A stretch of 47,819 nucleotides of DNA, taken from contig CAMYMF010000015.1 of NCBI GenBank assembly GCA_947259355.1, forward strand, positions 12,811 through 60,629. The letters run 5' to 3'. Below the pieces are notes generated by a model. The model did no database searches, had not been told where the DNA came from, and saw nothing but the letters and a program-made list of their open reading frames with translations. Shown here piece by piece: positions 1 to 47,819 of the stretch; position 1 is the stretch's first letter, and each line of letters opens with the position of its first letter. Made by a program: the position numbers and the translations under genes. The DNA is from an uncultured Nitrospirota bacterium (lineage in GTDB: Bacteria; CG2-30-53-67).

Positions 1-401
1 TTCATCCCCACAATACCCGGATCCCCCATGCCGGGATGACCACCGGGGTGGACGACCTGAAAACGCTGGCCATCGGCCGTATATTTCTGGACAATTTCGA
101 TCACATCAAGGCTTTCTGGATCATGCTGGGGGAGAAGATCGCGCAGGTCAGCCTTCATTTCGGCGTCGACGACATCGACGGCACGGTGGTGGAGGAGAAG
201 ATCACCCATGCCGCGGGTGCGCAAACGGCCGAAGCCCTCTCTCGGCAGACCCTGATTCGGATGATCCAGAAGGCAGGCCGCATCCCGGTGGAGCGCGACA
301 CCCTCTACCGGGAGATCCGCCGCTATGGGACGTCGGAGGATCAGCCCGTCGCAGCGGATCCGTCGGGCACCCCCCTGGGCAACCGGCAGGGACTCCCATA
401 A
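1..401 (+). CDS. mqnE: Aminofutalosine synthase MqnE, C-terminal part (cut by window edge)
   Basis: The reading frame is open from base 3 into the window and ends at TAA 399-401, so the 5' part of the gene lies outside. The visible protein carries the C-terminal radical-SAM MqnE signature: a TGVDDLKTLA stretch, LDNFDHIKAFW, then GEKIAQVSLHFGVDDIDGT and VEEKITHAAG. MqnE joins an adenosyl radical to 3-[(1-carboxyvinyl)oxy]benzoate to give aminofutalosine in menaquinone synthesis (family knowledge). The 4Fe-4S cysteines would be upstream and cannot be checked. The tail after RRYGTSED is not conserved as far as I can tell. An ATG at 36 is internal and not the start. mqnC follows 79 bases later on the same strand, which supports the assignment. 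Confidence 0.9.
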   Translation, partial: HPHNTRIPHAGMTTGVDDLKTLAIGRIFLDNFDHIKAFWIMLGEKIAQVSLHFGVDDIDGTVVEEKITHAAGAQTAEALSRQTLIRMIQKAGRIPVERDTLYREIRRYGTSEDQPVAADPSGTPLGNRQGLP

Positions 402-480
402 CCCTCCCATCTATTCGCAGACGGGCAGAGAGAGATTGCCCAATGTGCCCCGTCGCGAAACGAACAGGCCCGAGGAGCCA

Positions 481-1569
481 ATGCCCGAGGAACAAAGCAT
501 AGACAGGCAAGAACAGATCACTCAGACCATCGTCGACGGTGGCCGACTCTCCGCGAAGGCAGGTCTGTGGCTGCTGCAGGACGCGAATCTGCTCGACCTG
601 GGTGCCTGGGCCCAACAGGTGCGGGAGCGCAAACACCCGGAACGAATCGCAACGTTCGTCATCGACCGCAACATCAACTACACCAACGTCTGCATCAACC
701 GCTGCCGCTTCTGCGCCTTTTACCGCAGCCCCGATGATCCCGAAGCCTATCTGCTGACGGATGACGAGATCTTTGAAAAGATCGACCAAACCCTGGCCCT
801 CGGCGGCACCCAGATCCTGCTGCAGGGGGGGCTGCATCCAAAGCTCACCCTCGCGTATTACGAAGCGCTCTTTCGCAATATCAAAGCGCGCTACACCTTG
901 CATCTGCACGCCCTCTCGCCGCCGGAGATCGTCCATCTCTCCGAGGTGTCATCCCTGCCGGTCGCCGCAGTCCTGCGCCGTCTGCAGGAGGCCGGGCTCG
1001 ACTCCATCCCCGGCGGCGGCGCGGAGATCCTGGCCGATCGGGTACGCGAACGGATCAGCCCGGCGAAAATCGGCACGGAGGCCTGGATCGGCGTGATGCG
1101 CGAGGCCCACCGCCTCGGCATCCCCTCGTCGGCCACCATGATGTTCGGCAGCCTCGAAACCGATGCGGAACTGATCGCACACCTGCTGCGGATTCGGGAG
1201 CTGCAGGATGAAACGGACGGGTTCACGGCTTTCATTCCGTGGTCCTACCAACCGGGCAACACCGACCTGCAAGGCGAAACCGCCACGGGTGTCGAATACC
1301 TCCGCGTCCTGGCCGTCTCCCGGATTCTGCTGGACAATGTGCCGAACATACAGGCCTCCTGGGTCACCCAGGGCCCCAAGATGGGGCAGGTCGCTCTCTT
1401 TTTCGGCGCCAACGATATGGGAAGCACCATGCTCGAGGAGAATGTCGTCAAAGCGGCCGGCGTCGTCCACCGCCTCGACCCGGAAGAGATCATGGGGCTC
1501 ATTCGGGAGGCGGGCTTTGTGCCGGCCCAGAGAAATGCCACCTACAGCATCCTTAAGCGCTTCGACTGA
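481..1569 (+). CDS. mqnC: Cyclic dehypoxanthinyl futalosine synthase MqnC
   Basis: This 362-residue radical SAM enzyme closes the ring of dehypoxanthine futalosine in the futalosine menaquinone pathway. The 4Fe-4S motif is visible as C71-INR-C75-RF-C78. It is followed by the family stretches GGTQILLQGGLHP, SIPGGGAEIL, ATMMFG and TAFIPWSYQPGNT. The length is normal for MqnC. The ATG at 481 was chosen because GAGGAG lies five bases upstream and the N-terminus then matches the family. An in-frame ATG at 325 would add 52 unconserved residues. The gene lies between mqnE and a nucleoside phosphorylase, probably in one operon. Confidence 0.95.
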   Translation: MPEEQSIDRQEQITQTIVDGGRLSAKAGLWLLQDANLLDLGAWAQQVRERKHPERIATFVIDRNINYTNVCINRCRFCAFYRSPDDPEAYLLTDDEIFEKIDQTLALGGTQILLQGGLHPKLTLAYYEALFRNIKARYTLHLHALSPPEIVHLSEVSSLPVAAVLRRLQEAGLDSIPGGGAEILADRVRERISPAKIGTEAWIGVMREAHRLGIPSSATMMFGSLETDAELIAHLLRIRELQDETDGFTAFIPWSYQPGNTDLQGETATGVEYLRVLAVSRILLDNVPNIQASWVTQGPKMGQVALFFGANDMGSTMLEENVVKAAGVVHRLDPEEIMGLIREAGFVPAQRNATYSILKRFD

Positions 1570-1584
1570 CGGGCGGAGGGACCC

Positions 1585-2466
1585 ATGAGCGAGGCAACGG
1601 CATCTATCGACGTGCTGGTCATCGGGGGCAGCGGCGCCTATCACTTTTCCTCGGAAGCCTTCGGGGTCGAGACAGACCGGCTCACGGTGGAAACACCCTT
1701 CGGGCCGTCGGCGCCGGTGCGGATCCTGCAAAGCCAAGACCGGTCGGTGGGCTTTCTCTCCCGGCACGGCGAGCGTGGATACAGCCTGACCGCACCTTTC
1801 ATCAACTACCGGGCCAACATCTACGCTGCCAAGGCCCTCGGGGTGCAGCAGATTCTCGCCTGGTCCGGTCCCGGGGCGATCCACGGGGCGTTTCATCCGG
1901 GCGACCTGGTGGTACCGGATGATCTGATTGATCTGACGCGCCAACGACCCCTGACCTTCTTCGAAGCCAAGGGGATCGGCTTCATCCGGCAGAATCCGGT
2001 CTTCTGCCCGGAAATCCGCCGTGCCCTGCAGGCGGCCATGGATGGGTTGAACCGTCCCTGCCACAGGCAGGCCACCTACGTCTGCACCGAAGGCCCGCGG
2101 CTGGAAACCCCGGCCGAGATTCGTTACATGCGACAGATCGGCGGCGATCTGGTTGGGATGACGCTGGTACCGGAGGTATTTCTCGCCCGGGAGCTCGAGA
2201 TCTGCTATGCGCCGCTCTGCTATATTTCCAATTATGCCGAGGGTGTTCGCGAGCTGCCCTACGAGAAGGGTGTTCTCTTTGAAGGAACGCTGCCCGCGGG
2301 CGATGGCAAGCGGGTCGACGCGGCCCTCTCCGCTTTCCCGCAGATCGTCCGGAGCACCCTCGAACATCTGGCATCCATGCACCGGGCCTGTCCCTGCAAA
2401 GATGCCATGCTGCGTTACCGAAAGCGCGGTGACATTGGGGAAGACTGGCGAAGCTGGATCGCCTGA
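1585..2466 (+). CDS. MTAP/PNP-family nucleoside phosphorylase in the futalosine cluster
   Basis: This 293-residue protein belongs to the trimeric methylthioadenosine / purine nucleoside phosphorylase family. Visible motifs are the phosphate-binding IGGSG (13-17), R60-H61-G62, NYRANIYAAK, TEGPRLETPAEIR and VGMTLVPEVFLA. Adenine-specific MTAPs usually have Asp in the base-contact segment (TDYD). Here it reads SNYAEG with N216, the pattern expected of 6-oxopurine (inosine-like) substrates. It starts 15 bases after mqnC behind a GGAGG site, so the two are probably co-transcribed. A role in processing futalosine, or in recycling the methylthioadenosine or hypoxanthine nucleosides made by radical-SAM chemistry, is inferred. 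The last 45 residues include CPCKD and are not diagnostic. Confidence 0.8.
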   Translation: MSEATASIDVLVIGGSGAYHFSSEAFGVETDRLTVETPFGPSAPVRILQSQDRSVGFLSRHGERGYSLTAPFINYRANIYAAKALGVQQILAWSGPGAIHGAFHPGDLVVPDDLIDLTRQRPLTFFEAKGIGFIRQNPVFCPEIRRALQAAMDGLNRPCHRQATYVCTEGPRLETPAEIRYMRQIGGDLVGMTLVPEVFLARELEICYAPLCYISNYAEGVRELPYEKGVLFEGTLPAGDGKRVDAALSAFPQIVRSTLEHLASMHRACPCKDAMLRYRKRGDIGEDWRSWIA

Positions 2467-2503
2467 TCGAGCCCCGGCCCGGCCCGGCCGCAGCGGGGCT
2501 CGA
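2467..2503 (+). terminator. Hairpin terminator-like structure after the menaquinone operon
   Basis: A perfect 10-base inverted repeat (TCGAGCCCCG at 2467-2476 and CGGGGCTCGA at 2494-2503) begins immediately after the stop codon. The loop is very GC-rich. No T-run follows, so it could act through Rho or only protect the mRNA 3' end. Confidence 0.55.
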
Positions 2504-3117
2504 CATTCCCGTTTGAATCCTAGGGGTTAGCGATCTGTTCACAGAAATTGTGAATTGCTTGTGGAAATCTGTGTGCAAACGGGGCGACAAGGGGCTCAGA
2601 TCAAGGAACTTATACAGAATGCCTGTTTTTTGTGCAGAACAAAATCATTATTTTTCAATAAGTTACGGCTCCAATGGTCAAATCGGTCTGGTTCGTCAGA
2701 AAACCTGGCTTGCCACCGAGGCAATTCACAGTGTGCCGTTAACAAAACCGCTTCGATCCGAAATGGGCAGGACCTTATCCTGTGCGGGTTGGAGGCTCGC
2801 GACCCGCCGGATACCGTGCCGGACGGCCCGCCGGGAGGGAAGCACCGGGCGGTGCCCCGAATCACGGCGCTTGAATGAGGGTCGGGTGGTGTTCGTCAAT
2901 AGAATTGTTCGACCACGAACCGCGAGGGGCGCACCGGGTCGTCTGCATGGAAAGCCCGCGTGAAGAAAACCCGCGCGACCGTGCGCGAAGACCCCCCCGC
3001 ATCGGAGTGAGCGGCACACCAAGCGCCGCTGCATTTCAGCGGAAAACGATGGGTACAGCAATGCCCTCTGTATGGCAGAATTCCTCTTTTTCTGGAAGGA
3101 TTTGGTGCATGAAACGA
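2504..3117. other. Gene-poor stretch with DnaA-box-like cluster
   Basis: No convincing gene is seen here. Open frames in it lack start signals and family features. From 2538 there is a TTCACA / TGTGAA inverted repeat (2538-2543 and 2549-2554), then TTGTGGAAA at 2559-2567 and TGTGTGCAA at 2571-2579. Farther on is TTATACAGA near 2610 and an AT-rich patch at about 2640-2666. The grouping resembles degenerate DnaA boxes beside an unwinding region. The rest (2720-3060) is GC-rich with small hairpins and nothing recognisable. Confidence 0.35.
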
Positions 3118-3145
3118 CTTGACACATGCTGGGCTTCCCTATAAT
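3118..3145 (+). promoter_or_regulatory. Promoter of clpC
   Basis: TTGACA at 3119-3124 and TATAAT at 3140-3145 both match sigma-70 perfectly, but the spacer is only 15 bases. The same stretch also reads CTTGACA followed 12 bases later by CCCTATAAT. That layout fits a heat-shock sigma-32-type promoter, which would suit clpC. The start codon lies 33 bases beyond the -10. Confidence 0.7.
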
Positions 3146-3178
3146 ATTGAACCATACGTCCATAAGGAGTTTTCTCAT

Positions 3179-5623
3179 ATGTTTGAACGATTTACAGACA
3201 AAGCGCGACGCACGATCATCCTGGCTCGAGAAGAGGCGGAAAAGCATCAGCACGAGTATCTGGGCACCGAACACATCCTGCTCGGTATCCTGCGGGACGA
3301 AGACGGGCTGCACTGCAAAGTTCTGAAGAACCTCGGCATCAATTTCGACCATCTCAAGCTCGAAGTGGAAAGGAATCTCCCCAAGGGGACCGATACGCTC
3401 ACCTTCGGTGAAATTCCCTTCACCCCCAAGGCGAGGAAGGTGTTGGAGCTCGCCGTGGAGGAAGCGCGGCTGCTCAACCACAACTATGTCGGCACCGAGC
3501 ACATTCTCCTGGGACTGGTCCGGGAGGAAGAAGGGATTGCAGGGAACATCCTGCGCGGCATGGGAGCCAGCCTGCTGGGCGCAAGACAGCAGACGATCAA
3601 TCTGCTCCATCAGTCGTCGGCCCGCGCGAAGACGCCGAAGCCCAAGAGCAACACACCCGCGCTGGACGAATTCGGCCGGGACTTCACCGAGCTGGCCCGG
3701 CGCGGTGAACTCGATCCCGTGGTCGGCCGGCACGATGAAATCGAGCGGGTCCTCCAGATCCTCAGCCGGCGGACCAAGAACAACCCCGTTCTCATCGGGG
3801 AGCCCGGCGTCGGCAAGACGGCCATCGTCGAAGGGCTGGCCCAGCGGATCGTCAATGGCGAAGTCCCCGTGGGGCTCACCAACCGCAAGGTCATTGCGCT
3901 CGATCTGGGCTCCCTCGTGGCCGGCACGAAGTACCGCGGCCAGTTTGAAGAGCGCCTCAAGATCGTTCTCAAGGAGATTGTCTCTTCCAACAATCAGATT
4001 ATTATTTTCATCGATGAGCTCCACACCCTCGTCGGCGCCGGCGCCGCGGAAGGATCGCTGGATGCCTCCAACATGCTCAAGCCCGCCCTCTCCCGTGGCG
4101 AGATTCAATGCATTGGCGCGACGACCTACGATGAGTACCGCAAGTATATCGAAAAGGACGGCGCACTGGAACGGCGGTTCCAGACAATCAACGTCCAGGC
4201 GCCTTCGGTGGAAGAGACGATTCGCATTATCAAGGGACTTCGCTCCCGTTACGAAGAACATCACAGCGCCGTGATCACCGATGATGCCATCGATGCGGCC
4301 GCCAAACACTCCGACCGCTACATCACGAACAAGTTTCTCCCGGACAAGGCCATCGATGTCATCGATGAAGCGGGCTCTCGGGCCAAACTGCAGAAGTTCA
4401 CCCTGCCGCCTGAGTTGAAGCAGATGCAGGAGAAGATCAAGGAGGTCACCGAGCAGAAGAACCTCCACATCCATTTGCAGGAATTTGAGAAGGCTGCGAG
4501 CTACCGAGACCAGGAAGACAAGGTGAAGGAAGAATTTAACAAGGCCAAACAACGCTGGCGTGAGGATCGCGAAACCACTAAGTCCCGCGTCGAGGCGGAG
4601 GACATCGCCTATGTCGTCTCCAAAATGACGGGGGTGCCCATCTACAAACTGGAAGAGCAGGAGAGCGAAAAACTCCTGCGCATGGAAGAAGCGCTGCATG
4701 AGCGGATCGTCGGCCAGGATGAGGCCATTGAAGCGGTTTCCCGCGCCGTGCGCCGCTCCCGGGCCGGCCTGAAGAGCCGGAAGAAACCGATCGGCTCCTT
4801 TATCTTCCTCGGCCCCACGGGCGTTGGAAAGACCGAACTGGCCCGGGTGCTGGCGGAATTTCTCTTCGACAGCGAAGATGCACTGATCCGTGTCGACATG
4901 TCGGAGTACATGGAACGTTTCAGCGTCTCCGGGCTCACGGGCGCACCACCGGGATACGTGGGGTACGAAGAAGGCGGACAGCTCACGGAAAAAGTCAAAC
5001 GCCGTCCCTATTCGGTGGTCCTGCTCGATGAGATTGAAAAAGCCCATCCCGATCTGTTCAACATACTCCTGCAGGTGCTCGACGACGGGCGTCTCACCGA
5101 CAATTACGGCCGCACCATCGACTTCAACAATACCGTGCTCATCATGACTTCCAACCTCGGCACGCGCCAGATCGACAAGGGGGCGCCCCTCGGGTTCCAG
5201 CGGGAAGGTGAGGCCGCCTCCCAAGAGAAGATCCAGGAAGAGGTCATGAGTGCCGTGAAGAAAACCTTCAACCCCGAGTTTCTCAACCGGGTCGATGAGG
5301 TCGTCGTCTTTCATGCGCTCAACAAGGATCACATCTTCTCGATCATCGACATCCTGATCCGTCAGCTGAACCAGGAGGTGGCCGACCAGGGCTTCCAGAT
5401 CGTTCTGACCGATGAGGTCAAGAACTATTTGATCGAAAAGGGTTTCCAGCCGGCCTACGGGGCGCGACCGCTCAAGCGGGCCATTCAGAAGCATATATCC
5501 GATGCGCTCTCCGACGAGATCCTCAAGGGACAGTTCAAGGAAGCCTCAGCCATCCGGGTCATTTTGAAGGACGGTGAGATCGCCTTCGAAGAGTGCCCGG
5601 ACAAACAGCTCACCGAAGCTTAA
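3179..5623 (+). CDS. clpC: ATP-dependent Clp protease ATPase subunit ClpC
   Basis: This 814-residue AAA+ unfoldase feeds proteins to ClpP. In order it has two N-terminal Clp_N repeats (about 1-145), AAA domain D1 with Walker A GEPGVGKT near 207-214, a middle region with a UVR motif ([13 protein letters not shown], about 430-445), and D2 with Walker A GPTGVGKT near 545-552. The C-terminal small domain follows. A short LGF element near 670 corresponds to the ClpP-docking loop. The UVR motif and medium linker separate it from ClpB and ClpA. The ATG at 3179 is preceded by AAGGAG at 3164-3169, and an upstream in-frame start at 3119 overlaps the promoter. It is monocistronic, with its own promoter and terminator. 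Confidence 0.97.
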
Positions 5624-5663
5624 CGGCTGCAAGAGATCAAGCAGAGCAACACAACAACCGGGC

Positions 5664-5694
5664 AAGAGAGGGGCACCGTCCCCTCTCTTTTTTT
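5664..5694 (+). terminator. Rho-independent terminator of clpC
   Basis: A GAGAGGGG stem (5666-5673), six-base loop and CCCCTCTC (5680-5687) are followed by seven T (5688-5694). This is a textbook intrinsic terminator 40 bases after the clpC stop. Confidence 0.92.
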
Positions 5695-5850
5695 GTTCCC
5701 CCCACCTTGTGGCCACCCCTTGTTCTGAATCAGGAAAGCACACTCGGGCCGGAACGCGCAGCGCTTCCGAATCCCCCGCTGTCATTTCGTTTGAAATCTG
5801 CGGCGAATGCCGATAGAATAGCGTCATTCAACGAACCTGGGCGGTCCTTC

Positions 5851-7395
5851 ATGTACCTCTGTCACAATCTGCGAAAGTCCCTCTGCGGGCTTCTCTGCTT
5901 CGCGGTCCTTTGCTGCGTTGCCTGCTCACGAAACCCCGTCACCCAGCGCCTGGAGGTCACCCTGATGGGCGCAAAAGAGGAGGTGCGGGTCGGCAAGGAG
6001 CAGCATGAGGCCATTCTCAAACTCTACGGAAAGCATGAAAACGAGAAGCTGCAGCAGTACGTCACAACCCTCGGTGAAAAACTGGTCGAGGTCGCGCACG
6101 CACGGCCCTTCGATTATCAGTTCACCGTGGTCGACTCGGGAGAGATCAACGCCTTTGCCCTGCCCGGCGGTTACATCTACCTGACCCGGGGTCTCCTCGC
6201 CCAGTGCAACTCGGAAGCCGAACTGGTGGGCGTGATCGGTCATGAAATCGGTCACGTCACTGCCCGTCATCACGCCCGCCGGCAGGTCCGTGCCATGGGT
6301 CTGCAGATCGGATCGCTCATCGCCACGGTTTTCCTGGGGGAGGCGGGGATCTATCTGCAACGATACGTCGATCTTCTCTTCACGGGGGTCTATCAGAGTT
6401 TCGGGCGCCAGTTGGAACTCGAATCGGACCAGCTAGGTCAGGCGTACGCCGCGGCCGGCGGCTGGGACCCCCGTGAGACCACGAACTTCCTCAAAACCCT
6501 GGACCAACTCGAAGAGCGGCGGGACCGGACGGTTTTTCACGGATTTTTCGCCTCCCATCCCGAGACCTATGAACGGATCGAGGAGGCTGAGAAGCGGGGC
6601 AACCGGATGGTGGCGGACAGGGAATCCGGCACTCGGGAACGGGCGGCGCTGCTGCAACTACTCGACGGGCTTCCCTACGGCAACCGCCCGGAGCTCGGTG
6701 AGTTCGAAAAGGCCCTGTACCGAAACGCCCACTACGGCCTCTCCATCCAGTTTCCTGAAAACTGGGAGACCATCACCTCCCGAGGGGTGGTGGTTGCGCG
6801 CAAGCCGGAAGGGAACATTTTCATGCAGCTCATCACGGCCAAGCCCAAGGAGGAGGATTATCTGGCTCGCGTGACCTCTCGGGAAGATCATTTCATCAAA
6901 CTGCGGGAGTTGGCGGAACAATTCGAGGCCAAGAGCCGCTGGCGGCGGGAGTCTGAAGCGCGAAGGGTGATCAACGAAATCCCCACCTTCGTCACCACCT
7001 ATAAGGTACAGAGCTACCTGGGGCGCTTCCATGCCGCCGAGGGGCACTTCTTCCTGGGCGACGGCAACGTCTTCGTTCTCCTCTCCTTCACCCCCGTCGG
7101 ACAGGAGACACTCTCCGATTATTATTTTAGGAAAGTCTTCGCCAGTGTCCGGAAGATGGACCCGGCTGAGAGAGAGGCGCTGCGGCCCCGCAAGATTGTC
7201 ATCTACGAGGTGCAGCCCGGCGACACCTTTGAATCGATTGCAGGCAGGTTCTATGGCTCCCCCGAACGCGCCCGGGAGATCGCCCGCCTCAACGGCCTGA
7301 TTTCAACGCTATACCCGAAGCCGGGAGAACTGCTAAAGATTATTGTGCGAAGTGATGAGGAAGACACCCAGGGGCGCACGAAGTCTGAAACCTAG
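5851..7395 (+). CDS. M48-family metalloprotease lipoprotein with LysM-like C-terminus
   Basis: This 514-residue protein begins with a basic, hydrophobic signal peptide ending at a probable lipoprotein cysteine (C25 in CVAC; the -3 residue is atypical). The zinc peptidase motif is H131-EIG-H135, with the third ligand in E189-LES-D193, typical of the M48 BepA/YfgC and LoiP group. The peptidase is followed by an uncharacterised alpha/beta region (about 290-440) and a LysM-like repeat (YEVQPGDTFESIAGRFYG, about 450-500). The likely role is periplasmic or outer-membrane protein quality control, held at the cell wall. The ATG at 5851 gives the signal peptide directly. The frame is open farther upstream only through the clpC terminator. 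Confidence 0.88.
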   Translation: MYLCHNLRKSLCGLLCFAVLCCVACSRNPVTQRLEVTLMGAKEEVRVGKEQHEAILKLYGKHENEKLQQYVTTLGEKLVEVAHARPFDYQFTVVDSGEINAFALPGGYIYLTRGLLAQCNSEAELVGVIGHEIGHVTARHHARRQVRAMGLQIGSLIATVFLGEAGIYLQRYVDLLFTGVYQSFGRQLELESDQLGQAYAAAGGWDPRETTNFLKTLDQLEERRDRTVFHGFFASHPETYERIEEAEKRGNRMVADRESGTRERAALLQLLDGLPYGNRPELGEFEKALYRNAHYGLSIQFPENWETITSRGVVVARKPEGNIFMQLITAKPKEEDYLARVTSREDHFIKLRELAEQFEAKSRWRRESEARRVINEIPTFVTTYKVQSYLGRFHAAEGHFFLGDGNVFVLLSFTPVGQETLSDYYFRKVFASVRKMDPAEREALRPRKIVIYEVQPGDTFESIAGRFYGSPERAREIARLNGLISTLYPKPGELLKIIVRSDEEDTQGRTKSET

Positions 7396-7397
7396 CT

Positions 7398-8339
7398 TCA
7401 CCCCCCCCGCCGATCTTTCACCCAGATACTCCCCACAAAGCTTTTGGCATACTTCTTCAGCTCCGCGGCGACGGCACTGAATTCGCCGAAGTGTGAAAAG
7501 GCCCGTTTCTCGTTGGAAACGACGGCCATGGAGAGGGACATGATGGGGTGGCGGACCGGCTGACCGCTGCGATCGACGGTCTCGATGGCACTGGCCGCAC
7601 GGTCGGCCTCGTCGTAGAAACTGCCCACCACCAGGTCGAAATGGCGCAGGATTTCGGGACAGGCGCGCACCGTGGCTGCGGGCGAAGCGAGGAAGACAAA
7701 ATCGTCTCCGCCGATGTGCCCGACGAAGGCAGACCCGCCGGGCCCCTGCCGAACGATGTTGGTCAGGATGCGCGCCGTCATGCGGATCACTTCATCCCCG
7801 CGGCTGAAACCATACTTGTCATTGTACCCCTTGAAGTGGTCCAGGTCGGCATAGGCCAGGGCAAACACCTCGCCCCGTTCCAGGCGGCTTTGCACTTCGT
7901 GAATAATGGTGTTGTTGCCGGGCAGACGGGTCAAGGGGTTGGCATCCAGTGTTCGCAACATGCGGGAGAAGGCAAGGCCCAGCCGCATCAACAGCTCGTC
8001 CGCGCCCAGGGGCTCCATGAGGACATCATCGACCGGCAGGGTCTCCCAATGCAACGATTTCGGACTGTCACCGTCGGCAAGCAAGAGCAGCACCGGGAGG
8101 TGACCAAAGAGGGTTTCTGCCTTGAGCTCCCGGCAAAGCCTTTCGCCGTCGGTGTCGGGCAGCTTCCGGGCAACGAGCACCAGATCCGGCGGCTCCGAAT
8201 AGATCAGGGCGCGCGCGTCCGCCCCGTTGCGTGCGGCGCAGACCATGTACCCCCGCCCATCGAGCAGTCTCTGCAAGTGCTGGACCCCATCGGGGTCCCC
8301 GTGCACGATGAGGATCCTCTTTTCCCGCACCCCATCCAT
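7398..8339 (-). CDS. Degenerate receiver-GGDDF diguanylate cyclase
   Basis: This 313-residue protein has an N-terminal response-regulator fold (about 7-125) and a GGDEF-family domain (about 130-300). The receiver looks inactive for phosphorylation. The acceptor Asp is Ala57 (LVLVARKLPD), the acidic pocket reads HGDP, and the conserved Lys is Glu in LMEPLG. The cyclase signature is G210-GDDF. The guanine-contacting Asn (GYND) and Asp (RGDEV) are present, so c-di-GMP synthesis is plausible. An RxxD inhibitory site is absent. The start ATG overlaps the stop of the HDOD gene (TGATG), so the two are translationally coupled. Confidence 0.85.
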   Translation of the reverse strand: MDGVREKRILIVHGDPDGVQHLQRLLDGRGYMVCAARNGADARALIYSEPPDLVLVARKLPDTDGERLCRELKAETLFGHLPVLLLLADGDSPKSLHWETLPVDDVLMEPLGADELLMRLGLAFSRMLRTLDANPLTRLPGNNTIIHEVQSRLERGEVFALAYADLDHFKGYNDKYGFSRGDEVIRMTARILTNIVRQGPGGSAFVGHIGGDDFVFLASPAATVRACPEILRHFDLVVGSFYDEADRAASAIETVDRSGQPVRHPIMSLSMAVVSNEKRAFSHFGEFSAVAAELKKYAKSFVGSIWVKDRRGG

Positions 8340-9172
8340 CAAGCCTCCAGTGAAAAGGCCGACAGGGAATCGAGGTTCTCCTCCAGCTCGAGGAGCACCG
8401 CCTCCATGAACCCCTCGTCCGCATTCAGGAGGGAACAGGCGTCTTCGTCCAGGGGCGGTACCGAAACGTTGCCGCCGCTGCCAAATCCCACGGCCTGGAT
8501 CAGCACATCGGCCAGATGAACCATGGCCGTGCGCCGGGCATAAGCCCCGGCGCCGAGGGGCTCGTGGTGGTAGACCATGGGCTCTGCAATGGCCTCGGGA
8601 AGATGCCACTGGGCCGCAACCCACTGGGCAATGCGGGCATGATCCACGCCGACGATCTCTTGCTCCGCCTCCCGGACAACGATTTCCTGAACCGCCGACA
8701 TCCGTTGGATCCGATCGTAGTCGTCGGGCAGGCTGACCTTGATCATCACTTTGCCAATATCGTGGAGCAGGCCGGCCACGAAAACTTCCTCGCTCTCCTT
8801 TTCGCCGAGTTTGCGCGCGATGATGCCGCTGAGGGTCGCGCACCCCAAGGAGTGTTCCCAGAGCCCCACCACGGCGCGGTTCATCATGTCGAAGACCGAT
8901 GCCGACACGACCATCCCTTTGATGACGTTGAACCCCAGCAGCACCAGGGCATGGCTCACCGATGAAATCCTTCCGGGGAATCCGTAGAAGGAGGAATTGA
9001 TCAGCTTGAGCACCTTCGCGGCCAGAACCTGATCGCGGCTGATCACGCCTCCCAGCTGTTCTGTGGAGGTTTCCGGATCGTGGATCATGGCGGTCATCTT
9101 GGAGAGCACCCCCGGCAGCGTCGGAATCTGCTTGACCGCCTCGATTTTCGATTTAAGAAGCTGCGGGTCCAT
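8339..9172 (-). CDS. HDOD-domain signalling protein
   Basis: This 277-residue protein has an HDOD domain (about 15-215), beginning IPTLPGVLSKMTAM and containing INSSFYGFPGRISSVSHAL and GLLHDIGKV. HDOD proteins resemble HD phosphohydrolases and often act in c-di-GMP or stress signalling. A region of about 60 residues with no recognised domain follows. The ATG at 9172 has GAGG six bases upstream. An ATG at 9184 sits right on the AAGGAG sequence and is less likely. The gene overlaps the upstream small gene by 20 bases and the downstream GGDDF gene by one base. They form a three-gene operon. Confidence 0.85.
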   Translation of the reverse strand: MDPQLLKSKIEAVKQIPTLPGVLSKMTAMIHDPETSTEQLGGVISRDQVLAAKVLKLINSSFYGFPGRISSVSHALVLLGFNVIKGMVVSASVFDMMNRAVVGLWEHSLGCATLSGIIARKLGEKESEEVFVAGLLHDIGKVMIKVSLPDDYDRIQRMSAVQEIVVREAEQEIVGVDHARIAQWVAAQWHLPEAIAEPMVYHHEPLGAGAYARRTAMVHLADVLIQAVGFGSGGNVSVPPLDEDACSLLNADEGFMEAVLLELEENLDSLSAFSLEA

Positions 9173-9518
9173 CGGAGTCCTCATCTCCTTGTGCTGCTCC
9201 GTTCGGCCCTTCGGCCCCGTAGCGCAGCATGAGCTGACGTTCACAGATCTCCCGAAGGGACGCCATGAGAGGGATCGCGGCCGTCTTCTCAAATCGCCGG
9301 TGAAGTTCCGCAATCTGCTCGCCGAGTGTCGGCTCCGCCGCCCCCGCTGCCGGGGGGCCCTGCACAGAGACGGTATCGACCCCCGCACTTTTGAGCCGGC
9401 GGAGAATCGTTTCGGAGAGGGCCATCCCTTTCTTGCACAGGATCATCCCCCGCTCGTTTGAAACGTCGCCGGCCAGAATCATGCCCGCTTCAGCCTGATC
9501 GATTTTCAGTCGCTGCAT
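9153..9518 (-). CDS. Small conserved protein of the HDOD/GGDDF operon
   Basis: This 121-residue protein starts with a segment (KIDQAEAGMILAGDVSNERG) like the short module that precedes HD-GYP and HDOD domains in other proteins (DUF3391-like). A predicted helical tail follows. It has no signal peptide or membrane segment. Its 3' end overlaps the HDOD gene, so it probably works with that protein. The start is uncertain. The ATG at 9518 lies only about nine bases from the -10 element of a sigma-28-like promoter, so the mRNA could be almost leaderless. An in-frame TTG at 9536 lies within that promoter. Confidence 0.7.
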   Translation of the reverse strand: MQRLKIDQAEAGMILAGDVSNERGMILCKKGMALSETILRRLKSAGVDTVSVQGPPAAGAAEPTLGEQIAELHRRFEKTAAIPLMASLREICERQLMLRYGAEGPNGAAQGDEDSDGPAAS

Positions 9519-9526
9519 GCCCCGGC

Positions 9527-9554
9527 TTATCGGCAACGTGTCAGGAAAACTTGA
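9527..9554 (-). promoter_or_regulatory. Sigma-28 (FliA)-like promoter of the HDOD/GGDDF operon
   Basis: Read on the minus strand, TCAAGTTT (9554-9547), a 12-base spacer and GCCGATAA (9534-9527) match the FliA consensus at 15 of 16 positions. The spacer is one base longer than in E. coli but identical to that at the fliC promoter in this window. Confidence 0.65.
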
Positions 9555-9657
9555 GGCACGCCGGGGGCGTCAAGGAACCGTTGCCCAGTTGGGAGCTCTG
9601 ACGGCACATGCGGGCTGCACCCTTTGCAAGTCATTGGAATCACTGGGAAGTGACCCT

Positions 9658-9673
9658 TGGCACAGATGTTGCT
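9658..9673 (+). promoter_or_regulatory. Sigma-54 promoter of the glycan-assembly genes
   Basis: TGGCAC (9658-9663), five bases, and TTGCT (9669-9673) match the -24/-12 sigma-54 consensus. The site is 90 bases before the start codon at 9764. It would put the two giant glycosylation genes under RpoN and an enhancer-binding activator, the usual class for mid-stage flagellar genes in this group. Confidence 0.75.
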
Positions 9674-9763
9674 CTCTCCTCTTGGGGGCCGTGTCTGCCT
9701 GACCAGCCCCGGCCAGTCTGCACCGGTCACCGTCGTGACCCAGCGCGCGCGAACGAGGATCCC

Positions 9764-12700
9764 ATGGCCGATGACCGCACGATTGAGAACGCTTCCACTT
9801 TCGTCGACACCGGCGCACCGGAAGGTGCCCGGGACCCTCGGGTGGCGGTGGGTGAAGCCCTCTTTGCATCGGGAAAACTGTCTGAAGCACGGCGGTTATT
9901 TCGCGAGCTTCAGTGCGAGCGCCCGGAGGACCCGGAGGTTCTGAACAATCTCGGCGTCATTGCCTGGGAGATGGGCGCGTGTCAGGAAGCTGTGCGTTAC
10001 TTTGAGAACTGCCTCGCGTGCCACCCCGACTATCCCGATGCCCAGGAGAATGTGCGGGCCCTGCAGGCACTCCTGGCGGCAGCCCCCCGTCCGGCTGAAG
10101 GAGGGGCCCAATGCGACAGCGACAAACCCGCCACCACCGAGCCGATCCTCATCGTCATGGAGGAGGGGATCGGCAACATGATCCTGCTCACACCGGCGAT
10201 CCGGGCGCTCAAGCAGTGCCGCCCGGATCTGGCCGTTCACGTCCTAGGCCGTTATCCCGCCCTGGAGATTCTGGAGGGCTGGGAACTGGTCGATCGCGTT
10301 CTCACCGGACCGGACGGCACGCGCTACGGCACCCTCTTCTACACCCTCTGGTCTTCGGGAACCCGGGAACGCCATGGAAGCGAATTGTCCGCGCACGCCC
10401 GGACGATCCGAACGCTTGAGTACAAGGACCCGGTCATCCACGAGTCGGAGCACTACATGGAGATCCCCCGCACCCTGGGCTATGTGGGCGAGACGCCGCC
10501 GCCCTACTGTCCGGTGGCCGATGCCGTGACATCGCTTCCCCCGGACAGACCGGTCGTTGCACTGGCCGATACCTACCGTCACGCCGGGTGGGAGCGAAAG
10601 AGCTGGCCTCATTACCAGACGCTGGCGCGCGAACTCATGGCCCGTGGGGTTGCGGTGGCCCTTTTGGGCGGCGAGGACGAAGCGGCCCGGTTTCGCCCCG
10701 AGGAGTGGCCCGACGGCGTGATCGATCTTCAGGGACACCACACCTTGGCCGAAACGGCGGCAATCCTCTCCCGCTGCTGCGCCGTCGTGGCCAACGACAG
10801 CGGTCCCGCCCACATGGCCGCCGCCCTGGGTGTCCCCACTTATGTGCTTTTCGGCGCCACCCGCCGGAGCAAGAACCGGCCCCTGGGACCTCGGGTCCAT
10901 CCCATCACCGCCGACGTGCCGTGCCGGCCGTGCCAGTACACCCCCTCCTGGTCGGACTGCAGCGACTGGCAGTGTATGCAGGAAATCTCCTCGGAGCGTG
11001 TGCTCGCGGCCCTGATCGAGGAGATCGGCGTACCGCCCGTCCGAACGGCAGACGTGCTCATCGTCGGCGTGCTGGACAATCCCACGTCCACCAACACCTT
11101 CATGCAAGCTGGGTTCGAGTCGCTGGGACTGAGCGTAGAGGCTTATAACTACCGCACCCGGGCGGCTGCGCTGGGTGGCCACGGGCATCTGCGGGAAGAC
11201 TTTGCCGAGTTTCTACGGGGCAAAACATTCGGCCTGATCCTCTTCAGCAAAGTCAACGGCATGGAGGCCGACACCCTCAAGGCCGCGCGGTCCCACGGCA
11301 GGACCTGGTACTGGTTCATGGACCATCTCGGCGCGGCTCGTGCCATGGGCGCGGACCGGCACGCCGCCGCCTGTGACTATGCCAGCGCCACCTCCCAGGA
11401 GGTGACCGAGTTCTTCCTGGGCACCAATCCTCTCACACTGCAGGTCATTGAGGGGTTCGACCCCTCCGTCCTTTACGCCGAGAAGCGCGAGAAGCGCCAT
11501 GATGTGGTCTTTATAGGCAACGCCACGGCGCAGCGGGTCGACCTGCTCCAGGCCATCCGCTCCACGGTACCGGTCACCCTCTTCGGCAACGGCTGGCCGG
11601 CCGAGTTCGAGGCACACCCGCCGGTCTTCAGCGAACAATACCGCCAGACCGTGGCCGAGTCCAGAATCGTTCTCAACTTGGTCCACTCCAATATCTTCTC
11701 CGACCGGGTGGTCCACACCCTGGCCTGCGGCGGATTTGTCCTCTCCCAGTACTGTCCCGACCTGGAACGGCATTTCGCCAAGGGCGTGCACCTCGACTGG
11801 TTCCGGGACACCGATGAATTGGCCGTCCTGGTTTCCCGTTATCTGCGCGACGACGCCGAGCGGGAGCGGATCGCCCGGTGCGGGCGGGCACGGGTGGCAA
11901 CCAAATATACCTGGGAGCGGATCTGTACGCGCGTGGCCGGCGCCGCCGGCGTCTCCGCCCAGACCGGACCCCGAAGCGCCGCGCCCGCAGCACCGCCCTG
12001 TGAAAGACCTGCAGCAGGCAAAGAGCAGATCCTGCTGGTCTCCTGGCACGGGCTGGGCGATCAGGTGATGCTGACCCCCGCGCTGCGTAAATTCAAAGCA
12101 GCTCTTCCCGAATCGGCGATAACCCTGCTCGGCCTCAAACGCTTCGGCCGCACTCTGACCGAGCTGCTGAGCGGTCTGCCCTTCCTGGACGAGGTGCTGC
12201 CCGTTCTGCCGGACGCGTGGAACGATTTTGACGATTACCCGACGGGGGTCCAGGCTGTCATGCGCGAAGCCCAGGCCTTCGCCAACGAAAACGATTTCGA
12301 CCGGGTGATCTTCCTGCCCACCCAGCGCAGGCCGGGGTACCGGCTCCACAAGATCTTCCGCTTCGCCGAGGAGCTGGGGGTTTCCTTCGATTCGCTGGAG
12401 GAACTGCAGACGGAGCTTGCGGTCCAGCCCGAGGCCCGTGAGCGGGTCGCGGCATTCGTCCGGGATTACAGCAAACCCCTCCTGGTGGTGCACGCCACCG
12501 CGGGCCACACGCCCAAATCACTTCCTGCCAAGGCCGTCGCCCAGCTCATGGCCCAGTATCCCGGCTACACCGTCTTCGAGTTCGGCCGGCACAGCACCAG
12601 CCGCTCCGTGCGTATCCCCGAAGACGACATGGAGTTCTCCAAGGCGCTCATCGAAAGGGCCGATATGGTGATTGCCATCGACTCCGTCGTCATGCACATG

Positions 12701-15049
12701 GCCGGCGCTTTCCGGCGGCCCTGTCTCGCCGTCTTTACCGCCACCCCGGTGCACCAGGCGGTGCCGCTGACCTATCGGGTCGATGTCATCGGCGTGGACA
12801 ATGCACAGACCGCGCTGTCGCGCTGGCCCGGCATGCGCGCCGAAATCCAGAAACGCTACCCCCGACGGCACCGGGACGGATTCGAGGAGCGGCACTATTT
12901 CGAGGGGGGCTCCGCGTGCTACCAGGGCTACTGGTGGGGCGAGCGGGGCGGCATGGGTGAGAACATCCACCACCGGATGCTCAAAGTAATGGCCACCTTC
13001 CCCGACATGTTCGCGGGGGCCCGCATCCTCGATGTGGGCTGTGCCGCGGGCTACGGGGTGAAGGTCCTGCGGGACTGCGGCTACGAGGCCTTCGGTTGTG
13101 ATCCGTCCCGCTGGATCATCGAGCGGGAAGAGACCCTCATGACCCCCTACAAGCAGTTCCTGAAAGTCGGCTCGGCCCAGTGTATCCCCTTCGACGGACC
13201 CTTCGACACGCTCATGGCCTTCACGGTGCTGGAGCATCTCGATGCCGGGCAATTTGACGCTTTCCTGAACGAAGTGCAACGCCTTTGCATCCGGCATCTT
13301 CTGATCAAGGTCCCCACCATCGATACGGCGGGCGCGCAGAACGACCCGACGCACATCCTGCTCAAATCGAGGCAGTGGTGGCACGACTCTCTGGCCGCCC
13401 GGGGGTTTCACTTTGCGGGCGAAGTGGCCGACCTCGGCCCGGCCATCTGGTGTTTTTCCACGTCGGCAGAAGCCCCTCCTGTCGGTTCACAGGGGTACTA
13501 CGAAAAATCCTATCACCGCTGGACGGCGTCCCCCGAATGGGATTCCTTCGACAAAGCCCTGGCCAAGGTAGAGCCGTACCGGGCCCGCTATCGAACGGTC
13601 TATCAGGAACTCACCCCATACCTCGATGAAACGGGAACGGTGCTCTTCTGCGGGGTGCACCAGGGCAAAGATGCGCACTGGTTTCAGGAAATGATGCCCC
13701 AATGGAAGATCCACGGCTTCGACTTCTCCCGGACGGTTCTCGCGTGGCTCCAGAGACACTATCCGGGAGACGCCACGTTCTTTCACGCCGATGCGAAGAC
13801 GATTCGAAGCGGCGAAGACAACCTTGCGGCCGCCTTCGACCTCATCGTGTCCATCGATTTCACCGAACACCTTCCCGCGGAAACCTGTGCCGCCTTCGCC
13901 TCGGAGACCTTCAGAGTAGCCCGACCGGGCGCGAGGCTCCTCGCCATGCAGGGCACCACAGCCCTGGCGGAGCACATCAACATCCTAAGCGAAGCAGCCT
14001 TCATTCAACTCTTCACACAACACGGCTGGCGCCTCGCGCAGAGACTTCCCTGCGAGCACTTTCTGTTCCGAAAACCATCCCGCGCCGACCGAGCGCCTGT
14101 GGGCGCACAACCGGCAAGGGGGGAAAAGCAGTCCGAGGCAGCCACGGCCCTCTTCGTGACCACCAGCAACGCTGTCTGCTTCGTCGATCCCGCCACCGGC
14201 AACCTAGTGAACCTGCTCCCCCGAGGTCCGCACCAGGGATTCTTCGGCATCGCCGCCGAGCAGGATAGCGGCACGATTTACGTCGCCGCCCGCTCGGGCA
14301 CCGGCACTCCCCGCGGGGCCAAATACAGCACCCAGGTCACCCTCTACCGGATCGATGCCGGCACACTGCAGGCCGAAAAAGTGATGGAGCTTCCCGACAT
14401 TCACGACGTCCACCAACTGGCGCTCTTCGATGGGCAGGTCTTCTTCTGTGACACCGGGCAGAACCGGATCGTCATCGCCGATCTCGAAGCGGGGCGGCTC
14501 ACCCGATCGATCCCCATCGGCCGGGTGCGGCGCGACCGCCATCATGTCAACGCCATCCACGTGGACAAGCAACGAATTCTCATTGTCCTGAACAATCGCG
14601 GCTTTCGCCCATCCGCGGTGCTCGAACTGCCGACGGAGGGTCTCCTTGGCACGCCCGACGAGCCCGACGGACTGGAGGTGGGCGTCATACACGAAATCCC
14701 CGGCCTCTTTCACGCCCACGACATGGAACCCTGGGAGAACGATTTTCTGATCTCAGCGTCCCACGACGGGCGGGTCTTCAGTTTCTCCAAACGGGCGCCC
14801 CTCTTTGCCGCCGACGGCTGGAGCCGCGGCCTCGCGGTCACCCATGAGGGGGTCTGGGTCGGCGCCAGCCCCCAGGCGGACCGGAGTCTGCGGCACTCGG
14901 CGGAGCTCTCGGCCACCCTCTCCCTCTTCGCCCACGGCACCTTCCCAAGACAGCGGACCATTGTCCTGCCGGGTAGCGGCCAGGTCCACGACCTGGTGAC
15001 GGTGTCGGTGAAACGCCCGCGGCTCGATCCATCGACCGAAAGGATGTGA
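9764..15049 (+). CDS. Giant multi-domain glycan-assembly protein (TPR-GT9-CgeB/DUF3880-GT9-MT-MT-propeller)
   Basis: This 1,761-residue single chain has: a TPR region (about 25-105); a heptosyltransferase-like GT9 domain (about 126-422, with NDSGPAHMAAA and a C-P-C...C...C cluster); a CgeB/DUF3880-like glycosyltransferase (about 429-723, with VIEGFDPSVLY and VHTLACGGFVLS); a second GT9 (about 753-1036, with WHGLGDQVMLTPALR and IDSVVMHMAG); a class I methyltransferase (about 1040-1238, ILDVGCAAGYG); a second, more divergent methyltransferase (about 1244-1440); and a beta-propeller-like C-terminus (about 1460-1761). There is no signal peptide, so it should act in the cytoplasm. The ATG at 9764 has GAGG five bases upstream. 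Position before fliC suggests flagellin O-glycan assembly (inference). Each domain is usually a separate protein. Confidence 0.85.
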   Translation: MADDRTIENASTFVDTGAPEGARDPRVAVGEALFASGKLSEARRLFRELQCERPEDPEVLNNLGVIAWEMGACQEAVRYFENCLACHPDYPDAQENVRALQALLAAAPRPAEGGAQCDSDKPATTEPILIVMEEGIGNMILLTPAIRALKQCRPDLAVHVLGRYPALEILEGWELVDRVLTGPDGTRYGTLFYTLWSSGTRERHGSELSAHARTIRTLEYKDPVIHESEHYMEIPRTLGYVGETPPPYCPVADAVTSLPPDRPVVALADTYRHAGWERKSWPHYQTLARELMARGVAVALLGGEDEAARFRPEEWPDGVIDLQGHHTLAETAAILSRCCAVVANDSGPAHMAAALGVPTYVLFGATRRSKNRPLGPRVHPITADVPCRPCQYTPSWSDCSDWQCMQEISSERVLAALIEEIGVPPVRTADVLIVGVLDNPTSTNTFMQAGFESLGLSVEAYNYRTRAAALGGHGHLREDFAEFLRGKTFGLILFSKVNGMEADTLKAARSHGRTWYWFMDHLGAARAMGADRHAAACDYASATSQEVTEFFLGTNPLTLQVIEGFDPSVLYAEKREKRHDVVFIGNATAQRVDLLQAIRSTVPVTLFGNGWPAEFEAHPPVFSEQYRQTVAESRIVLNLVHSNIFSDRVVHTLACGGFVLSQYCPDLERHFAKGVHLDWFRDTDELAVLVSRYLRDDAERERIARCGRARVATKYTWERICTRVAGAAGVSAQTGPRSAAPAAPPCERPAAGKEQILLVSWHGLGDQVMLTPALRKFKAALPESAITLLGLKRFGRTLTELLSGLPFLDEVLPVLPDAWNDFDDYPTGVQAVMREAQAFANENDFDRVIFLPTQRRPGYRLHKIFRFAEELGVSFDSLEELQTELAVQPEARERVAAFVRDYSKPLLVVHATAGHTPKSLPAKAVAQLMAQYPGYTVFEFGRHSTSRSVRIPEDDMEFSKALIERADMVIAIDSVVMHMAGAFRRPCLAVFTATPVHQAVPLTYRVDVIGVDNAQTALSRWPGMRAEIQKRYPRRHRDGFEERHYFEGGSACYQGYWWGERGGMGENIHHRMLKVMATFPDMFAGARILDVGCAAGYGVKVLRDCGYEAFGCDPSRWIIEREETLMTPYKQFLKVGSAQCIPFDGPFDTLMAFTVLEHLDAGQFDAFLNEVQRLCIRHLLIKVPTIDTAGAQNDPTHILLKSRQWWHDSLAARGFHFAGEVADLGPAIWCFSTSAEAPPVGSQGYYEKSYHRWTASPEWDSFDKALAKVEPYRARYRTVYQELTPYLDETGTVLFCGVHQGKDAHWFQEMMPQWKIHGFDFSRTVLAWLQRHYPGDATFFHADAKTIRSGEDNLAAAFDLIVSIDFTEHLPAETCAAFASETFRVARPGARLLAMQGTTALAEHINILSEAAFIQLFTQHGWRLAQRLPCEHFLFRKPSRADRAPVGAQPARGEKQSEAATALFVTTSNAVCFVDPATGNLVNLLPRGPHQGFFGIAAEQDSGTIYVAARSGTGTPRGAKYSTQVTLYRIDAGTLQAEKVMELPDIHDVHQLALFDGQVFFCDTGQNRIVIADLEAGRLTRSIPIGRVRRDRHHVNAIHVDKQRILIVLNNRGFRPSAVLELPTEGLLGTPDEPDGLEVGVIHEIPGLFHAHDMEPWENDFLISASHDGRVFSFSKRAPLFAADGWSRGLAVTHEGVWVGASPQADRSLRHSAELSATLSLFAHGTFPRQRTIVLPGSGQVHDLVTVSVKRPRLDPSTERM

Positions 15050-15054
15050 TCCTC

Positions 15055-18000
15055 ATGGCGCGAAAGAAGATCCCCCGGTCGAAAAGGCGCCGCCGCAGAA
15101 AGAGGTCGCCCGTCGAGCCGACTGTCAGCCTCTGCATGATCGTCAAAAACGAGGAGAGCAATCTTGCCGACTGCCTGGAGAGTGTCCGGGCCGCGGTCGA
15201 CGAGATCATCATCGTCGACACCGGATCCACCGATGGAACTATTGCGGTGGCGCGCACCTTCACGGACAAGGTCTTTGTCCACCCCTGGGAACACGACTTC
15301 AGCAAGTCCCGCAATCATTCCATCGGTTATGCAACGGGCAACTGGATCCTGCAGCTGGACGCCGACGAGAGATTCGCCCCCGGCGACGGGGCAAAGATCA
15401 AACCCTTCCTGCGGGGGCTGCCGCAGGAAACAGGGCACGTCTTCCTGCCCATCATTAATTACAGCGACACGGGCGGGGTCACGTCGGAGTTTCCCTTTCC
15501 CCGGCTGTTTCGCAATGGAATCGGCATCCGCTATGCCGGTCGGGTCCACAATCAGGTGCTCGTGCGGGGGGCGCCCACCCATCTTCCGCTGCCGATTCAC
15601 CACTACGGCTACGCTCTCTCTCCGGAGCGGCTGGCCGCCAAGTTTGAAAGGACGGTGACCCTGCTGAAAGAGCAGATCGAACAGGAGCCGCAGAATCCTT
15701 TTCATTACCACAACCTCTGCCTCTCCTATTCCATGGCCCGCCGGGATCGCGAGGCCATCCATTGGGGGGAGCGAGCGATCCGGCTCTGCCGGGAACAGGG
15801 GATCACGCCGCCCTTTCTTCTCTATGACCACTACATCGTTGCCGCCTCCTGCTATGCCCTCGAGGACCTGCAGCGGACCGAAGAAACCTGCCGGAAGGCA
15901 CTGGCCATCGACCCCGATCACCTCGACTCCCATTACCTGTTGGCTGCCCTGCACTGGCGGCGGGAGGACGCCAACGCTGCGCTCTCCGCTGCCCTGCGCT
16001 ACCTCCACCTCTACGGGCGGTACCGAAAGCGCGGGGTTCGCCGGACGCAAACCCTGGGAACGATCGGATACAAACGGAAGATCCAGCAGATCCTGGGAGA
16101 AATCTATTACCACCTCGGCGAAGCCGAAAAGGGAGCCGCTATTCTCACCGAGGCTGTGAAGGACTCGGGGGGGGACCCGACCTGCCTCCGGGAAATCGCA
16201 CTCCTGTACCAGAGCTGCGGGCAGCTCGAGCAGGCCGAGCGGCTTTACACAGAAGTCCTCCGGACGGACCCGCAAGACCCAGAGGTCCTGAGCGCGCTGG
16301 CCGTCCTGCGGGCCCGCACCGGGAGCATCGACGAAGCCATGGACCTCTTCGAACAGGCTGCGGCCCTGGAGCCGGGGCGCGAAAGCACCTTGTTGAGAAA
16401 GGGGGTGCTCCATCTTCAGAGAAAAGAGCCAGCCGACGCGGAAGAGATCTTCCGAAAGGTGCTCGTCCGCAATGCCGAACATCCCGCAGCGTTCACGAAT
16501 CTCGGCCTGGCCCTGGAGCAGCAGGGACGAGAGGAAGAGGCCGAACAGGCCTACGAACGGGCCCTGACGCTCAAACCGGACCACCCCGAAGCCCTGGCCA
16601 ACCTGGGGCACCTCCGGATGCGGGTTGGCCGCGAGGAAGCTGCCGAGCCGACCTTTCGCCGCGCGCTGGCCACCGGGCTCGACGGGCCGGACATATGCCT
16701 GTCCCTCTGCCGGATCTCCCTGCATCGGGGAAACGTCGATGGGCTGCTGGAAGGCCTGGGCCGGCTCTTGACGGACCTCGAGATTCCCAATCCGCCCGTT
16801 CTCGAAACCCGCGAGGCGCTGGCCGTGCTCTTTGCACAGATTGCACACCGTCTGGAATTACAGGGAAACCCTGTCTCCGCCCAACTGGCCCGGGCCTTGG
16901 CGGAGGAGCTCTCTGCCGAAGCACCACGGCACGACCCATCGAACATGGACACGCCCCTGGCGCCATCTCGTCTCCTCATTTCGCTCTGCATGATTGTGAA
17001 AGACGAAGCGGCCGTGCTGCGCCGCTGTTTGCAAAGCGTGCAGGGCGGCGTCGATGAGATGGTCATCGTCGACACCGGTTCCACCGATGAAACCGTGGCC
17101 ATCGCGCAGACGTTCACCGCCACCGTCCTGGAACATCCCTGGGAGGGGAGTTTCGCCAAAGCCCGAAATCAGGCCCTGCGGCATGTCACGGGCCAGTGGG
17201 TCCTGCAGCTCGATGCCGACGAAGAGATGCGCCGGGAAGACGCCCTGCGTCTCCGGGAGCTCATCGGCACCCTGGACGACGACGTCACCCACCTCTATGT
17301 CCGCCTCATCAATCTTGATCGCCAGGGATCGGTCCTGTCCCAGATCAACCTGCTGCGGATCTTCCGATACGACGGATCGCCCTGCTACATAGGAGACGTG
17401 CACAATCAGATTCGCATCGCCGGTCGCGGCGTCTACACCGACCTCACCGTTTACCACTACGGCTACGACCTCGACCCACAGCGTATGGCGGAGAAGTTTG
17501 AACGGACCGTCGCTCTCCTCCAAAAAGAGGTGGCCCGGGACCCGGAGAACCCGAACCCCCACCACAGCCTCTGCCAGAGCTATGCCAACGCCCGCATGAC
17601 CGAACAAGCGATCGTTGCGGGAGAGCGGACCCTGGAACTCTTCGCCCGAATTCCTTCCGACGGGGACCCGCGCGCAGCGGTCTATCTCAACACCTGCCAC
17701 CTGCTCTGCCTGGCCTATCTGGACGCGGGTGATTTTGTCCGGGCTCGCGACATCTGCCTGGAAGCCCTGCAGGTGGACGCCGACAATCCTGACACGCTCT
17801 TCGGACTGGCCTTTGCTTGTTATCGCTTGGGCAACTATCCCGGATGCATCGCCCATGGCGAGCAGGCGCTCCGACGTCTCAAGATCGTCGAGGAAGATCC
17901 GGCCCAAGCGGGCTCCGTGCCCGTGAACACCCTGGGAAAACAGCCCATGCTGGAGCTCACCGTCGGCTACGCCTACTGGGAAATGAATGAGCCTGAAAAG

Positions 18001-18156
18001 ATGCTCGACTACCTGGAGCAAGGGCTTGCCCGTGTGGGCGGCGCGACGGATTTTGCCGAGAAGATCTCCCTCTTTCTGCAGCAGAAGGTGATTCCCGCCG
18101 AGTCCTCCCTGACGGCCCCGGTCGCGGCGAGGGCGGGAAGTCTCTTAAATCACTGA
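15055..18156 (+). CDS. Duplicated GT2-TPR-GT2-TPR glycosyltransferase
   Basis: This 1,033-residue protein begins with an Arg/Lys-rich segment and then repeats one architecture twice. The first half has a GT2 domain (about 23-200; SLCMIVKNEE, IVDTGSTDGT, QLDADE near 100-105) and TPRs (about 205-600). The second has a GT2 (about 640-840; SLCMIVKDEA, IVDTGSTDET, QLDADEE) and TPRs (about 845-1033). The junction segments FERTVTLLKE and FERTVALLQK also match, so this is an internal tandem duplication. Both DxD-type metal sites are intact. The start ATG is five bases after the preceding stop. A GTG at 15046 would overlap it, and either implies coupling. Sequential addition of sugars to flagellin is the likely role (inference). 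Confidence 0.85.
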   Translation: MARKKIPRSKRRRRRKRSPVEPTVSLCMIVKNEESNLADCLESVRAAVDEIIIVDTGSTDGTIAVARTFTDKVFVHPWEHDFSKSRNHSIGYATGNWILQLDADERFAPGDGAKIKPFLRGLPQETGHVFLPIINYSDTGGVTSEFPFPRLFRNGIGIRYAGRVHNQVLVRGAPTHLPLPIHHYGYALSPERLAAKFERTVTLLKEQIEQEPQNPFHYHNLCLSYSMARRDREAIHWGERAIRLCREQGITPPFLLYDHYIVAASCYALEDLQRTEETCRKALAIDPDHLDSHYLLAALHWRREDANAALSAALRYLHLYGRYRKRGVRRTQTLGTIGYKRKIQQILGEIYYHLGEAEKGAAILTEAVKDSGGDPTCLREIALLYQSCGQLEQAERLYTEVLRTDPQDPEVLSALAVLRARTGSIDEAMDLFEQAAALEPGRESTLLRKGVLHLQRKEPADAEEIFRKVLVRNAEHPAAFTNLGLALEQQGREEEAEQAYERALTLKPDHPEALANLGHLRMRVGREEAAEPTFRRALATGLDGPDICLSLCRISLHRGNVDGLLEGLGRLLTDLEIPNPPVLETREALAVLFAQIAHRLELQGNPVSAQLARALAEELSAEAPRHDPSNMDTPLAPSRLLISLCMIVKDEAAVLRRCLQSVQGGVDEMVIVDTGSTDETVAIAQTFTATVLEHPWEGSFAKARNQALRHVTGQWVLQLDADEEMRREDALRLRELIGTLDDDVTHLYVRLINLDRQGSVLSQINLLRIFRYDGSPCYIGDVHNQIRIAGRGVYTDLTVYHYGYDLDPQRMAEKFERTVALLQKEVARDPENPNPHHSLCQSYANARMTEQAIVAGERTLELFARIPSDGDPRAAVYLNTCHLLCLAYLDAGDFVRARDICLEALQVDADNPDTLFGLAFACYRLGNYPGCIAHGEQALRRLKIVEEDPAQAGSVPVNTLGKQPMLELTVGYAYWEMNEPEKMLDYLEQGLARVGGATDFAEKISLFLQQKVIPAESSLTAPVAARAGSLLNH

Positions 18157-18203
18157 TTTCAGCCAGAAATCATCCCAATCCACCAATTTTTGCAAAAATT
18201 CTC

Positions 18204-18231
18204 TAAAGCCTCCCCGCCCGACTGCCGATAA
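18204..18231 (+). promoter_or_regulatory. Sigma-28 (FliA) promoter of fliC
   Basis: TAAAGCCT (18204-18211), a 12-base spacer and a perfect GCCGATAA -10 (18224-18231). It lies 184 bases before the flagellin start, giving a long 5' leader. Confidence 0.8.
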
Positions 18232-18415
18232 CGTCCGCAAGAAGAGAAAGGGACCCTGAGCAAGGGACCAGACAAACATCGGTGAAAGGGGGTGAACACA
18301 GGTTTCAGCAACAGGGCCCTCCGGCCCACATCGAGGCAGGGATGCCGCATTACACCACAGGGGTCACGAGAGACCGATTGGCTCTCGACACCCAATATTC
18401 ACGGAGGAATAGATC

Positions 18416-19555
18416 ATGGCACTTCGAGTCCAGAACAACGTCACCGCACTGAACACCCAGAGAAACCTCTCCCATACGGACAGACTGCTCTCCCGAACCC
18501 TGGAGCGACTCTCCTCGGGTTTCCGGGTCAACCGGGCCGCAGACGACGCTGCGAACCTTGCCGTGTCCCAGGGACTGCGGGCCGACCTGGCCAGCTACAA
18601 AGTGGCTTCCCGAAACACGTCCGAAGCCAACTCCCTGCTGCAGGTGGCGGAGGGAGCCATGGACCAGATCGGCAACATGCTGACCCGCCTCAAAGAACTG
18701 GCCACCCAGGCCGCGTCCGCCAACACCAGTGGTGCCAACCGGATCAAGCTGAACAGTGAGGCGACCCAGCTGGCCAACGAAGTCTCCCGTATCGCGAACG
18801 TCACCAACTACGCCGGCACCAACGTCATCGACGGCACCTTCACCGGCGCGTCGACGGTGGTGGCGGCCGACCTGACCACCATCAACGCCATCGACAACGT
18901 CTATGACTTCGACGTCTCCGAAGCCGCCGGCGGAAGTTACACCATTGCCTATGCCGCCGGGACCGATGAGATGACACTGACCAAGGACGGTGTCTCCCAG
19001 ACGCTTACCGTCACAGCAGGGGCCACCGTCGATTTCACGGAGTTCGACATCAGCTTCAAGACAACCGAAGCGGCCGTCGTCGACACCGTCGGTGCCGCCT
19101 TTACCGCCATGTCGGATGTGGACGTCACTGCGGCCAACGGCGCAATCTTTCAGGTGGGCGCGGGCAACAGCTCCAACAACCAGATCCGCTTCTCCATCAC
19201 CGACGTCGACAGCGACGCCCTCGGCACGACGGCGCTGGCCGGCGGTATCGGGTCCATTGACATCTCCACCGCGGCCGGCGCACAAACGGCCATGGACGTG
19301 GTGGACGAGGCCATCGATGATGTGGCCCTTGCTCGCGGCCAGATCGGCGCCGTTCAGAACCGGCTGACCTACGCGGCCGCCAACCTGGCGACCACCATTG
19401 AAAACGTGACCGCCGCCGACTCGGTCATCCGCGATGCGGACATGGCGGCTGAAATGACGGAGTTTACCAAACACCAGATCCTTCTCCAGGCCGGTACGGC
19501 CATGCTGGCGCAGGCCAATGCCGCGCCGCAGGTGGTCCTCTCACTGCTGTCGTAA
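18416..19555 (+). CDS. fliC: Flagellin FliC
   Basis: This 379-residue filament subunit has conserved N-terminal D0/D1 helices (residues 1-140; NNVTALNTQRNL, RLSSGFRVNRAADDAA) and C-terminal helices (about 290-379; ARGQIGAVQNRL, AEMTEFTKHQIL). Between them is a variable, Thr/Ser/Ala-rich surface domain (about 140-290). The terminal sequence VVLSLLS is a slight variant of the usual SLL ending. A GGAGG site precedes ATG 18416. The exposed Ser/Thr-rich centre is the probable target of the neighbouring glycosyltransferases. Expression should be late, from the FliA promoter. Confidence 0.97.
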   Translation: MALRVQNNVTALNTQRNLSHTDRLLSRTLERLSSGFRVNRAADDAANLAVSQGLRADLASYKVASRNTSEANSLLQVAEGAMDQIGNMLTRLKELATQAASANTSGANRIKLNSEATQLANEVSRIANVTNYAGTNVIDGTFTGASTVVAADLTTINAIDNVYDFDVSEAAGGSYTIAYAAGTDEMTLTKDGVSQTLTVTAGATVDFTEFDISFKTTEAAVVDTVGAAFTAMSDVDVTAANGAIFQVGAGNSSNNQIRFSITDVDSDALGTTALAGGIGSIDISTAAGAQTAMDVVDEAIDDVALARGQIGAVQNRLTYAAANLATTIENVTAADSVIRDADMAAEMTEFTKHQILLQAGTAMLAQANAAPQVVLSLLS

Positions 19556-19591
19556 GCGGGACCCCTGAGGCACTCGAGCAGACTTCTGCGG

Positions 19592-19618
19592 CCCGGGGAG
19601 GCCCTCGGCCTCCCCGGG
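19592..19618 (+). terminator. Strong hairpin between fliC and flaG
   Basis: A perfect 12-base stem (CCCGGGGAGGCC, loop CTC, GGCCTCCCCGGG) follows the fliC stop by 36 bases. No T-run follows. It probably stabilises the fliC mRNA or partially attenuates read-through into flaG-fliD-fliS. Confidence 0.6.
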
Positions 19619-19641
19619 TAGCAGCCTAAAGGAGAAAGATC

Positions 19642-20040
19642 ATGAACACCATTGAAACACAACAGAAGTTCGATATCCGGGGCGCCTCTCCCCCGGAGCC
19701 GAGCGAGAAGTCCCCCGAGGCGCCCCAGCCAAAGGCCGTGACGGCGCCAGCCCCGGAAGCGCCAGCCCCGGAAGCGGCGGCCTCGGAAACGGCGGCCCCG
19801 CCATCGGCCGGACTGGAGACGCCGAGCCTGGAAGAAGCCGTGCAGGCCATCCAGGACTACGTCGACTCCCTGGGCAGGGACTTGAATTTCGCCGTCGACG
19901 AGGAGACCGGGAAGGTCGTCGTCAAGGTCTTCCGGCAGTCCGACGGGAAGCTGATTCGCCAGATCCCCTCGGAGGAGCTGCTGAACGTGGCCCGGCACAC
20001 CACCGGCCCCGAGGGGCTTCTGCTGCAGGAAAAAGTCTAG
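19642..20040 (+). CDS. flaG: FlaG-family flagellar protein
   Basis: This 132-residue protein has an Ala/Pro/Glu-rich, probably disordered first half (about 15-65). The C-terminal FlaG domain contains VQAIQDYVDSLGRDLNF, then VDEETGKVVVKVFRQSDGK and IRQIPSEELL. FlaG proteins influence filament length in several bacteria. It sits between fliC and fliD, which is its usual place. AAAGGAG precedes the ATG. The fliC-flaG hairpin suggests lower expression than flagellin. Confidence 0.92.
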   Translation: MNTIETQQKFDIRGASPPEPSEKSPEAPQPKAVTAPAPEAPAPEAAASETAAPPSAGLETPSLEEAVQAIQDYVDSLGRDLNFAVDEETGKVVVKVFRQSDGKLIRQIPSEELLNVARHTTGPEGLLLQEKV

Positions 20041-20045
20041 CGATT

Positions 20046-20077
20046 CCGACCCCGCTTGGGGTCGGCGCCGCTGTTTT
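20046..20077 (+). terminator. Hairpin between flaG and fliD
   Basis: CCGACCCC (20046-20053), loop GCTT and GGGGTCGG (20058-20065), with five T at 20073-20077 after an eight-base gap. It is a weak or partial terminator. Confidence 0.5.
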
Positions 20078-20094
20078 TCACGAGGTGAGGCATT

Positions 20095-23000
20095 GTGGCC
20101 AGCACCAACTCCATCAGCGGGCTGTCGTCCGGCCTCGATTGGCAGGGCATCATCGATCAGATCTACGAGATCGAACGGCGCCCCATCACCCTGCTGGAAG
20201 ACCGGGTCCAGGATTACGAGGACAAACTCGACGCCTGGCGGGACGTCAACACCCGGCTGCTCACGCTGAAGAGCTCCGCGAGCTCTCTCAACACGGTGTC
20301 GGCCTTCAGTCTTTTCGCCGCATCGACCAGTTCTTCTTCGACAACCAGCGCGGACAAAATTCTCAGTGCCACCGTCGGGGCCGATGCCGCCACCGGCAGC
20401 TATGCCGTGGACGTGACCCAGCTCGCCCGGGCCCAGAAACTCTCGTCGGCGAGCGTTTCAGACAAGACGGCTGCCCTCGGCACCAGCGGCGACATTCTCA
20501 TCAACGGCCAGGTCGCCCACATCGAAACGTCCGACAGCCTCGACACCATCCGGGACAAGATCAACGCGGTCAACAGCGGGACGAGCGCCTCCCGGGTGAC
20601 GGCGACGCTTCTGCAGAACGGGGCTTCCGACTACCGGCTGATCCTCACCAGCGACGTCGAAGGTGTCGAGGGGATCACCCTGCTCGACGCGAACACCTCG
20701 AACGTGCTCCAAACGCTGGGGTTCATCGACGCGACCGTAGACATCCGAGAGCGCACCAGCGATGGCTTCCTGTCCGCGGCATTCACCAACAGCACCACCG
20801 CCGCCGGCACCCTCCTCGGCCTGAGCACCCCGCCGGGGGCCACCACTGTCTCCATCGGCGGTGAGAATGTCGACATCGATCTCTCCACCGAATCGCTGGC
20901 CGACATCGCCGCCAACATCGATGCCCTCACCGGCGTTTCGGCATCGGTGCTCAGCACCACCACCGCCGGGGTCACCACCTACCAGATCGACATCAGCGGC
21001 ACCACCGACTTCTCGGACACCGACAATATCCTGCAGACACTCGGTTTCGTGGCCGGCCAGCACAGCGCCACCACCGAAGTCCATACGGGCAGCCTGGCTA
21101 CCACCGACGGCGATGCCGTCACCCTCATGACCGCAGCGACCCTCATGGCTGACTTGTGGACCGGCGGCGCCAGCGCCGGCGTTCAGACAAACGACACGAT
21201 CACCATCAGCGGTACCCAGGGCGATGGAGCGGCTGTCAGCAGTTTCGCTTACACCGTGCAGGCCGGCGACACGGTCCAGGACTTGCTGGACCGGATCAAC
21301 AACGCCACCGACGGTTTCGGCGCAGGGAGCCGGCCCGCCACCGCGAGCGTCGTGGACGGCAAGATCGTTATCACCGACGGCACCGCGGGGGACAGCCTGC
21401 TCTCTCTCACCCTTACGGCGAACAACGAGGGGGGCGGCACCCTCGATTTCGGCACCATCGCCGCCACCACCGAGGGACGGGAGATGGAGCTGATAGCCGG
21501 ACAGGATGCGCGCCTCACGGTGGACGGCATCTCGGTCACCAGCAGCACCAACACCGTCACCCAGGTCATGGAGGGGGTCACCCTCAATCTGCTGAGCGTG
21601 GAAGCGGGAACCACGGTGACCGTTTCCGTCGAGCGGGACTTGGAGACCATTCGGGACACCGTTCAGGATTTCATCAGCAATTACAACGACATCATCTCTT
21701 ATATCGGCGAACAGTTCAATTACGACGAGGAGAAGGAAGAGACGGGCGGCGTGCTTTTCGGAGACCAGACCCTGGTGTCCGTGCAGTCCGACCTGCGCAC
21801 CCTCATCGTCAACACGGTCTGGGGCACCGAGAATGGGCTCAACTCCCTGGGGCTCGTCGGTATCAATGTGGACGACGACGGCCTGCTCTCCATGGATGAA
21901 ACGACCTTCATGGGGTATCTGAACACCAATTTCGACGATGTGCGCAACCTCTTCGTGGGAACGGGCACGTCCACCAACAGCAACATCCAGTACATCGGTC
22001 ATACCAAGGAGACGCAAAAGGGCGAATACAGCGTCGACATCACGCAGGTCGCCACCAAGGGAACGGTCAGCGGTACGGTGGACCTCTCCGGCGGCATCGG
22101 TGCCGACAACACCCTCACCGTCACCGAGGGAACGCGGGAGGCCGTGGTGACCATGACCACCGGTGAGGATATCGACACCATCGTCAACGCCATCAACTCG
22201 GAATTGTCCACCGAATACACGGAGGTGCGAAAAAGCACGGCCACCAACACCGCCGGGGGCTCGGCCATTGTCAACAGCACGGCATGGAGCGCCATCGACG
22301 GCGTCACGGCCGCCGACGGCGATATCATCACCTTCAGCGGCACCACCCGTGCGGGACAGGCCATCAGCGGATCGTACACCCTGGACCTCGCGGGCGACAC
22401 CGTGGAAGACCTGCTGGCCGCCATCGAAGATGCCTACAGCAAAGAGATCTATGCCACCCTCGATACCGACGGCCGGCTGGTGCTCACCGAGAAGAGTGCG
22501 GGGGACAGCAGCCTCACCTTTTCCATCGACACCACCGACGTCACCGGCCTTTCCTTCGGCAACTTTGAAGACACCGGTCTCAACACGGACGGGCGCTTCG
22601 CCATGGCCGTGACGGCCTCCAAGGATGCCAACAACTATCTCGTACTGACCCATCAGCACTACGGCACTGAGCGCAGTTTCACCATTTCCCAGACGGCACC
22701 GGCCGAAACGGGCCTCACCGATGGTACCTACGCGGGGCTCGATGTGGCGGGGACCATCAACGGTGAGGCGGCCACCGGCAGCGGCCAGCTCCTCACCGGC
22801 GACACGGGGACGGCCAATGTGAACGGACTCGCCCTGCAGTACACGGGAACCGCGACCGGTTCCGTGGGCACCCTGAAGCTGACCCTCGGGGTGGCCGAGC
22901 AGATGAACACCCAGCTCTACTACATCACCGACAGCAATGACGGCTATGTGGGATTCAAAACGGACTCTATCCGCAACTACGTGGACGACCTGGAAGAGGA

Positions 23001-23145
23001 CATCGAATTCAAGGACGCCCAACTGGCCAAGCGGATGGAGATCCTCCGGGCGAAATTCGTCAGCATGGAAATCGCTCTCAACGCGATGGCCAGCATCAGT
23101 GGATGGCTGAACAGCCAGACCCAGTCCCTGAACCGACTCTTGTAA
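20095..23145 (+). CDS. fliD: Filament cap protein FliD, unusually long
   Basis: This 1,016-residue flagellar hook-associated protein 2 has the FliD N-terminal domain (about 5-100; SGLSSGLDWQGIIDQI) and FliD C-terminal elements (about 470-620; ARLTVDGISV, VQDFISNYNDIISYI). A terminal cap helix (KRMEILRAKFVSMEIALN) and a Leu-rich end follow. Usual lengths are roughly 450-700 residues. The extra length comes from Thr/Ser/Gly-rich beta modules at about 345-455 and about 640-960. Two of these are related (DTITISGT...GDTVQDLLDRI and DIITFSGT...GDTVEDLLAAI). The start is GTG at 20095 with GAGGTGAGG upstream. The filament tip may carry glycans or act as an adhesin (inference). Confidence 0.93.
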   Translation: MASTNSISGLSSGLDWQGIIDQIYEIERRPITLLEDRVQDYEDKLDAWRDVNTRLLTLKSSASSLNTVSAFSLFAASTSSSSTTSADKILSATVGADAATGSYAVDVTQLARAQKLSSASVSDKTAALGTSGDILINGQVAHIETSDSLDTIRDKINAVNSGTSASRVTATLLQNGASDYRLILTSDVEGVEGITLLDANTSNVLQTLGFIDATVDIRERTSDGFLSAAFTNSTTAAGTLLGLSTPPGATTVSIGGENVDIDLSTESLADIAANIDALTGVSASVLSTTTAGVTTYQIDISGTTDFSDTDNILQTLGFVAGQHSATTEVHTGSLATTDGDAVTLMTAATLMADLWTGGASAGVQTNDTITISGTQGDGAAVSSFAYTVQAGDTVQDLLDRINNATDGFGAGSRPATASVVDGKIVITDGTAGDSLLSLTLTANNEGGGTLDFGTIAATTEGREMELIAGQDARLTVDGISVTSSTNTVTQVMEGVTLNLLSVEAGTTVTVSVERDLETIRDTVQDFISNYNDIISYIGEQFNYDEEKEETGGVLFGDQTLVSVQSDLRTLIVNTVWGTENGLNSLGLVGINVDDDGLLSMDETTFMGYLNTNFDDVRNLFVGTGTSTNSNIQYIGHTKETQKGEYSVDITQVATKGTVSGTVDLSGGIGADNTLTVTEGTREAVVTMTTGEDIDTIVNAINSELSTEYTEVRKSTATNTAGGSAIVNSTAWSAIDGVTAADGDIITFSGTTRAGQAISGSYTLDLAGDTVEDLLAAIEDAYSKEIYATLDTDGRLVLTEKSAGDSSLTFSIDTTDVTGLSFGNFEDTGLNTDGRFAMAVTASKDANNYLVLTHQHYGTERSFTISQTAPAETGLTDGTYAGLDVAGTINGEAATGSGQLLTGDTGTANVNGLALQYTGTATGSVGTLKLTLGVAEQMNTQLYYITDSNDGYVGFKTDSIRNYVDDLEEDIEFKDAQLAKRMEILRAKFVSMEIALNAMASISGWLNSQTQSLNRLL

Positions 23146-23156
23146 CGGAGGACCCG

Positions 23157-23582
23157 ATGTCACGGCAGCACCCCAGCGCCTATCAGACCACCGAGATTCT
23201 GACCGCCGATCCGGGCCGGTTGATTCTGTTGCTCTACGATGGTGCCCTGCGCGCCCTTCGTGAGGCTCGTGAAAGCCTCGCCCGCGGGCAGCACATGGAG
23301 AAGTTCGAATGCCTCGACCGGGCGGAGAATATCGTGGCCGAATTGATGGGCTGCCTCGATGAGGAGAAGGGCGGTGAGATTGCGCGCCAGCTCAAGAGCC
23401 TCTACGCCTATGTGCTCAAACGGATCCTCGATGCCAACCTGAAGGGGGACGAAAAGGCCATCGATGAATGTCTCCGGATCCTGGGCACGCTGCGGGACGC
23501 TTGGCAGACGATCCTTCAGAAGAAACCCGACGCAAACGCATCGGCCCCTTCCGCGAGGGGCGCACTCAGCGCCACCGTCTGA
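23157..23582 (+). CDS. fliS: Flagellin export chaperone FliS
   Basis: This 141-residue helical protein has the FliS signature: AYQTTEILTADPGRLILLLYDGAL near the N-terminus and LRILGTLRDAWQTIL near the end. FliS binds the flagellin C-terminus and prevents early polymerisation. It starts 11 bases after fliD behind a GGAG site. Upstream in-frame starts lie within fliD. Confidence 0.95.
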   Translation: MSRQHPSAYQTTEILTADPGRLILLLYDGALRALREARESLARGQHMEKFECLDRAENIVAELMGCLDEEKGGEIARQLKSLYAYVLKRILDANLKGDEKAIDECLRILGTLRDAWQTILQKKPDANASAPSARGALSATV

Positions 23583-23591
23583 GGAGTCCCC

Positions 23592-24026
23592 ATGACCGAC
23601 TCGACCCGTCCAAACATCGAGGCTTCTCTCCAGGAAAAGATCACCTGCTGCGCCATGCTGGAGCGACTGGCAGCAGAGGAGCTGGTCGCCCTGGAAGCGG
23701 GCAGTGTCGTTCTCTTAAACAGAATCCTGCGAAAAAAGATCGGGCTCATTCGAAAGATCGACAGCATCGACAGCAACCTCGCGGTCGACCTTGCGTCCCT
23801 CACGCCCGCCAACCGGCACCGATTGGCGCCCAGGATCGAAACCCTTCGGGGCGCGCTCGGCCGCCTGCAGACACTGCAGGACCGAGCCACTCAGCTGGCC
23901 CGGCGCATGCAGGTCGGCCTGCAGCAGGAGATGAACAAGACTTCCGGTGGGCGTCGTCTCTTGGCGGGATATCAGCCAAGGCAACAGGGGGCACCGGCCC
24001 GCTTTCTGCACCGGCGACGTGCGTGA
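23592..24026 (+). CDS. FlgN/FliT-like flagellar export chaperone
   Basis: This 144-residue, almost wholly helical protein follows fliS by nine bases with GAGGAG upstream. It has the FlgN pattern: an N-terminal EKITCCAMLERLAAEEL helix, a central RKKIGLIRKID segment, and a C-terminal helix with QVGLQQEMNK. FlgN chaperones the hook-filament junction proteins FlgK and FlgL, and FliT chaperones FliD. The position after fliS would suit either, so no symbol is given. The basic C-terminal tail (FLHRRRA) is unusual. Confidence 0.7.
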   Translation: MTDSTRPNIEASLQEKITCCAMLERLAAEELVALEAGSVVLLNRILRKKIGLIRKIDSIDSNLAVDLASLTPANRHRLAPRIETLRGALGRLQTLQDRATQLARRMQVGLQQEMNKTSGGRRLLAGYQPRQQGAPARFLHRRRA

Positions 24027-24056
24027 GACCACGCCGGACCCGGGCGCGAACCCATC

Positions 24057-25703
24057 TCACAATGCCACCGCCTGGAGACTCGCTTCCAGGTCCGCCAGCA
24101 GCGGTTGCATCTCCATCGACAGAACATCCTGAAGGGCCGCCAGATCCATCGCGGTGACGGCACGCTCGATCCGCTGCAGCAGCCGCAGCAGGTCCGTCCG
24201 AAAAACAGCCATGCCCGCCACCGCCTCCGGCGCCACGTCTGCCGCCTCCTGGAAACGCCCCAGAGCATCGAGAACTTGGACCCAGAGGTCGAAGATCGGC
24301 ACGATCGCGACGAAGCCCGTCTCCTTTTCACCCACCACAAATCCCGCCAAAGCGGCCTCAACGTGCCCCCCGATCTTCCCGAGGAGTCCCCGAAGCCGCA
24401 GACGGGCGTTGTGCGACGCCGATGCCATCGGCGCCACAGGCCCGCGTCGTACCACCGACGCTGCGCGCAGGGGCGGGATCTCCCGCTGCAGATCGTAGAG
24501 TTTGAGATCACCGGTGATTTCAGACTCACCGGTATGGAGCAGACGCATCCCCACCAGGGGAGCTGCATCCCGAAGACGGGCCACGGCGGCCGCGTCTCCC
24601 GCAGCCAGCGCCGCCTGCAGGTCGACGCCCGCCGTCAGCACCTCCGGTGCGAGCACCCGCCGACAAGCCATGCCCGAGGTACAGCGGTTCGGGTCGTCGC
24701 ACGGCGCGCAGGGCAGATCGCCGTAGAGAACAAGATGCCCGGGCCCGTAGGGCGCGGTTTCGTAGGGATAGGTCATGCCGTAGGAGGCGCAGAGGGTGCG
24801 GGTGCCGACGGCGGCGGCCACATGCACCGTGCCGGTGTCCCCCGTGATCAGCAGATCACACAGCCCGAGGAACCCGCCCAGCTCCTCCAGCGTCGTCTCC
24901 CCCATGAGGTTGAGGATGGCGCCCGGGCCGACCCCCAGCCGGCCGGTGATCTCCTCTCCCAGGGCGCGCTCCGACGGGCTTCCGAACAAGAGGACCCGTC
25001 CCCGCCGTGCTTCCACGAGATGATCGACCAGCGCTGCCAACCCGGCGCTGCCGAGTTTCTTGAACCCCCGGGACGCCCCCGGCTGTATCCCATAGCAGGG
25101 ACCATTCGGTCCCCATCCCTGCTCCCGCAGCCGCTGCTCACAGGCGGCCGTGACGTGCGGCCGAACCGGAAAGACCAGTCCCCGTAACGACGGGGAGACC
25201 CCGGCCACCGCCATGGAGAGATCGACGAGATTTTTCAGCGCGGGGTTGCGCCCGAACTGCCGTGTCTGCTCCACCACCCGGGCCGTCACCGGATCGCCGT
25301 AGCAGAACCGGCCGTCGGCGCCCACGGTCTTTCCCCGGACTGCGCCGGCGCCCGCCAGTGAGCTCAGCACCGCTTCGAAGTCGGTGAACTGACGGTTGAT
25401 GATCCGATCAAAGCGCGACCCCCGCAGGCGGCGCAGCAGCTCGCGAAGTTCCCGGTAAGCCGCCCAGGAGAACTGCGCATCGTTTCGGATCGCCTCGGCC
25501 AGTCGAACGCGGGGAAAGGCGATCACTTCATCGAGGTCCGGATTGCGCGCAAGCACCTCGGCAAAGGTTTCCGCCACCAGAACTGCCAGATGGGCATCGG
25601 GATATCTCTCCCGCAATCCCCGAATCATGGGGGTCACCTGCAAGATATCCCCCATCCGGTGGGTGCGGATCACGAGAATTCTTTTCACTGCGTTGTCGGC
25701 CAC
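24057..25703 (-). CDS. GT9 heptosyltransferase-like protein with helical C-terminal extension
   Basis: This 548-residue protein has a GT9 domain over roughly the first 360 residues: ILVIRTHRMGDILQVTP near the start, a central donor-binding region with IQPGASRGFKKL, and GDTGTVHVAAAVGT. A Cys-containing stretch (PCAPCDDPNRCTSGMAC) follows, as in many GT9 enzymes. The last 180 residues are helical with no recognised family. It starts at GTG 25703, nine bases after the maf-like gene. A second GTG at 25688 would begin right at KRILVIRT and is nearly as likely. It converges on the flgN-like gene. Flagellin or surface-glycan modification is inferred from context. Confidence 0.8.
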   Translation of the reverse strand: MADNAVKRILVIRTHRMGDILQVTPMIRGLRERYPDAHLAVLVAETFAEVLARNPDLDEVIAFPRVRLAEAIRNDAQFSWAAYRELRELLRRLRGSRFDRIINRQFTDFEAVLSSLAGAGAVRGKTVGADGRFCYGDPVTARVVEQTRQFGRNPALKNLVDLSMAVAGVSPSLRGLVFPVRPHVTAACEQRLREQGWGPNGPCYGIQPGASRGFKKLGSAGLAALVDHLVEARRGRVLLFGSPSERALGEEITGRLGVGPGAILNLMGETTLEELGGFLGLCDLLITGDTGTVHVAAAVGTRTLCASYGMTYPYETAPYGPGHLVLYGDLPCAPCDDPNRCTSGMACRRVLAPEVLTAGVDLQAALAAGDAAAVARLRDAAPLVGMRLLHTGESEITGDLKLYDLQREIPPLRAASVVRRGPVAPMASASHNARLRLRGLLGKIGGHVEAALAGFVVGEKETGFVAIVPIFDLWVQVLDALGRFQEAADVAPEAVAGMAVFRTDLLRLLQRIERAVTAMDLAALQDVLSMEMQPLLADLEASLQAVAL

Positions 25704-25711
25704 AGCCTCTC

Positions 25712-26449
25712 TCAATCCCCATCGTGCCGCAGGGCGTCCATCAGATGCAAGACGTCCCGGGCCTCGTGAAGCGCGTTGCCGCCGCGGGGCAGTCGGGCCC
25801 GCAGCGTGTCGAGACGAAGGGGGGCACCAGAAAAGTTTGCATCCACGAAGGAGGCCAGCGCTGGATCGTGCAGTCGGCACTCGGCATAATCACGGCACCC
25901 CACCACAGCCTGGTATGCTGCGCGATAGTATGCCGGTGCGAGCTCCGCGGCCGGCAGGTGCCGGAGGACGGCCAGCTGCGACACGATCTCCGCCCCACCG
26001 TACCGATCCAGATGCTCCGCCAGCGCCTCCGGCCCGTCGCCGAGCCGGAGGGTGAGCCCCGGTCGCCCCAAGAGCCCATCCAGGGCGGTGCAGGCCAGGG
26101 CCATGCGCAGCACAACGGGATCCGCTTCCACCAGCAGGACCGGTTCCCCCACCGGCCAGCTCTCGAGTGCCGCCTGGACATGGTAGAAGAGCCCGCAGCC
26201 GAGCACCGCAAGGAGCCGATGCTGCCTCGGCAGCGCGGCGGCGATTCTCTGGGCTTCCCCCAGCGGGTCGAGCGGGCTGTGCAGATGAATCGATCGACCC
26301 TCCGGCGTCGTGACCTTCAGGGTCGGCACGCCCGCGGGTGTTGGAACCAGCTGGTGCGACGGCGCCATCGGCGCGTTGGCAACGCTTTCATAGACGTCGG
26401 GGAATCTCTGTTTCAAGACATCCATGTTGCGGCTCGTCTGCCGGTCCAT
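25712..26449 (-). CDS. Maf N-terminal-domain protein lacking the catalytic part
   Basis: This 245-residue protein resembles only the N-terminal portion of motility-associated factor (Maf) glycosyltransferases: an initial NMDVLKQRFPDVYESV helix, then TTPEGRSIHLHSPLDP, LLAVLGCGLFYHV and VLLVEADPVVLRMA. Full Maf proteins continue into a DUF115 sugar-transfer domain that is absent here. It starts at ATG 26449 after GGGAGG. It is followed at once by the GT9 gene in the same operon, so the GT9 may supply transfer activity (inference). It could also be a decayed Maf. Confidence 0.7.
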   Translation of the reverse strand: MDRQTSRNMDVLKQRFPDVYESVANAPMAPSHQLVPTPAGVPTLKVTTPEGRSIHLHSPLDPLGEAQRIAAALPRQHRLLAVLGCGLFYHVQAALESWPVGEPVLLVEADPVVLRMALACTALDGLLGRPGLTLRLGDGPEALAEHLDRYGGAEIVSQLAVLRHLPAAELAPAYYRAAYQAVVGCRDYAECRLHDPALASFVDANFSGAPLRLDTLRARLPRGGNALHEARDVLHLMDALRHDGD

Positions 26450-26563
26450 CGTGCCTCCCGATAGATCACGTATGCCCCATCCGGACTCAGGACCACTCGG
26501 AATGAGGCAGCACCTCCTGCAGCACAATCGCTGCAACTCTTTGTTTTTCAACTGCTTACCAAA

Positions 26564-26593
26564 ATCATATCGCACGGCTCCGAAGGGTGTCAA
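26564..26593 (-). promoter_or_regulatory. Sigma-70 promoter of the Maf-N/GT9 operon
   Basis: On the minus strand, TTGACA (26593-26588), an 18-base spacer and TATGAT (26569-26564). Transcription would begin near 26557, about 108 bases before the Maf-N start. These glycosylation genes therefore appear constitutive, unlike the sigma-54 pair. Confidence 0.7.
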
Positions 26594-26652
26594 TGAGTTT
26601 GCGCCACGATTTCGTCGATTTTAATTTTCTGGTTTCTTTGCCGAGAAAAGCC

Positions 26653-26679
26653 TAAAGTTCGCCGCTGAATTGTCGATAA
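26653..26679 (+). promoter_or_regulatory. Sigma-28 (FliA) promoter, near-consensus
   Basis: TAAAGTTC, an 11-base spacer and GTCGATAA match the enterobacterial FliA consensus at 14 of 16 bases with exact spacing. It lies 42 bases before the start at 26722. Confidence 0.8.
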
Positions 26680-26721
26680 GGAGGTAACACGATTCTCTGC
26701 CCAGCCGCAAGGAGAGCGCCC

Positions 26722-26922
26722 ATGAAGATACTGCCCAATCCGATGGATCATTTCCTCCGACCCGGTGAAGAAACCGCCGACGGGCGGGACAAGACCCAAC
26801 GCCCGAGGCAGCGAGAAGGCCCGGCCGGGTTGCCTGCAGACCGCGTGGAGATTTCCGCGCAGGGCCGGAAAGAACAGATCCAGCAGGAGATGGTTGCAGA
26901 GATCATTCGGAAGATCCGCTGA
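26722..26922 (+). CDS. Small FliA-dependent protein, weakly FlgM-like
   Basis: This 66-residue charged protein has AGGAG upstream of its ATG and a strong sigma-28 promoter. The second half, DRVEISAQGRKEQIQQEMVAEIIRKIR in outline, loosely recalls the middle of FlgM proteins (DRVxxSxxxxxIQ). The usual C-terminal sigma-binding helices are missing or unrecognisable. It precedes the receiver gene by 28 bases. A role in the late flagellar checkpoint or in motility signalling is possible but unproven. Confidence 0.6.
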   Translation: MKILPNPMDHFLRPGEETADGRDKTQRPRQREGPAGLPADRVEISAQGRKEQIQQEMVAEIIRKIR

Positions 26923-26950
26923 GAATTAGCTCCGGAGGCCACCGAACGCT

Positions 26951-27664
26951 ATGGAGACAAGCGGCAGACAGATCAAAATCCTCATCGTGGACGATGAGAA
27001 GGGGTCCCGGGATGTGCTGGTGAACCTGCTCCGGACGGATCAGCGGGTCATCCGCACCGCCGCTGACGGCCTCCAGGCACAGGCCATGCTCGAAGCCGAC
27101 CCCTGCGACCTGATCCTGAGTGATCTGAATATGCCGCACATGGGCGGCATGGATCTGCTCCGTTTTGTCCGCAAGCAGCTCCCCGCTGCCCTGGTCGTCA
27201 TCATCACCGGTTACGCCACGCTGGAGAGCACGCTCCATGCCATCGAGGCGGGGGCCTATGATTACATCACCAAACCGTTCAAACTGGCGGAGATGGAAAT
27301 CCTGGTCCGCAATGCCTGCGACAAGATCCTGCTCACCCGGGAGCGGCAGTCCCTGAGCCGGGCAATCGACCGCAAACAGGAGGAGATCGAGGCGCTGCAA
27401 GAACGGGTCGCCCGGCTACAGAACCACCTGCAGCAGGTGGAGGAGCGGGAGGAGACCCTGTTCCTCGGCAACCTCAACCTGCGCCCCCCCCTGGCCAAGG
27501 AGGCCCTGCCTGCCCGTTACGCCCAGGAAGAGAGCCCTGCAAAGAAACGGGAGCTTCTGATGTCGCTGCTCCGGGAGATGCGACGGCGGGGGGAGCTGTC
27601 GGAGGCCGAACTGGATCGCTTTCTCCTGCGCTTCGAGAACAACCCATCATCCACAACGGGATAA
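26951..27664 (+). CDS. Single-receiver response regulator with coiled-coil tail
   Basis: This 237-residue protein has an intact receiver domain (about 8-125). It has the acidic pair D14-D15, phospho-acceptor D58 (ILSDLNMP), the Thr of ITGY and K108 (ITKPF). A coiled coil (about 125-165) and a charged, possibly disordered tail follow. No DNA-binding or enzymatic output domain is seen, so it probably acts by protein contact. It may be co-transcribed from the sigma-28 promoter and is followed 21 bases later by an HD-GYP regulator. Confidence 0.88.
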   Translation: METSGRQIKILIVDDEKGSRDVLVNLLRTDQRVIRTAADGLQAQAMLEADPCDLILSDLNMPHMGGMDLLRFVRKQLPAALVVIITGYATLESTLHAIEAGAYDYITKPFKLAEMEILVRNACDKILLTRERQSLSRAIDRKQEEIEALQERVARLQNHLQQVEEREETLFLGNLNLRPPLAKEALPARYAQEESPAKKRELLMSLLREMRRRGELSEAELDRFLLRFENNPSSTTG

Positions 27665-27685
27665 CCTCGTGGGATTTGAAAACCG

Positions 27686-29293
27686 ATGAACCCGACACAG
27701 CAACCTGAGCTCTGCCATTCAACACCTGCGGGCGTCACGCAGCGGATTCTCATTGTCGACGACGAGCCCGAGAGCCGCTCCCTTCTGGTGCGTTATCTGG
27801 AACACCTCGGCTTTGGGGTCGATGCCTGCAGCGACGGCTTGGCAGCCCTGACCCGCCTCGATCGCGCACGTTATCACCTGATTTTCACCGACCTGCAGAT
27901 GCCCGGCATGTCGGGCATCGCCCTGCTGGAGGCGCTGCGAGAGCGGGAGAACGCGACACCGGTGGTTGTGATCACGGGCTATCCCACGTTGAGCCACGCC
28001 GTCGAGGCCATGCGCAAGGGCGCGGCCGATTTCATCACCAAACCGATCGCGCTGCAGCACCTGGAGATCGTGATCACACGCATTTTGGAAGAGACGGCCC
28101 TCCGGGAGGAAAACCTTGCCCTCAACACGCAACTGCGCGAGCGGGAAGCCGTGGCCGCGCTCAATACCGAACTCCAGGCAAAGGTGGAGGAACTCTCCGT
28201 CCTCTATGAGATCGGAGAGCGCACCGACTCGGCCAAGAACATGGACGCCCTCTTCGACAGAATGGTCGAAATGGCCGCCCTGATCACCGGCAGTCGGGAG
28301 ATCTCCATCTGTCTCTGGGACCGGGACACGAACCAGCTCGTTCCCAAGCGGAGCCGCGGCGCGGGACGTACCCTCGAGGCGATCCCCGCCGGGCAGGGGC
28401 CCTTGGGCCGGGCAGCTCTCGAGAAGCGTCCTCTCTTGATGGACACCGGGGCGAGCACACCGCCGGGGGTCCCCCACGGTTCGCCCGGTGCCTTCCTGAG
28501 TTTGCCCATGATGATCAAGGGGGAGATCTTCGGCATGCTCAACGTCTCCGCCCCCACGGCGGGCCAGTCCTTCTCCGAAAAAGAACTGCAGCTGCTCAAG
28601 GCGCTCGTCTCCAAGGCCGCCCTGAGCCTGGAGAACCAGGCGCTCTATGAAAGCCTCTACGACAACCTCGTCGACACCCTGCGCTCCCTGGTGATGGCGG
28701 TCGAGGCGAAGGACCCGTATACCCGCAACCATTCACAGCGGGTCACCGACCTGGCCATCCTCATCGCGAAGACCATGGGGTGTCCCCGGTCGGAGCTCGA
28801 AACACTCCGTTTCGGCGGCATCATTCACGACATCGGCAAGATCGGCATTCGGGACACGGTGCTGCTCAAACCGGATCGACTCAACGCCGCGGAAGGGGCC
28901 ATCATCCGCACCCACCCGGAAATCGGCGAGAACATCGTGAAGCCCCTCAAGTTCCTCCGGGAAGAGCAGGCCATCGTTCGGCACCACCACGAACGCTTCG
29001 ACGGCAGCGGTTATCCCGACGGACTCGGACAGGAGCGGATCCCCTTCCTGGCCCGGGTCCTCGCCGTGGCCGACACCTATGACGCCGTCACGTCGACCCG
29101 TCCCTACCGCCAGGCGAAACAGCACGCCTTTGCGGTGGAGGAAATCACCCGCTGCCGGCACTCCCAGTTCGACCCCCAGGTGGCGGATGCGTTCCTGGCG
29201 ACGCTGCCCGACTGGTGCCACCCGAGCGGTGCCGACGGCATCGACTGGTGCCGTGTCGCGGCCAAAGTTCGAAAAATCCTCACGGCCCTGTAA
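27686..29293 (+). CDS. Receiver-GAF-HD-GYP c-di-GMP phosphodiesterase
   Basis: This 535-residue response regulator has a receiver (about 18-135; D69 in FTDLQMPG), a helical linker, a GAF domain (about 185-335) and an HD-GYP domain (about 350-520). The metal motif is H381-D382 (IIHDIGK), with HHHERFDGSGYP and the G442-Y-P444 signature. HD-GYP enzymes hydrolyse c-di-GMP to pGpG or GMP. Every key catalytic residue I can place is present. It is the likely counterpart to the GGDDF protein encoded at 7398. No good ribosome-binding site precedes ATG 27686, suggesting coupling with the receiver gene. Confidence 0.92.
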   Translation: MNPTQQPELCHSTPAGVTQRILIVDDEPESRSLLVRYLEHLGFGVDACSDGLAALTRLDRARYHLIFTDLQMPGMSGIALLEALRERENATPVVVITGYPTLSHAVEAMRKGAADFITKPIALQHLEIVITRILEETALREENLALNTQLREREAVAALNTELQAKVEELSVLYEIGERTDSAKNMDALFDRMVEMAALITGSREISICLWDRDTNQLVPKRSRGAGRTLEAIPAGQGPLGRAALEKRPLLMDTGASTPPGVPHGSPGAFLSLPMMIKGEIFGMLNVSAPTAGQSFSEKELQLLKALVSKAALSLENQALYESLYDNLVDTLRSLVMAVEAKDPYTRNHSQRVTDLAILIAKTMGCPRSELETLRFGGIIHDIGKIGIRDTVLLKPDRLNAAEGAIIRTHPEIGENIVKPLKFLREEQAIVRHHHERFDGSGYPDGLGQERIPFLARVLAVADTYDAVTSTRPYRQAKQHAFAVEEITRCRHSQFDPQVADAFLATLPDWCHPSGADGIDWCRVAAKVRKILTAL

Positions 29294-29437
29294 TTGATCT
29301 TACCGACAACCCTTTGACGGCTTCATCGCTTTTCAGACGAAGCGCTGCGCATACCCGCCGGCCGCAGGCAGACGTCGCCTTCAAAAAAGTTAAATAAAAT
29401 CCAACAGTTATCAAAATCCGCGCGCGGTCCCCGCATT

Positions 29438-29453
29438 TGGCACACCCCTTGCT
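29438..29453 (+). promoter_or_regulatory. Sigma-54 promoter of the PilZ gene
   Basis: TGGCAC (29438-29443), five bases (ACCCC), TTGCT (29449-29453). The start codon is 45 bases downstream. This matches the arrangement at 9658. Confidence 0.8.
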
Positions 29454-29497
29454 TTTAAGAAAGGTGACCAACACGGACGCAACGGGGAGGCAGCGCG

Positions 29498-30109
29498 GTG
29501 CAGGAGAAGAGAGAGTTCGTGCGGGTGGAAGCCTACCTGCCCATCAAATACCGAGTCATCGACGAAGGCGAATACGAGACCGCGCGGCAAGAGTGCCTTG
29601 TGACGCGGCCCGAGCCTCCGGAGGGTCTGGCGAGCGCGCCTCTGAACGGTTTCGATCTGGAGGAGTTGACGCGCCAGGACTGGAGCCTGCCGAATACGGA
29701 ATCGATGGACCCCCTCATGGCTCGCGCCCTGAACAGCATCGACCGTAAACTCAACCTGCTGTTGCGGCTTTTGATCGAAACAAACTTCCCGGACGTCGGC
29801 CAGGAACCGCCCGTCGGCGTCAACCTGAGCGGCGGCGGGCTGCGGATGGTCATCCCCGAGCAGCTGGTGACCGGCCAGAAAGTGCTCGTTGAATTGACCC
29901 TGCCCACCATGCCGCCCGCTGCCATCACGAGCATCGCCGCGGTCGTCCGGGTGGTGCCCGCTCCTGCTCAAGAGGAAGCGAACCGCTACGAAACGGCGCT
30001 CAAATTCATCGACATCCACGAGGATGATCGGGAGAAGATCATCCGCTATGTGTTCAAACGCCAGCGCCACCAGATCCGCAACCGCGCCGCCCAGGAAAGC
30101 GCGGTCTAG
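29498..30109 (+). CDS. PilZ-domain c-di-GMP receptor with internal insertion
   Basis: This 203-residue protein carries the two c-di-GMP-binding motifs of PilZ: R5-EFV-R9 at the extreme N-terminus and N109-LSGG-G114 (an N/DxSxxG motif). A segment of about 85 residues, partly helical (LNSIDRKLNLLLRLLIE), is inserted between them, where ordinary PilZ domains have about 25-30. A beta-strand and helix end (YETALKFIDIHEDDREKIIRYVF) completes the fold. It starts at GTG 29498, seven bases after GGGGAGG. Sigma-54 control suggests a flagellar or pilus-associated effector. Confidence 0.85.
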   Translation: MQEKREFVRVEAYLPIKYRVIDEGEYETARQECLVTRPEPPEGLASAPLNGFDLEELTRQDWSLPNTESMDPLMARALNSIDRKLNLLLRLLIETNFPDVGQEPPVGVNLSGGGLRMVIPEQLVTGQKVLVELTLPTMPPAAITSIAAVVRVVPAPAQEEANRYETALKFIDIHEDDREKIIRYVFKRQRHQIRNRAAQESAV

Positions 30110-30131
30110 CCAGTAGAAAAAGGATGATCCC

Positions 30132-32406
<2,275 letters not shown>

Positions 32407-32408
<2 letters not shown>

Positions 32409-32440
32409 AGACCCGCGCCACCCAGGCCGCGTGGGTCTTC
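32407..32440 (+). terminator. Hairpin after the MopE-like gene
   Basis: GAAGACCC (32407-32414) and GGGTCTTC (32433-32440) pair, with additional GCG/CGC pairing inside. Only a short T-run follows, 17 bases later, so termination may be weak. Confidence 0.5.
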
Positions 32441-32464
32441 CCGGCGGCCGGCCCCCGTTTTGCA

Positions 32465-32493
32465 TTCCATCTTTTCCCCGGCTGTGCTAGAAT
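32465..32493 (+). promoter_or_regulatory. Probable promoter of dgt
   Basis: TAGAAT at 32488-32493 is preceded by an extended -10 TG. A weak -35 (TTCCAT, 32465-32470) sits 17 bases upstream. The dgt start is 47 bases beyond. Confidence 0.45.
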
Positions 32494-32540
32494 GCCGCAT
32501 TCTTCACCCCTCTGTCGACCTATCGGGGAGATCCATCACC

Positions 32541-33692
32541 ATGCAGACCTACGATGCCGAACGCCCCGACCTCGCGCCCTACGCGGCGCGCAGCGACGCG
32601 TCTCGCGGGCGGCGCTACCCCGAAACGTTCAAGGACAACCGCACAGCCTTTCAGCGGGACCGCGACCGGATCATCCACTGCGCGGCCTTCCGGCGACTCG
32701 AATACAAGACCCAGGTCTTCGTCAACCATGAAGGGGACTACTACCGGACCCGGCTGACCCACAGCCTGGAAGTCGCCCAGATCGCCCGGGGCATTGCCCG
32801 GTCCATGGGGCTCAACGAAGAGCTCGCGGAAGCCATCGCCCTCTCCCACGATCTGGGACACACCCCCTTCGGGCACTCCGGCGAAGACGTCATGAACGAG
32901 CTGATGCAGGCCCACGGCGGATTCGAACACAACCGCCAGAGCCTCCGGGTCGTGGAGGAGCTGGAGGAACGCTACCCGAATTTCTCGGGCCTCAACCTGA
33001 CGTTCGAGACCCGGGAGGGGATCATCAAACACTCCTCCTATCACGACCACCCCAAGGTCTCTGAGATGCAGGATTTCCTGCCGGGGGTGGTGCCGACCCT
33101 GGAGTCGCAGATCATCAACCTGGCCGATGAGATCGCCTACAACAATCACGATATCGACGACGGGCTCACCTCCGGCATGCTGGAGCTGGCGGAGCTCCGG
33201 GAGCAGGTCCTCCTGGTGGACCGGATCTACCGGCAGGTGGAAACCCGCTATCCCGGCATCGACGAGACCCGGAAGAAATACCAGGCCATCAGCCACCTCA
33301 TCGGATTTCTCATCAACGATCTGGTCACCCATTCCGCCGCCACCCTGCAGGAACAGAATATCCGCTCCCTGGACGACCTGCGGGCCAAGAATGTCATGGC
33401 CATTGCCTTCAGTCCCGAAACGCGTCGGGAAAACACCGAGCTGAAACGCTTCCTCTACAAGAACCTCTACACCCACTACCGGGTGGAGCGGATGCGGATC
33501 AAGGGGCGCATGGTCCTGACGGCGCTCTTTCGGGTCTACTGTGACACACCGACCCTGCTGCCCAAGAAATACGAGCCCATGATTGAAAGCCACGGCAAAG
33601 AGCGGATCATCTGCGACTATATCGCCGGGATGACCGACCGCTACGCCCTGGATGAATACAAGAAGCTCTTCGAGCCCTTCGAACGAACTTAG
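32541..33692 (+). CDS. dgt: Deoxyguanosinetriphosphate triphosphohydrolase (dGTPase)
   Basis: This 383-residue HD-superfamily enzyme splits dGTP into deoxyguanosine and tripolyphosphate. The family motifs are FRRLEYKTQVF, YYRTRLTHSLEVAQIARGIAR, the metal-binding HDLGHTPFGHSGE and NLADEIAYNNHDIDDG. It belongs to the shorter, non-enteric group. ATG 32541 was chosen for GGGGAG ten bases upstream; an upstream in-frame start lies in the promoter. It precedes the addB and addA genes, but a structured repeat separates it from addB. Confidence 0.94.
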   Translation: MQTYDAERPDLAPYAARSDASRGRRYPETFKDNRTAFQRDRDRIIHCAAFRRLEYKTQVFVNHEGDYYRTRLTHSLEVAQIARGIARSMGLNEELAEAIALSHDLGHTPFGHSGEDVMNELMQAHGGFEHNRQSLRVVEELEERYPNFSGLNLTFETREGIIKHSSYHDHPKVSEMQDFLPGVVPTLESQIINLADEIAYNNHDIDDGLTSGMLELAELREQVLLVDRIYRQVETRYPGIDETRKKYQAISHLIGFLINDLVTHSAATLQEQNIRSLDDLRAKNVMAIAFSPETRRENTELKRFLYKNLYTHYRVERMRIKGRMVLTALFRVYCDTPTLLPKKYEPMIESHGKERIICDYIAGMTDRYALDEYKKLFEPFERT

Positions 33693-33825
33693 CCCGAAGA
33701 TTGCATGGGCAAGTCTATTACGAGGCCGGACTTGTCGCGGCGTAGCATTCTGCGAAGACGGATAAGCCGCCTACGGCACTTCTGCGACCTCCCATCACGA
33801 TCACCCATGCAATCTTCGAACGAAC
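33678..33825. repeat. Inverted-repeat element between dgt and addB
   Basis: A perfect 15-base inverted repeat, CGAAGATTGCATGGG at 33695-33709 and its complement at 33804-33818, encloses about 94 bases with further small stems (CAAGTC/GACTTG; GCCG/CGGC). An 11-base direct repeat, TTCGAACGAAC, occurs at 33678-33688 (the last codons of dgt) and at 33815-33825. This layout fits a small palindromic insertion (REP/MITE-like) or a structured RNA. The bases from 33826 to 33911 hold nothing else recognised. Confidence 0.6.
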
Positions 33826-33911
33826 GCCGAACCGCGCTCCGTCGAGAGGCTCGAGCGTCCGACCAATGGCCGCGGGTCCCCGGCCGGAGGAGAGATCAGG
33901 AGTTCCATCGC

Positions 33912-36900
33912 GTGTGCCAGGTCCGCATCCTCACCGGCCCGCCCCGCACGGGCCAGAGAGCCGCCATCTACGAAATCGCCCGCCCCTTCCTCCGGGAGAA
34001 CCGGTGTCACAAACTACTGATCCTCGTTCCGTCGAACCCCACGGCCCGGGAAATCCGGGAGAGACTGCTGGCGGATGGGTCGATCACCGGGTTCGTCGGC
34101 CTGCAGGTGATGACCTTTCTCGATCTGAGCCGGGAAATCTTCGAAGCATCGGACCTGCCGGGAAGACTGAGCAGCGCGCGGGCGCGCCGATGGATGATCC
34201 AGAGACTCCTGGAGAAACAGCCGCTTCCTGCCCTGCGAGCCGTGCGGGGCACCCGGGGGCTCGAGGAGCTCGCCGGGGATTTCATCCGCACCCTCAAGGA
34301 GGCGGGGCTGACGCCTGCCGCGTTCGACAACATCGCTTGCACACGGGGTGCCACTCCGGGCCTGACCGATCTGGCGGTCCTCTTTGCCGCGTATGAACAG
34401 GAACGCGAGGCGAAGGGGCTTCTCGACCGGGAGGATCTCTTCGCCCTTGCCGCCCGAGCCCTCACGGCGGGCGCGCCGGGCGCCTTTTCCGCCCTGCACC
34501 AGGTCGTGGTCACAGGCTTCTACGACTTCACGCCTCGGCAGCTGGAACTTCTGGCCGCGCTGGCAACCCTGCAGCAGCTCGAGACGCTGACCCTCACCCT
34601 GTTCCATCAGGAAGGCCGCGGCCCCGGGCCGCGCTTCACCCAGCGCAGCCTGGCGCGAATCCAAAGCTACTTTCCGAAGGCCGAGGTCACCTCTCTCCCG
34701 GGCGCGACCGCGCGCCCCGGTGCACCGCTTGGGCATCTGGCCCGCACCTTTCTGGCCGACGCCGACGCAATCCATCCGGTTCCCGCCAACGGTGCGGTGG
34801 AAATCGTTGAGAGCCCCGGCAGCTACCGGGGAGTCGAAGAGATTGCGCGGACGATCCGTTTCCTGAAACAGACCGGCGCGCACACCTTCCGGGAGATGGC
34901 CGTCGTCTTTCGCAACCTGGGCGATGCGCAGGAGCAGGTCCGGGAGGTCTTTCGTCTCTTCGGGATTCCCCATCGCATGAGCGCGGGGTTCCCACTCAGG
35001 AGCAACCCGCTGATTCAGGCAATCCTGGGGATCCTGGAAGTGCCCCGCTCCCGCTATCAGCGGGACGTGGTCTGCCGGCTGCTTCGCTCGGACTACCTTT
35101 GCTTCGCACCGCTGGCCGCAAGCGGGATCACGGCCGAGCGCTTCGACGCCCTCGCCCGGGAGGCGCTGATCCACCAGGGAGAGAGCGCGTGGCGCAAACG
35201 CCTGGCCGACCACGCGGCCAATCTCAGGATCCGGCTGCAATACCGGCAGGAGGGCTTCGTGGAGAGCGACAATTCCGATCGCGTGCAGCAGCGCATCGAT
35301 GCCCTTCGCGAACGGATGGACGAGACCACCGCGTGCGCCAGCGTCATGGAGGCCCTCATGGACGCGCTCGGTGCCCTGCCCTCCCAGGCGAGCCTCCCCC
35401 GCTTCGTCGAGCTGCTCCACGCTCTGATGCGGACCTTTGCCGTGCACGAGCGGCTCTATGCGGTCCGGGATCTGCGGCTCGTCCGGCGGGATCAGCGCGC
35501 GCTCAAAGCCTTTGAGGCGCTGCTCGACGAAATGGCCGAAGACCACAGGCGCCTCGATGCCCGCCGGAAGCTCAGCCTGGCCCGCTTCATCCGAACCCTC
35601 CAGCAGAGCCTGAGCGACGCAACCTACCTGCCCGACGCGCCGGAGGAGGACGCGGTCTTCGTCACCGACGCACTCGGTATACGGGGCCTGCATCTGCCCG
35701 TCGTCTTCATCGGGGCACTGGTGGAAGGGAGCTTTCCCCGCCTGCACACGCCCAATCCCCTCTTCGGCGACGCCGTGCGGGCGCGCGTGAATCGCGCGCT
35801 CGGACCGAAGGGCTGGGTGAGCCTGTCCAGTGACTGGCGGGAAGAAGAAGAGCTCCTCTTTCTGCTCGCCGCAGGCGCCGCCGAGCGGCGGCTCACCCTT
35901 AGCCATCCGAGGTGCGACGGGCAGGGGCGGGACCTGCTCCCCTCGCGATACCTGGAGCGGGTCCAGTCCCTCTTCACCGAAGGCACCCTCACGGTCCGGG
36001 CCGTCTCCCTGAGCGACCCCCTGCCGGGGGCGGATCAGATCTTCCGAGAGCAGGAACTTCTGGAGACCGCCTTTCGAAGCCTTCACCGCCCCGCCTCGCC
36101 GGCGCCCGAGACGCCCCATCTCTTCAATCATCTTCTCGCACATCAGAAGGAAAAGCTCGGGGCGCTGCTCCACGGCCTGGCGGTGACCCGGGCCCGCCGG
36201 GACCCTGCGGGCAACGCCTACACGGGGCTGCTCGGCCCCGAAGCCGCGGCCGAGATCCGCCGCCGGGAGGCGCCCTTCTCGGCCTCCGCGCTCGAGCGCT
36301 ACGGGGCCTGCCCCTTTCAGTACTTCTGCGAACGGGAACTTAGAGTCGAGCCGCTGGAGCCGGTGGAGGACGAAATCAACGTCATGGACATGGGGAGCCT
36401 CTACCACCGGATCCTGGAGCAGTTCTACCGGGAACTGAACGGCCCCGTCACGTCGGAGAACTTCCATGCCGCCCGGGCCTGCATGGACGCCATTGTGGCC
36501 CGGCTGCTGGCCCGGCAGGAGTTCAAGGGGGTGCCGGGCCATGAGAAACTCTGGGAGATTCGCCAGGGGGAAATCCGCGAGATCCTGAATCGTTTTCTCG
36601 TCTCCGAACGGGAAGCCTTCGCAGAGACCGGCGAGGTGCCGTCGCACTTCGAAGCGGCCTTCGGCATGCCCGCCCCGCGCGCGGGGGAGCCCCTGTCGCG
36701 CGAAGAGCCTTTCACCATCGCCTCCGAGACCGGCCCCATCCGCCTCATGGGCAAGGTCGACCGGATCGACCTCAAACGTGAGGCCGACGGCACGCACTTT
36801 TCAGTGCTCGACTACAAAACCGGAAGATACGCGCCCCCGGCCACGGCCATCGCACGGGGCGAAAGCCTACAGTTGCCTCTTTACGCCGCGTGGGTCCGAC

Positions 36901-37139
36901 AGGCACTTCCCGGCCCGACGGCGATCCGCCAGGGCGCGTTTTATCTGCTGCGCTCGGGCGAGAAGAAACGTCAGATCCCGGCGAAGAAGGACGAATCATG
37001 GGAAACCCTCTGGCAGACCACGCGGCAGCACATTCAGACCTACGTCGAATCGATCCGCCGCGGGGAGTTTCCCGTGGGTGAGAAGAAATGCGCCGAGTAC
37101 TGCCGCTACAGCGCGGTGTGTCGCATCGGCGAGGAATAA
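33912..37139 (+). CDS. addB: AddB-type helicase-nuclease subunit
   Basis: This 1,075-residue partner of AddA acts in recombinational break repair. The C-terminal PD-(D/E)XK nuclease has the core VLDYKTGRY (about 960-970) with GESLQLPLYAAW after it. A 4Fe-4S staple is expected from YGACPFQYFC (about 797-803) and C-AEY-C-RYSAV-C near the end. The N-terminal nucleotide motif is GPPRTGQR (9-16): the usual GKS/T Lys is Gln, so ATP binding there is doubtful. The start is GTG 33912 with AGGAG nine bases upstream. The frame is open to 33705, but that part covers the inverted-repeat element. The gene precedes addA, the usual AddBA order. Confidence 0.85.
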   Translation: MCQVRILTGPPRTGQRAAIYEIARPFLRENRCHKLLILVPSNPTAREIRERLLADGSITGFVGLQVMTFLDLSREIFEASDLPGRLSSARARRWMIQRLLEKQPLPALRAVRGTRGLEELAGDFIRTLKEAGLTPAAFDNIACTRGATPGLTDLAVLFAAYEQEREAKGLLDREDLFALAARALTAGAPGAFSALHQVVVTGFYDFTPRQLELLAALATLQQLETLTLTLFHQEGRGPGPRFTQRSLARIQSYFPKAEVTSLPGATARPGAPLGHLARTFLADADAIHPVPANGAVEIVESPGSYRGVEEIARTIRFLKQTGAHTFREMAVVFRNLGDAQEQVREVFRLFGIPHRMSAGFPLRSNPLIQAILGILEVPRSRYQRDVVCRLLRSDYLCFAPLAASGITAERFDALAREALIHQGESAWRKRLADHAANLRIRLQYRQEGFVESDNSDRVQQRIDALRERMDETTACASVMEALMDALGALPSQASLPRFVELLHALMRTFAVHERLYAVRDLRLVRRDQRALKAFEALLDEMAEDHRRLDARRKLSLARFIRTLQQSLSDATYLPDAPEEDAVFVTDALGIRGLHLPVVFIGALVEGSFPRLHTPNPLFGDAVRARVNRALGPKGWVSLSSDWREEEELLFLLAAGAAERRLTLSHPRCDGQGRDLLPSRYLERVQSLFTEGTLTVRAVSLSDPLPGADQIFREQELLETAFRSLHRPASPAPETPHLFNHLLAHQKEKLGALLHGLAVTRARRDPAGNAYTGLLGPEAAAEIRRREAPFSASALERYGACPFQYFCERELRVEPLEPVEDEINVMDMGSLYHRILEQFYRELNGPVTSENFHAARACMDAIVARLLARQEFKGVPGHEKLWEIRQGEIREILNRFLVSEREAFAETGEVPSHFEAAFGMPAPRAGEPLSREEPFTIASETGPIRLMGKVDRIDLKREADGTHFSVLDYKTGRYAPPATAIARGESLQLPLYAAWVRQALPGPTAIRQGAFYLLRSGEKKRQIPAKKDESWETLWQTTRQHIQTYVESIRRGEFPVGEKKCAEYCRYSAVCRIGEE

Positions 37140-37480
37140 GAGCAAAGAAAGTGTTTTACCGCAGAGGGCGCAGAGGACGCGGAGAAAAGCTCTCTTGGGT
37201 TAAAAGAACAAACCTAAGACCCAGCTCACCAGGCACAGAGGTCGCGGAGAAAGGCAGGCTTTGTTGAAAAGCAGAACCAAGACCTGTTTTACCGCAGAGA
37301 AGGTGGAGATCTCAGAGAGAGACAATCTCTATCAAAAAGCAAAATCCGTTTCGCCAGAGAGTTTGCTATGTTGCAGAAAGCTCTGTGGTGAGATGGGCCT
37401 CAGGTTTTTGCCTTTAGCAAGAATTTGGTTCTTCTCTGCGACCTCCGCGCTCTCTGCGGTAAGATTTGTTTTTTGATTTT
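37140..37480. repeat. Intergenic CGCAGAG-type dispersed repeats before addA
   Basis: This 341-base gap has no gene. It holds three direct, degenerate copies of an ACCGCAGAG...CGCGGAGAAA unit (about 37154-37189, 37225-37255, 37286-37310). One inverted copy lies at 37432-37460, just before addA. In translation such units give TAEIAE-like peptides in many environmental genomes (general knowledge). The inverted copy and a T-rich run occupy the place of a normal ribosome-binding site. Confidence 0.7.
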
Positions 37481-40400
37481 ATGACCGACAAGACCAACCA
37501 CACGCTCACCTTCACCGACGCGCAGCGCCGGGCCATCACCACCCTGGGGCAAAGCCTCTGCGTCAGCGCAGGCGCGGGCTCTGGCAAGACCACGGTCCTC
37601 GTGGAGCGCTATCTCTATCTCATCGACGCGGGCGGCATGGATCTCCCGGAGGTGGTGGCCATCACTTTCACCGAAAAGGCCGCCAACCAGATGAAGGCGA
37701 AGATCCGGGAGAAAATCGGGGCCCGTCTCGCCGGCACCGAGGACCCCGCTGCACGGGAGGCCTGGGAGCGGCGCTATCGGGAGGTGGGATCGGCCTGGAT
37801 CCACACCATCCACGGCTTCTGCACCCGTCTGCTGAAAGAGTATCCCGTCGAGGCAGGCATCGATCCGCACTTCACCATGCTGGACGAAACCGAATCGGTC
37901 ATCCTGCAGCATCGGATCATCTCGGACTTTGTCCACCATCGCCTGGCCCGCGATGCCGAGCCCATGGTGCGCCTTCTCAGCGCGTACGGCCTGGCCAACA
38001 CCCGGGAGATGTTCGCGGCGCTGCTCCGCCAGCGGGAGGCCGCGAGACGCTGGGCACCGGCCTATCTGGAAAAAAGCGACACCGAAATTCTGGCCCCCCT
38101 GCGGGCACGGGCCGAGGCCCATCTGCAAACGCTTGCTGACGACCTGCAGCCGCTCTCCTGCCCCGAGCCCTCGGACAAAATCGAGCAGCTCCGCCAGGAA
38201 GCGCTTGCGCTCTTCGCCCCGGGATGCCTCGACGTCGGGCGCCTGCAAGCGCTGGCGAACATCAACCTTCAAGGCGGCAGCCCGAAGCGCTGGGGCGCCG
38301 ACGCGTTGCGCGCGGTCAAAAAAAAGCTCAAGGCACTCAAAGAGACGGTCCGGAGCATCCTGCCTCTCTTTGACGACGCACGGAGTGCCGCCGAACTGGG
38401 CCTTCTTCGCGACCTGCTCGGCGAGTTCCGGCGCCTGGCGACACATTACGGCGAGGCCAAAGCCTCCCAGGGGATGGTCGACTTCGACGACCTGCTGATC
38501 CTGGCCCGGGACCTGCTGGCCAAGAGTCCATTGGTCCTGGCGCAGTGCCGCACCCGATTCAAGACAGTGCTCATTGACGAACTCCAGGACACCGATCCCC
38601 TCCAGATGGAGATCGTGGAGCAAATCCGGGGCGACGATCAGGTCCCCGTCTTCGCCGTGGGAGATGCGAAGCAGTCGATCTACCGTTTCCGCGGCGCGGA
38701 CGTGACGGTCTTTCAGCAATTCCAGCAGGAGATCAAAGCCCAGGACCCCGCGGCCGTCATCCCTCTGAACAGAAACTTTCGCAGCCAGGGCGAGATTCTC
38801 ACCTTTGTCAACCATCTCTTCCAACGGATCTTTCCCGCGCGCTCGGCGCACCCCGACACGGTCTGTTTCGAGCCCCTGGAGACGCACAAGCCGAGCCTTC
38901 TCCGGGGGCACTTCATCGAGAGTCGGTTCACCCCCGCCCGCCGGGGGGAGATCAGCGCCGTCGCGGCCCGTGCAGAAGAGGCCGCCTGGATTGCGGCCCG
39001 TATCCGGACCATGGTCGATCAGGCAGAAGCACTGATCCTGGATGAAGAAGAACGCCCCGGGCCCGTGCGCTACGGCGACGTGGCCCTGCTCTTTCGCGCC
39101 ATGACCGACGTCAAGCTCTACGAGCAGGCCCTTCGCAACCGGGGCATTCCTTTCACCGTGCTCAGCGGCGCCGGGTTCTTCGAGAAGCAGGAAGTCCTCG
39201 ACATTTTGAACCTGCTGCGCATCCTGATCTACCCCGACGACCAGGCGGCACTGCTCGGGCTTCTCAGAAGTCCCCTCATCGGCGTCACCGACGACACCCT
39301 CTTCTTCATGACGCGGGAGCGTTCCCTCACCGACGGCCTCGCGCAGGCGGAGTGCGTGCCCGGCATTGCCGGTGCGGACCGCGCCATCCTGGTGCGGGCC
39401 CGCACCATCCTTGAAAAGCTCCGTCGGGTGCGCGACCGGGTCCGCCTGCCCGAGCTGATCGGGCGTTTCCTCGATGAGACCGCGGCCCCCGCCCTCCTGC
39501 TGAGCGATCCCGTGCACGGCCATCAGCGCTACGCCAACCTGAAAAAGCTCATGGACCTGGCCCGGGACTTCGCCGCACGGCCCGCCTTCGGACTCTCCGA
39601 GTTCATCGACTACATCCAAGAGCTCCGGGAGAGGGCGGCCCGGGAGGGCGAATCGCCCATCGACGAGGAGAGCGGGGACACGGTCCGGATCCTCACCATC
39701 CACAAGGCCAAGGGGCTGGAGTTCCCCGTGGTCTTCCTGCCCGATCTGGGACGGGGCAACGGCGGGCCAAAGGACGCCATCGAGATCGACCCCGAACTGG
39801 GCATCGGCATCCGGGTGCCCGACGACAAGGGGGGCCTTGAGAACTCGGGTATCCGCACGGCTGTCCTGGAGGCCGGGAAGCGCCGGGAGATGGACGAAGA
39901 GAAGCGCCTCTTCTACGTAGCCTGCACGCGGGCCCGGGACTTTCTGGTTCTCTCCGGACAGATCCGTTTCAACGACGCGTCGGCGGTGGCCATGGACTGG
40001 CTGCGGGAAGCGTTGGAGATCACCGAAGAGAACGTCGCCGAAGACCTGCCCTATGGAGCACGGATCGTGAAAGCCGCTGCCGGTGAGCTCCATGCCGCAG
40101 TGGGGCCGCCGGATGCGGACCGATGGATCGATGGCCACCCCGAAATGCTCCGGGGGGAGCCGGTGGCCGCCGGCAAGAGCGCGGAGGCCAACGCGCTCAT
40201 CCGGCAGGCCACAGCGGTGCCCGCGCCCGAGCCGCCCCTTCGATTCACGGTCTCCCAGCTGCTCCACTTTTTGCAATGCCCGCGAGGCTATGAACTCGCC
40301 GACCGGTGGGGCCTCGCGGAGCCGCCGCTAGAGGGCCGGCCGGCGGGGGCCAGTCGTGCCGGCGGTCGCGAGCTGGGAAGCCTGGTCCACAACATCCTGC

Positions 40401-40978
40401 AGCGCTGGGACCTGGAGGAGGCCACACTGGAAGCACAGGTCGAACGGACCCTTCGCCGCGCCGGGCTTTCCGGGCGAGAGCTCAAGAACGCAGGAGCACA
40501 GGCGGCGGCACTCATCCGGAACTTCTCAGCATCGCCCACCGCGGCGGAAATCCGCCGGGCCCGCGAGGTTCACCAAGAGCTTCCTTTCCTGCTCAAGCTC
40601 GGCGCCTTTCGGATCGAAGGAACCTTCGACATGCTCTACCGGAACACCGGGGGCCGACTCGTTCTCATCGACTACAAGACCGACCAGATCCGTGACGACG
40701 AAGTCCCCGCGCGCGCAGACGCCTACCGCTTCCAGATGGCCGCGTACGCGCTGGCCGCGAATCGGCTCTTTCAGGAAAAGGTCAAGACCGCGCTGGTCTT
40801 CCTCCACCCCGGCACCACCTTCGCGCTCGAGAGCAATCCCCATCAGACAGAAGCAGAGATCCTCTCCCTCATCGGGCGTATCCGCACCGCAGCGGATTTC
40901 GAAAGAAACCCCGAGCGCTGCCCCCAATGCGGCTACTTCGAGCCCTTCTGCACGCCCGGAGCGGGGGATGTCGTGTAG
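37481..40978 (+). CDS. addA: AddA-type UvrD-family helicase-nuclease
   Basis: This 1,165-residue helicase of the AddAB/RecBCD type has Walker A AGAGSGKTT (about 30-38), ITFTEKAANQM, motif II D366-E-LQDTDP, GDAKQSIYRFRGAD and TIHKAKGLEFPVVF. The C-terminal RecB-like nuclease includes EGTFDML and IDYKTD (Asp about 1063, Lys about 1065). It unwinds and trims double-strand ends together with AddB. The ATG at 37481 has no Shine-Dalgarno sequence. The upstream segment is the dispersed repeat, which may have replaced the original leader. Confidence 0.93.
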   Translation: MTDKTNHTLTFTDAQRRAITTLGQSLCVSAGAGSGKTTVLVERYLYLIDAGGMDLPEVVAITFTEKAANQMKAKIREKIGARLAGTEDPAAREAWERRYREVGSAWIHTIHGFCTRLLKEYPVEAGIDPHFTMLDETESVILQHRIISDFVHHRLARDAEPMVRLLSAYGLANTREMFAALLRQREAARRWAPAYLEKSDTEILAPLRARAEAHLQTLADDLQPLSCPEPSDKIEQLRQEALALFAPGCLDVGRLQALANINLQGGSPKRWGADALRAVKKKLKALKETVRSILPLFDDARSAAELGLLRDLLGEFRRLATHYGEAKASQGMVDFDDLLILARDLLAKSPLVLAQCRTRFKTVLIDELQDTDPLQMEIVEQIRGDDQVPVFAVGDAKQSIYRFRGADVTVFQQFQQEIKAQDPAAVIPLNRNFRSQGEILTFVNHLFQRIFPARSAHPDTVCFEPLETHKPSLLRGHFIESRFTPARRGEISAVAARAEEAAWIAARIRTMVDQAEALILDEEERPGPVRYGDVALLFRAMTDVKLYEQALRNRGIPFTVLSGAGFFEKQEVLDILNLLRILIYPDDQAALLGLLRSPLIGVTDDTLFFMTRERSLTDGLAQAECVPGIAGADRAILVRARTILEKLRRVRDRVRLPELIGRFLDETAAPALLLSDPVHGHQRYANLKKLMDLARDFAARPAFGLSEFIDYIQELRERAAREGESPIDEESGDTVRILTIHKAKGLEFPVVFLPDLGRGNGGPKDAIEIDPELGIGIRVPDDKGGLENSGIRTAVLEAGKRREMDEEKRLFYVACTRARDFLVLSGQIRFNDASAVAMDWLREALEITEENVAEDLPYGARIVKAAAGELHAAVGPPDADRWIDGHPEMLRGEPVAAGKSAEANALIRQATAVPAPEPPLRFTVSQLLHFLQCPRGYELADRWGLAEPPLEGRPAGASRAGGRELGSLVHNILQRWDLEEATLEAQVERTLRRAGLSGRELKNAGAQAAALIRNFSASPTAAEIRRAREVHQELPFLLKLGAFRIEGTFDMLYRNTGGRLVLIDYKTDQIRDDEVPARADAYRFQMAAYALAANRLFQEKVKTALVFLHPGTTFALESNPHQTEAEILSLIGRIRTAADFERNPERCPQCGYFEPFCTPGAGDVV

Positions 40979-41042
40979 GCCAAGCAAGGCAAACACGCTT
41001 AACGCAGAGAGGGGCTTTTCGCGTTAAAAGCAAAGTCAAAAC

Positions 41043-41081
41043 CTGTCTTACCGCAGAGATCGCGGAGAGCGCGGAGAAAGG
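41043..41081 (+). repeat. CGCAGAG-type dispersed repeat copy
   Basis: A further copy of the ACCGCAGAGATCGCGGAGAG-type unit follows addA. A palindromic CCCTCGCCCC...GAGGGG segment comes after it (41092-41126), like common REP sequences of environmental bacteria. Confidence 0.6.
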
Positions 41082-41127
41082 CTCTTCTTTTCCCTCGCCC
41101 CCTCGGGGAGGGCCTTGGGTGAGGGGG

Positions 41128-41335
41128 GACTGTCCTCTGTCTTTCTGTCTTCCGTCCGAAGCCTGCCCCGCGAGAGGCGGAGCCTCTATCGGGGTCTTCC
41201 GTCTTCTGATCTTTCCGTCCTCCGTCCTCGGTCTTTCTGTCTTCCGATCTTTCCGTCCTCCGTCCTCTGTCTTTCTGTCTTCCGATCTTTCCGTCCTCCG
41301 TCCTCCGTGTTCCGCCCACTGTCTTCAGCCATCTA
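41128..41335 (+). repeat. Pyrimidine-rich heptad repeat tract 1
   Basis: The tract is built from degenerate seven-base units of the form CYGYCYT (TCCGTCCTC, TCTGTCCTC). A higher-order unit of about 38 bases repeats three times (41194-41230, 41231-41268, 41269-41306). A hairpin at 41166-41194 (CCCCG and AGAGGC arms) interrupts it. It ends about 30 bases before the promoter of the MNT/HepT pair. Confidence 0.75.
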
Positions 41336-41363
41336 CCTTCCCTCATCACCAGATGACTAATTC

Positions 41364-41392
41364 TGTACAAGCAAGTACGAATTGTGTATGCT
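41364..41392 (+). promoter_or_regulatory. Promoter and probable operator of the MNT/HepT pair
   Basis: TGTACA (41364-41369), 17-base spacer and TATGCT (41387-41392). An imperfect inverted repeat (ATTCTGTAC and GTACGAAT, 41360-41382) overlaps the -35, as expected for autorepression by a toxin-antitoxin pair. Confidence 0.45.
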
Positions 41393-41438
41393 AAGGCCGG
41401 TGCCGACGGGCATACTTCGGTGAACCGGGAGAAGCATA

Positions 41439-41756
41439 ATGTCTGACACTATTCTCACAAAGGCCGATATTTTCGCTGTGCTTCGCGAGAACGAAGCGGA
41501 TATCAAAGCACTCGGGGTAAAGCGTCTCGGCTTGTTCGGGTCCTTTGTGCGGGGTGAACAGAACGAGAACAGTGATGTGGATTTCCTCGTAGAATTCTAT
41601 GCCCGCAGGAAGAGTTTCGACAATTTCATCGGACTCTGCTTTCTGCTGGAGGCGGCACTGAAACGCCGCGTGGAGCTTGTGACCACGGAGGCGCTTAGCC
41701 CACACCTCGGCCCCCACATTCTTCAAGAGGTGGAGTATGCCCCTCTCGCCGCTTGA
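41439..41756 (+). CDS. mntA: MNT-type minimal nucleotidyltransferase antitoxin
   Basis: This 105-residue protein has the nucleotidyltransferase core G34-S35-FV-R38 followed by D46-V-D48. Family members AMPylate and so neutralise the HEPN toxin HepT. It has the usual length. A GGGAG site precedes ATG 41439. The hepT frame overlaps its last 20 bases, the standard arrangement of this pair. Confidence 0.88.
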   Translation: MSDTILTKADIFAVLRENEADIKALGVKRLGLFGSFVRGEQNENSDVDFLVEFYARRKSFDNFIGLCFLLEAALKRRVELVTTEALSPHLGPHILQEVEYAPLAA

Positions 41757-42075
41757 CTATCTCCGGCACATTTTGGACGAAACCAACTTTCTAATCACGC
41801 AGACGGGCGCCTTGAGCCGCGAGACTTTCCTGAAGGATGAGACGACTAAACGGGCCTTCGTCCGGAGCCTCGAAATCATCGGCGAGGCAGCCAAGAAAGT
41901 CCCGCCCGAGCTACGGGACCGTTACCCCGACGTGCAATAGCGAGCGATTGCCGGGATGCGGGACCGCCTTATCCACGACTATTTCGGCGTCGACTACGAC
42001 ATCGTATGGGATGTTGCCGTCAATAAGATCCCCGATCTTCAGCGACGAATCGAGCAGATCCTTCGCCGTGAATAA
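41737..42075 (+). pseudogene. hepT: HepT (HEPN) toxin gene interrupted by an amber codon
   Basis: The frame encodes a 112-residue HepT-like protein, but codon 68 is TAG (41938-41940), where family members have Trp (PDVQ-W-RAIAGMRD). After the stop the same frame continues normally to TAA 42073-42075 and includes the catalytic RX4HXY motif (R75-DRLI-H80-D-Y82, reading through). As written the product is a 67-residue fragment without the active site. An in-frame ATG at 41956 could restart just before the motif. A single TGG-to-TAG change explains everything, so inactivation is recent, or it is a sequencing error. Confidence 0.85.
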
Positions 42076-42095
42076 CCCGCACAAGTCGCGACGGA

Positions 42096-42394
42096 CCGCC
42101 CACTGTCGTTCCGTCCTCTGGTCTGTCTGCGGCCTTCAGTCACTTGAAGTTTCCGTCCTCTGTCCTCCGTCACTCCGTCCTCCGTCACTCTGTCCTCTAC
42201 ATTCTTTCTGCCCACCGCCCACTGCCCACTGTCGATCTGTCGTCAGCCTTAAGCCTGTCGCCCTTTCCGTCCTCTGTCCTCTGGGTTCTTTCTGCCCACT
42301 GCCTACTGCCCACTGGTTCTTCACCGCCCACTGTCGTTCCGTCCTCTGTTACGCCGTCTTCTGGCGTCTCACTGTCCTCTGTCCTCCGTCCTCC
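42096..42394 (+). repeat. Pyrimidine-rich heptad repeat tract 2
   Basis: About 300 bases of degenerate TCCGTCCTCTGTC and CCGCCCACTGCCCAC units, on the same strand as the other tracts, with short non-repeat inserts. No gene is present. It stops three bases before the -35 box of the next unit. Confidence 0.75.
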
Positions 42395-42397
42395 GAC

Positions 42398-42426
42398 TTG
42401 ACCCTACCTCGCGGGCATGGTTATAT
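42398..42426 (+). promoter_or_regulatory. Promoter of the nucleotidyltransferase pair
   Basis: TTGACC (42398-42403), exactly 17 bases, TTATAT (42421-42426). The start codon is 29 bases on. Confidence 0.6.
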
Positions 42427-42454
42427 TGAGGGCGTCATACAGGTGGAGCTGAAC

Positions 42455-42955
42455 ATGAATATCTTCAAACGACTCTTTGCAGCGCTGCAGCAAGAAGGTG
42501 TCGAGTATCTGGTGGCAGGCGGTGTCGCGGTGAACCTCTACGGCATTGAGCGCGCCACCGGGGATATCGACATCGTGCTAAACCTGGACGAAGAGAATAT
42601 GAACCGCTTCATTGCAGCCGCCGGGAAGCTGGGGTTGGCGCCCAAGGAGCCGGTGGCGCTGGAGACGCTGCGCGACCCGGTGCAGCGAAAACAATGGGTC
42701 GAGAAAAAGCATCAGTCCGTCTTCTCTCTGCTTGACCCGAAGGCGCCGTTCTTTCAGCTCAACGTCCTCATTCAGACACCGTTCCCCTTTGCAGAAGTCT
42801 ACGCAGAACGAGAGACCATGCGATACGGGGAGGTCGACATTCCCGTCATTCCCATCCCGGCCTTGATCAAGATGAAGACTGCGTCCGACAGGCCGCAGGA
42901 CAAATCGGATGTCTTTTATCTGAAGAAGATCCTCAAGGACTGGCAGCATGAGTGA
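42455..42955 (+). CDS. Nucleotidyltransferase-fold protein (DUF6036/AbiEii-like)
   Basis: This 166-residue protein begins with a GVEYLVAGGVAVNLYG helix-turn and ERATGDIDIVLNL. This is the G(G/S)xA...DxD core of nucleotidyltransferases found in toxin-antitoxin modules. A third Asp is plausible in KAPFFQLNVLI. The C-terminal KMKTASDRPQDKSDVFYL stretch is typical of the group (K...R.KD..D). ATG 42455 is preceded by GGTGGAG. It overlaps the following small gene by eight bases. Whether it is toxin or antitoxin cannot be told from sequence. Confidence 0.8.
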   Translation: MNIFKRLFAALQQEGVEYLVAGGVAVNLYGIERATGDIDIVLNLDEENMNRFIAAAGKLGLAPKEPVALETLRDPVQRKQWVEKKHQSVFSLLDPKAPFFQLNVLIQTPFPFAEVYAERETMRYGEVDIPVIPIPALIKMKTASDRPQDKSDVFYLKKILKDWQHE

Positions 42956-43130
42956 CCCAGAGGCAGCCAACGGAACGGACGAGCCGCTGCTCTACCACAA
43001 GACCAAGGCAGACATCCGCCGCTATCAGGCCACGCCGGTGGCCGATAAACTCGCCTGGCTTGCCGCCCAGATGGAGTTTTTCCACCAAGTAATGCCTGAG
43101 AAGGCCAAGCGGATCCGGGATCGCCTTTGA
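42948..43130 (+). CDS. Small partner of the nucleotidyltransferase
   Basis: This 60-residue acidic-to-basic protein (LYHKTKADIRRYQATPVADKLAWLAAQMEF in its middle, shortened here) overlaps the preceding gene by eight bases, as bicistronic toxin-antitoxin genes do. The TPVADKLAWLxxxxEF pattern is known from small proteins encoded after such nucleotidyltransferases. No independent function is recognised. Confidence 0.65.
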   Translation: MSDPEAANGTDEPLLYHKTKADIRRYQATPVADKLAWLAAQMEFFHQVMPEKAKRIRDRL

Positions 43131-43619
43131 TGGAAAACCGAATCTCACCGCAGAGCACGCGAAGACCGCGGAGATAGGCAAGTCTGGCTAAAGGCAAAAC
43201 CGTCTCACCGGTTCCCCCGTTAGAAACTGTTCTTGTTTTTAATGGGGGCAGAGCTTGCGAAGGCCGCAGAGAAAAACTTGTTTCGCCATGAGGAAAATTG
43301 AAAACCTAAGAACCGATTGTACAAGGCACAGCGTGCAATGGGAAGACTTCTTCTCCCCAAGAACAAAGACGAAGCGACCGTCTTGCAAGACGCAGCAAGT
43401 AAGCGAAGAAAAGATGGATTCAAGAGACAGGTGCCAGTACATGAGCCGCAATTCGTGCTTCCCTTCGCTATGGGACGGGTTTTGGAATCCTGCCTTTTAA
43501 CAAGGTCATCTACTTCTCCGTGCTCGGTGTGTCTCCGGTAAGATTTGTTCTTGCTTTGAGAAGCGTTGCCTTTCTCTGCGATCTCTGCGGTAAAGTTGCT
43601 TTTGCGTTTCAGTTCTTTC
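43131..43619. repeat. Gene-free stretch with CGCAGAG-type repeats
   Basis: No convincing gene is present; open frames on both strands lack starts and family features. CACCGCAGAGCACGCGAAGACC lies at about 43146-43167 (given in part), a fragment at about 43255-43275, and inverted copies (CTCTGCGATCTCTGCGGTAA-type) at about 43520-43545 and 43573-43593. The middle (43280-43510) is AT-richer and looks like decayed sequence. Confidence 0.55.
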
Positions 43620-43657
43620 TTGACAGATATGCACGAATCATACATATATATGCATAT
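43620..43657 (+). promoter_or_regulatory. Promoter/operator of vapBC
   Basis: TTGACA (43620-43625) with a TA-rich -10 region (CATATA, 43643-43648). A perfect palindrome ATATGCATAT (43648-43657) runs into the vapB start codon. Its position suits autoregulation, and the promoter implies a leaderless or near-leaderless mRNA. Confidence 0.5.
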
Positions 43658-43853
43658 GAGAACCACGCTGAACATCGATGATGAAATTCTGGAGAAAGCC
43701 TCGAAACTCACCGGCATCACCGAGAAGACGGCCCTCGTCAGGCTCGGCCTGGAGGCGCTCATCGCCCGGGAGAGCAGCAGGCGTCTCGCGAAGCTGGGCG
43801 GCACCGAAAGGCGGCTTCGCCCCATCCCGCGGCGGCGCTCGAGCAAGTCGTAG
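43656..43853 (+). CDS. vapB: VapB antitoxin (ribbon-helix-helix-like)
   Basis: This 65-residue antitoxin begins MRTTLNIDDEILEKASKL and continues with an EKTALVRLGLEALIARES helix, as in VapB of the ribbon-helix-helix type. A basic tail follows. ATG 43656 gives the conserved N-terminus. There is no Shine-Dalgarno sequence, and upstream in-frame ATGs lie in the promoter. The toxin gene begins two bases after the stop. Confidence 0.88.
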   Translation: MRTTLNIDDEILEKASKLTGITEKTALVRLGLEALIARESSRRLAKLGGTERRLRPIPRRRSSKS

Positions 43854-43855
43854 CC

Positions 43856-44215
43856 ATGGTGCTGGTCGACACCTCCATCTGGGTCACCCATCTGCGCCAC
43901 GGCAGCCCCGCCCTGGCGGAACTACTCCTCGATGCCCAAGTCGCCTGCCACCCCTTCATCGTGGGTGAGCTGGCCTGCGGCAGCATCCGCCACCGAAAGC
44001 GTTTTCTGACCCTGCTGCAGTCCCTGCCGATGCTGCCCGTCGTGTCGTCGGAGGAGCTGCTCTTCTTTATCGAACGCCATAAACTCATGGGCATGGGACT
44101 CGGTTTCCTCGACGCCCACCTTCTCGCATCGGCCCGACTCTCACGAACCCCTCTCTGGACCGCCGATCAAAAGCTGAAAACCGCCGCCCGAAAACTCAAA
44201 GCAGCATATCCGTGA
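43856..44215 (+). CDS. vapC: VapC toxin, PIN-domain ribonuclease
   Basis: This 119-residue PIN domain starts VLVDTSIWVTHLR (first acidic residue D5) and has the conserved GELACG Glu and late acidic residues in GLGFLDAHLLASA and LWTADQKL. All four positions expected for Mg-dependent RNA cleavage can be placed, so the toxin looks intact. It is coupled to vapB. Confidence 0.9.
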   Translation: MVLVDTSIWVTHLRHGSPALAELLLDAQVACHPFIVGELACGSIRHRKRFLTLLQSLPMLPVVSSEELLFFIERHKLMGMGLGFLDAHLLASARLSRTPLWTADQKLKTAARKLKAAYP

Positions 44216-44229
44216 CACGAAGGGGTCTT

Positions 44230-44386
44230 CCGCCCTCCGCCCTCCGCCCTCCGCCCTCCGTCCTCCGTCTTCTGTCTTCCGCCCTCCGTCCTCCGTCTTC
44301 CGCCCTCCGCCCACTGCCCTCCGTCCTCCGTCTTCTGTCCTCTGTCCTCCGTCCTCCGTCTTCCGCCCACCGCCCACTGCCCACCG
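44230..44386 (+). repeat. Heptanucleotide tandem repeat, tract 3 (22 units in phase)
   Basis: Twenty-two consecutive seven-base units run from 44230 to 44383 with no insertion or deletion, plus a partial unit (CCG). The consensus is C-Y-G-Y-C-Y-(T/A). The commonest units are CCGCCCT, CCGTCCT, CCGTCTT, CTGTCCT and CCGCCCA. The first four are identical. Frames through it encode Gly-Gly-Arg-Arg-Thr-Glu-Asp-like peptide repeats that I do not regard as genes. Confidence 0.95.
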
Positions 44387-44400
44387 GGTCTTCCCTGCCC

Positions 44401-44438
44401 TTGCGTTATACGTAGGTTTGTGCTAGTCTGCGTATAAC
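44401..44438 (+). promoter_or_regulatory. Promoter with flanking inverted repeat, before the GSU2403-like gene
   Basis: TTGCGT (44401-44406), 17 bases, then an extended -10 TGC-TAGTCT (44424-44429). A perfect inverted repeat GTTATACG (44405-44412) and CGTATAAC (44431-44438) brackets the spacer and -10, so it is a likely operator. A separate 12-base palindrome GGCTCATGAGCC (44447-44458) precedes the start codon. Confidence 0.5.
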
Positions 44439-44462
44439 TTTTTCACGGCTCATGAGCCCTCT

Positions 44463-45518
44463 ATGGAAAAACTGCCCCTTGAAACACAGACCCTCTACGC
44501 CGAATTACTGGAGCAGCTGACTGCTCTTGAAACACGTCGCTCCATCGGACAGGCCTCCGGGTGTTTCACGACAAAGACCGTGAAAGGCAGGACCTATTAC
44601 TATTTCCAATACTCCGACCCGGGCGGCAAACCGCGGCAGAAGTATGTCGGCAAGAAAGCCCCGGTGCTTGACAAGATCGTCAGTCGGTACGAACAAGAGC
44701 GGGCCGCCCTTGCGGGCGACCAGGAAAGCGTCCGGCGGCTCACCGCTCTGCTCCGAGCCGGAGGCGCATCCGTTACGGAGGCAGCCCCATCCCGCGTTTT
44801 GAAGGCGCTCGCCGAGAGCGGGGTCTTCCACGCCGGCGGTGTGCTGATCGGCACCCAGGCCTTCACCATCCTCGGCAATCTGCTGGGGGTTCGATGGAAA
44901 AGCAGCTCCCTGAAGACCCATGACATCGACATCGCCGGCGAATTGCGCATCGATCTTGCCGTCCCGGAAGTCCCCTCCGATCTGCCGAAGGCTCTGGAGA
45001 CCTTGGCCATGGGGTTTCTCCCGGTGCCCCCGCTCAATCCGAAGCATCCATCGACCTCTTTCAAAGTCCGGGGACAGCCGCTGCGGGTCGATCTGCTGAC
45101 TCCGGGCAAGACCGGGCGGGAAAAAGCACCGGTGTTCATCCGGCGCTTCAACGCCGCAGCCCAGCCGTTGCCCTTCCTAGATTATCTAATCGAGGAGTAC
45201 GACCGGGGCGCCGTCGTCAACGGCGGCGGAGTCTTGGTCAATGTGCCGACGCCGGCCCGTTTCGCCTTCCACAAACTAATCACGGCTCAGCGCCGCCCCG
45301 CCGCGATGCACACCAAACGGGATAAGGATTTGAATCAGACGCTGCAGCTCGTCTCGGTCCTGACGGAAGAGCGGCCCGGTGACCTGCTCCTCGCCTGGGA
45401 CGCACTGCGGTCCCGAGGCCCCACCTGGGTCAAACGCGCCAAAACGGGGCTCGCCATTCTCAAGAAGCTCGATCCCGAGGAACACGGGAAGATGGCCACC
45501 CTGTTGAAACTCTCATAA
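44463..45518 (+). CDS. GSU2403-like nucleotidyltransferase-fold protein
   Basis: This 351-residue protein fits the GSU2403 / NTP_transf_8 family. An N-terminal region (about 1-90) contains GRTYYYFQYSDPGGKPRQKYVG. It is followed by a nucleotidyltransferase-like core GTQAFTILGNLLGV and KTHDIDIAG (about 125-160), and a helical C-terminal half. Many members sit near toxin-antitoxin or defence genes, and a biochemical role is not established to my knowledge. It stands alone with its own promoter between two repeat tracts. Confidence 0.75.
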   Translation: MEKLPLETQTLYAELLEQLTALETRRSIGQASGCFTTKTVKGRTYYYFQYSDPGGKPRQKYVGKKAPVLDKIVSRYEQERAALAGDQESVRRLTALLRAGGASVTEAAPSRVLKALAESGVFHAGGVLIGTQAFTILGNLLGVRWKSSSLKTHDIDIAGELRIDLAVPEVPSDLPKALETLAMGFLPVPPLNPKHPSTSFKVRGQPLRVDLLTPGKTGREKAPVFIRRFNAAAQPLPFLDYLIEEYDRGAVVNGGGVLVNVPTPARFAFHKLITAQRRPAAMHTKRDKDLNQTLQLVSVLTEERPGDLLLAWDALRSRGPTWVKRAKTGLAILKKLDPEEHGKMATLLKLS

Positions 45519-45569
45519 GATATGCTGTGCTTTCCCTCTCCCCAATAAACCAGGGTCAAGGTGAGGCGG

Positions 45570-45690
45570 AACCTTCTTCAGCCTTCCGTCTTTACCCTCT
45601 TTCCCATTTCCTATTTCCCATTTGCCGTTTTCTTCCGTCTTCCGCCCACCGCCCACTGCCCACCGCCCACTGCCCACTGCCCACCGGATT
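45570..45690 (+). repeat. Heptad repeat tract 4, potential G-quadruplex on minus strand
   Basis: A pyrimidine-rich lead-in (45570-45634) is followed by in-phase heptads from 45635 to 45686: one CCGTCTT and six of CCGCCCA or CTGCCCA. On the minus strand this gives six GGG runs spaced by four bases. It ends ten bases before the -35 of the integrase promoter. Confidence 0.85.
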
Positions 45691-45695
45691 TCCCC

Positions 45696-45724
45696 TTGAC
45701 GAACCCGCCCCGCCCCGGTATACT
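45696..45724 (+). promoter_or_regulatory. Promoter of the integron-type integrase
   Basis: TTGACG (45696-45701), exactly 17 GC-rich bases, TATACT (45719-45724). No LexA box (CTGT-N8-ACAG) was seen around it. Confidence 0.7.
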
Positions 45725-45753
45725 GCGCAAAAATTAGTTCCAAAGAATACAGC

Positions 45754-45794
45754 GCCGGACAATACTAATCCTTCCCACCCACCTTGTGTCCGGC
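45754..45794 (+). other. Inverted repeat in the integrase leader
   Basis: GCCGGACA (45754-45761) and TGTCCGGC (45787-45794) pair perfectly around a 25-base loop, between the promoter and the start codon. It could be an attachment (attI-like) site, an operator or an mRNA hairpin. No GTTRRRY core was recognised. Confidence 0.4.
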
Positions 45795-45818
45795 CCATCA
45801 TCAATCCAATTAAAAACG

Positions 45819-46805
45819 ATGCAGCCTTCCCGGTCCCGGAAACCGAAGCTCCTTGACCAGGTGCGCCACGAACTGCGCGTCCGCCACTACAGCCTGCGCA
45901 CGGAGGAGGCCTATGTCCAGTGGATCCGCCGCTTCATCCTCTTTCACAACAAGCGCCACCCCCGGGAAATGGCGGAGACCGATATCAACGCCTTCCTCTC
46001 CTACCTGGCCGTGGAGCGCAACGTGGCCGCCTCCACGCAGAACCAGGCGCTCAATGCGCTGCTCTTTCTCTACAAGAAGGTCCTCCAGGTGGAGCTTGGC
46101 TTCATCGGCGATCTCGTGCGCGCCAAGCGCCCCCGCAAACTCCCCGTAGTGCTCACCCGCAGCGAGGTCCGCGCCATTCTCTCCCACCTTTCCGGGACCA
46201 CCTGGCTCATGGCGAGCCTGCTCTACGGCACGGGCATGCGCCTCATGGAGTGTCTGCGGCTCCGGGTGAAGGACATCGATTTTTCCTACCACCAGATCCT
46301 CGTGCGGGACGGCAAAGGGAAGAAGGACCGGGTCACCATGCTGCCCCAGAACCTCAAGAAACCGCTGCAAGAGCATATCGACCGAGCCCAGCAGCTGCAC
46401 GAAGAGGACCTGACCGAAGGGTACGGCCAGGTCTATCTCCCCTTTGCGCTGTCCCGGAAATACCCCAGGGCCGACCGGGAGTTGGCCTGGCAGTTCATCT
46501 TTCCCTCCGCGAAACGCTCCGTCGACCCCCGCAGCGGCATTGTGCGGCGCCACCATGTCCAGCCGCTCACCCTGCAGCGGGCGATCAAGCAGGCCGTGCG
46601 CAGCGCCGCTATTCACAAACCGGCCAGCTGCCACACCCTTCGACACTCCTTTGCCACGCATTTGCTGGAAAGCGGCTACGACATCCGCACCGTCCAGGAG
46701 CTGCTTGGCCACAAAGACGTCAAGACGACCATGATCTACACCCATGTGCTCAACCGGGGCGCCGGCGGCGTGCAGAGCCCCATGGACTGGCTGGAGCCGC
46801 GCTGA
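45819..46805 (+). CDS. intI: Integron-type tyrosine recombinase IntI
   Basis: This 328-residue integrase has an N-terminal SAM-like domain ([25 protein letters not shown]) and a full catalytic set: R141 ([12 protein letters not shown]), H272-xx-R275 ([10 protein letters not shown]), H298 ([10 protein letters not shown]) and Y307. The stretch at about 195-245 ([33 protein letters not shown]) is the extra patch that separates integron integrases from XerC/D and phage integrases. The ending [14 protein letters not shown] is also typical. ATG 45819 matches the family N-terminus but lacks a ribosome-binding site. Integrases of this type normally recombine attI with attC. Confidence 0.93.
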
Positions 46806-46845
46806 GGCGGCTCGGCCGCAAACCCCTCATTGAAAGGAGATTCTC

Positions 46846-47325
46846 ATGTACAAACCGGGAACCCCCATCCATCCGCCTCTTTATCTGGTCCATACCAGGA
46901 TTCCCTGCGAACGGTGCCGCACCGATATGCCGGTGGTGGCCCTGCTCGCCCCGAATGTGCCGAGCATGAAGGGGGAGATCATTATTCTCTCGGAGATTCG
47001 GGAAATGCCGCACGCCGTCGCCCAGGCGATCCGCCAGCGGTTTCCGAATTTCAGGCTCACCCGGACCCGGGTGGGAGGCTACCGATACTACGGCAATACC
47101 TGCCCTGGCTGCAGCGGCCTGTACGACGACTTCTACCTTCACTGTGAGCCGGATGCGCCGTTTTGCCCCATGACGGGGGAGGAGGCGGAGCGCCTTACGC
47201 TTGAGCCGATGGCCCTGGAGGAGCCCTTCACCGTGCGGGCCAATCTCGGCATGGGCATCGGGGATCTGATCCTCTATCATGCCAAGCGGGGTGATGGAAC
47301 TCACGCCTACCGGGAGCAGGGGTAA
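46846..47325 (+). CDS. Unknown protein with two Cys pairs
   Basis: I do not recognise this 159-residue soluble protein. It has a PCERC pair near the N-terminus and a TCPGC pair near residue 85, suggesting a zinc-binding fold. Its C-terminal half is aromatic and acidic (YDDFYLHCEPDAPFCPMTGEEAERL in outline). AAAGGAG gives a strong start at ATG 46846. It follows intI by 40 bases on the same strand and may be co-transcribed with it. Confidence 0.7.
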   Translation: MYKPGTPIHPPLYLVHTRIPCERCRTDMPVVALLAPNVPSMKGEIIILSEIREMPHAVAQAIRQRFPNFRLTRTRVGGYRYYGNTCPGCSGLYDDFYLHCEPDAPFCPMTGEEAERLTLEPMALEEPFTVRANLGMGIGDLILYHAKRGDGTHAYREQG

Positions 47326-47367
47326 GGGGGTCGCTCCGAGCACTGCCTGGGCACAGCATGCCTTCAA

Positions 47368-47688
47368 TCAGCGTGATGACGTCGGGGCAACCGGTATGGG
47401 CTTTATTTTCTTCAGACTCTCCGCCTCTGACTGTTGGGCAAAGTAGAGGTCCCAGCGGCGCTGTATGTTCATCCAGAAGTCAGGCATTAGCCCGAAGAAC
47501 TTTGCAAGCCTCAGTGCGGTACTCGGCGTAATCCCCCTGCGGCCGTTGATGATCTCATTAACTCTTTGATAGGGCACGTTGATGGCCTCGGCCAGCTCCC
47601 TTTGTGTCAATCCCATGGGCTTTAGAAATTCTTCCAAGAGCATTTCCCCTGGATGGGTGGGGGCGCGAGGTGTCGGTATTCGGACCAT
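47368..47688 (-). CDS. higA: HigA-family antitoxin
   Basis: This 106-residue XRE-type helix-turn-helix protein has the HigA/VapI signature: PTHPGEMLLEEFLKPMGLTQ, LAEAINVPYQRVNEIINGRRGITPSTALRLAKFFG and WMNIQRRWDL (read as successive segments). ATG 47688 has AAGGAG nine bases upstream; the frame is open to 47727. HigB toxins are normally encoded just upstream, but the 131 bases left in the window on that side do not show a HigB end. Confidence 0.88.
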   Translation of the reverse strand: MVRIPTPRAPTHPGEMLLEEFLKPMGLTQRELAEAINVPYQRVNEIINGRRGITPSTALRLAKFFGLMPDFWMNIQRRWDLYFAQQSEAESLKKIKPIPVAPTSSR

Positions 47689-47819
47689 AAGTCTCTTCTC
47701 CTTCCAAGGATGCGAGTTAGTTTCCATCCGGAAACGGCCCTTTTTCCGATGAGCTGCGTTCTCCGCGGGCTTACTTCCTCAACGTACAATGAGTACGCCT
47801 CGTCGTAAACCCTTGTGCG
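47689..47819. other. Window end upstream of higA
   Basis: No gene is recognised. The stretch contains a small hairpin (CGTAC and GTACG around 47781-47795 on the plus strand) within sequence that looks like conserved intergenic repeat material. Nothing firmer can be said. Confidence 0.25.

Follow-up and report, generated by a model that had tools for sequence, protein, structure and literature searches.

A gene beside flagellin in an uncultured Nitrospirota bacterium raises the question of what a single chain of 1761 residues, containing several glycosyltransferase and methyltransferase domains, does for the flagellum. The gene lies in a 47,819-nucleotide stretch of DNA (the window) and occupies one uninterrupted frame at 9764-15049. 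An earlier sequence-only reading had described its product as a single-chain glycan-assembly line composed of a TPR region, two GT9 domains, a CgeB/DUF3880-like glycosyltransferase, two methyltransferases and a beta-propeller. Segment-by-segment Pfam scanning, used for the domain assignment, recovered the first six modules in the order TPR-GT9-CgeB-GT9-MT-MT, including both GT9 and both methyltransferase domains, while the propeller was recognized by AlphaFold2 modelling and structure comparison.

9764..15049, + strand: whole gene, 1761 aa, TPR-GT9-CgeB-GT9-MT-MT-propeller (open reading frame and domain calls, G001 homologue, dN/dS)
9839..10045, + strand: TPR region, residues 26-94, proposed flagellin dock (TPR_14, E 3.7e-9; docking by analogy with FlmG, PMC7591256)
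10139..11038, + strand: GT9 domain 1, residues 126-425 (Pfam GT9, E 3.4e-23)
11039..11953, + strand: CgeB-type glycosyltransferase, residues 426-730 (Glyco_trans_1_2, E 8.5e-29)
12020..12865, + strand: GT9 domain 2, residues 753-1034, with GLGD (Pfam GT9, E 2.3e-9, and structural matches)
12866..13483, + strand: methyltransferase 1, residues 1035-1240 (Methyltransf_23, E 2.2e-12)
13484..14059, + strand: methyltransferase 2, residues 1241-1432, with divergent motif I (Methyltransf_25, E 6.8e-10)
14138..15013, + strand: six-bladed beta-propeller, residues 1459-1750 (AlphaFold2 fold and structure comparison)

The window genome is a 94-contig draft, so an artefact of assembly or annotation joining separate genes was considered. 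However, the independently assembled genome of a member of the same genus (G001) carries the same domain order in one continuous frame at 78% identity. The dN/dS values between the two proteins were 0.13-0.24 in every domain, but rose to 0.69 and 0.49 in two of the linkers between domains, while a third linker was saturated at silent sites, indicating that each domain is kept and that the linkers are real domain borders. Since an independent assembly has the same frame, the gene order is conserved and purifying selection acts throughout, a fusion of separate genes is effectively refuted and its probability is negligible. An alternative in-frame ATG is present at 9608, upstream of the 9764 start, but is disfavoured, as the extra residues have no similarity to the sequence upstream of the MGNDR start of the G001 homologue.

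GT9 domain 1 carries the C-lobe donor motif of the family, D-S/T-G-x-x-H, as DSGPAH, but lacks the N-lobe catalytic Asp: GIGNM replaces the expected GxGD, and Asn138 occupies the position of WaaC Asp13 in 12/12 members. The GIGNM surroundings of Asn138 are invariant among the 12 relatives, indicating that the Asn is a subfamily trait rather than decay, and the donor-site motif is likewise intact and invariant. Judged from these motifs, GT9 domain 1 may rely on a different base or lack catalytic activity. A four-Cys motif, C-x2-C-x8-C-x4-C, follows the donor motif at residues 387-404 (10922-10975) and is invariant in all 12 relatives. GT9 domain 2 scored 37.4 bits (cut-off 22), with the sequence evidence mainly over the C-lobe; the top structural matches of its model, which has a GT-B fold but only moderate confidence, were the GT9 enzymes 3tov, 1psw and WaaC. 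This domain keeps the Asp but has a degenerate donor motif, DSVVMH. The two GT9 domains share 39% identity over 59 residues (E 2e-8), so that an origin by duplication is possible but would be old.

The CgeB-type label given by the sequence-only reading was retained, whereas DUF3880 itself gave no match in the window protein in the Pfam scan, although it matches KSB1 relatives. In the AlphaFold2 model of CgeB plus GT9 domain 2, the CgeB half was poor (pLDDT mostly <55), so no fold is claimed and the CgeB assignment rests on sequence. The CgeB domain has a His at the position of a Glu in the KSB1 relatives G387 and G460. Both methyltransferase domains match class I SAM-dependent profiles, with motif I intact in domain 1 and divergent in domain 2. 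A tandem duplication as the origin of this pair was unsupported, the two domains barely aligning with each other.

The Asn in GT9 domain 1, the His in CgeB, the DSVVMH motif and the divergent motif I all favour an only partly catalytic chain, in which at least one of GT9 domain 1, CgeB and methyltransferase 2 would be a scaffold or acceptor-binding domain and the product a mono- or disaccharide. The strong purifying selection on all domains and the invariant donor-site motif of GT9 domain 1 argue against it. We regard partial catalysis as a serious possibility, though one that falls short of an even chance, and it is compatible with flagellin as the substrate.

The genes downstream supported the flagellin neighbourhood that had been pointed out from the sequence:

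15046..18156, + strand: GT2-TPR-GT2-TPR protein, 1036 aa, overlapping the 9764-15049 gene by 4 bases
18416..19555, + strand: flagellin, the probable substrate, one gene downstream of the end of the 9764-15049 gene
20095..23145, + strand: FliD, 1016 aa (neighbourhood annotation)
24057..25880, - strand: second GT9 protein, 607 aa, with GMGD (Pfam)

As the first four bases of the GT2-TPR gene are the last four of the 9764-15049 gene, the two genes probably form one operon. The flagellin has a central region (residues 140-292) with 23.5% Ser/Thr. The gene order mqnC-PNP-clpC-M48-GGDEF-HDOD-[GT genes]-fliC-fliD-fliS is common to the window genome (G000) and G003, a member of the same family, while G001 keeps the upstream half of it on a contig that ends just downstream of the gene. 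In G005, a congener of G003, the clpC-to-fliC slot is filled by other large multi-domain glycosyltransferases. The slot proteins of G003 (L039 4497-11897, 2466 aa) and G005 (L040 5392-11139, - strand, 1915 aa) consist of GT2, GT4-type and TPR units, and their sizes suggest that this family commonly has glycosyltransferases of very great length. The window FliD is unusually long, and those of G003 and G005 are equally long at about 70% identity. The 607-aa GT9 protein is encoded on the other strand, immediately after fliD/fliS, and has a long C-terminal extension without Pfam matches. Elsewhere in the window, degenerate heptamer arrays of the TCCGTCC/CCGCCCA type (41194-41314, 42152-42197, 44229-44386 and 45642-45686) recur around three genes, for an AbiEii-like protein (41837-42955), for NTP_transf_8 (44463-45518) and for a tyrosine recombinase (45786-46805), and the region may be mobile.

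The G003 relative, encoded in the same clpC-to-fliC slot, shares 57% identity with the window protein from its TPR region through its second GT9 domain, while its remainder is a sulfotransferase-like domain. In G427, of the KSB1 phylum, residues 30-1014 of the window protein align, and the tail carries CxxxCxxC with a radical SAM score at the Pfam threshold (E 1e-6 for the tail alone). Scores of the tails against each other were no better than those of shuffled sequence. Other KSB1 members have the order TPR-GT9-CgeB-CgeB, and among the compared relatives only one lacks a TPR region. By these alignments, TPR-GT9-CgeB-GT9 is a portable conserved core, and the tail is proposed to be an exchangeable finishing cassette, with two methyltransferases and the propeller here, a sulfotransferase in G003 and a radical-SAM-like domain in G427. 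A profile search of 386 genomes sampled across the domain gave no core relatives outside the window's family at E 1e-40. Two kinds of matches were rejected as core relatives: a 35% match in G127, a GT9 protein of the ordinary GxGD type, and those in G100 and G367, which are stand-alone CgeB proteins. The G100 gene (L044 1495-2480) lies between a GT4-like gene and, by eye, a GmhB-like heptose phosphatase gene.

The flagellar linkage extends to the second phylum. The G427 gene follows flgK, flgL, fliW and csrA, and the GT9 module is beside flagellar genes (flgK/flgL/fliW or csrA) in 8/9 KSB1 loci. Flagellin was present in 9/9 KSB1 carriers of the GT9 module and in 24/73 non-carriers (Fisher p 1.3e-4, a value that ignores the shared ancestry of the genomes); the location directly beside flagellar genes carries more weight as an argument. 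The exception is G442 (L069 2907-6272, - strand), whose GT9-CgeB protein without TPR is encoded among sugar genes on a 12.9-kb contig that carries no flagellar genes. The G442 locus favours a different target, in that the glycan would be destined for LPS, exopolysaccharide or a different surface protein, with flagellin adjacent since surface-glycan genes cluster there. This explanation is also in line with GT9 being the LPS heptosyltransferase family, with stand-alone CgeB relatives encoded next to a further glycosyltransferase and a GmhB-like phosphatase (the latter by eye), and with the presence in 7 relatives of the ADP-heptose gene hldE, whose role there may be in LPS. However, flagellar genes adjoin the loci in both phyla, and do so in G003 too, which argues against another target. 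So do G002 and G004, family members in which neither a flagellin nor a relative of the window protein was detected. A target other than flagellin is therefore considered unlikely.

The propeller was assigned by fold only, as Pfam, NCBIfam and PDB sequence searches returned nothing significant for its family, and the DUF4915 and TIGR03032 propeller profiles gave no match. The AlphaFold2 model, built from a three-sequence alignment, is all-beta (pLDDT 83.6, pTM 0.84) and matches the LDLR/nidogen six-bladed YWTD propellers with Z about 25-27 over about 250 residues. Conserved His and Asp are found where the predicted inner strands begin (HDVH, HHxN, HxHD and VHD), and 9/14 aligned His are invariant (p 0.02, from three sequences only), which hints at a ligand-binding or active site. 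Fusion of the propeller to the TPR-GT9-CgeB-GT9 core was found only in the window's genus. A stand-alone relative of 40% identity in G013 (L018 6311-7183, - strand), with weak DUF4915 similarity (16 bits against a cut-off of 35), is encoded between a zinc carboxypeptidase gene and a 3-keto-disaccharide hydrolase gene; scanning of these two neighbours detected no glycan or flagellar family, and no further relatives were gained from 4 searched genomes of the same phylum.

The sequence-only reading had assigned the docking of flagellin to the propeller, a common protein-binding fold. This assignment was not sustained, as the flagellar linkage of TPR-GT9-CgeB(-GT9) persists in the sulfotransferase and radical-SAM architectures without a propeller. 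The neighbours of the G013 relative also speak against it, and the invariant His fit a ligand or active site better, so that docking by the propeller appears quite improbable. In FlmG of Caulobacter, the TPR domain and not the glycosyltransferase domain binds flagellin (PMC7591256). Given this precedent, and since nearly all relatives keep a TPR region but not the propeller, docking would more likely lie with the TPR region.

Comparison with FlmG further showed a shared N-terminal TPR region joined to a GT-B glycosyltransferase and encoded near flagellin, with a cytoplasmic location and flagellin as the substrate, both presumed for the window protein; FlmG has one glycosyltransferase domain with a pseudaminic acid donor (PMC7591256), whereas the window protein has three glycosyltransferase domains, all from different families than that of FlmG, together with two methyltransferases and a propeller. 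TibC, a WaaC-like heptosyltransferase that modifies protein, and the BAHT autotransporter heptosyltransferases resemble the window protein in the WaaC-like domain and a four-Cys motif (PMC4358343). However, the Cys of the TibC iron finger are at residues 339, 342, 358 and 370, a spacing different from C-x2-C-x8-C-x4-C, and TibC/BAHT have an N-terminal beta-barrel and an Asp base in place of the TPR region and Asn (PMC4358343). WsaE of Geobacillus (PMC2943079) and the chlorovirus A064R (PMC7019647) join two glycosyltransferases and a capping methyltransferase in one chain and methylate the terminal sugar, as might the window protein, but their targets are S-layer or capsid glycans, and TPR, GT9, CgeB and propeller are absent from their descriptions (PMC2943079, PMC7019647).

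The statement that such activities are usually encoded by separate genes was only partly right. GT41- and GT2-methyltransferase fusion proteins are described from enterobacterial flagellin islands (PMC4875605), and PA1091/FgtA joins a glycosyltransferase with a phosphotransferase (PMC11833859). Like the window protein, these join a flagellin-locus glycosyltransferase to another activity in one chain, but they have fewer domains and other glycosyltransferase families, and a core with exchangeable tails does not appear in the passages on them (PMC4875605, PMC11833859). With FlmG, the joining of glycosyltransferases to methyltransferase, phosphotransferase or TPR domains at flagellin loci is already known. 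What is new are the particular glycosyltransferase families, the chain length, the propeller, and a single core that carries three unrelated tails in two phyla; searches of the open-access literature for CgeB with flagellin and for multidomain flagellin enzymes turned up no account of this domain order.

Taken together, domain content and gene context suggest that the window protein is probably a soluble, cytoplasmic, multi-step flagellin glycosylation enzyme. The N-terminal TPR region would hold unexported flagellin, and the GT9, CgeB-type and GT9 domains would add two or three sugars to Ser/Thr of its central region. As a first guess from GT9 family membership, the donor for the GT9 domains would be ADP-heptose-like, though a search of the window genome, 90% complete, did not find hldE, which counts against this. 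The two methyltransferases would then O-methylate the outer sugar or sugars, acting last as in WsaE and A064R, and the propeller would bind or further modify the finished glycan. The highest 19-residue hydropathy of the chain is 1.58, indicating no membrane segment, which fits modification of flagellin in the cytoplasm before export. Initiation could fall to the GT2-TPR neighbour. That methylation comes after sugar transfer, as had been suggested from the domain order, is plausible by analogy; however, domain order need not be reaction order, and the wording of an assembly line exceeds what the order on the chain supports. More tentatively, and with less than even probability by a clear step, the fixed TPR-GT-GT-GT core might set the sugar sequence on flagellin, while the swappable C-terminal cassette, carrying methylation with propeller, sulfation or radical chemistry, might set the cap.

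The window protein therefore represents an unusually large and well-conserved member of a known functional class, from lineages known here only from draft genomes. If the flagellin assignment is true, one polypeptide does the binding, several sugar transfers and the capping, tasks that a flagellin island usually divides among a number of genes; GT9 enzymes are extended from LPS and autotransporters to flagellin, and the question arises how a GT9 domain functions when Asn replaces the catalytic Asp. Likewise, the family would offer a natural system for asking whether domain order sets the glycan sequence and whether a tail swap changes the cap. Should the core indeed set the sugars and the cassette the cap, the surface chemistry of the flagellum would change by swapping the tail of one protein.
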